A stretch of DNA of 64,000 nt from the NCBI GenBank assembly GCA_030267565.1, contig BRXU01000002.1, forward strand, positions 5,145,501-5,209,500, read 5' to 3'. The notes beneath the pieces were generated by a model. It did no database searches. It saw nothing but the letters and a program-made list of their open reading frames with translations, and was not told the DNA's origin. The DNA is from Pleodorina starrii (taxonomy: Eukaryota > Chlorophyta > Chlorophyceae > Chlamydomonadales > Volvocaceae). The position numbers and the translations under genes were made by a program. Of this stretch, positions 1-64,000 are shown one piece after another. Each line of letters opens with the position of its first letter. Position 1 is the first letter of the stretch.

Positions 1-950
1 TCCCCCTCCTTCCCCTTCTCCACCTTCACCAGACCAACCCTTCCCATCGCCGTCACCGTCGCCGCCACGACACCCTCCATCCCCATCTCCACCTTCACCA
101 ACATCCCCTCCATCCTTAACTCCACTGCCACCGCCGCTCCCTCAATCCCCATCCCCACCGCCGCCGCCGCAACCTCCGCCCCCAGCCCCACCGCCGCCAC
201 CACACCCTCCATCCCCATCTCCACCTTCACCACCATCCCCTCCATCCTTAACTCCACCGCCACCGCCGCGCCCTCAATCCCCATCCCCACCGCCGCCGCC
301 GCAACCTCCGTCCCCACCCCCACCGCCGCCGCCACACCCTCCGTCCCCATCCCCACCTTCACCACCAACCCCTCCATCCTTAGCCCCACCGCCACGGCCG
401 CGCCGTTTGTCCCCATCCCCACCGCCGCCGCCGCAACCTCCGTCCCCACCCCCGCCGCCGCCGCCGCACCCTCCGTCCCCATCCCCACCTTCCCCTCCAT
501 CCCCTCCATCCCCACCATCCCCACCTCCATCCCTACCTCCACCATCCCCACCTCCATCCCCACCTCCATCCCCACCTTCCCCTCCATCCCCTCCATCCCC
601 ACCATCCCCACCTCCATCCCCACCTCCATCCCCTCCATCCCCTCCATCCCCACCATCCCCACCTCCATCCCTACCTCCACCATCCCCACCTCCATCCCCA
701 CCTCCATCCCCTCCATCCCCTCCATCCCCTCCATCCCCTCCATCCCCTCCATCCCCACCATCCCCACCTCCATCCCCACCTCCATCCCCTCCATCCCCTC
801 CATCCCCGCCATCCCCACCTCCATCCCTACCTCCACCATCCCCACCTCCATCCCCACCTCCATCCCCTCCATCCCCTCCATCCCCTCCATCCCCTCCATC
901 CCCTCCATCCCCTCCATCCCCTCCATCCCCTCCATCCCCTCCACCCTTAA
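1..950 (+). repeat. Ser-Pro hinge minisatellite (CCATCCCC/CCACCTCCAT units)
   Basis: Nested imperfect repeats of CCATCCCCTCCATCCCCACC-like units encode SPP/SPPP repeats of the pherophorin hinge. The larger period near 455-930 repeats a block with TCCCTACCTCCACCAT at its centre at least three times. The coding frame is undisturbed, so unit changes are multiples of three. The complement is also open and reads as a Gly/Asp polymer, which is a compositional artefact. Confidence 0.9.
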
Positions 951-2261
951 CCCCACCGCCGCGGTCGCGCCGTCCGCCGTCCCCATCCCCACCGCCACAA
1001 CCATTCCCTTCGTCCCCATCTCCACCTCCTCCATCGCGTCCTTCGCCCCCCCCAACTTCCTTGTCCCCTATACCACCACCCCCAAGTCCCTTCCGTGCAC
1101 CTCCCGGGCAACCCAGCAATGATGTGCTGGTCAAGAGCTTCCCCTTCGCCGCCTGTAACACGCGAGATGCTGCTCTGACCCCGTACCGTATGTCCGCACC
1201 GATGGGCCCCTTCAACTCGACTTCCTCTAAAGCCGCGTACTGCTTCCGGATCGCTGCTGTGGCGGCGGCAGACACAGCCAGCCCGTGTGCATCCATCGTA
1301 ATAAACAAGATAGAGCTTATCGTCAGTAAGTGATGACATGACCGGGTCGGTCATGGAAGGGGCTGGCGGATGACGAGTGTTCGGAGGGCAAATAACCGTG
1401 GGAGACGCATGCACGGCCCCTTCATTCATTTGATGTCTACAACTTATTCGTTGTGTTGGGGCAGGTGGTCGCCGACCAGCCATATGCAGTTTGGTGCAAT
1501 GTATGTTTGGATGCGTGGCCGCTTCACTTGCAGCAGGCGCATACACAGATAGATGCAACTAATTGGCGCGCGCAGGTCTGAGGACACGGTGGCTGCTTCA
1601 GGATGGCACCGAGCCCATACATACAAAGCATCAAACACCGCCACTTGTGCAGTCCCGCACGCTAGCTAGGCGCCGACGCACCAACGGATCACCATTATAT
1701 ACCATTGATTGCCCTTGCAGTAATCCCCCGCAACAGCAGTAATTATATATTATCACGTTAGAGACTAATGCCACATGCATGGGCATGTATGGGTCCCAGC
1801 CAGCCTACTTCTGCAGGCCCCCTTGGCCAACCGAGGTCTCGGGCCTCTTCTCCCACTCCCCAGCGAGGGGCCCGCTGGTTCCGCGTTCTTTCTTTGTACA
1901 CGGCCTCACACTCACTCTCCCCGATCCCTATGATCTGTTGTGCGTGTTTACAGACCGCGCCTGTGTGGAGGAGAGTCCCAAGGCTGCTCGTCTGGTCACC
2001 ATCAACGGGAAGACCGTGTACCCCTATTATTTCCTCAAGATATTTCGTGGCGAGACGTATGGACTCATGGGGATCAGCAAGCTGGCCAACACCTTTCCGC
2101 TCACCCCCACCGGCGGTCTGACAATGTGCATGGAACTGGCCCGCCAGAGCACGTGTGCAGCTCCGGAGGGGCTGTGCTACGGCAATAGCTGCGTTTACTT
2201 GCTCGCTAACGCGGACTTCAGCTGCTGTCCAGTCAGTCAGGTGCCGGATGCTGCTGCTTGA
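1..2261 (+). CDS. Pherophorin (extracellular-matrix glycoprotein), 5'-truncated by window edge
   Basis: Pherophorins are secreted hydroxyproline-rich glycoproteins of the volvocine cell wall and extracellular matrix. The second reading frame is open from the first base and encodes about 360 residues of Ser-Pro-Pro and poly-Pro hinge. It then enters a pherophorin domain (PF12499/DUF3707 type) at FPFAACNTRDAALTPYRMS, followed by YCF and KIEL. Exon 1 ends at 1325 before GTAAGT. Exon 2 starts at 1954 after TTTACAG, and the junction codon A|AC keeps the frame. Exon 2 supplies the rest of the domain: INGK, GLTMCMEL, APEGLCYGNSC and the terminal CCPVSQ, with TGA at 2259-2261. A second intron at GTGCCG (2241) is possible but not needed. 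The N-terminal half (signal peptide and first pherophorin domain) would lie left of the window. Cysteine spacing and the SP hinge make the family call firm; the paralogue is unknown. Confidence 0.88.
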
Positions 2262-2544
2262 TGCATGGAGTAACGCATGCATGCAGATGCTGTTGATGCA
2301 TTGCATGCAAGACATGCGGTTAGTTCGGTGCAGGCGGGGGACGGCGTGCGTGCATGTTAGTTGCACGAAACCCGCCCCCCTCAGCAATTGATCAATTGAT
2401 CAGTGTTGTATCTCACCAAAGAAGGCCCATGGGTGAATGTCAGGGAAGGCCCCATATTCATGCATGAGATACTACAATCAGCACGAAGTTAACCGAGTGA
2501 AGTCTGCGTTCAGTGATGCCTGCTTTCAGTACATACAATATAAT
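2262..2544. other. Pherophorin downstream region, no feature recognised
   Basis: The stretch contains TGCATGCA-rich sequence near 2272-2310 and an ATTGATCAATTGATCA palindrome at 2387-2402. I see no clear TGTAA poly(A) signal within 280 bp of the stop codon. Nothing coding is recognisable. Confidence 0.5.
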
Positions 2545-2860
2545 AATAATAATACAAATGATATGCCCGGCCGGGAGCCGAGGCGTGGGTTATGGGAGCA
2601 GAGGGGGTGGGTGACGGGTTTCCCCGCCGGTCCCAGTCCCCCGCATCCCCCCCTCGCACCTCACAACCTACCGCAAGGAACGTCAGACCTGTCCATCCTT
2701 GGTTACGTACCGGCCGGTTGCAGCTCCCGCCGCTTGGCGGTTACGTTCCATTTGCCTGCGGGTTATAATGATACCGGTAGTGTTGAGTGTCCTAACTGCA
2801 TGGCTGTGGAGGTCGTTGCAGCATGCTCGGGCTTCCTTGCCGCCCGTGCCTAGGGTGTGG
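2526..2860 (-). mobile_element. Retroelement 3'-end fragment with (ATT)n tail
   Basis: Bases 2690-2855 (TGTCCATCCTTGGTTACG through GGCTTCCTTGCCGCCCGTGCC) recur as a reverse complement at 35490-35670. An AATAATAATAAT tract at 2529-2550 lies on the side where a minus-strand element would end, as expected for a non-LTR retrotransposon 3' tail. No coding portion remains. The family is not identified. Confidence 0.5.
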
Positions 2861-2879
2861 AGTAGAGGGCGTAGGTCCT

Positions 2880-3175
2880 TCCTGATGGTGCTCAGTGCCT
2901 GGAGTCCTTGGAGTCTTGGAGTTGCGTGGGGTTCCAGGGGGTCGAGGAGTGCTGGTGGGGTGCTGGAGTCTGCCCGACTCCATGGAGTTTCTGGGGAGAT
3001 TCCGCGGAGCGAGTCTGGAAAGAGTCTCCTGGAGTTTAGGACAAGACTCCATGAAGTCGGCGGGGAACTCCATGGAGTTTAGAAACGACTCCAGACTCCG
3101 AACTCCAAGGAACGGTGCCAGGAGTCTGGAGTCTGGAGTTTCCCCTGACTCCAAGCCACTCCAAGCAAGCCAGTC
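2880..3175. repeat. Dense GGAGTC/GACTCC cluster
   Basis: About 25 occurrences of GGAGT or ACTCC lie in about 290 bp. GGAGTC-type copies prevail on the left, and both orientations are mixed on the right (ACTCCATGGAGTTT occurs twice and is palindromic). The pattern is not a simple tandem repeat, because spacing varies between about 5 and 25 bp. Confidence 0.75.
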
Positions 3176-4179
3176 CTGCAGCACATATTTGCACCACGGA
3201 TATGCGTGGTACGTAGAAGTGGCGAAGGGGTCGGCGGTGCAGGTCTTCCCTCGCATGAAGGGGGCCGACGATCTCAACTTGCAGCTGCTGCTGCTGGCGT
3301 GTGCCTGTTGTGACATCAGGTGGGCGGCTCGGGAGTATGTGGCGTGACGGGAACCGAACATGACGGGGCACTATCAGTGCCCTCGCCAATTGGCAGTGGT
3401 CACACGGGGACCTGATGCTGGTGAGCCGGAACCCACTGGCCACGCGCACTCTGTGGCAGGCGCTGTGAGGGCACACGGCGGCAGCCCCCTGCTGCTGCAA
3501 GGCCCCCTTACTCGCCTGTGGAGGTCGTGTGTCTGCTGGTGGGCTGGCTGAGGGCGCGGGGGAACCAGGAGCCGGCTCGAGTGCCGGAGTGCGTGCAGGC
3601 GGCATGCTGCGTGGTTGGTCGCGGGTTTCTTCGGCATGCTGAGGTGCCGAAATGGCACAGCTCCCGCTGCAGTACTACATGGCCAAGCAGGTTGTTGGTT
3701 TCTGGAATCGCGTCCAAAAGCAGGTTGTTGGTTTCTGGAATCGCGTCCAAAAGCAGGGTATGGAGGAAGCGATGAGATGGCGGGGATCCTCCCCGTTTGG
3801 CGACTTAGCCCCTGGGGCCCGTAATGTAGGTCGGTGTGATCGGTAGATGTTGTCGTTGGGGAGTTGGTGCTGGGATGGCAAGATTGATGTGAGAATGGAG
3901 TTGCATCAATTCATTACTGAATACGATGCGTCGTATGCATAATATTTCATTACTTTTCCAGGCGTTGGGCCCGGCTGGGGGTAGGGGGGCTGCTGCCCCC
4001 CCTCCCCCAGACCCCCTCCCCCCCGCTGGTGGGGGGCGGGAGGCTGCCGCCCCCCATCCCCCCACACCCCCCTTCCACCCGCGCACTCTGAATTGCAGAG
4101 TCCGTGCTAACCGTGGAATTACAAAGGAAGGCGACCTCGGTCTCAAAATGTTCATGTTTCACCAGCATGAATGCAAACA
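3176..4179. other. No gene recognised; 33-bp direct duplication
   Basis: Short open stretches have no recognisable domain. A 33-bp unit (GTTGTTGGTTTCTGGAATCG...) is present twice in tandem at about 3690-3757. Bases 3965-4075 form a C/G-homopolymer-rich inverted repeat (GGGGGGCTGCTGCCCCCC and relatives). Confidence 0.5.
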
Positions 4180-4345
4180 ACATGTATTCTTTTGCGGCTT
4201 GGCGTCCAACAACCACTTTGCCACTCATAGTTTGTCCCAGAGTTTTGTTATTTATGTATTAGTAATATGCGTCAAGGCCGTCGGGCCGGCTAGCATAACT
4301 ATGGTGTGGTCGCGGAAACATGTTCGCTATGCAATTATTTGGATG
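4180..4345 (-). mobile_element. Degenerate fragment of the terminal-hairpin element family
   Basis: GCGGCTTGGCGTCCAACAAC, then AGTAATATGCGTCAAG and GGTGTGGTCGCGG, matches in order the interior of the copies at 46950, 47924 and 50813, with many substitutions and neither terminus. It is in the same orientation as those copies. Confidence 0.65.
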
Positions 4346-4485
4346 TCGGAAAGATTAAGCGCCGCCATGTGAATATTTATTGACGACAACGGTACAATAT
4401 GGAAGGAACAGAAGTTCCCGATGCGTTGGAGCGAGTGCAGCCTCGGACCTGCTCGGACCACGGACTCATCAGTCGAACATCTGTC

Positions 4486-4742
4486 ATACTGATACATGCA
4501 CTATTGATTTTAATATATTATTACGAGTATTAAGGGCTGTTAATTAGCGTTGATAGCGTATCCAGCCACGAAGGTTGCTCGTCACTCAGCCGGGCAGACA
4601 GCCAGCCATTCATACTGATACATGCACTATTGATTTTAAGTTTCTATTATAGTATTACGAGTATTAATGGCTATTAATTGACCTTTATAGTGTATCCAGC
4701 CATCAAGGTTGGTCGTCACTCCGCCGGGCAGCCAGCCAGCCA
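4486..4742. repeat. Tandem duplication, ~128-bp unit, AT-rich
   Basis: CATACTGATACATGCACTAT begins both copies (about 4486 and 4613), followed by TGATTTTAA, TATTACGAGTATTAA and GTATCCAGCCA. The second copy has a small insertion. It ends in a CAGCCAGC short repeat. Confidence 0.75.
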
Positions 4743-4867
4743 GGCAGCCACGAACAGGGCCAACACCCCCACGCAACAGAGATTCAGATTCCATATAAGC
4801 TTCAGTGCTACTGCCCTCGCGAGGTCGCTTGAATGTGTCCAATCGTTATACGCTCTGCCGTACCGAA

Positions 4868-5640
4868 TGGTCACCCTACATTACGGGCCCCCTTGTAAAC
4901 TCCGCATCCCCAGCTGCAGCTTACCACGGCGTACCGTGATCTCCGCGCGCGCCATGAGGATTTCCTTGCGGACGCGTATGACGGCCCGGTGCCGCCGCTG
5001 TCGTCTGCAGCTTTCCGTGACACCCTGCGCCGCCTCTGGCGGCTGCGGTGGGAAAACGACCACAAGGAGGCGCTCTGGCGGCTGGCCGTGTGGCATCATG
5101 GGGTTCCCGCTGCTGCGTGGGCATGCAGGTCGTGGGCTCACTGCCTGCTGCCCGTGTGGCGCGGCGCTTGCACAGGAGGGGCGGTGTTGGGTCCGTCGGC
5201 ACCTGTTTTGGGACTGTTTTGTTGCTTGCCCGCACCTTGCACGAGGAGCTGGACGCCGCCGTGTTGGGGGCATCGGGCGGCTCGGTGGTGCAACGGTTTC
5301 AGCTACGGCTCGTGCTGCCCCCCCGGGATCCGTCCCTGCGTGTGGGATGTTGTGGCTTTGGCGGCCCTGGCGGCGCTGGAGCGTGGCCGTCAACGCATGT
5401 ACCGGGGGGGTGCTCCCGCCGCCCCCCTTGCTCGGGCTCAGTTGGTCGGCGTTGGTGCCGTGGTTGTTGCCGACTTCTGGGCCCGTGTTGTGTCGTTCGC
5501 GGCCCTTGGGACCGCGCCGGCTGGTTGGGGGGCGGTCCCGGCGGATCACCCCTTCCTCGCCAGCCAGGCGGGCCGTGTTGTGTTTGTCGGCCCTCCGGAC
5601 TCTGTCTCCCCTCCCGGCTTTCCCTGACGGTTTCGGCGGG
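4868..5640 (+). pseudogene. Eroded C-terminal end of a non-LTR retrotransposon ORF
   Basis: Coding potential is split over three frames. The first frame reads FRDTLRRLWRLRWENDHKEA. The second has a zinc-knuckle-like CPCGA followed by HLFWDCFVACPH, a pattern seen at the C-termini of LINE ORF2 proteins. The third has VWDVVALAALAALERGRQRM and VADFWARV, then VPADHPFL. Jumping between frames without splice signals indicates frameshift decay. A related stretch (HPFL...GRVV) recurs on the minus strand at 16120-16320. The family assignment to an algal L1-like clade is inference. Confidence 0.5.
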
Positions 5641-5875
5641 AGTGTCCCGCGGGCGCCTGTGTCCTGCCCTCTGTTTGATTTGTCCTTGCTTGCCGTGTGT
5701 GTGCTTGTCTTCGTCGGTGAGACGGATATAACATTTCTGGTTGTCGGCGCGATTAGTGCCGGTCTGTCGGCTCGGTGGCAGGCGTCCTGAGGACGCTCTC
5801 TTGTTTGTCTTGTTTCGTTCTTCGTGCGTCTGGACCTCTTGCAGGCCCTGTGCTTCTGGGGCTATGTTTTCTGCT

Positions 5876-6836
5876 TTTTTGGGCGGGGCCCCAGCGCGAA
5901 GCGCCCAGGGGGGCCCCGCCCTGTAGGATTGCCCATGTCCGTGCGTGCGTGTATGTGAAGTAATAGGGGAAGTCAAGAATCTCGGCCATCGGAAAGGCTG
6001 CATAAGTAAAAGATTACATTCTTCATTGCACGGTAAATTTATTATTGGAACCCAACCTCGTTTAGGAACCCAACCAGTTTGGCAGTCTCCATGGACCGAG
6101 GCCGAGGTCAAACCATCACCTCTCGGCCTATAATTAATTCCAGAAGAGTCATCGTTCCTTAAGGTAGAATTCTGACATGAAGGCGTGAAATGAATCTTCG
6201 TTTCGGAAACAAACTATGTTTGCATTGCGAACATTCGTCCCGCGACCACACCACAGCAGCTCTGCTAGCCGGTCCGATCGTCTTGACGCATATTGCTATT
6301 ACAAAGGTTGCAAGGTGCAAACCATGAGGTGCCAACTGCTGGTTGTTGGACGCCAAGCCGCCGATGCACGCACGATTCATCTGCGGGCCGCCCAACAAGT
6401 CCAGTCGGCAACCTAGGGGACTTCTACTTTCCAAGTCCTGATGTTAATGTTGTCAAGCCTCCTCTATGACGAATACCTCGGTAGCGAAGCCTGTGCACTC
6501 TCGTCGGCAACTGCACGTCATCATCGCGACCCTCTCAAACAGTTCCGCTGTCCTTCTATTGGCAAGTCAGCCTGCGTGATGTGTAAATGATACACTGCAT
6601 GTCTACTGTCAAGTAACTTCAGCCAATGCGCTGGCCGGAAGAGTTGCACAGTGCCGAGGCGGCGCGCGATGCTAAACATGGGGCGGATTGCTGAAAGCTC
6701 TGGCTGTCTATCAGCAGGAATGTTGACACTCTCACACTTCACGCCCTCGCCGCCCTAGCACTCAACTTAACCCGTACGGATTTAGTGGGGCCCCGCCCTT
6801 TTTCCGGCTTCAAGGAAGCCGACACCAACCCCTTGT
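5876..6836 (+). mobile_element. Terminal-hairpin non-autonomous element, copy A
   Basis: Starts TTTTTGGGCGGGGCCCC and ends GACACCAACCCCTTGT. The left end folds into a hairpin: GGGCGGGGCCCC pairs with GGGGCCCCGCCC, and GCGCGAAGCGC lies in the loop. The right end has a second GGGGCCCCGCCC and the perfect hairpin GGCTTCCTTGAAGCC. No reading frame of note. Its ends are defined by comparison with four other copies in this window. There are no true terminal inverted repeats and I cannot identify a target duplication. Terminal hairpins without TIRs resemble Helitron-like elements, but no CTRR end is present. Confidence 0.75.
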
Positions 6837-6851
6837 CCCACTTTGAGTGTT

Positions 6852-7230
6852 GTGCGGGCTTGGTGCTGGTGGGCCTTGGAGGCTTGGCTTTCGGCACCCC
6901 TCCGTGGGTGCCCCTGGGGTAGGGTGAACAGTCCGTCTAGCATGTACGGCTAGCAACCGATATGACCATCGGTTCCCCTTGTAATCCTTGCATTCTAAAT
7001 ACTCGGTTGGGAGCTACTTGCGTGGTGTTCTCCAGGAGCATGGTCGGCGCTCCTTGTCTCTGCCTCTTTCATGCTTCGTGCATCGTGCGGGCTTGGTGCT
7101 GGTGGGCCTTGGTGGCTTTGCTTTTGGCGCCCCTTTGCGGGTGCCCCTGGGGTAGGATGGATGAACAGTCTGTCTAGCCTGTACGGCTATCGACCGGTGT
7201 GAAAACCGGTTCCCCTTGTAATCGTCGCAT
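6852..7230 (+). repeat. Two tandem copies of a ~233-bp unit
   Basis: GTGCGGGCTTGGTGCTGGTG starts at 6852 and again at 7085. Each is followed by a GGGTGCCCCTGGGGTAGG segment, a CAGTCYGTCTAGCMTGTACGGC segment and GGTTCCCCTTGTAATC. A third partial unit (CCCCTTGTAATCCTTGCGTTCTAAA) leads into the LINE 3' end at 7262. This is likely a repeated 3' untranslated region of the same retroelement. Confidence 0.7.
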
Positions 7231-7261
7231 CCCAAGACCCCCACCCCGCATCCTATCTAAC

Positions 7262-7508
7262 GATGGCTCCCCTTGTAATCCTTGCGTTCTAAAGATGCTT
7301 GAGCGCCTCTGGGCCCACCGCAACTCAATGGTCCCCTTTGGCCGCTAGTATCTCCCTCTCCTGCATGGGCGGTTTTTCTACTGTCGTGCTTTTAGGCGTT
7401 TTAGTTCCCTTGCGCCCTCGGCTCGTATGGGTTTTTGTTCATGAGAGGGGCACGCACCCCCAACCATGTAACAAACACACACACATATTATTATTATTAT
7501 TATTGTTA
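7262..7508 (+). mobile_element. Non-LTR retrotransposon 3' end with TGTAA signal and (ATT)n tail
   Basis: AGATGCTTGAGCGCCTCTGG through CACCCCCAACCATGTAACAA is repeated in reverse complement at 39745-39930. TGTAA, the green-algal polyadenylation signal, precedes a CA run and an (ATT)6 tail, the usual 3' signature of LINE insertions in these algae. Only the untranslated end is here; the coding end of a relative is at 39930-40440 (minus). Confidence 0.7.
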
Positions 7509-7559
7509 CACCGAGCACGCTCTGGCGTGGTTTAAGGGGACGGGGGCCTGCCGCCGGGA

Positions 7560-8138
7560 CTCTGGCATTTGCTTTATATAGCGAGCCGACCAGCCGCCAC
7601 CAGTTGTGGTCCAATCCGCACGACACCTGTACGACGATCTACGACACTATCGCAGTCGTTCTCCTCACCCCATTATCGCTGGGGAACACGGCCAGTTAGT
7701 GCTACTAGCCGGAGCCTGGCCCTCCTGATCACACCTCAGCAGCCACCTCGCTAGTACCGACTACCAGATAGCCTGGGAATTGCCCGCTCATTCTTCGAAC
7801 TTGGCCTTCGACTCCATCTCCAGCTCCGGAGCTCCACCTCGGGAACCTTGATGCTCGTAGCTACCGCCTTCGTGTTGAGTGGTAGGCTTCCTCCTCCCAG
7901 GGGTACGGTCCCGCCCAGTAGCTCCGACTAACAACATCTACCGTCTTCGTCAACTGCCCCCGCCAACGACACCGGTTGGTTAGCTGCCATCCAACCTTCT
8001 ACACCCTGGCCAACTGCCAGGGGGTTAGTGGTGGAGTTCGAACCCACATCTACCCATTGACAATCCGACCAAGTATGGGATCGAACCCATGACCATCGAA
8101 TTGCCAAGCGAGTGCTCTTCCAATTGAGCTACGCTGAC
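7560..8138 (-). mobile_element. tRNA-derived SINE-like sequence
   Basis: On the minus strand from 8138 leftward the sequence opens like a tRNA. An A-box-type D arm (TAGCTCAATTGGAAGAGC) is followed by CTCGCTTGGCAA and then a B box GGTTCGATCCC at tRNA spacing. It is not a working tRNA gene: the 3' strand of the acceptor stem is absent, the anticodon stem does not pair, and the T loop is one base short. A second B-box-like GGGTTCGAACTCC follows about 30 bp later. The rest down to about 7560 has no coding content. A pol III-derived SINE head is the simplest reading. The 3' end is not defined. Confidence 0.45.
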
Positions 8139-9287
8139 ACACACACACATTTCTATAAGAACTATGCTTATGTTCGTGTTCGTAAGAACTAAGAAGAGTG
8201 ACACCGTCCCAGATGTCGCCTATGGTTGACGCAAGCAACAAAACTGCCGCCTCCATTAGCCGCGCGCGCCACTTATAGCAAGCTGCACATGTCGGGTCAG
8301 TTTACCGTCACCGGCAGTTTACCGTCCGTATTTCCTGTTATTGCGGATTTGCGTAGTTTGTTGGTTCTGCGTCAGTCTTGGTTGTTCGCTTTCGAGTTCG
8401 TAACGTAGTATAGCTTACGTGAAGATCTCGGGGGTAGGATGTCGTACAGTTGTTTTGCGTATTTTAGTCGAGTCTTTGGCTTGTTGCCTCGTCTCGATTT
8501 GCTCTCAGGCAGTCGCCTGTGAGCAACTAGTAGGCCCCTTTCGTTAGGTTAAGGACCTGGCCTAGCGGAAGAGACATGTAAGGTCGTTCATCGTCACTCT
8601 TTTCCCTTCCTGTGGCCGAGACACTCCCATCGTCCTCGTATTTGCACCATTTGTGCAATACGCAGCATTATGTGGTCAGCCGTTCTGCGTGGAGCCGACT
8701 TCGCCAGCAGCCGGCGGACTGATCCTACGTTACGGTGATGCCTCGTCGAAAGTGTGCCGCATTGCCGTTGCGCCTTGTTTGTATTTGGCGCATGTGTAAA
8801 CGGCTTTGTCTACCTGGAGCAACCACGTGTGGATGCAGCGCGTCATTCCCAGAGTCCGGGGTAGGCACATGGTTCGTTCGTGTGCAGTCATGTGATCCGA
8901 CACACATGTGGCGACGGAAAATACGAAGTCTGGGACGGAGACATATACGAACAAGAAGGCCCTGCAGCGATCCCGGAATTTGGTCGCGCCGTGGAGTTGT
9001 GGAACGCGTGGGTTGATAGAAAGACGAACGACAGTCGGTGTGCTGCTGCCAGCGGTACGCACGCAGCATTAACAGGTCGGCTTGGAAGTTTGGATGGATT
9101 GCAGGTTCCGTCTCGCACGGGGTCAGATATGAAGAACCTATATCCCACGCTATTATAATCAACAGAATCATCATACTACAGCGAACGCCAGAAGCACCTT
9201 CGGTGCACGTGGTCGAGCAGCTGGCTGGACCTCTCGCGAGAACCTGTAAATGCCTAGGTTGAAGCCAGTCCGGACGCACGTTAATGC
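8139..9287. other. No gene recognised
   Basis: Moderate-GC sequence with a CAGTTTACCGTC short duplication (about 8298-8328) and scattered short open stretches. One at 8880-9158 (CGDGKYEVWDGD...) looks mildly coding-like but matches no family I know. Confidence 0.4.
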
Positions 9288-10560
9288 ATGCGGCACCGTG
9301 TGCACAACCCAGTTCCGTGGGGCAGAGGATTTCACTTAGAGCTAAGGCCCTTGCGAAGAAGGAGTTTGAGACAGGGTGGCTATCTTATTTTGCCGAGTAT
9401 CTACGGCCTGAGATACTCCTGGCTCAGAAGCGCTGAGAGTATTTGTCAGGATTTGTCTAGGAGGGGATTTTCCCGGCTAAACACGGCCCCGGGAGATATG
9501 ATGCCCACCTGTGAGGCCGGATTATCTAAACCTTCAGCTTTTTGCATGGCGAAAGTATCTTCAGATTTCAAAAAGTTTCTCCCGAATATATATCCATATC
9601 TGATGATAGCCACCCTGGTACGGCTCTCAAACTTTGAGAGCCGTAACGGCAATCTAGGCCAGTTCCAGAATAACACTGGCGGGCATGGGCGTCGTGGGCG
9701 TGGTAGCGGCAATGGTGGTCGGGGCTTCCAGCAAAATCGGGCCGCCGCGGCAGCCGCCGCCTCGGGCGCGTCAGGCCCGGGGCAGAGCGATGCATGGGTG
9801 CCCCCGCCACCCCTCTGCATGCGCGGATCACGGACTGGGTAGCTGCGTGGAAGGCGATTGGATCGGATGCACGCACGTTGCACGTGTTCAAGCACGGCGT
9901 TCCCGTCGAATTCTTCGGGGGTCGCTCACCGCCAGCGTTTGAGCCTCCCAGTTTTCCTGTCGATGCTGCGCAGCGTCGTTGGTGGTTACTGGTTGGAGAC
10001 GGAAGAACCGCGTCTGGTTGCGTTGGGCGCCACTTCCCGGGTGGACCCCGCCCGGTCTGTTGCTCACATGGTGAAAGCGTTCTGTGTGCCCAAGCTGGGC
10101 AGCGTGTCCTGGCGGTTGGTAGTTAATCTGAAGCGCATGAATATCGCCCAGAAGGCGTATAAGTGTCGGTATGAGTCCCTCCGCACGCACCGGCGCATGG
10201 GGATCCAGGACGCCTGGATGGTCAAGGTTGACCTGGCCGATGCCTTCATTCTACAACATTCCCATCCGGCCGGCGGATCGCCGCCGGTACTTCGCGTTTC
10301 GTTTTTGTGGCGTGTTGTACGAGCTGAATGCGTGCGCTCCGAATGGGGTGGCTCAACAGTCCGTACTGGTTCACCAAGATCATGCGGAACGTTGTGCGCT
10401 GCTGGCGGGACCCCTTAGCGGCGGCGGTGGGCAAGGGCCGGCGGCATCTCTCGCCGCCTTTGCCACCGAACGGGTTTCTCCGAAGGGACGAGGCGGGCGC
10501 CCGTACGGCTACTCGGACGGATTGCCGGCGCCCTGCCCCCCTCTCTCTCTCCTCTTAGGG
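9288..10560 (+). pseudogene. DIRS-like retrotransposon relic (gag end and reverse transcriptase start)
   Basis: Upstream part: ETGWLSYFAEYLRPEILLAQ interrupted by stops, then FLPNIYPYLMIATL and a Gly/Arg-rich GGHGRRGRGSGNGG tail, resembling DIRS-type gag. From 9794: LHVFKHGVPVEFFGG, then KAFCVPKLG, WRLVVNLKRMN, KYKCRYESLR, WMVKVDLADAF. A frame change gives ADRRRYFAFRFCGVLYELNA, and a second gives GWLNSPYWFTKIMR. This is the order of RT motifs 0-3 in algal DIRS elements; the catalytic YxDD region is missing. At least two frameshifts make it non-functional. DIRS elements normally also carry a tyrosine recombinase, not seen here. Confidence 0.65.
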
Positions 10561-10767
10561 TAGGGTGAAGCACGAGCGACAAGCGTTGGCAGCACCGCGA
10601 CACGAATGCCTGAAGTGAACTCTATTCGCAAGAAGAAGGGGCCCGCTAGCGTCCTGCTCAAACAATACGAAACCATAGCCCGACGCTCATCACAAGCCGG
10701 TGCAACAACGACCGACAGCAGCGTCCGCTACGTACAAAAAGCATCGCCGGGCGGTCACTCTGGGAAA
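10561..10767. other. Spacer between DIRS-like relic and TCCGTAA cluster
   Basis: No coding or repeat feature recognised. Confidence 0.4.
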
Positions 10768-10998
10768 GTATTTTCTCCGTAATGGTTTTTTTTCTCCGTA
10801 AAGTGCAGTTTGGACGCCGTACGTAACCTTCAATTTGCCTATTTTACGGAGTTTGGGGAGCCCGCCAAAGCACATATCACGTTTCAGCTGAAAAACAAAT
10901 GAGATATTGTTAAGAAAGGTAGATCAATGAATGTTGAAGCCAGATAGCGTTAAGCACAGACTTGTACTTTTTAGGTTCATTTTTCCGTAAAATACGGA
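10768..10998. repeat. Divergent TCCGTAA/TTACGGA cluster (copy H)
   Basis: TCTCCGTAATGG, TCTCCGTAAAGTGCAG, ATTTTACGGAG and TTCCGTAAAATACGGAT lie in a 230-bp AT-rich stretch. Compared with the clusters at 35691 and 49127 it has fewer motif copies, but the same left-forward and right-reverse trend. Confidence 0.6.
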
Positions 10999-12522
10999 TG
11001 GCCGGGCCTGTCATAGGAAACAAGTTAAAGGTAACGGCAGATTATCGGTTGACTTTATTGTTTGTCATTGCCAGGAATTCGGTACAATACAGTCACCCGA
11101 AGCGCACCGCTGTATGTTCGCATGTCATTAGATAGGTAGGCATGGCGATCCTGCACGCACCCATCGTGACGACAATAAGAAGATATTACGATCGTAGAAT
11201 GGAAACTGTAGTGAGGCGAGCGACTCGGAACCTGTAACCTCGTGGCTCCGATGAGACTGGAATAATTGTGATGACGGTGCCATGAAAGGATGCACAAGTG
11301 AAGAGCAGAGACTAGCAAACCCCGGGAGTTACATGGCAACTGAGTTGAGCCAAAGCCATACCACGCAGACCCACTGTCACCCTGGACACTCCCGGCACGA
11401 CACGCCTCCCTCCCACCCGGCGCGCCACGACACGCCCACTCCCGCGGCGGCGGCAAAGGGTGAGGCATGTCCTCACCGCGCTCAGACCTCAACCGTGCTG
11501 CCAAACGCCCCGCGTGCGACCAGGAGGCGCTGCCCAACCATTAACGTGCGCGTACATCCCTCTGACCGCTCAGAAAAGCCACGAACCTACAAGACCGTAC
11601 ATCCCCTTGCACGACAACCTAGCAAAATACGGGCCAAAGTGTGCAGATGATCGGTACCCGCGCACCTCCACAAACCCAGCACCAAAAAACCCAGCACGGT
11701 CCCGCCGGAGAAGGATACTCGCTAAGGGATACACCCACACGCTGGCCCGCAAGGCGGGACCCCTCCTCGGTGCTACGGGTTCCCCGACACTGCCCAGCGC
11801 GGGGCAGAACAAAACACCTACGGCCGCGGGGGGGGGTTGACAAGCCGGCACGGCGCCCCCCTGGAAAGCCCACTACTGGGCACGACTCACCCTGCCCTCG
11901 CCGACCACGCAGAGAAACCTACCCCTACGGTACGTCCCTGGCCGCCCGCACCCTCCCCTTCCTGCTAGCCCACGAGGCCCGCGGCCTGGAAACCCTTGCC
12001 CGCCCGCCCAGCCCTCCCCTTGCCCATAACCCTCCCTGCTCTCCTCGCTCCACTCACCCGCTCCCTCCTCCCAGCCCCCCACCCTTCTCCCCCCACCACC
12101 CGCTCCCTCCTCCCCTCCATCCAACGTCCCTGCCCCGTCACTAGCGCAGCTGCTTGGGCCGTGATCACAACCAGCGCTGCACATAACACTCGCTCCTCAA
12201 CGACTGCAAGGACCGGTAAGTGCAAGTCAAGACAGCAGGGTGGGGGAAAGCAAAAGCGCGCCGCTCAAAGGGTGAGGCAACACCGAGACGCATATACCTA
12301 GCTATAGCGAACTCTGTTTTTCATTCATCTGAACGACATCTAAACTACCCCTATCTAAAACACAAAATGTTACACCGCACGAGGCGAGCGGATCATTGTC
12401 ACGTCTGACTTCGGGAGGCGGTATAAGTGCGTCCTGCGCCACAGGTGAGTGATACCCTTCCACCCTGAGTGAGCCTATGCTGTGCGTCATAAACGTAACT
12501 AGATTATGGTGGTCGGTTCACG
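10999..12522. other. No gene recognised
   Basis: Pyrimidine-rich (CCCTCC/CCCACC) on the plus strand at 11985-12125. Several long open stretches here have no recognisable domain and overlap on both strands, so I attribute them to composition. Confidence 0.4.
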
Positions 12523-12843
12523 CACGCACACGCACAGGGACACAAGCAACCTTCCATAGATAGACGCACGCGCACACACCAGCGCGTGCACGCATACATA
12601 CACGCATACACTCACGCAAACACGCACGCAAAGACGCGCGCACGTATGCATGCACGCATGCACACACACGAAAACATGCACGCACGCGTGCGCACGCAAA
12701 CGTGCAAGCACGCGCTCGCACGCACGCAAGCACACACACAAGGAACGCACGCAGACACGCACACACACCGCACGCGCGCGCGCAAGCCCGCAAGCAAGCA
12801 CACAGGTAAGCACGCTCGCACACACGCGTGTTAGCGTGCGGTC
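12523..12843. repeat. CGCACGCACA/ACAC microsatellite
   Basis: About 320 bp of irregular CA/CG dinucleotide repeat (CACACGCACGC units) on the plus strand. It is open in several frames, giving His/Thr- or Cys/Val-rich nonsense. It abuts the coding-like block starting at 12847. Confidence 0.85.
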
Positions 12844-12846
12844 GGT

Positions 12847-14457
12847 TTGGGCATGCGCTTTAAAAAAACGGCCACGCACCCTTTGCCACCCCAACAGCGC
12901 CGGCTACTGGATGGATTGGAGGACTGTCTGCATTTCGTGGAGACCTTCGGACTGTATGTCTTCACTGGCGACGTCCTTCCGACCAAGCTCCGGCCGCTCT
13001 GGGCGCAGCTCGTGCCCGTCATCCAGCACTACTTCCGCCCGCGCCCGGCGGATGAGACGGTCGAACAATTCCGCGCGGCGGCGAAGCGGGCCTCCATCGA
13101 GCTCAGTGCGTATGCAGTGGCGCTGGAGAGGCTGCTTGAGGAGAACCCGACCTGCGCAGCGCTGCAGCGCCTCTTCACGATCAATCTGCACATTGCCGTC
13201 TGCAGGTATGATTGTCGTGTGCAACAGCTACGGTTATTAGCCCAGCGGTTGCAGGGCGTCCGGATTAGCGAAATGTGCACCAGCCCTGCCCAGGTGTTAC
13301 GTGCAGTGGTGCGGCCGCGGGGTGCTTGCTAGATCACAGCTAGCTTGAATGGCTCGGCGTTACATAGCAGTGCGCGTGGTACTTGGGCTCGCCAGCTATG
13401 CGGGGCTCACGGTGTGCCGGCCGCTCGTGTCCGCCGCTTCTGGTGCATCCCGGCCGATTGGCAAGGGTTCATGTTAACCCATGTCCCGCTGTGTGCACGC
13501 ACTCACCTACATGGCTCCCACATCCCAGGCTGTACCGTCAGGAGGTGGAGCTTGGCTCAACATCGGGCATGACCGACCTGCCGGTCGAGCGTGTTATGCA
13601 GTCGGTCAAGCGGGATGGTGGCCGCATGGTGACGCAGGCCCCCGAGAAGGTGTATGCACAGCGCCTGTGCCTCGTCCGGCACGCGGCCAAGTCCCTGGGG
13701 GCCAACGGCTCTGATGGCGCACCCGTACTCACGGCTGCGGAGCAACTGGATAAGCTGGTCGCTCGCCGCCGAGCCAACCACAACGCCCCGCAGTACGACC
13801 AGCCGGGCTCAGATGGCTTGCTGCTGGGCGCGGCGGTCAGCTACGTCTACACAAGCAAGGAGGCGGACAGCGTCCTCACCGCGTTTGGCCAGATGCTACA
13901 GTACCATTCGGACGCAGAACGCAGAGAATGTCGGCACGTGGTCGAAGGAGCATGCAGCACTTGTCCTGGCCCCCCCTGTCACGGACAGCGATCCAAACCC
14001 GAAGGCCCGCATCTTTGCGCGTGCGGAATCCGCGGATGAGGAGCGCTATCACAGCGACATTTACGGCCGCGTGTAGCAGTCTTAGTTGCTCCGCAGTCAC
14101 CGCGACACCCAGCGTACCACCAGCTGGGCATCTGTGGTCATGGAGGAGGGAGGCGCCGTCGCGTCGTATGTCGCCCGTCTAGAGTTCTTCGTGGATGCCC
14201 CAGGCTTGCCAGTGGAGGGGGCGCTTGGTGTCAAGATGGCTGTCGTGGATTTATACCGCGCAGACGTGCTAGACCTGGGCTTGCTTCACGTCGACCTGTC
14301 CAACCCTTCGAAGAATGCCAGGTGGCTCAAGTACGGCCTTCCAGTGTCCCACCTGAGGGGCAAGTTCTGTGTTGCCCCCGTGGAGAACCGGACTTTGACC
14401 AAGGGGACGGTGTACTTCATGCCGTACACGCACTTCACCAACCGGGACTACCGGTAG
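12847..14457 (+). CDS. Unrecognised multi-segment coding-like block, possibly transposon-derived
   Basis: Four GC-rich segments have protein-like composition. (i) 12847-13205 contains HFVETFGLYVFTGDVLPTK and AYAVALERLLEENP, with a donor GTATGA at 13206. (ii) About 13522-13925 contains LPVERVMQSVKRDGG, VLTAAEQLDKLVARR and LGAAVSYVYTSKEADSV. (iii) About 13929-14074 in another frame contains SKEHAALVLAPPV and EERYHSDIYGRV, then a stop. (iv) 14120-14457 contains VARLEFFVDAPG, MAVVDLYRADVLDLGLLHV and FMPYTHFTNRDYR, then a stop. Frame changes between (ii), (iii) and (iv) are either introns or frameshifts. No domain is certain. The last segment is reminiscent of C-terminal parts of large algal DNA-transposon proteins, but that is a guess. 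Microsatellite upstream and 3' repeats downstream fit a mobile element. Confidence 0.35.
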
Positions 14458-14486
14458 CTCAGCGCTTCTGGACGTGCCCGCACGCT

Positions 14487-15440
14487 AGTGTGGGTCCCAT
14501 GCCGGTGAGCATTGGTTCAGGGTGTCTGGCAGGCTGGGCGCTGGGCCATTTTAGCGACGGTGGGATAGGGCTTGCTTCCCCCTTTGGGGCCAAGGGGAGG
14601 GGGAGGGCGAGGGCTTGTGACTCGCATCGTTCCACACGCGCCACGGACTTTGATCGCCCGGCAGCTGCCGGCACTTGCCGTGTGCTGCGCCGCTGGTTGC
14701 ACGAGCCCTCGAGTTTGTTGTTTCACCCCCCAACCCCGCACCTCTTGCTGACCCGCCCGATCCCCATCCCCCAACCCTTCCCGCCCTGTCCCTTCGCGTG
14801 CGTGCAGGCGGGTGCTGCGGACCGATGTGTCGTGGTGGGCGGGCGGGATTGCGCGCACCGCCGCGGGAGTGCCTGCACGCCAGCAAGCACGCTAGTGTGA
14901 GGCCCATGCCGATGAGCATTGGGTTCAGGGTGTTAAGCGGGCTGGGCACTGGCGGTTGGTGTGGGGCCTGTGCCTGTGCGTGTGTTCCTTGGCCGGTTCG
15001 CCGTGGGTGTAGGAGGGTTTGATAGGGGTTTAGGGAAGTGGGTTGCTTGCAGCAAGGGAGTCGGCGGCAGTACCGGGCGAGGAAGGACGACGGAGGACCG
15101 GGACGAGGGGGCAGCTATACTGCGCACGGCATGGCTAGGATGTGGATGTGGGTCGGCACGGGGAGGGGAGGGCCCAAGGTGAGCCGGTTGTACGAGCCCT
15201 TGAGTCTGTCGTTGCACTCATTCGTGCCGGGGGAGGGGCTGTCATGCGATACTGCGCCTGTGTGGTGCGTACTGGCAATGGGCCGGGGCCGGATCAAACT
15301 TAACACTTTGTAACGACGGCACTCTTGTAAGGCTGCAGCTTCAGTCGGCCTTCACGTTTCGAGCACACCGTGGACATCAATCACCCGGCGGCTGCCGGCA
15401 CCTGATGTGTTCTGCACCGCTGGTTGTGCGAACCCCGGGT
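14487..15440 (+). repeat. Dispersed direct repeats downstream of the 12.8-14.5 kb block
   Basis: A ~60-bp segment (CATGCCGGTGAGCATTGG...GGCTGGGCGCTGG) at 14498 recurs at about 14905. A second segment (GGCAGCTGCCGGCACTTGCC...CGCTGGTTGC) at 14660 recurs at about 15385, with a partial copy of its end near 15180. An AATTATAATAATTTAG tract at 15577 may be a retroelement-like tail. No protein is recognised in the interval. Confidence 0.55.
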
Positions 15441-15599
15441 GTCGAAGGGCCAGGCACCCTGCATCTCATCTGTCTCCCTGCAGCCCCTACCGCCCAGCAG
15501 CCCGCCCGCATAGCCGGCTGTGACAGCCCTGCCCATACTCCCCGCCCGCCCGCACAGTGCAGCCCCTGTAGCCGCAATAATTATAATAATTTAGCCACC

Positions 15600-16119
15600 G
15601 GTTATTCTACACCGAGAAGCCCTCGCTCGCCCATCCATGCATATGCTTGGCTGGCTCGTAATCTGTCGTAATGGTCTATCTACGTCACGTGCACATATCC
15701 CTTGCCTTGCCTAGTTATCAATTATTATGTAGCTAGAAGCATGCCAACACGCAAATGGAAATTGAGTACCAGCGTGAAACCCCGGATGTTGTCATGTTCG
15801 TTTTAAGCAGTGTTTACCGAAGAAAGGGTCATACAAGGTCTACAGAAAGCTTCTAATTCGTATTTGGGGCCTAAAAATGAATGAATCCGTATACTTGGTG
15901 CATATGATTTCATGCTTAAGAAATCCTATTTTCATCGCGGTGATGTTTAAAAAACACTGTTGACCACGAACCATATGGTCTAGACATCAGTCACAAACTT
16001 CGTCCTTGTGGGATTCGTCAACGACAAACGAACCAGGAGTAACGAAGAATGGTGGGCCTATGTCGTCGCTGCTGGACGACCCCAATCTCGCTTAGGGTTA
16101 AATAACAATTGATTATTAA
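15600..16119. other. AT-richer spacer, no feature recognised
   Basis: About 500 bp of AT-richer sequence without open frames or repeats I can match elsewhere in the window. Confidence 0.5.
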
Positions 16120-16320
16120 CATATAAGTTAGGGATCCTACGGATCTGTAGCCCGAAGAAAGCGAGAGGGAAGGTCCCAACAACAGCTTGCGTGAGAAAGA
16201 ACGAGCCGTAACAAAACAAGGGGAGGCAGCGTCCGGAGAACCGACAACCGGCCCGCCTGGTTGGCCAGGAAGGTGTGGGCCGCCGGGACCATCCCAGAAC
16301 CATCCGGCACCTGTACGACC
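16120..16320 (-). mobile_element. LINE C-terminal fragment, relative of 5540-5640
   Basis: The minus strand reads GGTCCCGGCGGCCCACACCT, then GGCCAACCAGGCGGGCCG and TTCTCCGGACGCTGCCTCCC, matching in order the plus strand at 5533-5620. Only this short 3' coding fragment is preserved. Confidence 0.5.
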
Positions 16321-16659
16321 CTGTGTACACATGCCGTACAATGACAATCCCACTAGAGCCGTTACCGTATGCCGCGTTAAGACTCGAAAGCAACACATAA
16401 CACTTGCCCGTCCGTTTCTTTGCAACCAAACGGTTAAGCAACGGTCCTCAGCGGGCATTGCGGTGCTGCCAATGATGTATATGAGCATCCATCATCATCA
16501 CTCATGTCTGTGCTGTGCTGCACGTCTCATTTGACGCCACTCCCGAAAGTTGCAAGCTATAAGTTGCGCACACACGTTCGGGCTGCGGGGGGTGTCCGTA
16601 AATGTCCGATCAGTGCGTCAACCTGGTGCATTAACAGGATGGATGCACGACATCAGCAG

Positions 16660-16740
16660 AAGGACCCACCCACCCAGCCACCCACCCAGCCACCCACCCA
16701 GTCACTCACCCAGCCAGCGACCCAGACACACACACACACA
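16660..16740 (+). repeat. CCCACCCAGCCA minisatellite followed by (CA)n
   Basis: Four to five copies of CCCACCCAGCCA-type units, then CACACACACACA. They lie in the 300-bp C-rich leader in front of the 17031 reading frame. Confidence 0.8.
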
Positions 16741-17030
16741 TGCCCCGCCCCCCCCCGCCCGCGCATGCCCCCCTTGGTCCCCGCATACCCCCTTGTCTGC
16801 TCGTGCGCTATGCCCACCGTGCTGGGTTTTTCCTTGGCCCTCGTGCCCTGCCCCATTTCCCCCCCCCCCCTGCCCCCCCCCGCATGCCTTTCCCCTGCCC
16901 CGCCTCTGCCCCGCCCTGTCCCTGCCCTGTCCCTGTCCTGTCCACCCTTGGCCGCATTCACCTCACCCCAGACTGGATAGCCGCGAACACACGCACAAGC
17001 AACCCCAAAATAAAAGACGACCACGTACGG

Positions 17031-20000
17031 ATGGGAGAAGCTGTTCACGAAGATGAAGAGGCCAACCCTGGTCACACTCGCTTCGCCATGAGTGCCCGAT
17101 CCTTCTTTACAAACCTTATGTTAGCTGTCCCTACACTGGGACGAGGCTCTCCGACAAACTCAACCCCTGTCCTAACACGGCAGAGATCGCTCTCCACGAA
17201 GCTACAGAACACAATGCAGCTTCTTGCAACCCTGTCGCACAACAACCCTATCCTAAAGAAACTACAAACACACCCTCTAATCGAGCATGCCAATACCCAG
17301 CCCGACGACAACGCAGAGCCCCCCTCGGAAAACCAACTGCCTACACTGCAACGCAGGACAACCTTGAAGCAGGTAAACTGGCGACTGGCACGAAAGCAAC
17401 TGCTTCGTGTAAACCCCCCGCTAACAGATCGCCAGCACCCAGATAGCACTCTGGCTAACCAGCTCGTGTGCAGCCTCTACTCTGATTGTGAGTTTGTTGA
17501 ACGAATCATCTACGGACCATTCCGAAAGCGAGAAACCGTAGAGCCAAAAACACGGTGCAAACGCCCCAATAAGAAACGCCCAACCACCATCGACCTCACC
17601 GAGACAGGGGACCCACAGGACAAAGGCACGACGATGGAAGTTGACGGAGGTAAGAACACTACTGGTGCGGGAGCACCCAATCCAACACCAAGAAATACAG
17701 ACGGCCGCCTGGCTGGCGGCCCAAGCAGCACACACGCGGACTACCACAGAGTACAGTGGTGCAACACTATCGTGTGTGCAGGCGCGATCAGTGCTTACCG
17801 GCTGCTTAACTACCATGCCAAAGCGAGCAAGCACACGATAGCCAAGTACGGACGCGGAGCTGGAAGATACTTACACGAAGTCTCTTGGGAAGACTCAGAC
17901 ATGCCTCTCCGCGACATTCAAGGGCAACACAACTGGCCCACCTTACTCGCCACCCACCAAGTGCGTAATGCAACGCAGACCACCGTCAAACTCCCACCAG
18001 CCCCACTTGATACTCACCTTTCCAACGCGCAACGACAAGGCAGATGGGATCCCCCGAGCGCTGATACGAGTGCACGCACCAGGCGTACACTAACACATGT
18101 GACAATCAACACGGTACCCTGCAACCCAGACAGAGATATAAAACCACCTGGGAAGTACGTAATCATACCAGGGGAGCCTAGCGACTCCGAACTTCACGTG
18201 TATGACCCAACTGGCGCCTGGATAGGAAGTCTCCAAATCGACCGGGTGCGCTCCCTTTATGCACGATACCAGCACTCACGGCAAACCAGGCCCGACGCCC
18301 ACAACAAGTTAGCTGCCAGAGGAGGCTTTGATGAGGACGTAGCCAAACTCCTGTTAAGATATAAAGTCACACCTAAAAAGAAACACAGGAATGGACGACC
18401 AGGTGTCGGCACACACCAGAATCAAGCAACAATCAGAACCTGCCTCGAGAACCAAGTCACAATATGTCCTGAGCTTAGCGTTGTACTACAAGACGCGACA
18501 CAAGCAACTTGTGAGAGGTTTGCATCACCTCTCAACGTCGATAACTCCACGACACAGTACTTCAGCGCGTACGGGGAGGACCAACTCTTTGGAGCGAACC
18601 TCGACGCGTACTCGCAGCTTTTCAACGGACTGTCCATTGCCCACCCGGACCCCACCCCTGAGGCGTCAAACCATGCGCTTGCCTGGGCAATTCTCTCGGC
18701 ACAGGAAGCATCGGAAAACCCTGAACCGACACTGACTATCCTAATTCTGAAGTACAGCCTGAACGGCCCGTATAGCAAGCATATGGGAAACCCCGCAGTG
18801 CGGCGCCTAGGTCGCGTCCCAGCAACCCATGAGCTGGCGAAATTGCAACAGGGTAGAGGAAGCACAACGGACGCAACGGCTTACAAATCCGGTCTCGACG
18901 TCATAGCAGTCGGCAACATCAGCGGCCTTGCTCTCCTTACGCACACAATCGGTCCTAAGATTGCAATGAACACTGACAATCTGCTGGGACGTGACCAACC
19001 CCAACGAACACCTGGCCCCTGCCCAACACCAGACCGCACCCGGTGGGCAAAGCGACACCTACATGAACTACGAAAAGGGCAGTCTACCCCGGCCTTCAGC
19101 ACTACAGCCTGGGAGATCGAGCGGACAACACCAGGACAGCGGTACCGCCTGTCTGACAGCCAACCAGTGCATACCCGCCTACGATATGCTCCCAAAACCG
19201 GGCTGTACACTGATGGTAGCTGTGTCAAGGACCCAGAACACGACCTGAACATCCTAGGGGCAGCCATCTACGACGCTGCCACCGACCGTTTGCACCATGT
19301 GGCACCCAACGGCAAGGGGCCCACCAATACCATCACACGCGCTGAACTTGCTGCAATACATCAAGCGCTGAAGTTATACGCCACTTACGATGACTGCCTG
19401 TACCTCTTTACAGACTCTGCAGCCTCTCTTCATCTCACCCGGCGTGCCATCGTTGAAAAATCCAAACTCCATATTAGCAAACACAAGGAACTGCTACTTA
19501 ACATCGACGAATTACTATGGCACAGGGCTTCACAGGGACTCCGAACCGTGCTACTCAAGGTCAAAGCGCACGCTAACGCCTCACTCGGCAATGATAAAGC
19601 CGACCAAGGGGCAACCGCCGTCGCAAAAGGCGATGCTGAAGCCACACTAACCGAAGAAAGTGACAATAACCCCTTCGATAAAATCTTCTGGTTTCGTCAA
19701 ACCACGACCGAGCTGTACGGTAACGACCTCAACCGTGGCATAACAAATCTCCTCAACAAAACCACCCATCATGGCTTTACGCCCTCAGGCGTATATACGG
19801 ATCTATGGGAAAAAGCCAGCCCTAAACTCTGCGCACGAACTAGCAACTTGACGATCACCCGCGGAGGCGGACATAGCCTTTTTAAGCGAGTATTCGACTA
19901 CAGGTGGGGCCAATTATGGCACGCCGGCCTTGCCAAGCGATATGGCATACCAACAAAGCACCTAGAAGTGCACACCAACACCGCGAAGGAGAACAATGCC

Positions 20001-20693
20001 CCCTGCCCCCTATGCGGCCTACCAGATTCAGGCGGACATATTCTGGGAGGATGCAAAGAAACTGGTCATATAGCCATGTACATAAAACGGCACAACGCCG
20101 CTGCCCTGCTTATCGCAGATACCATACACAAAGGCAGGTATGGTGGATGCTACACCATCATTGACGCCTGTGCAGAAGACGCCAGCCCGGACTACTCATC
20201 TGGCACTCGACTGCCGAAATGGCTATTACCCAATATCCCGGAAAAAAAGAGGAAGAAAATGCGACCAGATCTCCTTCTTATCCCGACCCTACCACTATCG
20301 ACCACAGAGCAAACCACACCGTATAACGGACCACCGGACCGCTCAAATCACACAGTGTTTGTGATCGAGATAGGATACACAGGGGACCTCCGACATGATG
20401 AAAAGAATGAGCAAAAAGCAAAACAGCACGCGAAGCTAGCCCGCAGGCTCAAGGCCAACGGCTGGAAAGTGCGGTATACACCGAAGGAAGCCATCACACT
20501 TGGATTCGGTGGGACGATTCGCAATGACCTAAAGCCCCTTATCACCGAGCTCGGCGTGCCACCAGACACTGCCACACAATGCTGCGCGCGCGTTCATGAC
20601 CTCGCAATCAAGTACCTGAATAACATAGTCCTACGGCGACGCTCCCTCGAGGGACCCACATGCTACATGTCCAATCGTCAAGGGGTAGGGTAA
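17031..20693 (+). CDS. Mobile-element protein: PCIF1-like methyltransferase fold, RNase H, CCHC finger, PD-(D/E)XK nuclease
   Basis: Single frame of 1220 residues from ATG 17031 (MGEAVHEDEEANPG); upstream codons are low-complexity, so this start is preferred. Residues 1-300 are not recognised. About 430-580 resembles the PCIF1 adenine-N6 methyltransferase domain: CERFASPLN (494), a YFSAYGEDQLFG stretch, and NPEPTLTILILKYSLNGPYS. The catalytic NPPF position reads HPDP (538-541). About 724-870 is RNase H with all acidic residues (LYTDGSCV, RAELAAIHQ, LFTDSAAS, GNDKADQ). A CPLCGLPDSGGHILGGC finger (992) is followed by a restriction-like nuclease core: RPDLLLI (1078), VFVIEIGYTGDL (about 1113), then a Lys-rich helix. 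That finger-nuclease order is typical of R2/Dualen LINEs, but no reverse transcriptase motif is present. Uninterrupted, so recently active or maintained. Functional status unknown. Confidence 0.75.
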   Translation: MGEAVHEDEEANPGHTRFAMSARSFFTNLMLAVPTLGRGSPTNSTPVLTRQRSLSTKLQNTMQLLATLSHNNPILKKLQTHPLIEHANTQPDDNAEPPSENQLPTLQRRTTLKQVNWRLARKQLLRVNPPLTDRQHPDSTLANQLVCSLYSDCEFVERIIYGPFRKRETVEPKTRCKRPNKKRPTTIDLTETGDPQDKGTTMEVDGGKNTTGAGAPNPTPRNTDGRLAGGPSSTHADYHRVQWCNTIVCAGAISAYRLLNYHAKASKHTIAKYGRGAGRYLHEVSWEDSDMPLRDIQGQHNWPTLLATHQVRNATQTTVKLPPAPLDTHLSNAQRQGRWDPPSADTSARTRRTLTHVTINTVPCNPDRDIKPPGKYVIIPGEPSDSELHVYDPTGAWIGSLQIDRVRSLYARYQHSRQTRPDAHNKLAARGGFDEDVAKLLLRYKVTPKKKHRNGRPGVGTHQNQATIRTCLENQVTICPELSVVLQDATQATCERFASPLNVDNSTTQYFSAYGEDQLFGANLDAYSQLFNGLSIAHPDPTPEASNHALAWAILSAQEASENPEPTLTILILKYSLNGPYSKHMGNPAVRRLGRVPATHELAKLQQGRGSTTDATAYKSGLDVIAVGNISGLALLTHTIGPKIAMNTDNLLGRDQPQRTPGPCPTPDRTRWAKRHLHELRKGQSTPAFSTTAWEIERTTPGQRYRLSDSQPVHTRLRYAPKTGLYTDGSCVKDPEHDLNILGAAIYDAATDRLHHVAPNGKGPTNTITRAELAAIHQALKLYATYDDCLYLFTDSAASLHLTRRAIVEKSKLHISKHKELLLNIDELLWHRASQGLRTVLLKVKAHANASLGNDKADQGATAVAKGDAEATLTEESDNNPFDKIFWFRQTTTELYGNDLNRGITNLLNKTTHHGFTPSGVYTDLWEKASPKLCARTSNLTITRGGGHSLFKRVFDYRWGQLWHAGLAKRYGIPTKHLEVHTNTAKENNAPCPLCGLPDSGGHILGGCKETGHIAMYIKRHNAAALLIADTIHKGRYGGCYTIIDACAEDASPDYSSGTRLPKWLLPNIPEKKRKKMRPDLLLIPTLPLSTTEQTTPYNGPPDRSNHTVFVIEIGYTGDLRHDEKNEQKAKQHAKLARRLKANGWKVRYTPKEAITLGFGGTIRNDLKPLITELGVPPDTATQCCARVHDLAIKYLNNIVLRRRSLEGPTCYMSNRQGVG

Positions 20694-20814
20694 GGTTCTT
20701 TTTGTGGAGCTCCCCTGGTGGTGGCGGCGTACAGGCTCCTAGTCGAGCCTCATCGCACCCGCCCCCATAAACCACGCCAGGGTTTTTGCCCGGCGTAATA
20801 TTATTATTATTATT
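20694..20814 (+). mobile_element. 3' end of the 17031 element: hairpin plus (ATT)n tail
   Basis: About 80 bp after the stop codon, CGCCAGGGTTTTTGCCCGGCG (20774-20795) can fold as a stem with a TTTTT loop. It is followed at once by TAATATTATTATTATTATT (20796-20814). A 3' hairpin and microsatellite tail are hallmarks of target-primed non-LTR retrotransposition. The 5' end of the element is not defined; it may lie in the repeats at 16.6 kb. Confidence 0.6.
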
Positions 20815-23330
20815 CCTCGCCCCAGGCCCCTCATGCGTGGTGGCCTGCGTGCTCGGCCCGTGTGGTGGGGAGCCGACTCTTCACGCTCCGCCACCCGGCC
20901 CCTCCTGCACATCGCATCTTCCCGCGCCCCGCTGCCTCTGCCCTTTCCGCTCGTCCCGCCGTCGTTCTTCCCTTCTCCTCGCCCTTGCCCTTGCCCTTGT
21001 GCCCCTTCGCCCTTTCTCCCCTGCCCCGCCTTCCGTCCCTCCCACACTGCTTCATGCGTACCGACATACCAAATCAAGCTCGCAATTGTTGGCTCCAAGT
21101 GACCCATGGGTCATGTGGGCGACGTCGCGACCGTCGCGAGCCGGCTCCTGTCGCGGTGTTTACAACTAGTCAGACGTAATAACTCAGACGATTCTTTAAC
21201 GGACGCAGAACGAGGTTAAAAGCGCGGAGTGCCGCCGCACCCTCTCCAACAACAGTCGCACTTCAATAACGGCGTAACCATGGGAAGCACGTCATGAAGC
21301 CAGCGGCCAACCGTCTGTGTCCGCCAGTCGAGCACTTTGGATTGGCGTCCGAGGAACGGGCACCTCGGCTAGGCTGAGCGATGACCGACATCCCTAACGT
21401 CAGCCCTTCACGTACACGCTCCTATCACACTTTTTATTCTCCGCCAACGCACTACTGTATTTGCTTCATGCTTACCGATACCAAACGAAGCTCGCAATCT
21501 ACGGCGACCGAGGCAGAATGGACGCGCGGCTCCAAGTGACCCATGGGTCATTTCGGCGGCGTGCCGGCTCGTGCCGTCGCGAGCCGGCTCTTACCCTTTC
21601 TGTCCGTGCGTGGTGCCGGCGTTGTGCTGCAGCATTCATTCATGTAATGAAGCGCTCCTGACTCCCGCAGGCAGACGGAACTTCCTTGCACTGCCCCTTT
21701 ACGGCGATACGGCGGGCCCCACGTGTGCCGTCCTCCTTCACCCAACAGTGCCACCAGCCTTTCAACATCCTTCGGAGTACCCACTCTGGTGTACACTTAT
21801 TGAACCTGGAATTAACGAGGCGCTCCTGAGCGCAACAGGCGTTCGGAAATCCCTTGCACGGCCTCACATTACGTTACGGGTGTACGGCCCCACGTGTGCC
21901 GTCCTCAATTTCTCTGTCGTGCTTTCCTTAAGCTTTTTGCGGGTGAGGACGCGGAAGCAGAAGCCCCTACCGGGTACTCTTTTGTTCTGTTGTTTTGGGA
22001 TTCGTTTACTCCATTTGCTGAGCGAAGCTGACGTGTGACCTGGTCTGCAGTTTCTGTAATGCACCGCTCTCCACAGTGCTTGCAGCCCCCACTGAGTGGT
22101 CCGAAAGTGTCCTGCCGATATCCCAAGTCCCAAGTGGCCCACTCGCGCGGGCTAACCGCCGCGCGTATTGCACCACGCAGGAATCGAGCTCACGACGTCG
22201 GCTCGGTGCATGACTACCGTCAACGCTGTCCCGTACACATCCGTATAATGCACGTATATTGCAATATTGCAATTTTATTCTCTGCCAACCAGCTCTTTCC
22301 ACCTGTGCCTTCGAACGAACGAACGAACGAACGAACGAAGGAACGAACGGCAGTCCCTGGCATGCCCGAGAAAGCAGAAAGCAGCCAGAGAAGCCCCTAA
22401 CGGGTTCTCTGGCGTGCTTTCTTTACGCTTTCTTCGGGAATATGTGCAATATTTTGTAAAATGGTTTTCGAAATGAGTTCTTCGTTTGGCTGGCGTGCCG
22501 AAGTTCGTCTTCAGTCACCGACGGGCGGAACGAAGGCCAGCGAAGGCAGACTGGCTTCGTATGCCCCCCTTCGTCACGTCTTACGAAGGGGTAGGCACTT
22601 AACGAAGGATTTCGTTTCCCAGAGTGCTGGAGGTCATCGCCTGCTCCGTCCGCCTCGCAGCCGCTGCCACCATATGAACAGAATTCCTCCTCCATGCCAT
22701 TGGCGTTATCAACACGCTTCACAGCGCCTGCCCAGGCTTGATAACCATTATATTTTACATGGTTGCGGCGTGCCTGGCCTAAGTTAAGCGACCCGCCTAC
22801 CCTAATGCATTCGGTGTATAATAATAAATATAAATAAATAGACAACATCGATGTTCAGTGATAAAGCGTACACCTGAAGCTAGGCCAGTGAAAATATGTT
22901 CCGGGGTACTGCGCTTTTCGGGTAGCAATAATAATTTCCATTGTCCAAAGGGGGGTCACCGCCGTACGCCCATAGCAAAAAGCACTTGTTCTGCGCGCAC
23001 ACGACGACTTTTGCGAATAAACGCAGAAGTGACATGTGCCAGGGCTGACAGTGCCAGGGCTGACAGTGCCACGGCTGGAAGCACGCCATGCTTTCCAGAT
23101 GGGCAGTCAAAACCAGGTTGATGCGGGAATGGACGCATGTTGTTATTGCAACATTTCTCTTTCATAATGTCACTTCTGCGTTTTTTTAGTGGCATGTGAT
23201 GTACAATACATCATCAGCAATGACGCGCGGGTAGCCGCCCTTGGCACTCATTTTTGTACGCCACGTCGCCAAGCTACTGGGGTTCTTAACTCTGCTGCCT
23301 GATGTTTGCTAATTAAAATCGACAAGGATA
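20815..23330. other. Repeat-rich intergenic DNA without recognised genes
   Basis: Contains a direct repeat of about 100 bp (TTCATGCKTACCGA through CCAAGTGACCCATGGGTCAT) at 21048 and 21463. A second (GAGCGCTCCTGA... through CCCCACGTGTGCCGTCCTC) lies at about 21648 and 21815. There is a (GAAC)n tract at 22311-22349 and an AATAATAAATATAAATAAAT tract at 22816. An inverted repeat (AAACGCAGAAGTGACATG at 23020, its complement at about 23165) flanks three copies of a 15-bp unit CAGGGCTGACAGTGC, which looks MITE-like. No coding region is supported. Confidence 0.55.
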
Positions 23331-23474
23331 TGTTGAGGTTCGGACGATTACGTTCAGACTTGCACTGCTCCGGAACTGTACAACATCTCTATCTGGGGTG
23401 CTTTGCCTAGCAGAGCATCGTCTGTCTTACTTGTAACATCGGAATGTCTACCAATTGACTCTCGATCCACAACA
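23331..23474 (+). repeat. Copia 5' LTR
   Basis: 144 bp, TG...CA termini, base-for-base like the 3' copy by eye. TTGTAACATCGG near its end contains the algal poly(A) signal TGTAA, as expected for the R-region end. Confidence 0.95.
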
Positions 23475-23490
23475 GGTTATGAGCCCCGCG
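23475..23490 (+). promoter_or_regulatory. Copia primer-binding site, complementary to initiator tRNA-Met anticodon arm
   Basis: GGTTATGAGCCCCGCG directly follows the LTR. Its complement GGGGCTCATAACC matches the conserved anticodon stem-loop (CAU) of eukaryotic initiator tRNA-Met. Copia-class elements such as Drosophila copia prime from a half-tRNA cut in the anticodon loop, so the site marks that priming mode. The same 14 bases occur behind the short LTR at 49736. Confidence 0.75.
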
Positions 23491-23560
23491 CATAGGCGCA
23501 GCAGAGGCGAACCTTATCCATAAAGTGCCAACTGCGGCGGCAGGCTCGGCAGCGGATAGG

Positions 23561-25220
23561 ATGGGCGGCCAGGATTCTGGCACCAGGAATGGTTTCTATT
23601 TTGGGGAGACCAGCTATGAGGAGATGAGCGAGCACGTCAAGGGAGTGCTCCAGCGCAAGGGCTTGGCGAAAGCCATTGACGAAGACGCGGATAAGCGCAA
23701 GCTCGTATCAGCCGACAACGACGAGAAGGCAATCGGATACATCAAGGAGTTTATTGCCAGTAATGAGAAGCCGCTCTACAAGCCCCACAAGACCGCGTGG
23801 AGCCTGTGGGAGGCGTTGCGCAATGACTACGCGCAGCAGTCCATCGCCGCCGTAATGGCGCTCATCAAGCGCCTCAATACGTTCACCCTCGACGGCGGCG
23901 AGTCCACAAAGGCGTATATTGCGCGATTCAAGACCCTGCGGAGCGAGCTGGCGAGCGCCGGCGAGAACGTCAGCGACGTAATCGCCATCAGCCACATCCT
24001 GGGCGGGCTTCCGCCAGCCTACGACCAGCTGTGCACTATGTTGCGCCATTCGGGCGAGATCAAGAAGGTGGACGATTTGCTTCCCCACCTGATGGTCGAG
24101 GAGCTGGAGATTCAGAGGAAGGAGCGCGCGCAGGTGTTGATTAACAGCGTGGCGAGTACTAGCTACGGCAGCGGCCGTGGCGGCTTCAGCGCGTGTGGGG
24201 GTCGCGGCGGCCGCGGTGGATACGGCGGCGGCCGCGGCGATGGCGGCTCCAACGGCAACGGCCGGAAGGGCCGCTGCAACTACTGCAACAACAAGGGCCA
24301 CTACTGGGCCGAGTGCCGCAAGCGGCTGGCCGACGAGGCCGCCGCGGCGGCTGGAGGAGCGCCGCAACAGCGACAGCAACAGCAGCCGCAGGCCAACCGA
24401 GGGCCGCGGCAGCAGCAGCCACAGCCGCGGCACCTGATCGCCGCTGTCAACCTCGTGGCTGGAGTGAGGGCTGGATCCGGCGAGTGGCTGGTCGACACTG
24501 GCGCCGAGAAGCACCTCACGGGCGACGCGTCGAACGTGAAGGGATTCACTCCGGTGGGCAGTTCGTGCGATGTGATTTTCCGCCTGCCTGACCAACGGCT
24601 TGCGCGTCCGTCGGGGGTGGGGTCGGTCACGTTTTGGTCGGAGAAGTACGAGACCTCGGTGACGCTGCAGAAGGTTTACGTCGTGCCGGGTTTCGACCAG
24701 TCCCTGTTCTCGGTGAAGGCGTTGAAAGAAGCGCTGGGGTGCCCGGTGAGCGCGCACCTCGGGGGGCCGGGATCGAATATTGAGGTGGACGGCCAGCCCG
24801 CGATGGAGGTTTATGAGAGGGACGGGATGTACTTCCTGCGAGAGCAGGAGCAGCAGGCATCACCACCGGGACCCGTCCCGTCTCAGGGCCCCGGACCGGC
24901 GCAGGGGCCCGGCTCGTCGCGAGATCACCCGCCGGAAGGGGACCGGGGAGCACCGCCATCCGCTCCCCGGGGGGCCACGATTTCGGTTGTCCAGAGTTCC
25001 AGTGGCCCGGCTAACGTCCCAGTGAGCAACGCAGGGCTCTCGGCGGGGGATAAGGCTTTTCTGAATGGAGCGTTGCGGAAGCGGTATGAGGATGCGCAGT
25101 GGTTTGAGGAGAATGCCTGGCGTAGGGTTAACCATGAGATGGCGGTGGAGAGCGCGCGCGTGGCCGCTGAGAAGAAGGTCGCGCACATCACTCGGGTAGC
25201 TAAGGTGCACAGTGAGCGCG
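23561..25220 (+). CDS. Copia gag-protease part of gag-pol (5' segment, before gypsy insertion)
   Basis: From ATG 23561 (a GTG 36 bases upstream is open but less likely). Residues 1-200 carry the UBN2/gag fold (LWEALRNDYAQQS, FKTLRSELASAGE, ILGGLPPAYDQL). A Gly/Arg-rich linker and a CCHC knuckle CNYCNNKGHYWAEC at about 238 follow, then the aspartic protease active site VDTGAEKHLTG at about 312. The remainder up to the insertion point is Pro/Gly-rich and then helical. The gypsy 5' LTR begins after base 25220, and seven bases later the natural frame meets a stop inside the LTR. The frame resumes at 32395 without shift. Confidence 0.9.
25216..25220 (+). repeat. Gypsy target-site duplication, left copy
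   Basis: GCGCG here and at 32390-32394 flank the gypsy LTRs exactly. Five base pairs is the usual size for Ty3/gypsy integrases. Confidence 0.9.
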
Positions 25221-25594
25221 TGTAACGATAATTATACTTATAATATTTCCGACTTATAACCAATGGTTAACGGAACTCACTAAAGTGAGGAACGACCGTT
25301 GGATTAGTTGGAGACGATAATTGCGGAGCCCTGTCGTACATCAAGATCTCAAGGCGTCGGCCTCATATGCCGACTGGTGGAGCTTATGGGATTGAATTCT
25401 ATTTCTCAGGTGTCTGTTGACACCACCTCTTACTACTGTATGTTTCTGATATTAGTTAGATTAGTGCTTGGTAAGCTGTTTAGGTGGGCGCCGTCTTCGT
25501 CTCCTTCAACTGGTCGTTCTTCGGTCGTCGCTCTGGCGACGCCTGGTACCTCGGTGAGTTCCCTTCCGCTGCGTAGCGTAGCTTAAACGTTACA
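25221..25594 (+). repeat. Gypsy 5' LTR
   Basis: 374 bp. The inverted ends are TGTAACG and CGTTACA, so the terminal 7 bp are inverted repeats. It is followed by ATTGGCATCGAGTTCTAGG, where TGGCATCGAG from 25597 is the probable primer site. It is not the common initiator-Met TGGTATCAGAGC, and I cannot assign the tRNA. Confidence 0.95.
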
Positions 25595-25632
25595 ATTGGC
25601 ATCGAGTTCTAGGTCGCCTTCGCCGACCAAGA

Positions 25633-27699
25633 ATGGCCAAGAAGAAGGACAAGACCAAGGCTGTTCCTAAACAACCTTCCTTTAATATTCCTGAGGATGA
25701 TGCGACTCCAGTCGTATCAGGTCGTGAGCCGGCTGCGGCCGATCACACCAATCCTCTCCCCGGAGCGACTCCAGTCGCGGTTACGGGTACTAATTCGTCT
25801 CCTCAAGGAGCAACTAAGGCCAAAGGATCTATGCCTGAGGCCGGCATTCAGCCACAAACTCTTCCGCCGCAAGTCGCCGCTACCATCGCAAATGCAAGCG
25901 CGCGACGCGTATGGCGGACTTTCATTAAAAAGTTTGCAGACATGAAAGACATTCAATTGCCTGCTAACTTCACTTCGCTGCCTGCCGCTGATCTCGTTGC
26001 GTTTGCGCAGAGCATCAACATGGACCCTGCGGCGCCGGCGGCGGCCCTTGCGGCTGCCTTAAACAGCCAGGAGCAGTTCGGACAGGCCATGCAGCTCCAG
26101 CAGCAACAGCAGCAGCAGGCCCTCGCTGCCGGGCAGGACGGCCGCAACGTCGCCCCGGCTCTCGATGCCGCGGCAACCGCGGCCGGCCAGCCGGCCGCAC
26201 CCGGTCAACCGGGTGTGGAGGCACAACAAGGCCTTTCTCAGCAGGCGCTGGCGCAGGTGCACCAGGTGTGCACCAACGTGTTTCAACACGCCATGGGCCA
26301 GATTGTGACGCTCATGGACGCGCGCTTTGCCGAGTTCAAGGCGAGCAACGCTAATGGCAACCAGGCAGCGGCCGCAGCTGCAGCGGCGGGCATGGCCGCA
26401 GCGGCGGCGGCTGACGCCATGGAAGCCGATGGCGCAGGCGCAGATGGCCCCTCCTCGGACACCAGCTCTGAGGAGAGCGACAGCAGCGACGACGATGACG
26501 CGTCGCCGGCGGGCCGCATCATCAAGTCCACCCGCAAGCACATCCTTGCGGAGCTGAAGAAGACGGACATGCGCTCGGGCCGCGAGCGCAGCAAAGCCAT
26601 GAAGGGCTTCGCTAAAACGTTCGCCAGCCTACTAACGCCGGCCCAGGCTGCCAAGATGTCGGCGTCGGAGCTCGTCGCCTCCTGGCAGGAGCGCGGCAAT
26701 GGCTACATGCGCCTGCACGACTGGGTGCCTCTGTCCGGCGCCGAGCTGGACCCACGCGCCTACCTGTCGCACCTGGAATTTGATATGCCGCGGGATGCGG
26801 ACGTCCAGGCGGCGCTGGCCAGCCTCCGCAGCAACGGCGGCGCGGGCGGAAGCAACGGCGGCGCCGGCGGCAGTACCGCCGGCGGCTGGCAAAGCCAGGA
26901 GGTGAGAAAGAAGGTTCCGGAGCCGTATAAGTTCACGGGGGCCACGGACAAGCATGTCACGTGCGTGCAAACGTGGTTCGATACCTTCATCACCTACTGC
27001 GACACCACTCACATCAACCCCATTCAGAACCTAGCGTTCTTCACCACGGGGGCTGCACAAGAGTGGGTGGTGGGATACATGGGCGACGCGCTGACTAGCG
27101 GGGTCGTCGTGACGCGCGAGCAGCTGCGCACCGATTTCCTCGTCCAGTTCGGCGATATCCGCCGTCACACTGCCCAGTCCGCACGCGAACGCTTTCACGC
27201 GGGGGAGCACAGCATGAAACCGGGCGAAAAGGTCAACCTGTACACGCAGCGCTTCCGCACGATCGTGCGGGATGCCAAGGGCATGTCTCAGGTGGATCAG
27301 ATTTTCTGGTACCTTCACGGGCTTCTCCCCGCACTTAAGAAGGCATGCGCTACGGACGCCCTGGGCAAGGACTGGGTCTCGGTGGAAGATCTCATTCGCT
27401 TTGCACTGAGCCAGGAGCTTCGTGCTAACATTGCGAAATCCGCTTCTAACACCCACGCTACGGTGGCCGCTGTTTCTACCCCCTCCCAACCTCGCAAGCA
27501 GAAGCGGAAACGCTCCGAGCGCTCCGAGGACGGAGACAAGAAGCCCCCCAGGTGCATTCACTGCGCCGAGGAGTTCCCCGACGGCTTCCCGCCGTCGCAC
27601 TTGCGAAAGTGCGACGTCTTTCAGCGCAAGCTGAAGGCCGGGTTGGTCAAGGACGGCAGCAGGGGCAAGAAGGCGGACCGCAAAGATGGCAAGCGTTAG
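25633..27699 (+). CDS. Gypsy gag
   Basis: 688 residues from ATG (MAKKKDKTKAVPKQPSF). A basic start, a Gln/Ala-rich region at about 155-200, and an acidic Ser/Asp patch (SSDTSSEESDSSDDDD) at about 275-295 come first. A retrotransposon gag fold at about 435-600 follows (VQTWFDTFITYCDTTH, FFTTGAAQEWVVGYM, FLVQFGDIRR, IFWYLHGLLPALKKA). Near the C-terminus a basic RKQKRKRSERSE is followed by CIHCAEEFPDGFPPSHLRKC. That is a C-x2-C-x10-H-x4-C-like finger rather than the usual CCHC knuckle. The frame ends in CGT TAG (27694-27699) and pol continues in the same frame. Confidence 0.9.
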   Translation: MAKKKDKTKAVPKQPSFNIPEDDATPVVSGREPAAADHTNPLPGATPVAVTGTNSSPQGATKAKGSMPEAGIQPQTLPPQVAATIANASARRVWRTFIKKFADMKDIQLPANFTSLPAADLVAFAQSINMDPAAPAAALAAALNSQEQFGQAMQLQQQQQQQALAAGQDGRNVAPALDAAATAAGQPAAPGQPGVEAQQGLSQQALAQVHQVCTNVFQHAMGQIVTLMDARFAEFKASNANGNQAAAAAAAAGMAAAAAADAMEADGAGADGPSSDTSSEESDSSDDDDASPAGRIIKSTRKHILAELKKTDMRSGRERSKAMKGFAKTFASLLTPAQAAKMSASELVASWQERGNGYMRLHDWVPLSGAELDPRAYLSHLEFDMPRDADVQAALASLRSNGGAGGSNGGAGGSTAGGWQSQEVRKKVPEPYKFTGATDKHVTCVQTWFDTFITYCDTTHINPIQNLAFFTTGAAQEWVVGYMGDALTSGVVVTREQLRTDFLVQFGDIRRHTAQSARERFHAGEHSMKPGEKVNLYTQRFRTIVRDAKGMSQVDQIFWYLHGLLPALKKACATDALGKDWVSVEDLIRFALSQELRANIAKSASNTHATVAAVSTPSQPRKQKRKRSERSEDGDKKPPRCIHCAEEFPDGFPPSHLRKCDVFQRKLKAGLVKDGSRGKKADRKDGKR

Positions 27700-30600
27700 G
27701 CGCTTGGCAAGGACGCGGAGGGTGCGGGTTCTGACCCGCCAGAGCCAGCACGTGTGTCGAAAGCTCTAGGCTGTCGCGAAGCAGGTCCTAACCTGCCGGT
27801 TGCGCGCGTTGCTGTATCCCACGCTCTAGGTGTTCGGGATGGTGGAATTGGTGCCGTAGGCGCGGCGGGACCCCCGGACCATACGTTGGGGTCTCCGCCG
27901 GCCGCTCAGGGGGTCGTTTTTGAGCTTCCTCCACCTCCACCGCCGGGAAACGACGACCGCATGTTTTGCAGTCGAGAGTTTGCTCGGGTGCAGTCGGAGT
28001 TGGGCGTCAAGTTTACCTTTGATGCCGCATGTAACAATTCTGGCACCAATGCTCTGTGCGTTCCTTTTGCCTCACCCAGCCAATCTTTCTTCGATAAGGA
28101 CGTTGGCGGGGAAACCCTCTGGATAAATCCACCAGTACACGAAGTGGTCAGATGGCAGCAGCACTACGCGAAATGCAAAGCTGCACAGCCCAGCACCACC
28201 AGTGCCATGTTCGTAGCCCCCAAGTGGCCCGTGCTTGAGCAGCACTTTCAGTCTCTAGGCTACGCGCTCTTTAAGGAGTACCCTATTGGAAAGCGGCTTT
28301 TCACCACTCCCAATAACGAGCGGGGCAAAGCTCAGCTCATGGGTATCCCTTGGCCGGTCCAGCTTTGGTACGATCCTCCCAAAACGGAGGCTGTACTGCG
28401 CTCCGTACAGAACAACTCGGGCTACAGCATGCACTTCCTCAGCAAAATGTACGGCAAAGAGGCCCAAACGCTCGTTGACAGCGGGGCTTGTGCAGTGGGA
28501 GCTGCCGACGGCTTTGTTGGCCAAACTCTGGTCAACAGCTTGCGCCTTAAGGTGCAGCCAGCGGCGGTTACCTCCGTACGCCTCGCAGACGGTTCGCTCC
28601 AGCAACTGTTGGGTCAAGTCGCCGTGCCCATCCGCATGGGCACATATCGTGACACGGTGCGCCTCCTTGTAATGCCAGGCGGCATGCCAGGCACGGACAT
28701 TTTGCTTGGGACAGATTGGCTCAAGCGGCTCAAGGCCGTTATGAGCTGGGACAGTGATTCGCTCACCCTCCAAAGGGGGGGGAAGAGCCTTACACTGCAC
28801 CCGACTTACGTACACAGGTCGGCTGACACCGAACCTGACCCAATCGCGGTCATGAACTACGTGTGCGCGCGGTTGCACCAAGCGACGTCGGTTCCGCTTC
28901 TGAGCGCCAAGCAAGCTGCAAAGCTGCTTACGCGGGGTGCGCGATCGTACCTAATGCTAGTACGCGAAGATAGCGTTGAGCCCGCGGACCCTACTCGTTG
29001 CGAATCCGCGACGGTTGGGGCTGCTACGTCAACTGATGCTCCTGCGCCCATCGACCTGGTACCGCAGTCGGAAATAGAAGCACTGAAATCCGAATTTTCA
29101 GATGTCTTCGCGGAGCTGAACGAGCCTCCACCGGAGCGTCCGGGAATAGGTCACACTATTCCCTTGGTAGAAGGCGCTCAGCCTCCCGCAAAACGTATGT
29201 ACCGCTTAACTCAGGCTGAGCGGGAAGAGGTCAAAAAGCAAGTAGCGGATTTGCTTGCTAAAGGGTTCATCGAACCGAGCACCTCCCCATTCGGTGCGCC
29301 TGTTCTGTTTGTCGAAAAACAGGACAAGACCCTTCGAATGTGTTTGGATTATAGAGCATTAAACAAAATCACCGTCAAGCGGAGATACCCAATGCCGTCC
29401 ATAACCGACCTCTTCGACCAGTTGCAAGGCGCAAAAGTCTTTTCAAGCCTTGACTTGCAACAGGGTTACTACCAAATCCGCATTACACCTGAGGACAGAC
29501 CTAAAACGAGCTTCCTCACGCCTGAGGGACAGTTTCAGTTCAAGGTCCTTTGTTTCGGCCTGACTAATGCGCCCGCAACGTTCCAATCCACCATGGCAAC
29601 GATTTTTCGGGAGCACATTGGTCGATTTGTTCTCGTGTATTTGGACGATATACTTATTTTTTCTAAAACGGCACAAGAACATGTACGGCACCTCCGTATT
29701 GTACTTGAGCTGTTACGTGAGCACAAGTTCAGGGCAAAATTGCCTAAGTGCGACTTCAATAAAGCGGAATTGAAGTTTTTGGGGCACATCGTGGGCAGGG
29801 ACGGCCTTAAGGTCGACCCGTCTAAAGTAAAAGTGGTACAGGACTGGGCCACTCCCACAAACGTTTCGCGTCTCAGGTCATTCCTGGGATTAGCGAATTA
29901 TTTTAGGCGATTTATACAGGGTTATTCATCGCTCGTTGCCCCACTCACGTCATTGACGGGTGCTCAAGTACCTTGGGATTGGACACCGGAATGCCAATCC
30001 GCGTTTAATGGCGTGAAGCACGCACTTACGAACGCACCGGTGTTAGTTCTGCCAGAACTGGACAAACCTTTTGAGGTTTGGTCCGACGCGTCCGTATTCG
30101 GGACGGGTGCCATCCTCTTGCAGGACGGTCGGCCGGTGGCTTACACAAGCCAGAAGTTTACTCCTGCGGAGATAAACTACACAACCACCGACCAGGAATG
30201 CCTTGGGGTTATCCATGCGTTAACCGAATGGAGGTGCTATCTTGACGGGGCACAGCACGTCACTTTAGTCACCGATCACCAACCCCTGGTATATCTGCAA
30301 GACCAGAAAAGCAATAATTTGCTTTCGCGCCGCCAAGCGCGCTGGATGGAATACCTTTCTCGTTTCAAGTTCGAATGGGAATATCGTCCGGGCAGAATTA
30401 ACGTGGCCGACCCTATTAGCAGGGTACACGAGCCTACGGTGGCAGCTGCGCTCACACGGTCAAGCATCGTCGCTGATCTCTTGACGCGGATCCAGCGAGG
30501 GTACCACAAGGACCCATCCTTTGCTGACCCATTACGGATAGCTGGGCTGTACTATAACACGTCGCGAGGCCTCTGGCAAAAAGGCCAACGGGTGGTGATC

Positions 30601-31971
30601 CCCGACGCTGACGGGTTGCGCGATCTGATCATGGCTGAATACCATGACAGTATCACATCTGGGCATAGAGGAATAAGCCGCACAAAGGAAGTTATTTCCC
30701 GCTCGTACTGGTGGCCCACTCTGGACGCAGACGTGGCCGAGTATGTCGGAAGATGCCCCGAATGCCAGCGCAACAAGCCTTCCAACCATAAGCCGTATGG
30801 AAAGCTACAGCCCCTCCCAATACCGGAGACAAATTGGGAGAGCGTGTCACTCGATTTGATCACGCAGCTACCGAAAACCGCTAAGGGCCACGACGCCGTA
30901 CTTGTGTTTGTGGATCGGCTCAGCAAAATGGTGCACTTTGCTGCCACTCACACCGACGTCAGTGCTGAGGAGATAGCGTGGCTATACCTCGAACACGTTT
31001 TCAAGCATCATGGGCTGTCCAGGTCCCTGGTGTCTGACCGTGGAACTCAATTCACCGGTCATTTTTGGCAGGAGCTGTTTAAGAGCCTTCGCACCAAACT
31101 ACGCATGAGCACCGCTTACCATCCGCAAACGGACGGTCAGACGGAGCGCATGAACCGGCTCTTGGAAGAAACCCTTCGGCACTACGTCAATCCGACGCAG
31201 GATGATTGGGACAAACATCTGCCCTTAATCGAGTTTGCAATCAATAACTCGAAGCAGAGCAGTACCAATACAACGCCGTTCATGCTCAATTCGGGTCACC
31301 AACCTCGGGTTCCCGCGGATGTTGACATCGAATTGGAGAATGGCAAAGTCCCATCGGCCAAAGAGTTTGCTTCCATTATGCGGGAACGCATCGCTGCGGC
31401 CCGCAGGCACCTGAAAGCGGCTCAGGATCGCCAACGCACTGCCTATAACCGCAAACGAGAGGATATCTCGTTTGACATTGGAGAAAACGTGTTGCTCTCT
31501 ACATCCAACATTACGTTGAAGTCCCCTGGCGCAAAGAAGTTGCTGCCCAAATACATTGGGCCCTTCAAAATCCTGGCGCGCGTAGGTTCGGTGGCCTACA
31601 AACTTGACTTGCCAGCGGGATACAAAATTCATCCAGTCTTCCACGTTTCGCTCCTAAAGCCTTACAAAGGTGACGGCACTTATCAACCGCCGCCCGCCTT
31701 TGTACTGGAAGGCGAGGAGTACTGGAGCGTGGACAGTATCATCGACGTACGGGAACGCAAAATCGGGCGTAAAACACGCCGCGAATTTCTTGTAAAATGG
31801 GCCGGATTTGGTCCCGAACATAACACTTGGGAGCCTGAAGAGTCCCTTCGAAGGGATTCCTTGGTTGCCGAGGAGGTCGATGCCTTCCTCACTAAGCGCA
31901 CCCAGGCACCGCCTCCCCGGGTTATGCCTACATCTCGGCACAGGCGCGTCAAAGGACAGCGCCGCCGGTGA
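27700..31971 (+). CDS. Gypsy pol with Dam-like domain and chromodomain
   Basis: Open in the gag frame from just after the UAG. No ATG occurs before about residue 70, so expression by readthrough or an alternative start is implied. Numbering from GTG 27754: a Dam-type methyltransferase-like domain at 70-210 (FTFDAACNNSGTNALC, LWINPPVHEVVRW, FKEYPIGKRLF); aspartic protease VDSGACAVGA at 241; RT with VYLDDILIF at about 629; RNase H starting VWSDASVFGTGA; integrase HHCC finger (HRGIS...CPECQRNK) and D,D,E core (LDLITQ, SDRGTQFTG, GQTERMNRLLEE); C-terminal chromodomain at about 1322-1370 (VDSIIDVRER, FLVKWAGFGPEHNTWEPEE). All polymerase and integrase catalytic residues are present. The Dam motif reads NPPV rather than NPPY/F, so methylation activity is doubtful. 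Confidence 0.92.
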   Translation, partial: ALGKDAEGAGSDPPEPARVSKALGCREAGPNLPVARVAVSHALGVRDGGIGAVGAAGPPDHTLGSPPAAQGVVFELPPPPPPGNDDRMFCSREFARVQSELGVKFTFDAACNNSGTNALCVPFASPSQSFFDKDVGGETLWINPPVHEVVRWQQHYAKCKAAQPSTTSAMFVAPKWPVLEQHFQSLGYALFKEYPIGKRLFTTPNNERGKAQLMGIPWPVQLWYDPPKTEAVLRSVQNNSGYSMHFLSKMYGKEAQTLVDSGACAVGAADGFVGQTLVNSLRLKVQPAAVTSVRLADGSLQQLLGQVAVPIRMGTYRDTVRLLVMPGGMPGTDILLGTDWLKRLKAVMSWDSDSLTLQRGGKSLTLHPTYVHRSADTEPDPIAVMNYVCARLHQATSVPLLSAKQAAKLLTRGARSYLMLVREDSVEPADPTRCESATVGAATSTDAPAPIDLVPQSEIEALKSEFSDVFAELNEPPPERPGIGHTIPLVEGAQPPAKRMYRLTQAEREEVKKQVADLLAKGFIEPSTSPFGAPVLFVEKQDKTLRMCLDYRALNKITVKRRYPMPSITDLFDQLQGAKVFSSLDLQQGYYQIRITPEDRPKTSFLTPEGQFQFKVLCFGLTNAPATFQSTMATIFREHIGRFVLVYLDDILIFSKTAQEHVRHLRIVLELLREHKFRAKLPKCDFNKAELKFLGHIVGRDGLKVDPSKVKVVQDWATPTNVSRLRSFLGLANYFRRFIQGYSSLVAPLTSLTGAQVPWDWTPECQSAFNGVKHALTNAPVLVLPELDKPFEVWSDASVFGTGAILLQDGRPVAYTSQKFTPAEINYTTTDQECLGVIHALTEWRCYLDGAQHVTLVTDHQPLVYLQDQKSNNLLSRRQARWMEYLSRFKFEWEYRPGRINVADPISRVHEPTVAAALTRSSIVADLLTRIQRGYHKDPSFADPLRIAGLYYNTSRGLWQKGQRVVIPDADGLRDLIMAEYHDSITSGHRGISRTKEVISRSYWWPTLDADVAEYVGRCPECQRNKPSNHKPYGKLQPLPIPETNWESVSLDLITQLPKTAKGHDAVLVFVDRLSKMVHFAATHTDVSAEEIAWLYLEHVFKHHGLSRSLVSDRGTQFTGHFWQELFKSLRTKLRMSTAYHPQTDGQTERMNRLLEETLRHYVNPTQDDWDKHLPLIEFAINNSKQSSTNTTPFMLNSGHQPRVPADVDIELENGKVPSAKEFASIMRERIAAARRHLKAAQDRQRTAYNRKREDISFDIGENVLLSTSNITLKSPGAKKLLPKYIGPFKILARVGSVAYKLDLPAGYKIHPVFHVSLLKPYKGDGTYQPPPAFVLEGEEYWSVDSIIDVRERKIGRKTRREFLVKWAGFGPEHNTWEPEESLRRDSLVAEEVDAFLTKRTQAPPPRVMPTSRHRRVKGQRRR

Positions 31972-32002
31972 ATACTGGCATCGCTCCCGGGACGTTCGCT
32001 TC

Positions 32003-32015
32003 AAAGGGGGGGGAG
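32003..32015 (+). promoter_or_regulatory. Gypsy polypurine tract
   Basis: AAAGGGGGGGGAG immediately precedes the 3' LTR at 32016 and is the plus-strand DNA synthesis primer site. Confidence 0.85.
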
Positions 32016-32389
32016 TGTAACGATAATTATACTTATAATATTTCCGACTTATAACCAATGGTTAACGGAACTCACTAAAGTGAGGAACGACCGTTGGATT
32101 AGTTGGAGACGATAATTGCGGAGCCCTGTCGTACATCAAGATCTCAAGGCGTCGGCCTCATATGCCGACTGGTGGAGCTTATGGGATTGAATTCTATTTC
32201 TCAGGTGTCTGTTGACACCACCTCTTACTACTGTATGTTTCTGATATTAGTTAGATTAGTGCTTGGTAAGCTGTTTAGGTGGGCGCCGTCTTCGTCTCCT
32301 TCAACTGGTCGTTCTTCGGTCGTCGCTCTGGCGACGCCTGGTACCTCGGTGAGTTCCCTTCCGCTGCGTAGCGTAGCTTAAACGTTACA
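32016..32389 (+). repeat. Gypsy 3' LTR
   Basis: 374 bp, no difference from the 5' LTR found by eye. It is followed by GCGCG (32390-32394). Confidence 0.95.
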
Positions 32390-32394
32390 GCGCG

Positions 32395-35168
32395 TCAAGG
32401 AGCGAGAGGAGAAGCGGAAAGCCCTGTTGCTCCACCGCCGCCTGGGGCATGCTGGTTTCAGATCCCTTACGAGGCTGTCAAGAGGTGGGGTGCCAACCGG
32501 CGTGAGCAGGCTGGGAATTAGGGCAGCGCAGCGCACCGTGTGCGAGCCCTGTGCTTTGGGCAAGCAGACCCAGCAACCGCACCCGTCCACTGGCCACGTC
32601 GCGGCTCGGCGGCTGGACCAGGTTCACATGGACGTGGGAGTCATGCCCATCACTTCGGCGGGCGGTAAGGGGTACTTCGCCACCTTTTATGATGAGTTCA
32701 CCAAGTTTTCGGAGGTGCGGTGCATTGCACGGAAGTCAGATGTGCCTCAGGCCGTTCGAGAGGTTTTGACCCTGTGGCAGACGCAGACGGGCGACAAAGT
32801 CCGCCGCGTGCATACGGACCGGGGCACCGAGTACGTCAACAACGACCTACTCGCAGCGTTCAAGGATTTGGGCATTTTGCATGAGAAGACCGCGCCGTAT
32901 TCCCCCGAGCAGAACGGTGCGGCTGAGCGCCTGAACAGGACGCTCATGGATCGCGTGCGGGCTATGTTGATCGATTCCGGGCAGCCGCAGGAGATGTGGG
33001 GCGAGGCCATTCTGACGGCCAATCTGCTCCGCAATGTGACCCCCACGAGTGACAGTTTGCTGACGCCGTGGGAGCGCTTTACCGGCCAAAAGCCGGATTT
33101 GTCAAGGCTGCGGGTGTTCGGGAGTGTAGCTTACGTGATGGTACCAGGCCAAAAGCGGAAGAAGCTGGACCCCGTCGCGATAAAGGGGGTCATGGTGGGC
33201 TATGAGGGGGGACTCAGTGCGTGGCGCATTTGGGACCCAGTTGCCCAGCAGTTGCATTTGAGCACAGATGCCGTTTTTGATGAGAAACGCCGCTGGGGGC
33301 GAAAACCCCAGCAGTCCTTCGACTCGGACTCGGATTCCAGCTCGGTTTCGGGTCCGGAGGAGGAGGAGGAGAATGAGTCCGGCCCCGATACCGACCCTGA
33401 TGCGGACGGTGACGGGCCAGGCGACGAAGAGGAGGATGAGTCTTCCGGTGATGGAAGGGGTAGCGTGGGAGAGCCCGAGGGCGCCGACCCGCCTGATTCC
33501 CCGCCTGGGGGCGACCCGCAGGGAGATGCGAATCCGGAGGGGATTGTTCGGCGATCTGCACGGATGAATAAGGGGAAGATGCCTGCGCGGTACGTCGGGA
33601 CTGTGGCTTCGGAGGTACCGGCTCCAACCACGGCTGACGAAGCCAAGGCGTCGCCGTACGAAGAGTTTTGGGTTGAAGCGATGGAGGAGGAAATGGCTTC
33701 ACACCGCACCAAGGGCACGTTTACCCTTGTTCAGGCGCCCCCTGGTGTCCGTCCTCTCGGTAGCAAGTGGGTGTTTTCGCTCAAGCAGGATGAGAATGGA
33801 GTTGTCGAGCGTTTTAAGGCGCGATGGGTTGTAAAGGGTTTCATGCAGAGAGAAGGTGTCGATTTCGAGGAGGTTTTTGCGCCCGTTAGCAAGCAGTCTA
33901 CGCTGCGGGCTTTCCTGTCCATGGTTGCGGCCGGCAACATGGAGCTGCACCAGCTCGATGTGAAGACCGCTTTCCTGAACGGGGAGCTGGAGGAGGAGAT
34001 ATATGTTACGCAGCCCCCCGGGTTCGAAGTGGGTGGGCCGAATGTGGTGGCCCGCCTCCACAAGGCCTTGTACGGGTTGCACCAGGCGTCGCGCACTTGG
34101 TACAAGACCCTGCACGAGCGTTTGACGGCTATGGGGTACGAGCAGTCTGCTGCGGATCCCAGCCTGTATGTGCGCATCAAGGATGGAGAGAAGGTGTACG
34201 TGTTGGTGTACGTGGACGACGTGTTGGTCGCGTCGGTCAGCCATGAGCTGGTTTTACAGGCCAAGGCCGAGCTCATGCGCCAGTTCGAGTGCCGCGATAT
34301 GGGTGAAGCGAGCGTTTTCCTTGGGATGGAGATCAAGCAGGACAGGGAGCACAAAACCCTGGCTCTGTCCCAGAAGCGCATGGTTTCGGAGTTGGTGTCG
34401 AGTTACGGCATGGAAGGTGCGCAGCCTAAGCCCGTTCCCATGGCTCAGGGCACCGTCCTGGTCAAGGCGAGCAGTGAGGAGCGATTGGATCGTGGGAGGT
34501 GCCCGTACAGCGAACTTGTTGGCAGTCTGCTGTACATCGCCGGGTGCACGCGCCCCGACATCTCCTATGCCATGGGAGTTCTGACGCGGCACATGGCGAA
34601 TCCGTCGATGGCGCACTGGAAGGCCGCAAAGGAGGTCGTGCGTTATTTGGCGGGTACTGTCGATTACGGGATCGTTTTCGGAGGAGAGCGTGTGAGCGAA
34701 GGAATGGTCGGTTTTAGTGATGCTGATCACGCGGGCTGTTTGGACAGCCGGAGGTCGACGACTGGCTACGTGTTTACGGTGCACGGTGGCGCTGTCAGCT
34801 GGGCGAGCAAGATCCAGCGGAGCGTTGCTGTCTCAACCATGGAGGCCGAGTATATGGCGGCTTCGGAGGCTTCGAAGGAGGCGCTATGGCTGCGGCAACT
34901 GCTGTCGGATTTGAAATACGAGGTCCGCCCGACAGCGATCAACTGCGACAGCCAGAGCGCGATCAAGGTCATCAAGAATCCGGTTGTGTCGGTCAAATCG
35001 AAGCATATCGCGATCCGGTATCACTCCGTTCGCGAGCAGGTCATGTTTGGTTCGGTTGTGATGGTTGATTGCCGGACGGATGAGATGGTAGCCGATATTT
35101 TGACGAAGCCGCTGCCGACGGAGAAGTTTGAGCAGCACCGCGCGAGCATGGGGGTGTGCAAGATCTGA
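32395..35168 (+). CDS. Copia integrase-RT-RNase H (3' segment of gag-pol)
   Basis: Base 25220 plus 32395-32396 form one codon, so the segment is in phase with 23561-25220; before the insertion this was one frame of 1477 codons. It begins with the GAG-pre-integrase finger (LLHRRLGHAGFRSL, VCEPCALGK). The integrase core follows (HMDVGVMPI, HTDRGTEYVNN, NGAAERLNRTL), then a Glu/Asp-rich linker. RT has WVVKGFMQREGVDFEEVFAP, HQLDVKTAFLNGELEEEI and YVLVYVDDVL, and RNase H has SDADHAGCLDSRRSTTGYV, TMEAEYMAASEA and KHIAIRYHSVRE. TGA is at 35166-35168, 11 bases before the 3' LTR. All catalytic motifs are intact. Expression of this part is presumably lost because of the insert. Confidence 0.92.
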
Positions 35169-35179
35169 CCGTGTGGGAG

Positions 35180-35323
35180 TGTTGAGGTTCGGACGATTAC
35201 GTTCAGACTTGCACTGCTCCGGAACTGTACAACATCTCTATCTGGGGTGCTTTGCCTAGCAGAGCATCGTCTGTCTTACTTGTAACATCGGAATGTCTAC
35301 CAATTGACTCTCGATCCACAACA
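35180..35323 (+). repeat. Copia 3' LTR
   Basis: 144 bp identical to the 5' LTR by eye; target duplication GGATA follows at 35324-35328. Confidence 0.95.
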
Positions 35324-35456
35324 GGATATCGTGCCGGTAAGTTTACGACAGCGCCTTTCCACTAGCCTTAACAGGCTACGTTGACCGGTTACTCTTCTTC
35401 TACCTCTTTCTTTCGACACTTTCGGCACTACTAGCGCTGTTTGTTAGTTTGCTGTA

Positions 35457-35690
35457 TTTTTTGGGCGGGGCCCCAGCCCTCAACCTTACACCCTAGATAG
35501 GCACGGGCAGCAAGGAAGCCCGAGCATGATGCACCGACCTCCACGACCATGCAGTTAGGACACTCAACACCGACTATCGTTATAACCCCCAGGTGAATGG
35601 AACGTAACCGCCAAGCGGAACCGCAAACGGCTGGGACGCTCGTAACCAACGATGGACAAGTCTGAAGCTCCTTGCGGTGGTGTGGGTGGG
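35457..35690 (+). mobile_element. Hairpin-element terminus joined to a retroelement fragment
   Basis: TTTTTTGGGCGGGGCCCCAG (35457-35476) is the left terminus of the hairpin family, truncated after about 20 bp. It is followed by 35490-35670, the reverse complement of 2690-2855. The composite shows one fragmenting the other. Confidence 0.55.
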
Positions 35691-36000
35691 AAAAAGGGGG
35701 GTCTAGACTCCGTAAAATGGGGTGCCTATTTTCCGTAAAGTAACCGCACTTTACGGAGGATGGTTCTCCGTAAAGTGCCTCCGTAACGTCTCCGTAAAGT
35801 CTCCGTGAAGTCTTAGTAATCTCACTACAAGATTACGGAGACCCTACGGAGACTCTACGGAGAGTATATTACGGAATTCTAAACCGTATTTTACGGAACA
35901 GTTTACGGAATGCAACCCGTATTTTACGGAATGTGAACCTCAATTTACGGACCGTAAACCGCATATTACGGAGGCATGTTCACGAGTTAAAAATAACTAG
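35691..36000. repeat. TCCGTAAA/TTTACGGA quasi-palindromic array (copy F)
   Basis: Begins AAAAAGGGGGGTCTAGACTC, as copy G does at 49127. Over 300 bp about 20 ACGGA/TCCGT motifs occur. The left half is almost all TCCGTAAA (forward) and the right half almost all TTTACGGA or ATTACGGA (reverse), so the two halves can pair. Ends GGAGGCATGTTCACG. No coding content. Confidence 0.8.
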
Positions 36001-36439
36001 GCAAACATTTTTGGGCGGGGCCCCTTCCGAGGCAGCGTCTGGGCTCAGGAACCGGCAGCGAGCATGCTCGCTAATTACAGGTGGAACCGGCAGCGAGCAT
36101 CGTATCATATTTTACGCTGCTCTTATCATGTTTACATATGAATGATAATATCCTATTGGTTCGTCATGCGAGCATTGCGAGTTCCTGGCTGATGACCTTG
36201 AGTGCTTCAAATAGCTACGACCATGGGGGACTCCCCGATAGGACCGTATCGCTTTTATCTGTTCAGCTGTATATATAAATGGTACTAATGTTGGTAAGTT
36301 CTAGGCGCAAGCATGGCAAAAAGTTGTTATTTTAGAGTTAATGCTCAAATGGTCGGCCCCACAATGCTCTTACTTAGGAAGCCGCGTTCGACTGGAGCTC
36401 AAAGACATATGTTGTAAATAACAAAAACTATATCGAAGG

Positions 36440-37385
36440 GTCCGACAAGCATTCATGAACGCGGTTCCATTGTGCGGGCAAGTCGCAAGATGCTCGCCAT
36501 CGAGTTGAGAGGTGCTCTCTTACTACTCCCAGCATACACTCTGTAATCTTGCCCCGTGCAAATAAGCACCAGTGAAAATGACGCTACAACAGGAGAGCAT
36601 ATTCGTTGAAGGCTTTTATGAATTGAGCGAACGACATGATGCTCGCATGCCAGATGTCCGGCGCGGTGTCCCTTTAGATGGCTAGGTCCCAGCAAGCCCG
36701 CAATTCTGCTTTGGTATATTTTGGACACATAATATCCAGCGAGCATGTGCGTATGTGTAACGAGAGGGTCACAGGGTTCTACGGTGGTCAGCGAGCAGGG
36801 GTGGGATGCTCTCGCAGTTGGTACGGCGAGGCACAAACCCGCTTGCTTGTACAGTATATAGGGGATATTATCAACACTTTAAACCATCGAGCAAGCGCAT
36901 CCGCGCGTCCGGGCGAGTCCCCAGGTTTTAGATGTTGAGCGAGCACACTTGAGGTGCTCTGGCAACTGCGACGGGGAATTCCCGAAGCATGTGCATTTAA
37001 AGTTTGATCATTATATCTGCATTGTATTCAAGCAGCGAGCATGTGCATCCGCGCAACCAGGCGAGTGACTGGGTTCTAAAAGTCCGGCGAGCAAGGGTGA
37101 GGTGCTCTCACAGTTTCGAAGGCAAGAGACTAACCCGCTGGCATGTCCAGGTTATGTAGTATATTATCATGACATGAAAGTAGCGAGCATGTGCATACGT
37201 GCAACAGGGCGAGTCGTCAGGTCTCAGATGTTCAGCGAGCAGGTGAGCGGTGCTCCCACCGTTGCGAGGTGAGATACTCAACGCCGCGCGTGACCGATAT
37301 GCTTGATAAGTGTTTAGCATACGAAAGCACCGAGCAAGCGCATCAGTGCGTCCGGGCGAGTCTCCAAGCTGTCCCTAATCAAATC
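36440..37385 (+). repeat. Left-arm divergent 148-bp tandem repeats
   Basis: CGAGCA anchors occur at 36740, 36888, 37036, 37184 and 37331 (spacing 148, 148, 148, 147), with probable older units near 36592 and 36445. Each unit has GCGAGCAWGYGCAT, a GGCGAGT block, a second (G)CGAGCA about 50 bp later, a GGTGCTCTC-like block and an AT-rich end with TATTATCA. Units have diverged strongly. Confidence 0.75.
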
Positions 37386-37389
37386 CGTG

Positions 37390-37975
37390 CACATGCCTTG
37401 GCCACCCGTACACTCAACAGTATTTTTGAGGTTATCTTGTTTCTTTTGTGCTTTAGTAATAAGTAATGCATACAAATACTCCATCTTTGCAGGTTGTAAG
37501 TGTCCTCACCTTGTTTGACCCGAAGGGCAACCATGGTTGCCCTTCTCCAGCGTTCATAGCGAAGGTCACGCCTTTCAAGTACGATGTCCAGGCTATTAGT
37601 ATGAACAATTTTAACTGTATTGGCGAGTACTGCAGCAGCTGCGGAAGCAGCTTTGCGGAAATGGTTGTGCAGCTTGCCGCGGGTATAGCGCAAATGTAGA
37701 AGGCCGCATACAGGGTTAAAATCCTCTTCTTCTGCTTGCGTGGGCTATTGCAAGGAGCAGGCCGGGCACTGTGCTGCAAAGGCGCGACGGGTTCGCAGAC
37801 GCCCCTGCGGACGCCTCGCCCTCCAATATGTATAAGCTGGAGTTTCCACGTATCACACAGATGAGAGAGGGCCACTGCAAATGCTGTCCGACCGCGCGTG
37901 CCGGCGTGCGTGCCCAACAACACCTGCCGCCGCTGGCATAACCCTGTGGCCCCCAAGCTGGCGCATCGCAAGCCG
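37390..37975. other. Foldback interior, no feature recognised
   Basis: No coding region or repeat that I can support; GC rises toward the right. Confidence 0.4.
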
Positions 37976-39110
37976 GATAGCGGCGGTCCGTTGCCCCAGG
38001 TGTGCGGGCTGGTTGTGCAGCGGTGTCGTGCCCCAAGCGTCCAGCAGCGCCCCCTTTCCCTTCCCCGGGGCCGGGGCGTCTGTCCCGTCGGGGTTCGGGT
38101 GCAGGTAGGGGCGCCAATTGCGGGTGCGTCTGTTCTGAGGGAGCGGGTTGCGCGCCCGAGGCCGGGGTCTGTCCCGTCGGGGTTCGGGTGCGGGTCTGGG
38201 CGCCAATTGCGGGCGCGTCTGTTGCGGTGTCGGGCTGCGCGCCCAGGGCCAGCGGTCCCGTCGCGGTTCGATGGTTCGTCGTCGCGCCGGCTGCAGGCGC
38301 GCTTTTTGCGGGGGTCCGGGTCTGGTGCCTGGGGTGGGGGCGTCCGTGGTCGGTTGTCAGGTCTAGGTCTGGTTTGCGCCCAAGAACTCCCTTTCTTTCA
38401 CGCCGTGCAGCCGCTGATAGATGGGGTGTGATGCCTGCTGGCCTGCTCTCGACCTTGCTTTTTCTCTGATGACGATGCAACCTGCTCACATCTTTGTGCT
38501 GCCCTGCCACTCCGCCGTCATCCGTTCCCCAACTAATTGCAGGTGAGTACTATCTTACGTCGGGATGTGCTGTCGGGGTGTGCAGTCCGTTGCAGCGCTG
38601 TCGCGTGAACTTGTCGGTTTGGGCCGCGCACCGTCAACCTCGCCGCTAAGGTAACAGGTATATTTGATCAGTGACTCCGTGACTCAGTGACTCCGGCTTC
38701 CTCTCATCGCCATTGCGCCAATGGCCCTAACCCCCTTCCCTACAGGCTAATGCTGCCGTGCATGGGGCCAGGGCGCGCGCGGGCAGCAGCAGCTGGCAGG
38801 CGTGGACGCCCTGTGCAGCCTGCAGGTAAGCGCGGGGACGGGTGAGGGCAGTAGCGATGCGCCGTGCTTCCGGCTGTAGCCGGGCCTGCGTGCCGGGCTG
38901 CGGGCACTTGAGCGTCGAGGGCAGGGTTGTACCGGATCGCGGGCAGGGGCAGGGATGTGGCGTTTAGCAGCTGGTTGGGTTGTCGGGCAGGGCGGATATC
39001 TGGATCCGCCCATCGCAATCCGGGTAGCGGCGGTCCGTTGGCTTAGGTGCGCGAGCTTTAGTTGTGCAGCGCTGTCGTGCCCTAGCGTCCAACAGCGTCC
39101 CCTGTTCCCA
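37976..39110 (+). repeat. GC-rich direct repeats in the foldback interior
   Basis: An ~80-bp segment (TAGCGGCGGTCCGTTG, then GTGCAGCG, TGTCGTGCCC, AGCGTCCARCAGCG) occurs at 37976 and 39018. Between them, three tandem units of about 85-89 bp (TGTCCCGTCGGGGTTCGGGT...GGCGCCAATTGCGGG) start at 38081, 38170 and about 38254. No protein is recognised. Confidence 0.65.
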
Positions 39111-39740
39111 CTGCCGTACAGCGTCGATAGCACGGATGCGCCGCCGAATTGCAAGGTTCAGTGATGTGCTGGTGCACGGTCGTCAAGTAGCGCGCCCCTT
39201 CCCCACTTCCGCAGGAGCTGGATGCGGCATCGGGGGCACGTTTAGCAGCTGGGTAAGGTAATAGGCCGGGCGCGATATCATTTCAAGCCCTGCACCGTAG
39301 TCGGGCAGGGCGAGGTGGGTTGAGCAGCCGGTCCGGTGTTTGTCAACACCCTCAACAAGGATCTGCATGTCCAAAATTTCAAGCTTCCGACCACTGACCA
39401 CTGACGGCGTGGGTTCATTGTCTTGCCAAAGGCTGGACGCCGGGGTTTGGGTTGGGTGGAGCGCCTTGCTGGATGCCGCGGTAGGGTTGCTTCCCCCCGT
39501 GCCTTTAATCTTGACAGGCTAGTTGCCGTGGGCTCTACCCAAGAAGGGCTTGGTGCTTGACTATGACCGCGGTTTGGCCAGTCGCATTTTCGTTGCTTGC
39601 CGCCCAGCGGCAGCCCCTTCCAGCACGCATCCGCACTGCTGGCAGCCGGCTAGCCTCCTCTGTGCCTGACCATGCAACCCCAGCCTCCGATTGCCCTCGG
39701 CGCTCACCACCCCGGCTTGACACACCAGGCGCCACATCAG
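39111..39740. other. Foldback interior, no feature recognised
   Basis: Mixed GC-rich sequence without recognisable genes or repeats. Confidence 0.4.
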
Positions 39741-40440
39741 TAGCGTGTGTGTGTTTGTTACATGGTTGGGGGTGCGTGCCCCTCTCATGAACAAAATATC
39801 CATACGAGCCGGGGGCCCAAGGGAACAAAAACGCTTAAGAGCACGACAGTAGAAAGCCGTCCATGTAGGAGAAGGAGGTACTAGCGGCCAAAGGGGACAA
39901 TATAGTTGCGGTGGGCCCAGATGCGCTCATGCATCTTCGCCAAACGAGGGGGATCCCATCTCATCGCTTCCTCCATACCCTCGAATTGAGGGAACCCTTC
40001 ATCTGCGCGGATGCTACTGTAAGGAGGGGCATTCCGTTTGAACATGCTTCTCGTCCCCTATTTGACCATCCGCAACGCAGCAGGGACATTTTCGCTCGGT
40101 CCTACGGACATGAACTCTGCCCACTCGTGATCTGTTGGCCGCAACCGCCCAACAGCACAATCGAAACGCTAGGCACGGCATGCTGTGGCCACATGTAGCG
40201 TGTGTACGGCGCAGGGGCAGGCTTGCCGCTGTGCGCTTTGCCCATGGCCTCATGCAACGGTTTGGCTCTGGTGTGAGCGCCACTCTCTGCCTGTCGCAAA
40301 GGCCAGATGAAGCCACTGTCCCCGAAAACGGTTCCGTCGGCGCAGCCAAGGGAGGTATATTCTGCTGCCCACAGCGTCCCTGGCTTGACGCCATCCAGGT
40401 GCACGCCAGTCCCAAGAGGCGCGGACGAGGATATCCTTCT
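39741..40440 (-). pseudogene. 5'-truncated LINE: C-terminal finger and 3' UTR
   Basis: Read on the minus strand, 40415-40014 ends in CPCCVADGQIGDEKHVQTECP, the cysteine-rich finger common at the C-terminus of algal LINE ORF2. From 39930 down to 39745 it matches the 3' UTR at 7290-7480 (TTCATGAGAGGGGCACGCAC, CCATGTAAC). The (ATT)n tail is missing here; GTGTGTGTGTT ends the match. Frameshifts upstream of the finger indicate decay. Confidence 0.6.
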
Positions 40441-40497
40441 GTTGGTTAACTATCATGCATGTAGGCCTTGGCGAATGGGACGCCTCTTGCTGAACAG

Positions 40498-41510
40498 GGC
40501 AGTGAAGCCCTGCCCTGCACCTCCCCCCGCCCTGCCCAGCCCTGCCCTGCCCCGCCCTGCCCCGTCCAGCCCCGCCGTGCCTCGCCCAGCCCCGCCGTGC
40601 CTCGCCCAGCCCTGCCCAGCCCTGCCCAGCCCTGCCCAGCCCTGCCCAGCCCTGCCCAGCCCTGCCCAGCCCTGCCCAGCCCTGCCCAGCCCTGCCCAGC
40701 CCTGCCCAGCCCTGCCCAGCCCTGCCCAGCCCAGACCCGCCCCGGCCTCGCCCTGCCCTGCCCTGCCCAGCCCTGCCCAGCCCTGCCCAGCCCCGCCGTG
40801 CCTCGCCCAGCCTTGCCCAGCCCTGCCCCGCCCCGCCCTGGCCACGCCGTCCCCAACCCTGCCCAGCCCTCGCCCCGCCCTGCCCAGCACTGCCCAGCCC
40901 TGCCCAGCCCTGCCCAGCCCTGCCCAGCCCTGCCCAGCCCTGCCCAGCCCTGCCCAGCCCTGCCCAGCCCTCGCCCAGCCCTCGCCCAGCCCTGCCCAGC
41001 CCTCGCCCAGCCCTCGCCCAGCCCCGCCCTGCCCTGCCCTGCCCTGCCCAGCCCTGCCCTGCCCAGCCCTGCCCAGCCCTGCCCAGCCCTGCCCAGCCCT
41101 GCCCTGCCCCGCCGTGCCCCGCCCTGCCCCGCCGTGCCCCGCCCTGCCCTCCCCTGCCCTGCGCTTCCCAGCCCTGCCCAGACCCGCCCGGCCTCGCCCT
41201 GCCCGGCCCTGCCCTGACACGCCCCGCCCCGGCCCCGCCCCGCCGTGCCTCTCCCTGCCCTGCCCTGCCCTGACACGCCCCGCCCCGGCCCCGCCGGCCC
41301 CCCCCCCGCCCCGCCCTCGCCCAGCCTTGCCCAGCCCTTCCCAGCCCTGCCAAGCCCAGCCCTGCCCAGCCCTGCCCTGCCCTGCCCATCCCCGGCCCTG
41401 CCCAGGCCGCCCCTGCCCCGCCCCGCCCTGGCTCCGCCCGCCGCGGCCACGCCGTCCCCGGCCCTCACCCAGCCCTCGCCCCGCCCTGCCCAGCCCCGCC
41501 CCGCGCACCC
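40498..41510. repeat. CCCTGCCCAG decamer satellite
   Basis: About 1 kb dominated by the 10-mer CCCTGCCCAG, with blocks of CCCCGCCGTG, CCCTCGC and CCGGCC variants. It ends directly at the 150-bp array. Because neither strand contains stop trinucleotides, frames of 250-440 codons open on both strands; these are artefacts. Confidence 0.95.
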
Positions 41511-44108
41511 TGCCTTCGATCAGTATGCGAGCACCCAGGGCCTGCTCGCTCATCCATTACAACCCGGCTGCACTCCCGCGTTGCGCGTACGCGCATGCTC
41601 GCTGGCCAAATAAATCATACGTAAAGTGATCATCCGGTATCTGCGCGCGTTGCATTGTCCTGCCTTCGGGAAATATGCGAGCACCCAGGGCCTGCTCGCT
41701 CATCCATTACAACCCGGCTGCACTCCCGCGTTGCGCGTACGCGCATGCTCGCTGGCCAAATAAATCATACGTAAAGTGATCATCCGGTATCTGCGCGCGT
41801 TGCATTGTCCTGCCTTCGAGAAATATGCGAGCACCCAGGGCCTGCTCGCTCATCCATTACAACCCGGCTGCACTCCCGCGTTGCGCGTACGCGCATGCTC
41901 GCTGGCCAAATAAATCATACGTAAAGTGATCATCCGGTATCTGCGCGCGTTGCATTGTCCTGCCTTCGAGAAATATGCGAGCACCCAGGGCCTGCTCGCT
42001 CATCCATTACAACCCGGCTGCACTCCCGCGTTGCGCGTACGCGCATGCTCGCTGGCCAAATAAATCATACGTAAAGTGATCATCCGGTATCTGCGCGCGT
42101 TGCATTGTCCTGCCTTCGAGAAATATGCGAGCACCCGGGGCCTGCTCGCTCATCCATTACAACCCGGCTGCACTCCCGCGTTGCGCGTACGCGCATGCTC
42201 GCTGGCCAAATAAATCATACGTAAAGTGATCATACGGTATCTGCGCGCGTTGCATTGTCCTGCCTTCGAGAAATATGCGAGCACCCAGGGCCTGCTCGCT
42301 CATCATTTACAACCCGGCTGCACTCCCGCGTTGCGCGTACGCGCATGCTCGCTGGCCAAATAAATCATACGTAAAGTGATCATCCGGTATCTGCGCGCGT
42401 TGCATTGTCCTGCCTTCGAGAAATATGCGAGCACCCAGGGCCTGCTCGCTCATCCATTACAACCCGGCTGCACTCCCGCGTTGCGCGTACGCGCATGCTC
42501 GCTGGCCAAATAAATCATACGTAAAGTGATCATCCGGTATCTGCGCGCGTTGCATTGTCCTGCCTTCGAGAAATATGCGAGCACCCAGGGCCTGCTCGCT
42601 CATCCATTACAACCCGGCTGCACTCCCGCGTTGCGCGTACGCGCATGCTCGCTGGCCAAATAAATCATACGTAAAGTGATCATCCGGTATCTGCGCGCGT
42701 TGCATTGTCCTGCCTTCGAGAAATATGCGAGCACCCAGGGCCTGCTCGCTCATCCATTACAACCCGGCTGCACTCCCGCGTTGCGCGTACGCGCATGCTC
42801 GCTGGCCAAATAAATCATACGTAAAGTGATCATCCGGTATCTGCGCGCGTTGCATTGTCCTGCCTTCGAGAAATATGCGAGCACCCAGGGCCTGCTCGCT
42901 CATCCATTACAACCCGGCTGCACTCCCGCGTTGCGCGTACGCGCATGCTCGCTGGCCAAATAAATCATAAGTAAAGTGATCATCCGGTATCTGCGCGCGT
43001 TGCATTGTCCTGCCTTCGAGAAATATGCGAGCACCCAGGGCCTGCTCGCTCATCCATTACAACCCGGCTGCACTCCCGCGTTGCGCGTACGCGCATGCTC
43101 GCTGGCCAAATAAATCATACGTAACGTGATCATACGGTATCTGCGCGCGTTGCATTGTCCTGCCTTCGAGAAATATGCGAGCACCCAGGGCCTGCTCGCT
43201 CATCCATTACAACCCGGCTGCACTCCCGCGTTGCGCGTACGCGCATGCTCGCTGGCCAAATAAATCATACGTAAAGTGATCATCCGGTATCTGCGCGCGT
43301 TGCATTGTCCTGCCTTCGAGAAATATGCGAGCACCCAGGGCCTGCTCGCTCATCCATTACAACCCGGCTGCACTCCCGCGTTGCGCGTACGCGCATGCTC
43401 GCTGGCCAAATAAATCATACGTAAAGTGATCATCCGGTATCTGCGCGCGTTGCATTGTCCTGCCTTCGAGAAATATGCGAGCACCCAGGGCCTGCTCGCT
43501 CATCCATTACAACCCGGCTGCACTCCCGCGTTGCGCGTACGCGCATGCTCGCTGGCCAAATAAATCATACGTAAAGTGATCATCCGGTATCTGCGCGCGT
43601 TGCATTGTCCTGCCTTCGAGAAATATGCGAGCACCCAGGGCCTGCTCGCTCATCCATTACAACCCGGCTGCACTCCCGCGTTGCGCGTACGCGCATGCTC
43701 GCTGGCCAAATAAATCATACGTAAAGTGATCATCCGGTATCTGCGCGCGTTGCATTGTCCTGCCTTCGAGAAATATGCGAGCACCCAGGGCCTGCTCGCT
43801 CATCCATTACAACCCGGCTGCACTCCCGCGTTGCGCGTACGCGCATGCTCGCTGGCCAAATAAATCATACGTAAAGTGATCATCCGGTATCTGCGCGCGT
43901 TGCATTGTCCTGCCTTCGAGAAATATGCGAGCACCCAGGGCCTGCTCGCTCATCCATTACAACCCGGCTGCACTCCCGCGTTGCGCGTACGCGCATGCTC
44001 GCTGGCCAAATAAATCATACGTAAAGTGATCATCCGGTATCTGCGCGCGTTGCATTGTCCTGCCTTCGAGAAATATGCGAGCACCCAGGGCCTGCTCGCT
44101 CATCCATT
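41511..44108. repeat. Right-arm 150-bp satellite, 17 full units plus partial
   Basis: Exact 150-bp periodicity: TGCCTTCGAG begins at 41511, 41661, 41811 and so on to 44061, with the last unit cut after about 48 bp. Each unit contains GCGAGCACCCAGGGCCTGCT (a GCGAGCA...TGCTCGC inverted pair), GCGTTGCGCGTACGCGC and CATGCTCGCTGGCC, and TAAATCATACGTAAAGTGAT. I see only isolated single-base differences (near 42137, 42232, 42304, 42970, 43123-43132). The complement of a unit aligns with the divergent left-arm monomers. Confidence 0.97.
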
Positions 44109-44508
44109 GCGCGTTTTCCCAAAATCGTAAACAAAATGCCGTGCTCGCGCAAACAACGCATTACAGCTATGGCCCTTTAATTGAAACCCTGAGTAGAAAC
44201 AAGTGACATGGTCGTATGGGGAAGTTTACTTTGGTCATACCAGCATGAAGCACCCAAAGATGTTTACAGGAATTTCGCGATGCTCGCATGACGTACCAAT
44301 AGGGGATAATACTATTCATTCATGTATAAATAAATTTCGTCAAATACGGTACGATGCTCGCTGCCGGTTCCACCTGTAATTAGCGAGCATGCTCGCTGCC
44401 GGTCCCTGAGCCCAGACGCTTACTGGCCCTTCCTCACAACGATCCTTTCCGAGCGCATATCCTTTCGTACACGCCCGACGGCCTATCCTTTTGCCCTCAC
44501 TTTTAAGA

Positions 44509-45476
44509 GGCCCCGCCCTGTAGGATTGCCCATGTCCGTGCCTGTGGCCTGTGAACTGTGAACTGTGGTGTCTAATGTTCGAAGGAAGGGAAGGGATAAT
44601 GTTCGTAGAATCTCGGCCAACGGAAATACTAAATTAGTAAAAGATTACATTCTTTATTGCATGGGATCTTTATTATAGGAACCCAACATCGCACGAGTAA
44701 AAACCAGTTTGGCAGTCTCCATGGACCGAGGCCGAGGTCAAACCAACGCCTCTCGGCCTATAATTAATTCCAGAAGATTCATCGTTCCTCAAAGTGGATT
44801 TCTGACATGACGGCGTGAAATGAATCTTCGTTTCGGCAACCAACTATGTTTGCATTGCGAACATTCTTCCCGCGACCAGCCACACCACAGCTCTGCTACC
44901 CGGTCCGACCGACTTGACGCAATTTCTATTACAAAGGTTGCAAGGAGCAAACCATGAGGGGCAAACTGCTGGTTGTTGGACGCCAAGCCGCAAATGCACG
45001 CATGATGCAGCGGTCTTCTGCGGGCCGCCCAACAAGTCCAGTCGGCAACCTAGGGGATGGACTTCTACATTCACTATCCTAATGTTAAAGCAGTCAAGCC
45101 TCCTCTACGGCGAATACCTCAGTAGCGAAGCCTGTGCACTCTCGTCGGCAACTGCACGTCGTCGCAACCCTCGCAAACAGCAGGAATGTCGACACTCACA
45201 GTTGACGCCCTCGCCGCTCGCTTTGGAAATGCCGTATTTCGGTCGATGCGCACATGCGCTCATGCACCCGACGGGATGACGCGCTTCGCACGGCGCCGGC
45301 AGGCCTTGCTAACGACTCGGCTAGCAGGCATTTCGGAAAAAAGCTCTGGCTGTCTATCAGCAGGAATGTCGACACTCTCACACTTCACGCCCTCGCCGCC
45401 CTAGCACTCAACTTAACCCGTACAGATTTATTGGGGCCCCGCCCTTTTTCCGGCTTCAAGGAAGCCGACACCAATT
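44509..45476 (+). mobile_element. Terminal-hairpin element, copy B (left hairpin interrupted)
   Basis: GGCCCCGCCCTGTAGGATTG at 44509 continues the family sequence through GGGGCCCCGCCCTTTTTCC and the GGCTTCCTTGAAGCC-type hairpin to GACACCAA at about 45476. The complementary GGGCGGGGCCCC of the left hairpin lies 8.5 kb upstream at 36013. It carries the longer interior also present in copy D, with a module around 45190-45360 bounded by repeated CAGCAGGAATGTCGACACTC. The last 8 bases, CCCCTTGT, are missing from this end. Confidence 0.75.
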
Positions 45477-45583
45477 GGTGTACCATGACGACTGGAAGAT
45501 GAAGGGGTACCACGAAACAAGGGGTTGCAACGTTGCAACCCCTTGTTTCGTGGTACCCCTTCATCTTCCAGTCATGGTACACC
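45477..45583. repeat. 107-bp near-perfect palindrome
   Basis: Centre between 45531 and 45532 (TTGCAACGTTGCAA). Arms of 52-55 bp (TTGGTGTACCATGAC...ACAAGGGGTTGCAACG and complement) differ only by three extra bases in the left arm. It abuts the right end of copy B; the junction GACACCAATTGGTGT is itself palindromic. The arms contain ACAAGGGGTT, the terminal sequence of the hairpin family. Confidence 0.9.
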
Positions 45584-46949
45584 TTCATCTTCCCGTCACA
45601 TGTATAAAACTCGCTGCGTCCACATGGTGTTGACGTCACGTCTCTACCCTCGCAATCCCTGTATACTTTCTCCATTCACCAGGACATTGGCACCGTCAAC
45701 CTGGACATTTCTGGGCTTTCGGACACGGCACTGGGCCAAGTCGACAGCGCCTACAAATGCTGGGCGCTGGTTTACTCGGGCGCGCCGTCCGACTCAGGCA
45801 CTGTTTTCTGCGTGCACGATGAGCACCACACCGTCATCAGCAGCGCCGCCTCCTTCCTGATCGGCCGCAGCAACGACACGCACGACTTGTCCATGATTCG
45901 TACGGACATTCAGGTGTGCAACGTTTTGCGTGAAGCTTGATGACTGCATCCGGGCGGCTTATAGTAACTCAGATGTCCCTCTTGGGCGCAAACTTCTTCT
46001 TCTGCTACATGTCTGCCCTTGTCTGCATTCCACAGTCGTGTTTTAGACGTGTTAGTCCCCTGGGGCCGTATGTTCATTAAGGTTTCTCCCTTCTCCAGCA
46101 TCCAAATGTACCAGCTGTAACGCCGCTATTATCTCTCTTCATACTGCTTCCAACGTTTTCCACCTCTCCGTCCGCCGCTTCTCACACCTTGGTGTTGACC
46201 CTCTCCACCCCCGCATTCCCGCGCTGTGTTTCCACAGATTCACGAGGAGAACCTTGGGCCGCACCTCCTCACGCTGGTGCTCGACAAGTGGATCACCAAG
46301 TCCGGTGTGTTGCTGGCGGTCAACGCTGCCATCCTCAGCGAGTCCGCGGTCATCAATGAGAGGACGTCTCTGGTGCTGGCGCCCATCACCGATTCCCTCA
46401 TCATGCCCCTGTACCTCCACGGCAGTTGCGGCGCATCTGGGTCAAAGATGCAGTGGCCAACTTCACGGGATCCCTCACCGGAACGTGGGCTTTAGGGTTT
46501 TGTGAGCCGATGCTCGCTCTTGAGCAATGAGGACGAGTAAGTAAACCAAGCTTCCGGCTCTGCAACAGGATCCGTGCAACCACACTTTAAGCGAACCAAG
46601 CACGCACCAGATAGTGCAGGAAATTGAACCCTTCTTACGAGTTGGGTGTGCACCAGCATGCGTATCACAACTCCACGATCTTCCCACACGCATACTTACA
46701 ACCCTGTGGCCCCGTCCCCTATCCCTGCTTCAGGAACCCCGTCTTCACCGCCGCCGGCTTCATCTTCCACGCCGGCATGGACACGGCAGTCAAGGTGCGG
46801 CTGAACCTGCCAGCTACCTTTTTTCCCACTCCCAATGCCATCCTCCTCCTACCTGGCGTGGCGTTTGGGGGCGATTGCAAGAGGGCTAGACTAATAGGCG
46901 ATCCGCCGGCAGGATGCTGCACATTACATCCATAGCCTACCACTCTGGG

Positions 46950-47923
46950 ACAAGGGGTTGGTGTCGGCTTCCTTGAAGCCGGAAAAAGGGCGGGGCCCCG
47001 TTCAATCCGTACGGGTGGAGTTGAAGGGCTAGGGCGGCGAGGGCGTGAAGTGTGAGAGTGTCAACATTCCTGCTGATAGACAGCCAGAGCTTTCAGCAAT
47101 CCGCCCCATGTTTAGCATCGCGCGCCGTCTCGGCACTGTGCAACTCTTCCGGCCAGCGCATTGGCTGAAGTTACTTGACAGTAGACACGCAGTGTATCAT
47201 TTACACATCACGCAGGCTGACTTGCCAATAGAAGGACAGCGGAACTGTTTGAGAGGGTCGCGATGCATGAAGTCGTGCAGTTGCCGACGAGAGTGCACAG
47301 GCTTCGCTACCGGGGTATTCGTCGTAAAGGAGGCTTGACAACTTTAACATTAGGACAGGGAATGTAGAAGTCCCCTAGGTTGCCGACTGGACTTGTTGGG
47401 CGGCCCGCAGATGAATCGTGCGTGCATTGGCGGCTTGGCGTCCAACAACCAGCAGTTGGCCCCTCATGGTTTGCTCCTTGAAATCTTTGTAATAGTAATA
47501 TGCGTCAAGACGATCGGACCGGCAAGCAGAGCTGCTGTGGTGTGGTCGCGGGAAGAATGTTCGCAATGCAAACATCGTTTGTTTCCGAAACGAAGATTCA
47601 TTTCACGCCGTCATGTCAGAATTACACTTTAAGGAACGATGAATCTTCTGGAATTGATTATAGGCCGAGAGGTGTTGGTTTGACCTCGGCCTCGGTCCAT
47701 GGAGACTGCCAAACTGGTTTGTACTCGTTCGATGTTGGGTTCCAATAATAAATTTACCGTGCATTAAAGAATGTAATCTTTTACTTATGCAGACTTTCCG
47801 TTGGCCGAAAGTCTACACTTGTCCAATTACTTCATCCCACGTCCCACGTCCCACGCACGCACGGACATGGGCAATCCTACAGGGCGGGGCCCCCCTGGGC
47901 GCTTCGCGCTGGGGCCCCGCCCA
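46950..47923 (-). mobile_element. Terminal-hairpin element, copy C
   Basis: On the plus strand it runs from ACAAGGGGTTGGTGTCGG to GGGGCCCCGCCCA. The interior matches copies A and E (shorter subfamily). Its end is followed with no spacer by the start of copy D, so the two are head-to-tail. Confidence 0.8.
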
Positions 47924-49126
47924 ACAAGGGGTTGGTGTCGGCTTCCTTGAAGCCGGAAAAAAGGGCGGGGCCCCACTAAATCCGTACGGGTTAAGTTGCG
48001 TGAGTGCTAGGGCAGCGAGGGCGTGAAGTGTGAGAGTGTCGACATTCCTGCTGATAGACAGCCAGAGCTTTTTCCCGAAATGCCTGCTAGCCGAGTCGTT
48101 AGCAAGGCCTGCCGGCGCCGCGCGAAGCGCGTCATCCCGTCGGGTGCATGAGCGCATGTGCGCATCGACCGAAATACGGCATTTCCAAAGCGAGCGGCGA
48201 GGGCATCAACTGTGAGAGTGTCGACATTCCTGCTGATAGGCAGCCAGAGCTTTATATCTGAAATGCCTGCGGCTTCAGCAATCCGACCCATGTTTAGCAT
48301 CGCGCGCCTGTGCAACTCTTCCGGCCAGCGCATTGGCTGAAGTTACATGACAGTAGACATGGAGTGTATGGAGTGTATCATTTACACATCACGCAGGCTG
48401 ACTTGCCAATAGAAGGACAGCGGAACTGTTTGCGAGGGTTGCGACGACGTGCAGTTGCCGACGAGAGTGCACAGGCTTCGCTACTGAGGTATTCGCCGTA
48501 GAGGAGGCTTGACTGCTTTAACATTAGGACAGGGAACGTAGAAGTCCATCCCCTAGGTTGCCGACTGGACTTGTTGGGCGGCCCGCAGAAGACCGCTGCA
48601 TCGTGCGTGCATTGGCGGCTTGGCGTCCAACAACCAGCAGTTTGCCCCTCATGGTTTGCTCCTTGCAACCTCTGTAATAGTAATATGCGTCAAGACGATC
48701 GGACCGGCAAGCAGAGCAGCTGTGGTGTGGTCGCGGCTTGCGGGAAGAATGTTCGCAATGCACACATAGTTTGTTTCCGAAACGAAGATTCATTTCACGC
48801 CGTCATGTCAGAATTTCACGCTAAGGAACGATGAATCTTCTGGAATTGATTATAGGCCGAGAGGTGTTGGTTTGACCTCGGCCTCGGTCCATGGAGACTG
48901 CCAAACTGGTTTGTACTCATGCGATGTTGGATTCCAATAATAAATTTACCGTGCAATAAAAAATGTAATCTTTTACTTCTGCAGCCTTTCCGTTGGCCGA
49001 AAGTCTGCACTTGTCCAATTACTTCCATCCCAGATCCCACGTCCCACGCACGTCCCACACACGCACGGACATGGGCAATCCTACAGGGCGGGGCCCCCCT
49101 GGGCGCTTCGCGCTGGGGCCCCGCCC
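47924..49126 (-). mobile_element. Terminal-hairpin element, copy D (long form)
   Basis: ACAAGGGGTTGGTGTCGG start, GGGGCCCCGCCC end at about 49126. It is longer than C and E owing to an interior module at about 48060-48250 (GAAATGCCTGCTAGCCGAGT...), framed by two copies of GTGAGAGTGTCGACATTCCT. The same module is in copy B. Confidence 0.8.
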
Positions 49127-49548
49127 AAAAAGGGGGGTCTAGACTCCGTAAAATGGGGTGCCTATTCTCCGTGAAGTAACCTCACTTTACGGAGGATGGT
49201 TCTCCGTAAAGTGTCTCCGTAGGGTCTCCGTAATATCACAACCTACATTACGGAGACCCTACGGAGAGTATTTTACGGAATATAAACTGTAGTTTACGGA
49301 GACGCCGGCAACCCCAAAACTGCATTACGGAGAGTCTACGGAGGGTCTTTACGGAACGTAAAACGCATATTACGGAATGTAAACCGTATATTACGGAGGA
49401 ATGGAACGTAAATTGCATTTTACGGAATGTAAACCGCGTATTACGGAGTGTGAACCGGAGATTACGATTTGTGGACCGCCGATTACGGAGTGTAAACCGC
49501 AGATGAAGGAGGCATCTTCACGCAGCGTCCAAAACGATTAGGCAATCA
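49127..49548. repeat. TCCGTAAA/TTTACGGA array (copy G)
   Basis: AAAAAGGGGGGTCTAGACTC opening as in copy F; TCCGT motifs on the left and ACGGA motifs on the right, about 25 in total; ends GAGGCATCTTCACGC. It is longer than copy F on the right side (GTAAACCGNNNATTACGGAG units). Confidence 0.8.
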
Positions 49549-49735
49549 GTAAGTATTCAATACTGTCGTGCAGGCTCGTGGGCAAGGCGTTGATGAAAAT
49601 CGACAGCATCTGGCGCTCCGGAAAATAAGCCTTCATGACCGCAGCGTCGCTCGCAAATCGGGCGTAAAACGTCAGCGGATCCTCCTCAGCCGGCTTCCCG
49701 CTAACCCATCCCATCTTCATCTTTCTGGAAGGCGA
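49538..49735 (-). pseudogene. LTR-retrotransposon gag fragment
   Basis: The minus strand reads MKMGWVSGKPAEEDPLTFYA, RFASDAAVMKAYFPERQML and FINALPTSLHDSIEYLL, which has the look of a Ty3-type gag helical region (about 65 codons). It is cut at both ends: by the TRIM-like LTR at 49736 and by the TCCGTAAA array. Confidence 0.45.
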
Positions 49736-50003
49736 TGTTGTGAGTGAGCAACACTCATATACGAAGAGAAGTCGTAGCAATCAATCCGGCCCACAGAGGG
49801 ACCGGGCGCTGTGCTGACTTCAACAGGTTATGAGCCCCGATTGCAAGTGCGCGGCTGGCCGAGAGGCCGCCGGTTCGATTCCCGCTGGCTGTTGACCAGG
49901 GCTGGGAGGTCGGGACGAGGCAGTCTGGGGGAGTACGTGAGGACTTATGGAGTGTCGCTCACGGGGGAGTGTTGTGAGTGAGCAACACTCATATACGAAG
50001 AGA
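49736..50003 (+). mobile_element. TRIM-like miniature LTR element with copia-type primer site
   Basis: TGTTGTGAGTGAGCAACACT...CTTCAACA (49736-49825, 90 bp, TG...CA) is followed by GGTTATGAGCCCCG, the same initiator-tRNA-Met half-molecule primer site as the large copia. It has about 130 bp of non-coding interior, a CACGGGGGAG polypurine tract, and a second TGTTGTGAGTGAGCAACACT at 49970. The second LTR matches for about 34 bp, then diverges. The interior contains GGTTCGATTCCCGC, a tRNA B-box consensus. No coding capacity. Confidence 0.55.
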
Positions 50004-50589
50004 GAAAGAGAGAAAGCTCCGCGGCCATTTCGCTATCAGAATCACCTATGACGGAACCGCAGCAGCAGCGTCAGCACCAGCAGCAGTGTCCAAAGCAGAA
50101 TCAGCACTCTCAGCGTCCCTATTCACCTCAGACGTCTGTTCAGACTCCGTAGAAGCAGCCAATGGCCTAAGGCCAGCAAGTCGGCGCGAGCGACGAACCT
50201 CCTCCGATGTCTCCTCCAGCTTGTTGAAATATGGTTGGTGCGCCGGGGACAGACGTGCCCGACGCGATTGCAAATGGCGCGGCGATGAGAGGAGGTGTCG
50301 GAGTAGTCGATCAGATCAGCGTATCGTAGCAGCAGCAGCGAGCGAGCGAGCGTTCAGTAACACAGCATTTAGTGTTACAAGTCACAGCAGCGGGTGCGCC
50401 ACCCGTGGGGCCGGTCCTTGCGACCTGACGATAGATGTAGAACCGGCTCGTCGTCAGGGAGCTAGTTGTGAATACGAGCGCGACAGCTAGATAAAACCAA
50501 CCGTCTGCAATGAATGCGGCAAGTATTTCAACAAGCTGCCGCGATGTTCGCGAGCAGCTCCTACAAAGTAAGATAGCTCCAGAACCACA

Positions 50590-52040
50590 TAAGGCTGTGT
50601 TCACATGTGAGCGAATTCGGGTGGATTCGTGCGAAGCCGACCTTGGATTGGTGCCAATCCGGGTCGAATCCCAATCCGGGTCTGGGGGGGCCGATTGGGC
50701 CGGTTTCGCCTGGAATCGCCTGGATTGGATTGGAAACAACGTCTTTCAAAGAACCAATTCTCAAACCTGCGTCTAAAAGTTCAAATTATTCTAATGTAAT
50801 AATAGGTTTACGACAAGGGGTTGGTGTCGGCTTCCTTGAAGCCGGAAAAAGGGCGGGGCCCCGTTCAATCCGTACGGGTTATTAAGTTGTGTGCTACGGC
50901 GGCGAGGGTGTCAAGTGTGAGAGTGTCCTGACAGTCCTGCTGTTATTAGACAGCCAGAGCTTTATATCCGAAATGCATGCAGCTTCAGCAATCCGCCCCA
51001 CGTATAGCATCACGCTCCGTCTCGGCACTGCGCTGTGCAACTCTTCCCGCGAGCGCATTGGCTTAAGTAACATGACATAGACATGGATGGAGTGTATCAT
51101 TCACATATCACGCAGGCTGACTTTCCAATAGAAGGGCAGCAGAACTGTTTGCAAGGGTCGCGACGACGTGCAGTTGCCGACGAGAGTGCACAGGCTTCGC
51201 TACCGAGGTATCCGCTGTATCGTAGAGGAGGCTCGACAACTTTAACATTAGGACAGGGACTGTAGAAGTCCCCTAGGTTGCCGACTGGACTTGTTGGGCG
51301 GCCCGCCGAAGACCGCCGCATCGCTCGTGCGTGCATCGGCGGCTTGGCGTCCAACAACCAGCATTTTGCCCATCATGGTTTGCACCTTGCAACCTTTGTA
51401 ATAGCAATATGCGTCAAGACGATCGGACCGGCTAGCAGAGCTGCTGTGGTGTGGTCGCGGGAAGAATGTTCGCAATGCAAACATAGTTTGTTTCCGAAAC
51501 GAAGATTCATTTCACGCCGTCATGTCAGAATCCCACCTTAAGGAACGATGAATCTTCTGGAATTAATTATAGGCCGAGAGGTGTTGGTTTGACCTCGGCC
51601 TCGGTCCATGGAGACTGCCAAACTGGTTTTTACTCATACGAGGTTGGGTTCCAATAATTAATTTACCGTGCAATAAAGAATGTAATCTTTTACTTATGCA
51701 GACTTTCCGTTGGCCGAAAGTCCACACTTGTCCAATTACTTCCCACGCACGTCCCACGGACATGGGCAATCCGCTTCGCGCTGGGGCCCCGCCCAAAAAG
51801 CGCGAGCCGAATTTTTACTAGTGCTTTCCGCCGCGATGCATGTACAAGCCTGGTGGTGAAATATTCAATAGTGGATAAAGATATGAACTACTTTCTCTAA
51901 AAATCACCGGGATCCCGTGGGGTGTGGCTGGGGAGCGGGCTCTGTGCTTCTCCTAGCACTGTCACACATGTGAACAGGATTCGCTGGGACGCCCCGAAGC
52001 CGACCTCGGTTTCGCCCACATGTGAACACGTCCTAACTAA
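50590..52040. mobile_element. TIR element (hAT-like ends) containing copy E
   Basis: Left end AGGCTGTGTTCACATGTGAG at 50590 and right end complement AGGACGTGTTCACATGTGGG at 52040 form an imperfect ~22-bp TIR. A second CACATGTGAACAGGATTCG lies 60 bp inside the right end, and GAAGCCGACCT follows both arms. No transposase. Removing copy E leaves about 460 bp, i.e. MITE-sized. I cannot see an 8-bp target duplication, so the superfamily is uncertain. Confidence 0.5.
50813..51799 (-). mobile_element. Terminal-hairpin element, copy E
   Basis: ACAAGGGGTTGGTGTCGG start and GGGGCCCCGCCCAAAAA end. The hairpin at the right end is partly deleted (GGGCAATCCGCTTCGCGCTG: the inner GGGCGGGGCCCC strand is gone). 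It is nested in the TIR element at 50590-52040. Confidence 0.8.
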
Positions 52041-52453
52041 CCTCGCGAAATCCTAACCAACCGCCAAGTTCTTCTGCTTCTTAGTAACTACCAATGACTT
52101 CGGACAAACGGTGTCAAAAACGCAGTGTGTCGTGACATTACAATGCCTCTACTTGCATGAGCCATCGCGTCCCATACCCTGTCGTCCCATCCACCACCAG
52201 GCGTTGGTTGACCTCAGCACCCCGGCGGGTGGCCTGCTCTTCGGCTCCTGCAAAATCAAGATAGAGCCGCCGCTTCAACACGTTGTGGGAGGCCGTGCGC
52301 GGCCACCCCAACGACATCGACTGCTCGCCGGCGGACTACCGCAACAGGTGCTACAGCCTGTTCCGCTCGGTCTACGCGACCTTGGTCCTCCAGAACGGCA
52401 ACGTCACCGTCGCCGACGGCATGACGCCGCGCACGCGACCCCTCCACGCCTAA

Positions 52454-53280
52454 GCGGCGTTCGGTGCACGCTACGCGCACAGCCTCCTGCCATTTCCCAA
52501 CCTGAATAAGGGGCAGCCCCGACACGTCAACGGACAGGGCTACCTTGTTTATTCCATTTGATGCCGGGCAATTCGATGCTTGCGTACGCGAGAGTAGTGC
52601 ATGTACGAGGACATGTGTGCCTGCTTCCCTCACATACTCTGAGCATCTCACACTGAACCAGGTCCCTAATAACCCCTGACCAAATCAGTGCTTGACACTC
52701 ATTGGTACAGAAGAGCATGCATAGATACTTCGCTTAGGACCGGCCTTCCGTTCCATCGGCGCTGGGGCGGGCCTCATACGTACTTTCGTTGGGCCGTCAT
52801 GTTGGACTGCACTGTACAGATGTGATTTGCGCTTTGTTGCTTCCGCTCCGAAACAGCCGACAACTTATTTGTACCCCGCTGAAGCGCGGGGTTTGTACGG
52901 GCATTCGTGTTCTTAGGGTTGCATTGAGGCTGATATTATTACGAGTCTTTCCTTTGGGTTGCGCTGTGTGCAATAATGTTCAACTCTAGGTCGCACATTC
53001 TAACAGGCGCATCCACGCACGCGTACGCCTGTCGATTATTTGTCTCCCCCCAAGTGACAAAGCTCAACATACTGCGTCTATAATCCCTGTAAAAAAAATT
53101 GTCGCTCTACTCGGCAGCCAAGTCGTCCTCTTAGGATTGCCGACACCGCACGGTTTTCGCAACTCTGTCCTAAGCGACAAAGGGAGCGGGACGCCGCAGG
53201 CAGTAGACAGACAATAACCGAAGCTGTGTCCCAGCGCAGCCTGCCAGCTAACAGCAAGCTCAGCGCCGCACGTCCCGAAA
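52454..53280. other. Upstream region of the DTWD1-type gene
   Basis: No coding region recognised. An ATTATTACGAG stretch and TGCGCTGTGTGCAATAATG lie at 52930-52980. About 200 bp before the ATG there is an A-run (53091-53099). It presumably holds the promoter and 5' UTR; no TATA box stands out. Confidence 0.4.
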
Positions 53281-56200
53281 ATGGCCGAGACGCATTACCC
53301 CGTTGCCAAGCTGGCCGCTCGGCGACCGGACTGGGAGCTGCCGGAGCTCCACAGCGACCTACAGCTGGCGCCGCTGGACGTGCTGCACACCCACAAGGAG
53401 CGCATCAAGTGCCCCAAGTGGTACGTACGGCGCCTGGCGCCGCCTCTCTCAAGGCCGCCCCTGCCGCAATCGCACAACCCCCCTCCCTGGTGGTGTAGTG
53501 CTACAATGCGGCCGGCGCATGCAACCCGGGCTGAATGCGCTTGTGCCTGCCCCTCGGGTGCGCAGCCGCCGTGGCCACGCCCACCCCCCGTTCTCGGGCT
53601 CGGGCCTATCCATCGACAACCCCACGGCCTCAACTACGCAATGATTCGCCTTTTACGGGCTGGGGCCTATCCTTGGATAACCCCCCGCCCCCGCCCCGCC
53701 CCGCCATGCATCGCCGCACTATCCTTCACGTAAGATGGCCCCCAGAATATCGGCGCTGTATCGAACAGCGGTTGCACACAGTCCAGGAAGGGCACAGCAC
53801 GCACAACGCAAGGACCGGACGGGAACACGCGCCGCGTTGCATGTCCGCTGGAGAAGGCCTATCTCAGGGGCTAGTGGGAGGGGTGCTGGGGTGCGATCAC
53901 GCTCCTGCCACCCTGAGCCCATGAGGCTTGGCGCCTGGCATCCCTCCTGCCGGCTCTTAACGCCACCATGCGGGCGTCGTTCTCGCCTTGACGCGCCTCC
54001 ATCTGCCCTCCGCTTCGCTTGCTGCGCCTTCATTTTACCTTTCCTTCCGCCCGTTTCGTCCTTGGCGCTTCGCCCCTCCCCACCCCACGCTTCGCCCCTC
54101 CCCACCCTCCAACCCGTGGACCCCTCCCCTCCGTCCTTCCTGCGGTGGCCCTGTCGCTCCGGATTGGAAGCGGCCGCTCCCGCGCCCACTACTGCTACGG
54201 TAGGGCGGCCGTCCCTGGCGCTGCTGGGGACTGGTATCGGGACACGGCGGGCACAGGCCCGGGGGTCGCGGTGGGGGGATATGGCTGTATGGGCTGGACG
54301 GATGCCCGGTCGACAGGGCGGGCACCCTAGTTCATCCTGGAATGGCAGGCTCGACGCCATCCATGCACGGGCTGGCTTGCAGAGTTGCAGTGTCCAGCCG
54401 AGGCTCGGCAGGGAAGCAAGGATGGAGGGGGAGAGGGTTAATTGCTGCAGCAGCTGGCGTGTGTTGGTTGGGATCGGGGTTGGGTCGGGCTAGGCTGCGT
54501 TGCGCTGCGATCTCCTGGAGCAAATAAACAAGGATGACGCACGGGGCCGATGTTTCCAGCCCCCGGAGTCAGCAGCTCTCCGTGTCTCGCTGAGCGCTTG
54601 CCCACGCGCGCTGCCCTGCCCTGGCCTGGCCTGGCCTGCCCTGACCTCACTCCCTTAACAAACCCTTCCCACCCCGCCCCGCCCCACCCTCCCCCCTGGC
54701 CCCAGGACAGCCGCGGGTCCCTCCGCCGGTCCCTCCCACCCCATCTTTCCGTTGGTTCCCTTGGTTCCTGATGACTGCAATACCAGTACCAACTTCACAT
54801 CATTGTCGCCCCCCATCTCACCGCACCCTGCCTCCCTCCGCTGTCCGTCCCTCCCCCCTCCCCGTTGCGGTATCTCTTCTCCATTGCCACCCTGCCACCC
54901 ATCTCGCCTTGCCGGCCTCGGCCTTCTTCTGTTACTTTACCGTTCACGGGCTCCGGCCTATACCTGGATAACCCCCTCCGCATTCCTCTTCTCCCCCGCC
55001 GACCCTTCCCCCTCTCCCCTCGCTGCCTCGCCTCAGACTGCCTGCAGCCGCTGGTGCCCTTCCCCCAAGTGGATCTGCCCTTCCGGGTGTCCATCGTGAC
55101 GCACGAGCACGAGAGCGCCTCCAAGAACACCGGGGTGCAGCTGGCCATTCTGGCGGCGGGCAAGGTGGACATGCACAGGTGCGAGTGTGCCCCGAGTGGT
55201 GGCTGGTGGGAGGGGCAAGGTGGGTATGAGGTGGTGTGTGGCAGGTATGGGGCGGTGCGGAGCAGTTTTGCTTGTGGACGAGCGGGTGGGTGTAGGGGCG
55301 GGCCGAGAAGGGGCGGGGGCAAGGGGCCGGGAAGGGGCGCCGGGGGGCGGGTTTGTATGGGTGATGGCGGGAAGTGGAGGATGGCGCGATCCTGGCGGTG
55401 CGTGCCGTGAAACGGCCGCCACGGTGTGGCGGCGGGGAAGGCGGACAGGACAGGCGTTGTGGGGGTGTGAGGGGGTGAGGGGCGCCACCACCACCATTGC
55501 GTCATCTCGCCCGCTCGGATTCGCCTGGGTACATCGCATACTAAGCCAACGCCCCCTTCCCGACCCGCCCCGCCCCACCCCCCGCTTGGTGAACAACGAC
55601 CACAGTGACTCATTGTTATATGAAGGAGCCTATCACTCCCTGACCCCTGACCCCCGCCCCGCCCCCGCCCCCGCCCCGCCCCGCGCAGCATAGCCCAGGT
55701 GCCCACCGACGTGGACCCCTCCCGCTGTGTGGTGCTCTTCCCCAGTGACACGGCACTTGAGGTGGAACAACTGGAACCCGACTCCATCGACCGCCTCTTC
55801 ATCATTGACTCGAGATGGTGAGCCCGGCGTTGGTTGGTGTGGCGACAGCGGGCCTGGGGCTGGCGGTGGGGTTGGCGCAGGGCGTGGGACGCGGTAACGG
55901 TGTCGTTGCCCCCGAGTCCCCGGGGGCTGTCTCCGCCCCAACACGGGGGTACGATAGCAAAGATGACACCGCAGCGTTGGGACGGAGGACGCGAGGGAGA
56001 AGTCGCTGGCGGCATGACGCCCTGACGCCCCCGCCCAACCCCTCCCCGCGCGGCCTGTGCCCCGCGTCCACGGCCGCGGCCCCCCGCGCCACCGGCGTCC
56101 TTCACACCGTGTTGGTGCGGGCTGCCCCGGCGGCCATTCCCAACGCCTACTCGCGTATCTGCACACGTGGAGCCCCTAAGGCCCCCAACGTCCCGCGCTC

Positions 56201-57701
56201 CCGTCTTGCGCAGGAAGAAGGCGGGCGAGCTGGTGCGCACCGACACGTTCCGCGCCATGCGCGCCGTGAAGCTGAGCCGCACGCGGTCGGCCTTTTGGCG
56301 CTTCCACACGCGCGGCGTGGCGGAGGAGGGCGTCTGCACCATCGAGGCGCTGTTCTTCTTCCTGGATGCGCTGGCCAAGCAGGTGTGCCTGCCGTGCAGA
56401 CTTTGCAGACTTTGCGGTCCGGCGTACCGGTGTCGCACTCCGCCTGCCGTACAGCGTGCGCCGTACCGTTGCGTGCTGGAAGCGGGCGGGGCCGGGTGGC
56501 GAGGCGGCCAGGCACAGCCCCCCGCCCTGATGGGTGCACGGGCCGAGTGCGGCACGGTAGCCACACTCGCCACGCAACCCGCTTTACCACCGTGTTTCAT
56601 TTTTGGCGCTCACTCCCTTGCCGCTGTGTTAGTTGCCTGTGCGAGCTACGCTCGTTTGTCCGTTTGTTGCTGGTGCCGTATCGTTGCGTGTTGGTTTGTT
56701 CACGTCGGTTCTTCGCGGTAACGTGGGCCGCGTGGTCGTGCGCTTGCTGTGTTGCCCCTGTTGCTCCTATTGACCCCATCCGTCGAGCGCAGCGCCTCTC
56801 TCTACCCCCCCCCCCAACCCCTTCTCTCTGAGCTCGTCATTGGGTTGATGTCGTTGTTGTTGCTGTTGATGGTGGTGTGTTCGCGGTGTCCTTGCCGCTG
56901 CCGCTGCGGCTGCCGGGTCCGCAGGGCAAACTGAGCGACCCGCGGTTCACCGCTCCGCACGCCTTCGACAACCTGCTGTGGTACTTCGTGTACCAGCACA
57001 CGGTGGTGCAGCAGGCCTGTCATAAGCGGCTGCAGGAGCGGGGGCCGCAGGGGCAGGGGCAGGCGGCAGACAGCCCGAGCGGGGAGGGCGAGGGCCAGCA
57101 GGCAGCCACCACCGCGCGACCGCAGCAGCAGAAGCAGCAGCAGCAGAAGGGCCAGAAGCAGCAGCAGAAGCCGCGGAAGGAGCAGCGGCAGCGGCAGGCA
57201 GCGTCGGAGGAGCAGCCCCCTCAGCAGCAGCAGACGCACCACGCGGACGCAGCCGCGCTTGGGGAGGCCGCTGCTGGCGCGCGGCCGCCCCTAGCGTGCG
57301 GCGAGCAGCTCGTGACGCAGGGGGGTGGCCGCTGCGGTGCGGCGGAGGACGCGGGGCGCCTGATGCTGGCAGCGGAGGCGGAAGCGGGGACGGCGGACGG
57401 GGGGCCTGGCGCGGATGGGGCGGCAGCGGGTCCGGCAGACGACAGGCCGGGAGGTGGCGGGGGGTTGCTTGCAGGGGAGGGACCGTGCAGCGGCGGCGGG
57501 TGCGGCGGGAATGCCACCGGAGCGGGAGCGCTGGATGGCGTGGGTGGGGTGCATTCTGGCGGCGGCGGTGCAGCAGCAGCTGTGGGAGCAGTTGCTGAGC
57601 CGGCAGGCGCGGCGGCGGCGGAGGAGGAGGGGGATGGCGGCGATGCAGGTGAGCGCTGCGGGGGGAAGAAAGGTGGCGCGGGTGGGGTGGGGGGAGCCTA
57701 A
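53281..57701 (+). CDS. DTWD1: DTWD1-type tRNA-uridine aminocarboxypropyltransferase
   Basis: DTW-domain enzymes use S-adenosylmethionine to make acp3U in tRNA (DTWD1: D-loop position 20). Exons, all phase-consistent: 53281-53420, 54171-54199 (29 nt), 55037-55178, 55689-55817, 56214-56382, 56925-57701. The first three junctions assemble a zinc site KCPK|CGRSRAHYCY|DC; without the microexon two cysteines would be lost. Then come FPQVDLPFRVSIVTHEHES and NTGVQLAILAA, a PTDVDPSRCVVLFPSDTAL segment, the signature IDSRW (DTW family; W is split across exons 4 and 5), RTRSAFWRFHTRG, CTIEALFFFLDAL and FDNLLWYFVYQH. That is the full DTWD1 order. After HKRLQERG about 230 residues of Gln-, Gly- and Ala-rich low complexity follow, absent from animal homologues; a late intron there cannot be excluded. 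The nuclear or cytosolic site is not evident. Confidence 0.88.
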
Positions 57702-59368
57702 TGAAGGTACAGGCGGCGTTGCGCCGGGTGGAAGTGGGGCACTTGCGTGCATAGGGCTTGAGGTCGTGGCGCATGGCCATTTGGCGGCGGGGAGAGAAAA
57801 GAGAAAAGGCGCGCCGGACGTTGGTGCCCATTGGGATGGGTTCCGAGGACGCGCGCCTAGGCGGCGCGCCTTGGCGGAGGGAGCGCTGCCATTGCTGGGG
57901 GGGTGGGGTGAATTATGCCTGGCTTCCACGTTCCACCGGGACGAAGCCTTTTTTGCGCCAAGCGTGTTGCGTCTCACGCGCGGATGTGCCGTGTCCGCCT
58001 TGCAACCTGCCGCCCACCGCCGCCGCCCCCCCACCCCCCGCGCCTGCAGACCACCCGGCAAAGCGCGCCCGGACTTGATGGCGTGATGCGCACGTCTCAA
58101 CATGCAGCGGCGACGGAGAAGGGCCCTTGCTGCATGCGGGAGCTGCATGCGGGAGGTGGTGGACTGCGCGGTGACGGTACCCGTATGGCGAAGGCCTGCC
58201 GCTCACCCGCGACGGCGGCTACCGTCTGTCCTCTCTCATCCACACGCGAGGGCAGCGGACCTGTCATGCTCTTTGCCATCATCGCGCTCGCTGATACTGG
58301 GTTGGAGGGGATACGGTATCGGGAGCATGGATGCTGGGATGGGAAAGCGAGGCGACAGCGCGAGTCACACCCGGGTGTGTTGACTTGATGCGGAGCAGCG
58401 GCACCCCCCTCCACCAACTCGCGTGTCGGCGGGACCGCTCTGGAGAGCTGCTGCATCATCGCAACCTTGCTCGTGTGCGTCGTGACCAACGAGGGGTGCG
58501 GCCCCCCAGTAGCGGGTACCGGTACAGGATGATGGTACAAAAGGGCCATAACGGGTCATGGCGGCGCACGGGTTTGGCGGCGCACGAATCAGCGGCACTG
58601 ACGGCGGCAGACGAGGGCTTGCAGACGCTGCACATGCGCAGAACCCTCCCCCAAGACGGCTCTTGACCACTGCACTGCAGTCAAGTGAAGTGACGTCAGG
58701 TGAAATGAACCCCGGCGCCCTGCCCTGCCTCCATCCTTTCAAAACAAAGCCAAGGCGGAAGACACACACACACACACCGCTCGTCTGAGAACGCACAACG
58801 CCGTGATGGGCCGCTGCCGAAAATCCCGCCAGCCATTGTACCTGGGTCAGTCTCCACAGCCCACGGAACCCCACACCGGGTCCAACGGGCTGTGGCTCCA
58901 TTCCCCTTCCGTTCCTTGCATCGCCGCGGTTCCTCCTCTTACGGCGCCCCCCCCCCCGCCGGGCGGGCACCGCGGCGCAACTCTCCCCCTTTGCCTCCGC
59001 TCGCCTACACGTGTGCCCTTAGGACTGAAAAGAGCCTTATCGTCCTGAAGACATCACCACGCAGCACCGGGCGCCGCTATCATGCGCTCCCCATCATGCA
59101 ACGCCATCGGAGCCACGTTCCGATACCGTTCCGATACCGTTCCGATACCGTTTACGGGCTCCGGCCTATACGTGGATACCCCCCCCGGTCGCTGCCTCCT
59201 CCTCCCTCCGCCCCACCCGCACCGCCTCCGCCACTCCCGGGGGCGCCCAGCCGTATGCCAAGGCACCGGAAGACACGAGTCAACCGTCACCGTAACACGC
59301 GTCCCCCCCCACCTCCCGCCATTCTATATACCGTTCACGGGCTGCGGCCTATCCGTGGATAGCCCCCA
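53590..59368 (+). repeat. Five copies of a ~35-bp motif (ACGGGCTCCGGCCTATACSTGGATAACCCC)
   Basis: Copies at 53590-53622, 53651-53686, 54939-54975, 59146-59185 and 59330-59368, all plus strand. Three lie in introns 1-2 of the DTWD1-type gene and two between it and the tRNA-binding gene. The core GGGCYCCGGCCTATNCNTGGATA is retained with few changes. The last three are preceded by TACCGTT. Confidence 0.75.
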
Positions 59369-59518
59369 AACCACCCCCCTGCGGCCGGGCCGGGCTGGGA
59401 TGGGATGGGAGCACGGTCTGGCACCCTGTCCGCGGCCTACACACCCTGCCCGCGGCCCGCACAACACGGCGACCTGCACGCCAGGCTGCTCCCTGCACCC
59501 GCCCCCGCCCGGTCGGGT
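57702..59518. other. Convergent intergenic region, no gene recognised
   Basis: 3' flanks of two convergent genes. Open stretches here lack domains and splice logic. Features are a (CA)n tract at 58764-58777, three tandem CCGATACCGTT units at 59118-59151, and two copies of the 35-bp motif. I do not see clear TGTAA signals. Confidence 0.45.
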
Positions 59519-62431
59519 CTAGGCGATGCGCGCTCCCGTCAGGCTGGCGGCGCGGATGGGCCCTGCGCTGGTGTTGAGCGGCACCCGCGCCACCTGCCCC
59601 TCGGCCCCCGCCGCCACCGCCAGCGTCGCCACGCAGCCGCCGTCGGTCCTCAGCAGCGGCTGCACCGCCTCCCAGTACTTCTTCTTGTCAACCAGCTTGG
59701 GCTCGGCGGCGGGGGGCTGCGCGGCGTCGTCCCCGAACCACACCCGCTCACCCGCGCGCGCCCCGGGCGGCGGCACCAGCGGCTCCACGTTGAGGTGCGG
59801 CTCGTCGCTGGCTGCCAGCAGCATCCCGAACGACTTGATGCCGCGCATGTTGCGGGGCTTGAGGTTGCAGATCACAACCACCAGGCGGTCCTGAGGGGGT
59901 GGGGGGGGGCAGATGGTGGGGGATGGGGTAGGGGGAGGGGTGGGCTGGTTACTCTGCCGGTTCGGTTACGCTGTCCTGACCTGGAAAGGTTTCTGGGGAG
60001 AAGAGCATGAAAGGCCAGAGCTGCAAAAGCTGACAAGGGTTGACAGATGAAAAGGGGGGAGGGAGGGTCAGATAAGGGAAAAGATGGTGCTGCCGCAGCA
60101 GCGGTGGAGCGGGTGCACATTGGCGACGGGACCCCAGGACCCGTGAGGAGGTGGAGGAGGTGGTGGTGGTGGTGATGGAGGGGTTGCGGGGGTGCACTGT
60201 AATGGAAAGAGGTCGTGAAGGGGTTTGGAGAAAGAAGTCCCCAAAAGTCCAGGCTGACTGGCTGGTCGTGAAGGGGGTGAAGGAAGAAGTACTCCATTGT
60301 TGATCGGGGAAAGCGGCGGAGGCGATGGGTGGGTGGCGGGGTGAGTGGGTGATTGGGTGGGTGGGTGGGATGGAGTACCCTGTGCCCTAAGGGCCCCCGG
60401 CCCGAAACCCGGGCCCCTGCCACACACACCCTTTCGGCGGCGCCGCCTTTCCCGGCATTCACCGCCCCAACGAGGTGTCGCACGTATACGGCCATTGCAC
60501 ACAGCGCAAGGAACGTAAGGAGTTTCGGGGCGCGCTGCCAGCATTTCCAGCGGCCTTTCCGGCACCCCACCAGTGACCCGCCACCGACCCACGGGTCATC
60601 CACCACGGGCCCAACCCCCTCGCACGCCCCCACCCCACCTGCATCTCCTCCAGCGGCACGTACTTGACCAGCCCCGACACAATGGTGCGCGGCTCCGCCT
60701 CCCCCACATCAATCTTCTCGACGTACAGGCTGCAGGTGGTGGGGGGGTGTGGGGGGTGTGGGGTGGGGTGGCGTGGGGTGCCCTGGCCCCACTCTGAGAC
60801 ATCCCCTCCTCCCGCCCGACGGCGGGATCCCAGCAGACCCCAGCCCTCCTCTGCGGCATGTCAACCCCCTCCCTCCCTCCCTCCCTAGAGCACCGGTATG
60901 GTCCTCCGTCGCCCCAAACCCCTCTTCCTCCCTCCCTTCTCCCCTCTTTCCCTCTCCCTCCCGCTCCCTCCCTCCCTCTCCCTCTCTTTCCCCCCCTCCC
61001 CCCTCCCCTCCCTCCCTCCCCCCCTCCCCTCCCTCCCTCCCTCCCTCCCACCTCTCCGCATCCGGGTGCCGCTCGCAGCTCACGATGCGCCCCACCCGAA
61101 TGTCCAGAGCCCCAACAGCCTCTCGAGGAGCGCCAGCGTCGGCGGGGGCGGCGGCGGTGGGGGCAGATGCGGCCGCCGCCGGCGCGGCGGAGACGCCGGC
61201 AGGGGCTGCCGCCGCCGCCGCCGCTGCCGCCTTCGGCGCCGCTGCTGCCTCTCCCGCCGCCCCGTCTCCTCCGCCCGCTGTCTTGGGCACCCGGACGTAC
61301 GTGTTCTCCGTCTGAGGCGCCTGAGCTAGCAGCTGGGACCTGCGCGACGGGACGTGGCGAGACGGGACGGGGCGAGACGGGATGGGGGTATTGGGCGGGC
61401 GATTCGAGGGCTTGGCATGCCGTCGGAGCTGGCGTGGTGGGCCGATAAAGAAGGGGAAGGGGACGGCCAAGGCGCGGCCGCATGCGGGACAACCCGCGGC
61501 CCACAGCGCGCGCGCTCCCCTCTTTCTCCCCCCCCCCCCGCCGCCGCTGCGCCGCCTGGCTGTCCCGAACCAGACTGGCTGCCACTTGCCTGGCGGGGTA
61601 GGGTTGCGGTTCGTCGGGCCTGAGGCGGTTGCCCTCCGAGTAGGCGTGGATGGCGGGAACCACCCCCTTGACGTCAACCGACTGGAGCTGGCCGAACCTG
61701 CAAGTGTCGTACCGTCACACACACACACAAACACACACGTGTGTGGGGTGGGGGTGGGGGTGGGGAGGGGGGGGGCAGCACTGGCGGCCGGGAGCATTGG
61801 GCCGGGGGGTGGGGGAGAAGGAAGGGGCCGCGGAAAGGGCTCTGTTGTGGGGGATGGGAAGCTGGCGAGCATGCAGCTAGGGTGGGCAGCGGCGAAGATA
61901 TGGGGGTGGGCGGCGGAGGGGGGAATACGAACAGAAGGGAGGAGGCAGTGCGCTGCGTTTCTGTGGGGTCAAGACTGGATCTGGTCAAGAGGTCCGGCTG
62001 AAGCGAGGGCCCCAACCCAGAACCCCGCCCCAGTTTAAGTGTTGTTGCGCCACGCTGCCCGCCCACCAGTCCAGCACGCTGTTGATTTTGGGGGCCCAGT
62101 CCGCTGCCTGCAGAGCGAGTCATCGGTGTGAAATGGGGGGTGCGGGGTCATGGGGGCAAAAAGATGGCTGCGGGTATATGGGGGCGTGCCCCTGCTCCTC
62201 ATGTACCTCCTGCTCTGAAATGCTGACTTGCGCCATCTTCGCCAGGTCCGAGATGTTTGGCTTTGCGGTTGTTGAGGCGGCGCCGCCGCTTGCGGCAGAC
62301 GTCGTGATGAGCGCCTTTGTTTGCGTGGGCAGGCGAGCCCCGCTAAATGGGACCCGGCCCCGGAGGACCGTGCGGTTCAGCATTGTGCACGCGCGGTTCA
62401 TAGATGCTGGGTATAACATGCGATAATTCAT
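59519..62431 (-). CDS. EMAP-II/AIMP1/Arc1p-type tRNA-binding protein
   Basis: Six exons on the minus strand: 62431-62207, 62107-62067, 61697-61590, 61339-61052, 60729-60639, 59890-59519. They total 1125 nt, 374 residues, and all junction phases agree. The C-terminal ~180 residues are a complete EMAP-II/tRNA_bind OB-fold: [62 protein letters not shown] and the EMAP-II-like tail ([29 protein letters not shown]). The middle is Ala/Pro linker. The N-terminus ([20 protein letters not shown]...) is Arg/Ser/Thr-rich without acidic residues for over 50 residues, like an organelle transit peptide, and M66 begins a possible shorter form. Intron 3 starts AG|GCAAGT (GC-AG type); only that donor keeps phase. 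Such proteins deliver tRNA to aminoacyl-tRNA synthetases. Confidence 0.88.
60860..61050. repeat. Homopyrimidine/homopurine tract in intron 4 of the tRNA-binding gene
   Basis: Almost uninterrupted CCCTCCCT/CTCTTTCC on the plus strand, thus GGGAGGGAGG in the transcript. G-quadruplex or triplex formation is possible. It reaches the splice donor at 61051. Confidence 0.8.
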
Positions 62432-62646
62432 GATAATAACGCATTGTTCGGTCTTTGAAGGCGAACTCCTTCATTGAGGCTCGTGCCGCTCGTCCAGTTG
62501 CCGTAAACAAGACTTCATCAAGTCCAAACAGTTGCCCAGCTGACTGACTATACACTCACTTTATGCAGTTGATAACAGTCAGAAACCGCTGTCGAGGGCT
62601 CCAATTGCAGTTGCACTATCGAGGGCTTCCACACTCATTTTGATCG
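62432..62646. promoter_or_regulatory. Bidirectional promoter between tRNA-binding protein and RRM protein genes
   Basis: 215 bp between two divergent start codons. Contains a CAGTTG/CAACTG-rich stretch, ACAAGACTTCATCAAGTCCA and two copies of ATCGAGGGCT-like sequence (about 62590 and 62622). No obvious TATA box. Both 5' UTRs must be short. Confidence 0.55.
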
Positions 62647-64000
62647 ATGAGCTACGAGCCGCCGCCCTATGCCGGTGGTTACCAGCCACCTGCAAGCCAT
62701 GGACCTCCGCCCCCGGATCCTTATGGGCACCCGCCGCCTTCTTACGGGAACTATGCCCCGCCACCTTACAGCTATCCTCCCCCCTACTCCGCTCCGCCAG
62801 CGTCCTATCCGTCTGGCCCAGCTGGCGCCGATGAGGTCCGGACAATTTTCGTCACTGGCTTTCCAGCAGACGTAAAGGAGCGCGAATTCAACAATTTGCT
62901 CCGCTTCCTGGGTGGTTACGAGGTAGGCTGACTGAACGCAGAGGATAGGGAGGCCTGCCGGTGAATCGAACAGCACAGAGTGCATGGCGTTATGTGTGCA
63001 CCAAGAGAGTCAAACTGTGTTGCGGGCGGTATCCTTCAGTGGCGAGATCATGCTTGGTTCAACCTGCTGCGCTTGTGACGTGCTCCTCATGCTATTAGAA
63101 CGGGGGGCTTCTAACACGCAATTGACCCTCGCTGATGCGTGCGTCCTTGTCCAGGCGGCGCAATTGAACTTCAGCAAAGGCAGTGCGCAGGGGTTTGCGC
63201 TGTTCAGCAGTGGAGCGATGGCGCGCGCAGCTTGCGACCAGCTTCAGCACATCAGGTGAGCGTGCAAGCTGGACAGCCGCCCATGGCTTATTAATTGGCG
63301 TAATCCTTATCCTGTCCTGGCCCTTGGCAAGTGGACTATTTGCACGGCGTCCGTACACACCCTGGCATCCGCACACACGATGGGCTTCCCGGATGGCCTT
63401 TCGACTTGTATGGCCTTCGGGGTGACCAGCTTTCGGATGCACCAGCTCCCCTGCCTTGCCCCCCCTCGGTAAATTACAAACCCCGACATAAACAGTTGGA
63501 CGTCGCCTCCCTTCGGCTTTGTTGCATGTTCCAAATCGGGCGCTCAGGTTTGATGAGAACAGCCAGCTCCGGTGCGAGATGGCGCGCAAGAACATGTACA
63601 TCCGGGACATGGAGCCGAACAAGCGCCCCAGGCCCAACGCGCCCGCAGCGGGAGCATACGGAGGGCAGGGTGAGTACAAACGGGCCTGGACTGTCGGGGC
63701 GGGCAGTGCTCGTGCCGCCGAATAAAGTCAGTAGAGTCATGTTCGCTCTGCACGTTATATGCTCACAACGCGTGCGTGCAAAGGGGCGCCCACAAAGGGG
63801 CCACGGCTGGTTGCGCAGTGAAGCTAGCATTCTGGCGGGCAGTTTGGGCCCTGGGCGGGTTATCCGCAACACATCGTGCCCATCGCCGCTGCGCAGGCGG
63901 GGGCGCGCCCAGCTACGGCCGGACGGCGGCCGCATACGGCGGCGGTGGCGGTGGCGGACGTGGTGCTGGCGGTGACGCCGGCTCCCGGGATGACAACCCG
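62647..64000 (+). CDS. RBPMS-like RRM RNA-binding protein (3' end outside window)
   Basis: Exons 62647-62922, 63155-63255, 63548-63669 and 63897 to the window end, with consistent phases and GT-AG sites. Residues 1-65 are Pro/Tyr-rich (MSYEPPPYAGGYQPPASHG). A single RRM follows: RNP2 TIFVTGF, the DVKEREFNNLLRFLGGYE helix typical of the RBPMS/couch-potato/Mec-8 group, AAQLNFSKG, RNP1-like GFALFSS, RAACDQLQHI, and FDENSQLRCEMARKNMYI. After the RRM come a short NKRPRPNAPA stretch and a Gly/Arg-rich tail ([14 protein letters not shown]) still open at the edge. RBPMS-type proteins bind CAC-containing mRNAs; plant relatives have the same architecture. Whether a second domain follows is not visible. 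Confidence 0.85.

What the first reader, a model, noticed from the sequence alone, without database searches (positions are those of the whole stretch)
17031..20693. A large mobile-element frame with PCIF1-like methyltransferase, RNase H, CCHC and PD-(D/E)XK nuclease but no reverse transcriptase
The frame is intact over 1220 residues. RNase H, finger and nuclease are in R2/Dualen-like order and the locus ends in a hairpin plus (ATT)n tail like a LINE. Yet where RT should be there is a domain that aligns with PCIF1 (RFASPLN, YFSAYGEDQLFG, NPEPTLTILILKYS). It could be a LINE relative that borrows RT in trans, a second ORF of a split element, or a distinct transposon class.
Basis: partly seen in the sequence, partly recalled or inferred. 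Interest (0 to 1): 0.88.

Follow-up and report, generated by a model that had tools for sequence, protein, structure and literature searches.

The report
LINE fragment with PCIF1-like domain
This is probably a dead, front-truncated copy of a green-algal jumping gene; its longer relatives encode a reverse transcriptase joined to a relative of PCIF1, the enzyme that marks messenger-RNA caps, a part that would help the element grip its own RNA.

Summary
The frame is open (1220 aa) and has no reverse transcriptase (RT). It carries a PCIF1-like domain, RNase H, a CCHC finger and an R2-type PD-(D/E)XK nuclease, then a hairpin and an (ATT)n tail. Profiles and predicted structures support each fold.

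The interpretation changes: RT is fused upstream in relatives, and this copy looks 5'-truncated. Of 128 sequences scanned, 69 read RT, PCIF1-like, RNase H, nuclease in one frame, in that order 69 of 69 times; 27 of them also have an APE nuclease. APE plus RLE is the published mark of Dualen/RandI LINEs. But most of the set was gathered by RT; without that choice 5 of 10 PCIF1-bearing relatives have RT.

What looks new is a PCIF1-like methyltransferase fold as a standing part of this LINE group; my literature searches, seen mainly as listings, showed no mention. PCIF1's NPP[FYW] motif occurs in 0 of 86 regions; 24 of 82 readable rows keep NP[E/K]Y and this copy reads HPDP, so it is probably a pseudo-enzyme here and possibly active elsewhere. 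Binding the element's own capped RNA is inferred. The host genome could not be searched.

The parts
16961..16973 (.). candidate target-site duplication, 5' copy (11 of 13 bases match the 3' copy)
   Evidence: reached by 0.25% of shuffled flanks and 0.86% of shuffled regions
16974..20814 (+). inferred extent of the 5'-truncated LINE copy
   Evidence: flank match, homology and tail
16740..20693 (+). open frame, 1317 aa; the part before about 16974 is C-rich flank
17730..18020 (+). spacer with paired W-containing motifs shared with relatives; resembles chromodomain halves by eye only
   Evidence: no Pfam or PDB support
18093..18980 (+). PCIF1-like methyltransferase-fold domain
18639..18656 (+). 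AHPDPT, at the place of PCIF1's catalytic NPPF; N is not kept
19182..19625 (+). RNase H domain; D, E, D and D positions kept (their catalytic role is recalled)
20004..20054 (+). CCHC finger (C-x2-C-x7-H-x4-C)
   Evidence: aligned with R2 proteins
20061..20651 (+). predicted PD-(D/E)XK (RLE) nuclease domain; PD at 20265-20270, E at 20367-20369
20774..20796 (+). 3' hairpin directly before the tail
20799..20814 (+). (ATT)n tail
20815..20827 (.). candidate target-site duplication, 3' copy
2541..2889 (-). second 5'-truncated copy, of a related family: last 68 residues, 3' UTR, (TTA)n tail
35476..35678 (+). third, decayed 3'-end remnant, 81% identical to the second copy

Best explanation
Window 16974-20814 is, as inferred from relatives, a 5'-truncated copy of a Dualen/RandI-like LINE, a group whose longer members encode a predicted APE nuclease, a reverse transcriptase, a PCIF1-like domain, RNase H, a CCHC finger and a predicted PD-(D/E)XK nuclease in one frame. 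It would have formed by target-primed reverse transcription that began at the hairpin and (ATT)n end of the RNA and stopped in the spacer between RT and the PCIF1-like domain; such a copy is probably dead, though its intact 3' end could be mobilised in trans. Shown here: the domain order in relatives, the folds by prediction, the 3' anatomy, and further truncated copies in the window. Inferred: the truncation, the insertion mechanism and the role of the PCIF1-like domain. I think that domain most likely binds the element's own capped RNA 5' end, tying the protein to its messenger and to the moment RT reaches the template's end, with methylation perhaps kept in lineages with NP[E/K]Y and lost in this one. 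I give that role about 0.3 by itself; the stated confidence is for what the locus is.
Against: The 80 of 86 is biased: 116 of the 127 relatives came from a search with RT as query. Among relatives found without it, 10 have the domain and 5 of these lack RT: P0005, P0006, P0007, P0008, P0011. P0006 and P0007 nearly fill their short contigs and do not start with M, so they may be cut; P0005 (annotated gene, 1.5 Mb contig), P0008 and P0011 (30,983-base contig) start with M, and could be real RT-less forms or truncated copies. P0008 is in the window protein's own 5-row group. Their DNA could not be fetched. The host genome search did not complete in 10 tries. The frame is fully open, which an old dead copy would not keep. 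The duplication is imperfect, in C-rich DNA. No reference Dualen sequence was available. Three rows inside the PCIF1 branch (P0095, P0097, P0104) had no PCIF1 hit at first and only partial ones with filters off.
Confidence: 0.85

Rival explanations
1. A stable, RT-less non-autonomous element family that uses the RT of full-length relatives in trans.
For: The frame is open over 1220 aa with an intact 3' end; 5 of the 10 PCIF1-bearing relatives found without an RT query lack RT, one (P0011) on a 31 kb contig and one (P0008) close to the window protein.
Against: Close relatives P0002 and P0009 have RT in frame; the 5' border lies in the RT-PCIF1 spacer; another copy in the window is truncated at a different place.
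Confidence: 0.1
2. The second frame of a split element whose first frame, with RT, lies upstream.
For: Many LINEs have two frames (recalled); the window frame is open by itself.
Against: tblastn with 11 relatives, 5 of them RT-bearing, gave no hit of an RT region in the window at E <= 1; in 80 proteins RT and the PCIF1-like domain share a frame.
Confidence: 0.03
3. The PCIF1-like domain is an active adenine methyltransferase that marks the new DNA copy (6mA) or the element RNA to escape silencing.
For: 24 of 82 readable rows keep N-P-[E/K]-Y at the catalytic place, some on branches drawn near the base; two relatives (P0096, P0099) also have a partial C5-methylase match; adenine and cytosine methylases occur in other retrotransposons (PMC5890265, passages).
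Against: NPP[FYW] occurs in 0 of 86 regions; this copy reads HPDP; a single change in NPPF could explain the missing mark in Drosophila (PMC9479742 passage).
Confidence: 0.2
4. A host PCIF1 gene captured or fused here, not part of a mobile element.
For: PCIF1 is a eukaryotic gene (PMC8868631 passage).
Against: The domain sits between RT and RNase H in 69 of 69 proteins with all four domains, and a like 3' UTR and tail recur in a second copy.
Confidence: 0.01

Closest known systems
Dualen/RandI LINEs (Kojima and Fujiwara 2005, not read; seen through passages of PMC3636483, PMC4640811, PMC8226300 and a table of PMC3747384)
   Same: APE plus RLE nuclease plus RNase H in relatives; (ATT)n tail; green-algal hosts where named.
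   Different: No passage that I saw mentions a PCIF1-like domain; this copy lacks APE and RT.
R2 non-LTR retrotransposons
   Different: R2 as described in the passage read (PMC3636483) has RT and RLE only; here relatives add APE, RNase H and the PCIF1-like domain.
PCIF1/CAPAM cap adenosine N6-methyltransferase
   Same: Same fold over 219-239 residues; shared FASPLN and FG stretches.
   Different: No WW hit, NPPF not kept, and embedded in a LINE protein.
Methyltransferase-bearing retrotransposons (SymbioLINE-Dnmt, DIRS with Dam-like or Dnmt3, KnitGypsy-Dnmt3; PMC5890265 passages)
   Same: A retroelement carrying a methyltransferase domain.
   Different: Those are cytosine or Dam-like enzymes; this is the PCIF1 family, between RT and RNase H, across one RT branch.

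Membership tests
Dualen/RandI LINE | RLE nuclease | tested here: met
Dualen/RandI LINE | APE nuclease | tested here: not met
   Absent from this copy. 42 of 128 scanned proteins match an APE profile made from P0010 alone, 27 of them with all other domains; PF03372 is listed for many relatives. Hence 'copy of a Dualen/RandI-like LINE', not a complete member.
Dualen/RandI LINE | reverse transcriptase | tested here: not met
   Not in this copy and no RT region of 5 RT-bearing relatives matches the window at E <= 1
Dualen/RandI LINE | RNase H | tested here: met
Dualen/RandI LINE | RT groups with reference Dualen sequences | not testable with these tools
   No reference sequence held; relatives' RT was treed only among database proteins
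Dualen/RandI LINE | 3' tail of (ATT)n type | tested here: met
PCIF1 methyltransferases | PCIF1 fold | tested here: met
PCIF1 methyltransferases | Pfam PCIF1_WW gathering score (31.1 bits) | tested here: not met
   Window 24.7 (frame) and 28.0 (piece). Of 11 first relatives P0004, P0006, P0007, P0008 and P0011 pass; P0002, P0005, P0009 and P0010 do not; P0003 and whole P0012 had no hit
PCIF1 methyltransferases | catalytic NPPF motif | tested here: not met
   HPDP in this copy; NPP[FYW] in 0 of 86 regions
PCIF1 methyltransferases | WW domain binding Pol II CTD | tested here: not met
   No WW family at E <= 1 in the frame or in P0002-P0012
R2 group | RT and RLE in one frame, without APE | tested here: not met
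   Relatives carry APE and RNase H; this copy has RNase H and no RT

The most novel reading that the evidence does not exclude
A whole branch of algal LINEs took in a PCIF1-type cap methyltransferase once, between RT and RNase H, and uses it to recognise the capped 5' end of its own RNA during target-primed reverse transcription: the first LINE group with a built-in cap reader. Some lineages keep it as a working adenine methyltransferase, others as a pseudo-enzyme.
Probability: 0.28. Interest if true: 0.86.

Novelty: new variant of a known kind. Interest (0 to 1): 0.6.

Why it matters
How a LINE protein picks out its own messenger and senses the end of its template is a long-standing question. 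A PCIF1-like domain fixed between RT and RNase H across a branch gives a concrete candidate and a testable prediction (cap binding). It also puts PCIF1 family members in mobile elements, so surveys of PCIF1 in algae could confuse host genes with LINE fragments. The locus itself is an ordinary truncated copy.

Tried and rejected
Considered and rejected: RT in a separate upstream frame; a captured host gene (order recurs). Chromodomain-like reading of the spacer 17730-18020: no Pfam hit at E <= 10 for three pieces (a fourth, from P0012, hit PHD and other zinc-finger or small families, no chromodomain), and only a chance PDB match (mariner, 0.52) for the aligned pieces. The APE of P0010 scores only 0.016 in Pfam and found no APE in the PDB.

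Related loci in viral and genome contigs: none confirmed by tblastn. The single-sequence PDB search with the frame found nothing. Literature: 10 searches. Several lists were cut at 20 of tens to thousands, and I saw titles and abstract starts; one search listed 15 papers with PCIF1, retrotransposon and domain, none of which I opened. Passages were read in PMC3747384, PMC8226300, PMC4640811, PMC3636483, PMC9916840, PMC9479742, PMC6378647, PMC5890265 and PMC8868631. None joined PCIF1 to Dualen or another LINE, but only open-licence papers are held. A DOI recalled for the Dualen paper and Boulias 2019 were not held, so the published Dualen domain list was not checked; that it has a cysteine protease is recalled.

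Dropped rows: one search listed 120 of 122 hits. The RT tree used 117 of 121 proteins with RT; 4 were left out for spans under 300 or over 800 residues. Of 14 RT rows with RNase H or RLE but no PCIF1 hit, 11 lie outside the 95-row branch. Trees are quick ones with long branches; no root is inferred. The profiles were built from the window and the first 11 relatives or fewer (RT from 5, APE from 1), so those match by construction. Motif letters were missing in 4 of 86 rows; P0094 and P0102 were counted as NP[E/K]Y by eye, and four stray matches there (P0011, P0042, P0071 and the first in P0068) lie elsewhere in the domain; P0068 was counted by its column.

Full report

Why RT is absent. The first protein search, made with the window frame, returned six proteins, two of which, P0002 (1831 aa) and P0004 (2018 aa), hold RT, a PCIF1-like domain and RNase H. 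P0002 aligns with the frame at 40% over residues 230-1207. A second search, with the C-terminal part of P0002, added five, of which P0009, P0010 and P0012 hold RT. A third, with the RT of P0010, listed 120, 116 of them new. The set of 128 sequences includes the window. Scanned with profiles, 86 have a PCIF1-like domain and 80 of these have RT; 69 have RT-PCIF-RNase H-RLE, 27 of them also APE; the order is the same in 69 of 69. The third search chose for RT, so the 80 of 86 overstates: of the 10 PCIF1-bearing relatives from the first two searches, 5 have RT and 5 do not. Two of these five (P0006, P0007) look cut by contig ends; P0005, P0008 and P0011 do not. The RT-to-PCIF1 spacer has median 471.5 residues (235-637, 80 proteins); the window copy begins about 373 residues before the domain, inside this spacer.

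The insertion. The 3' end has a stop, a UTR that folds better than 200 of 200 shuffles, a terminal hairpin and an (ATT)n tail. The 13 bases after the tail match 16961-16973 at 11 places, which 0.25% of shuffled flanks and 0.86% of shuffled regions reach. A second copy on the minus strand (2889-2541), from a related family, holds the last 68 residues and a like UTR and tail; a decayed third remnant lies at 35476-35678. Varied 5' ends with a kept 3' end are what target-primed reverse transcription gives (established for LINEs; not shown here).

Affiliation. Having both APE and RLE marks Dualen in the passages read (PMC4640811, PMC3636483); RandI tails are (ATT)n or (CTATTT)n (PMC3747384 table); Dualen is reported in the core-Reinhardtinia species of PMC8226300 (passage). 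The named proteins in the set that lie in or group with the PCIF1-bearing branch are green-algal: Pleodorina starrii (P0072, ends after RT), Haematococcus lacustris (P0055) and Chlorella variabilis (P0005, no RT); the named animal proteins (for instance Ciona P0106, Ephydatia P0109) lie outside it. The 79 PCIF1-bearing rows of the RT tree fall in one branch of 95 rows, SH-aLRT 97; the other 16 are 13 proteins with no domain found after RT and 3 (P0095, P0097, P0104) with partial PCIF1 matches (7.2e-10, 9.5e-14, 9.4e-10 with the larger profile and filters off). One capture is likely, though the root is not inferred and long branches are present. On an RNase H-RLE tree the window protein sits with P0002, P0003, P0008 and P0009, SH-aLRT 98.

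What the PCIF1-like domain does. PCIF1 recognises m7G between its helical and methyltransferase domains and has an NPPF motif; a fly PCIF1 that cannot methylate still binds Pol II CTD (PMC9916840 passages), and a change in its NPPF could explain the missing mark (PMC9479742 passage). In the LINE proteins NPP[FYW] occurs in 0 of 86 regions. Of 82 rows with letters at that place, 24 have N-P-[E/K]-Y; the others, this copy included (HPDP), lack at least one of N, P and the aromatic residue, or carry another residue pattern. The NP[E/K]Y state needs at least 12 changes on the RNase H-RLE tree, with 23 such rows in it. Yet eleven columns of the domain are invariant over 11 diverged members. A fold kept while the catalytic motif varies points to binding. 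Capped RNA of the element is the natural ligand; this step is inference, at about 0.3. A working methyltransferase in NP[E/K]Y lineages remains open, at about 0.2.

Limits. The RT-less relatives could not be checked at the DNA level. The original Dualen paper and Repbase entries could not be read, so 'undescribed' means not seen in 10 searches of an open-licence library, several of whose lists were capped.

Noticed in passing
23331-35329: A Copia element (150-bp LTRs, 99.3% identical) is split by a Gypsy chromovirus with 375-bp LTRs that are 100% identical: a young nested insertion.
   Followed up: partly
P0096 and P0099 (relatives): A partial C5-cytosine DNA methylase match (PF00145, 3.5e-8 and 6.4e-9; 66-74 residues) lies between the PCIF1-like domain and RNase H: two methyltransferase-type domains in one LINE protein.
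   Followed up: partly
P0017, P0039, P0034, P0012 (relatives): An OTU (P0017) or Josephin (P0039) cysteine-protease domain lies upstream of APE; PHD fingers lie between RT and the PCIF1-like domain in P0034 and P0012.
   Followed up: partly
41509-44108: Tandem array with a 150-bp period, about 99% identical.
   Followed up: no
5876-6840 (-), 46946-47927, 48194-49135, 50812-51799: Dispersed repeat of about 1 kb, 84-93% identical between copies.
   Followed up: no
7292-7504 and 39745-39937: Another (ATT)n tail at 7486-7504 is preceded by about 190 bp that recur at 39745-39937 on the other strand (91%); possibly a SINE using such a tail.
   Followed up: no
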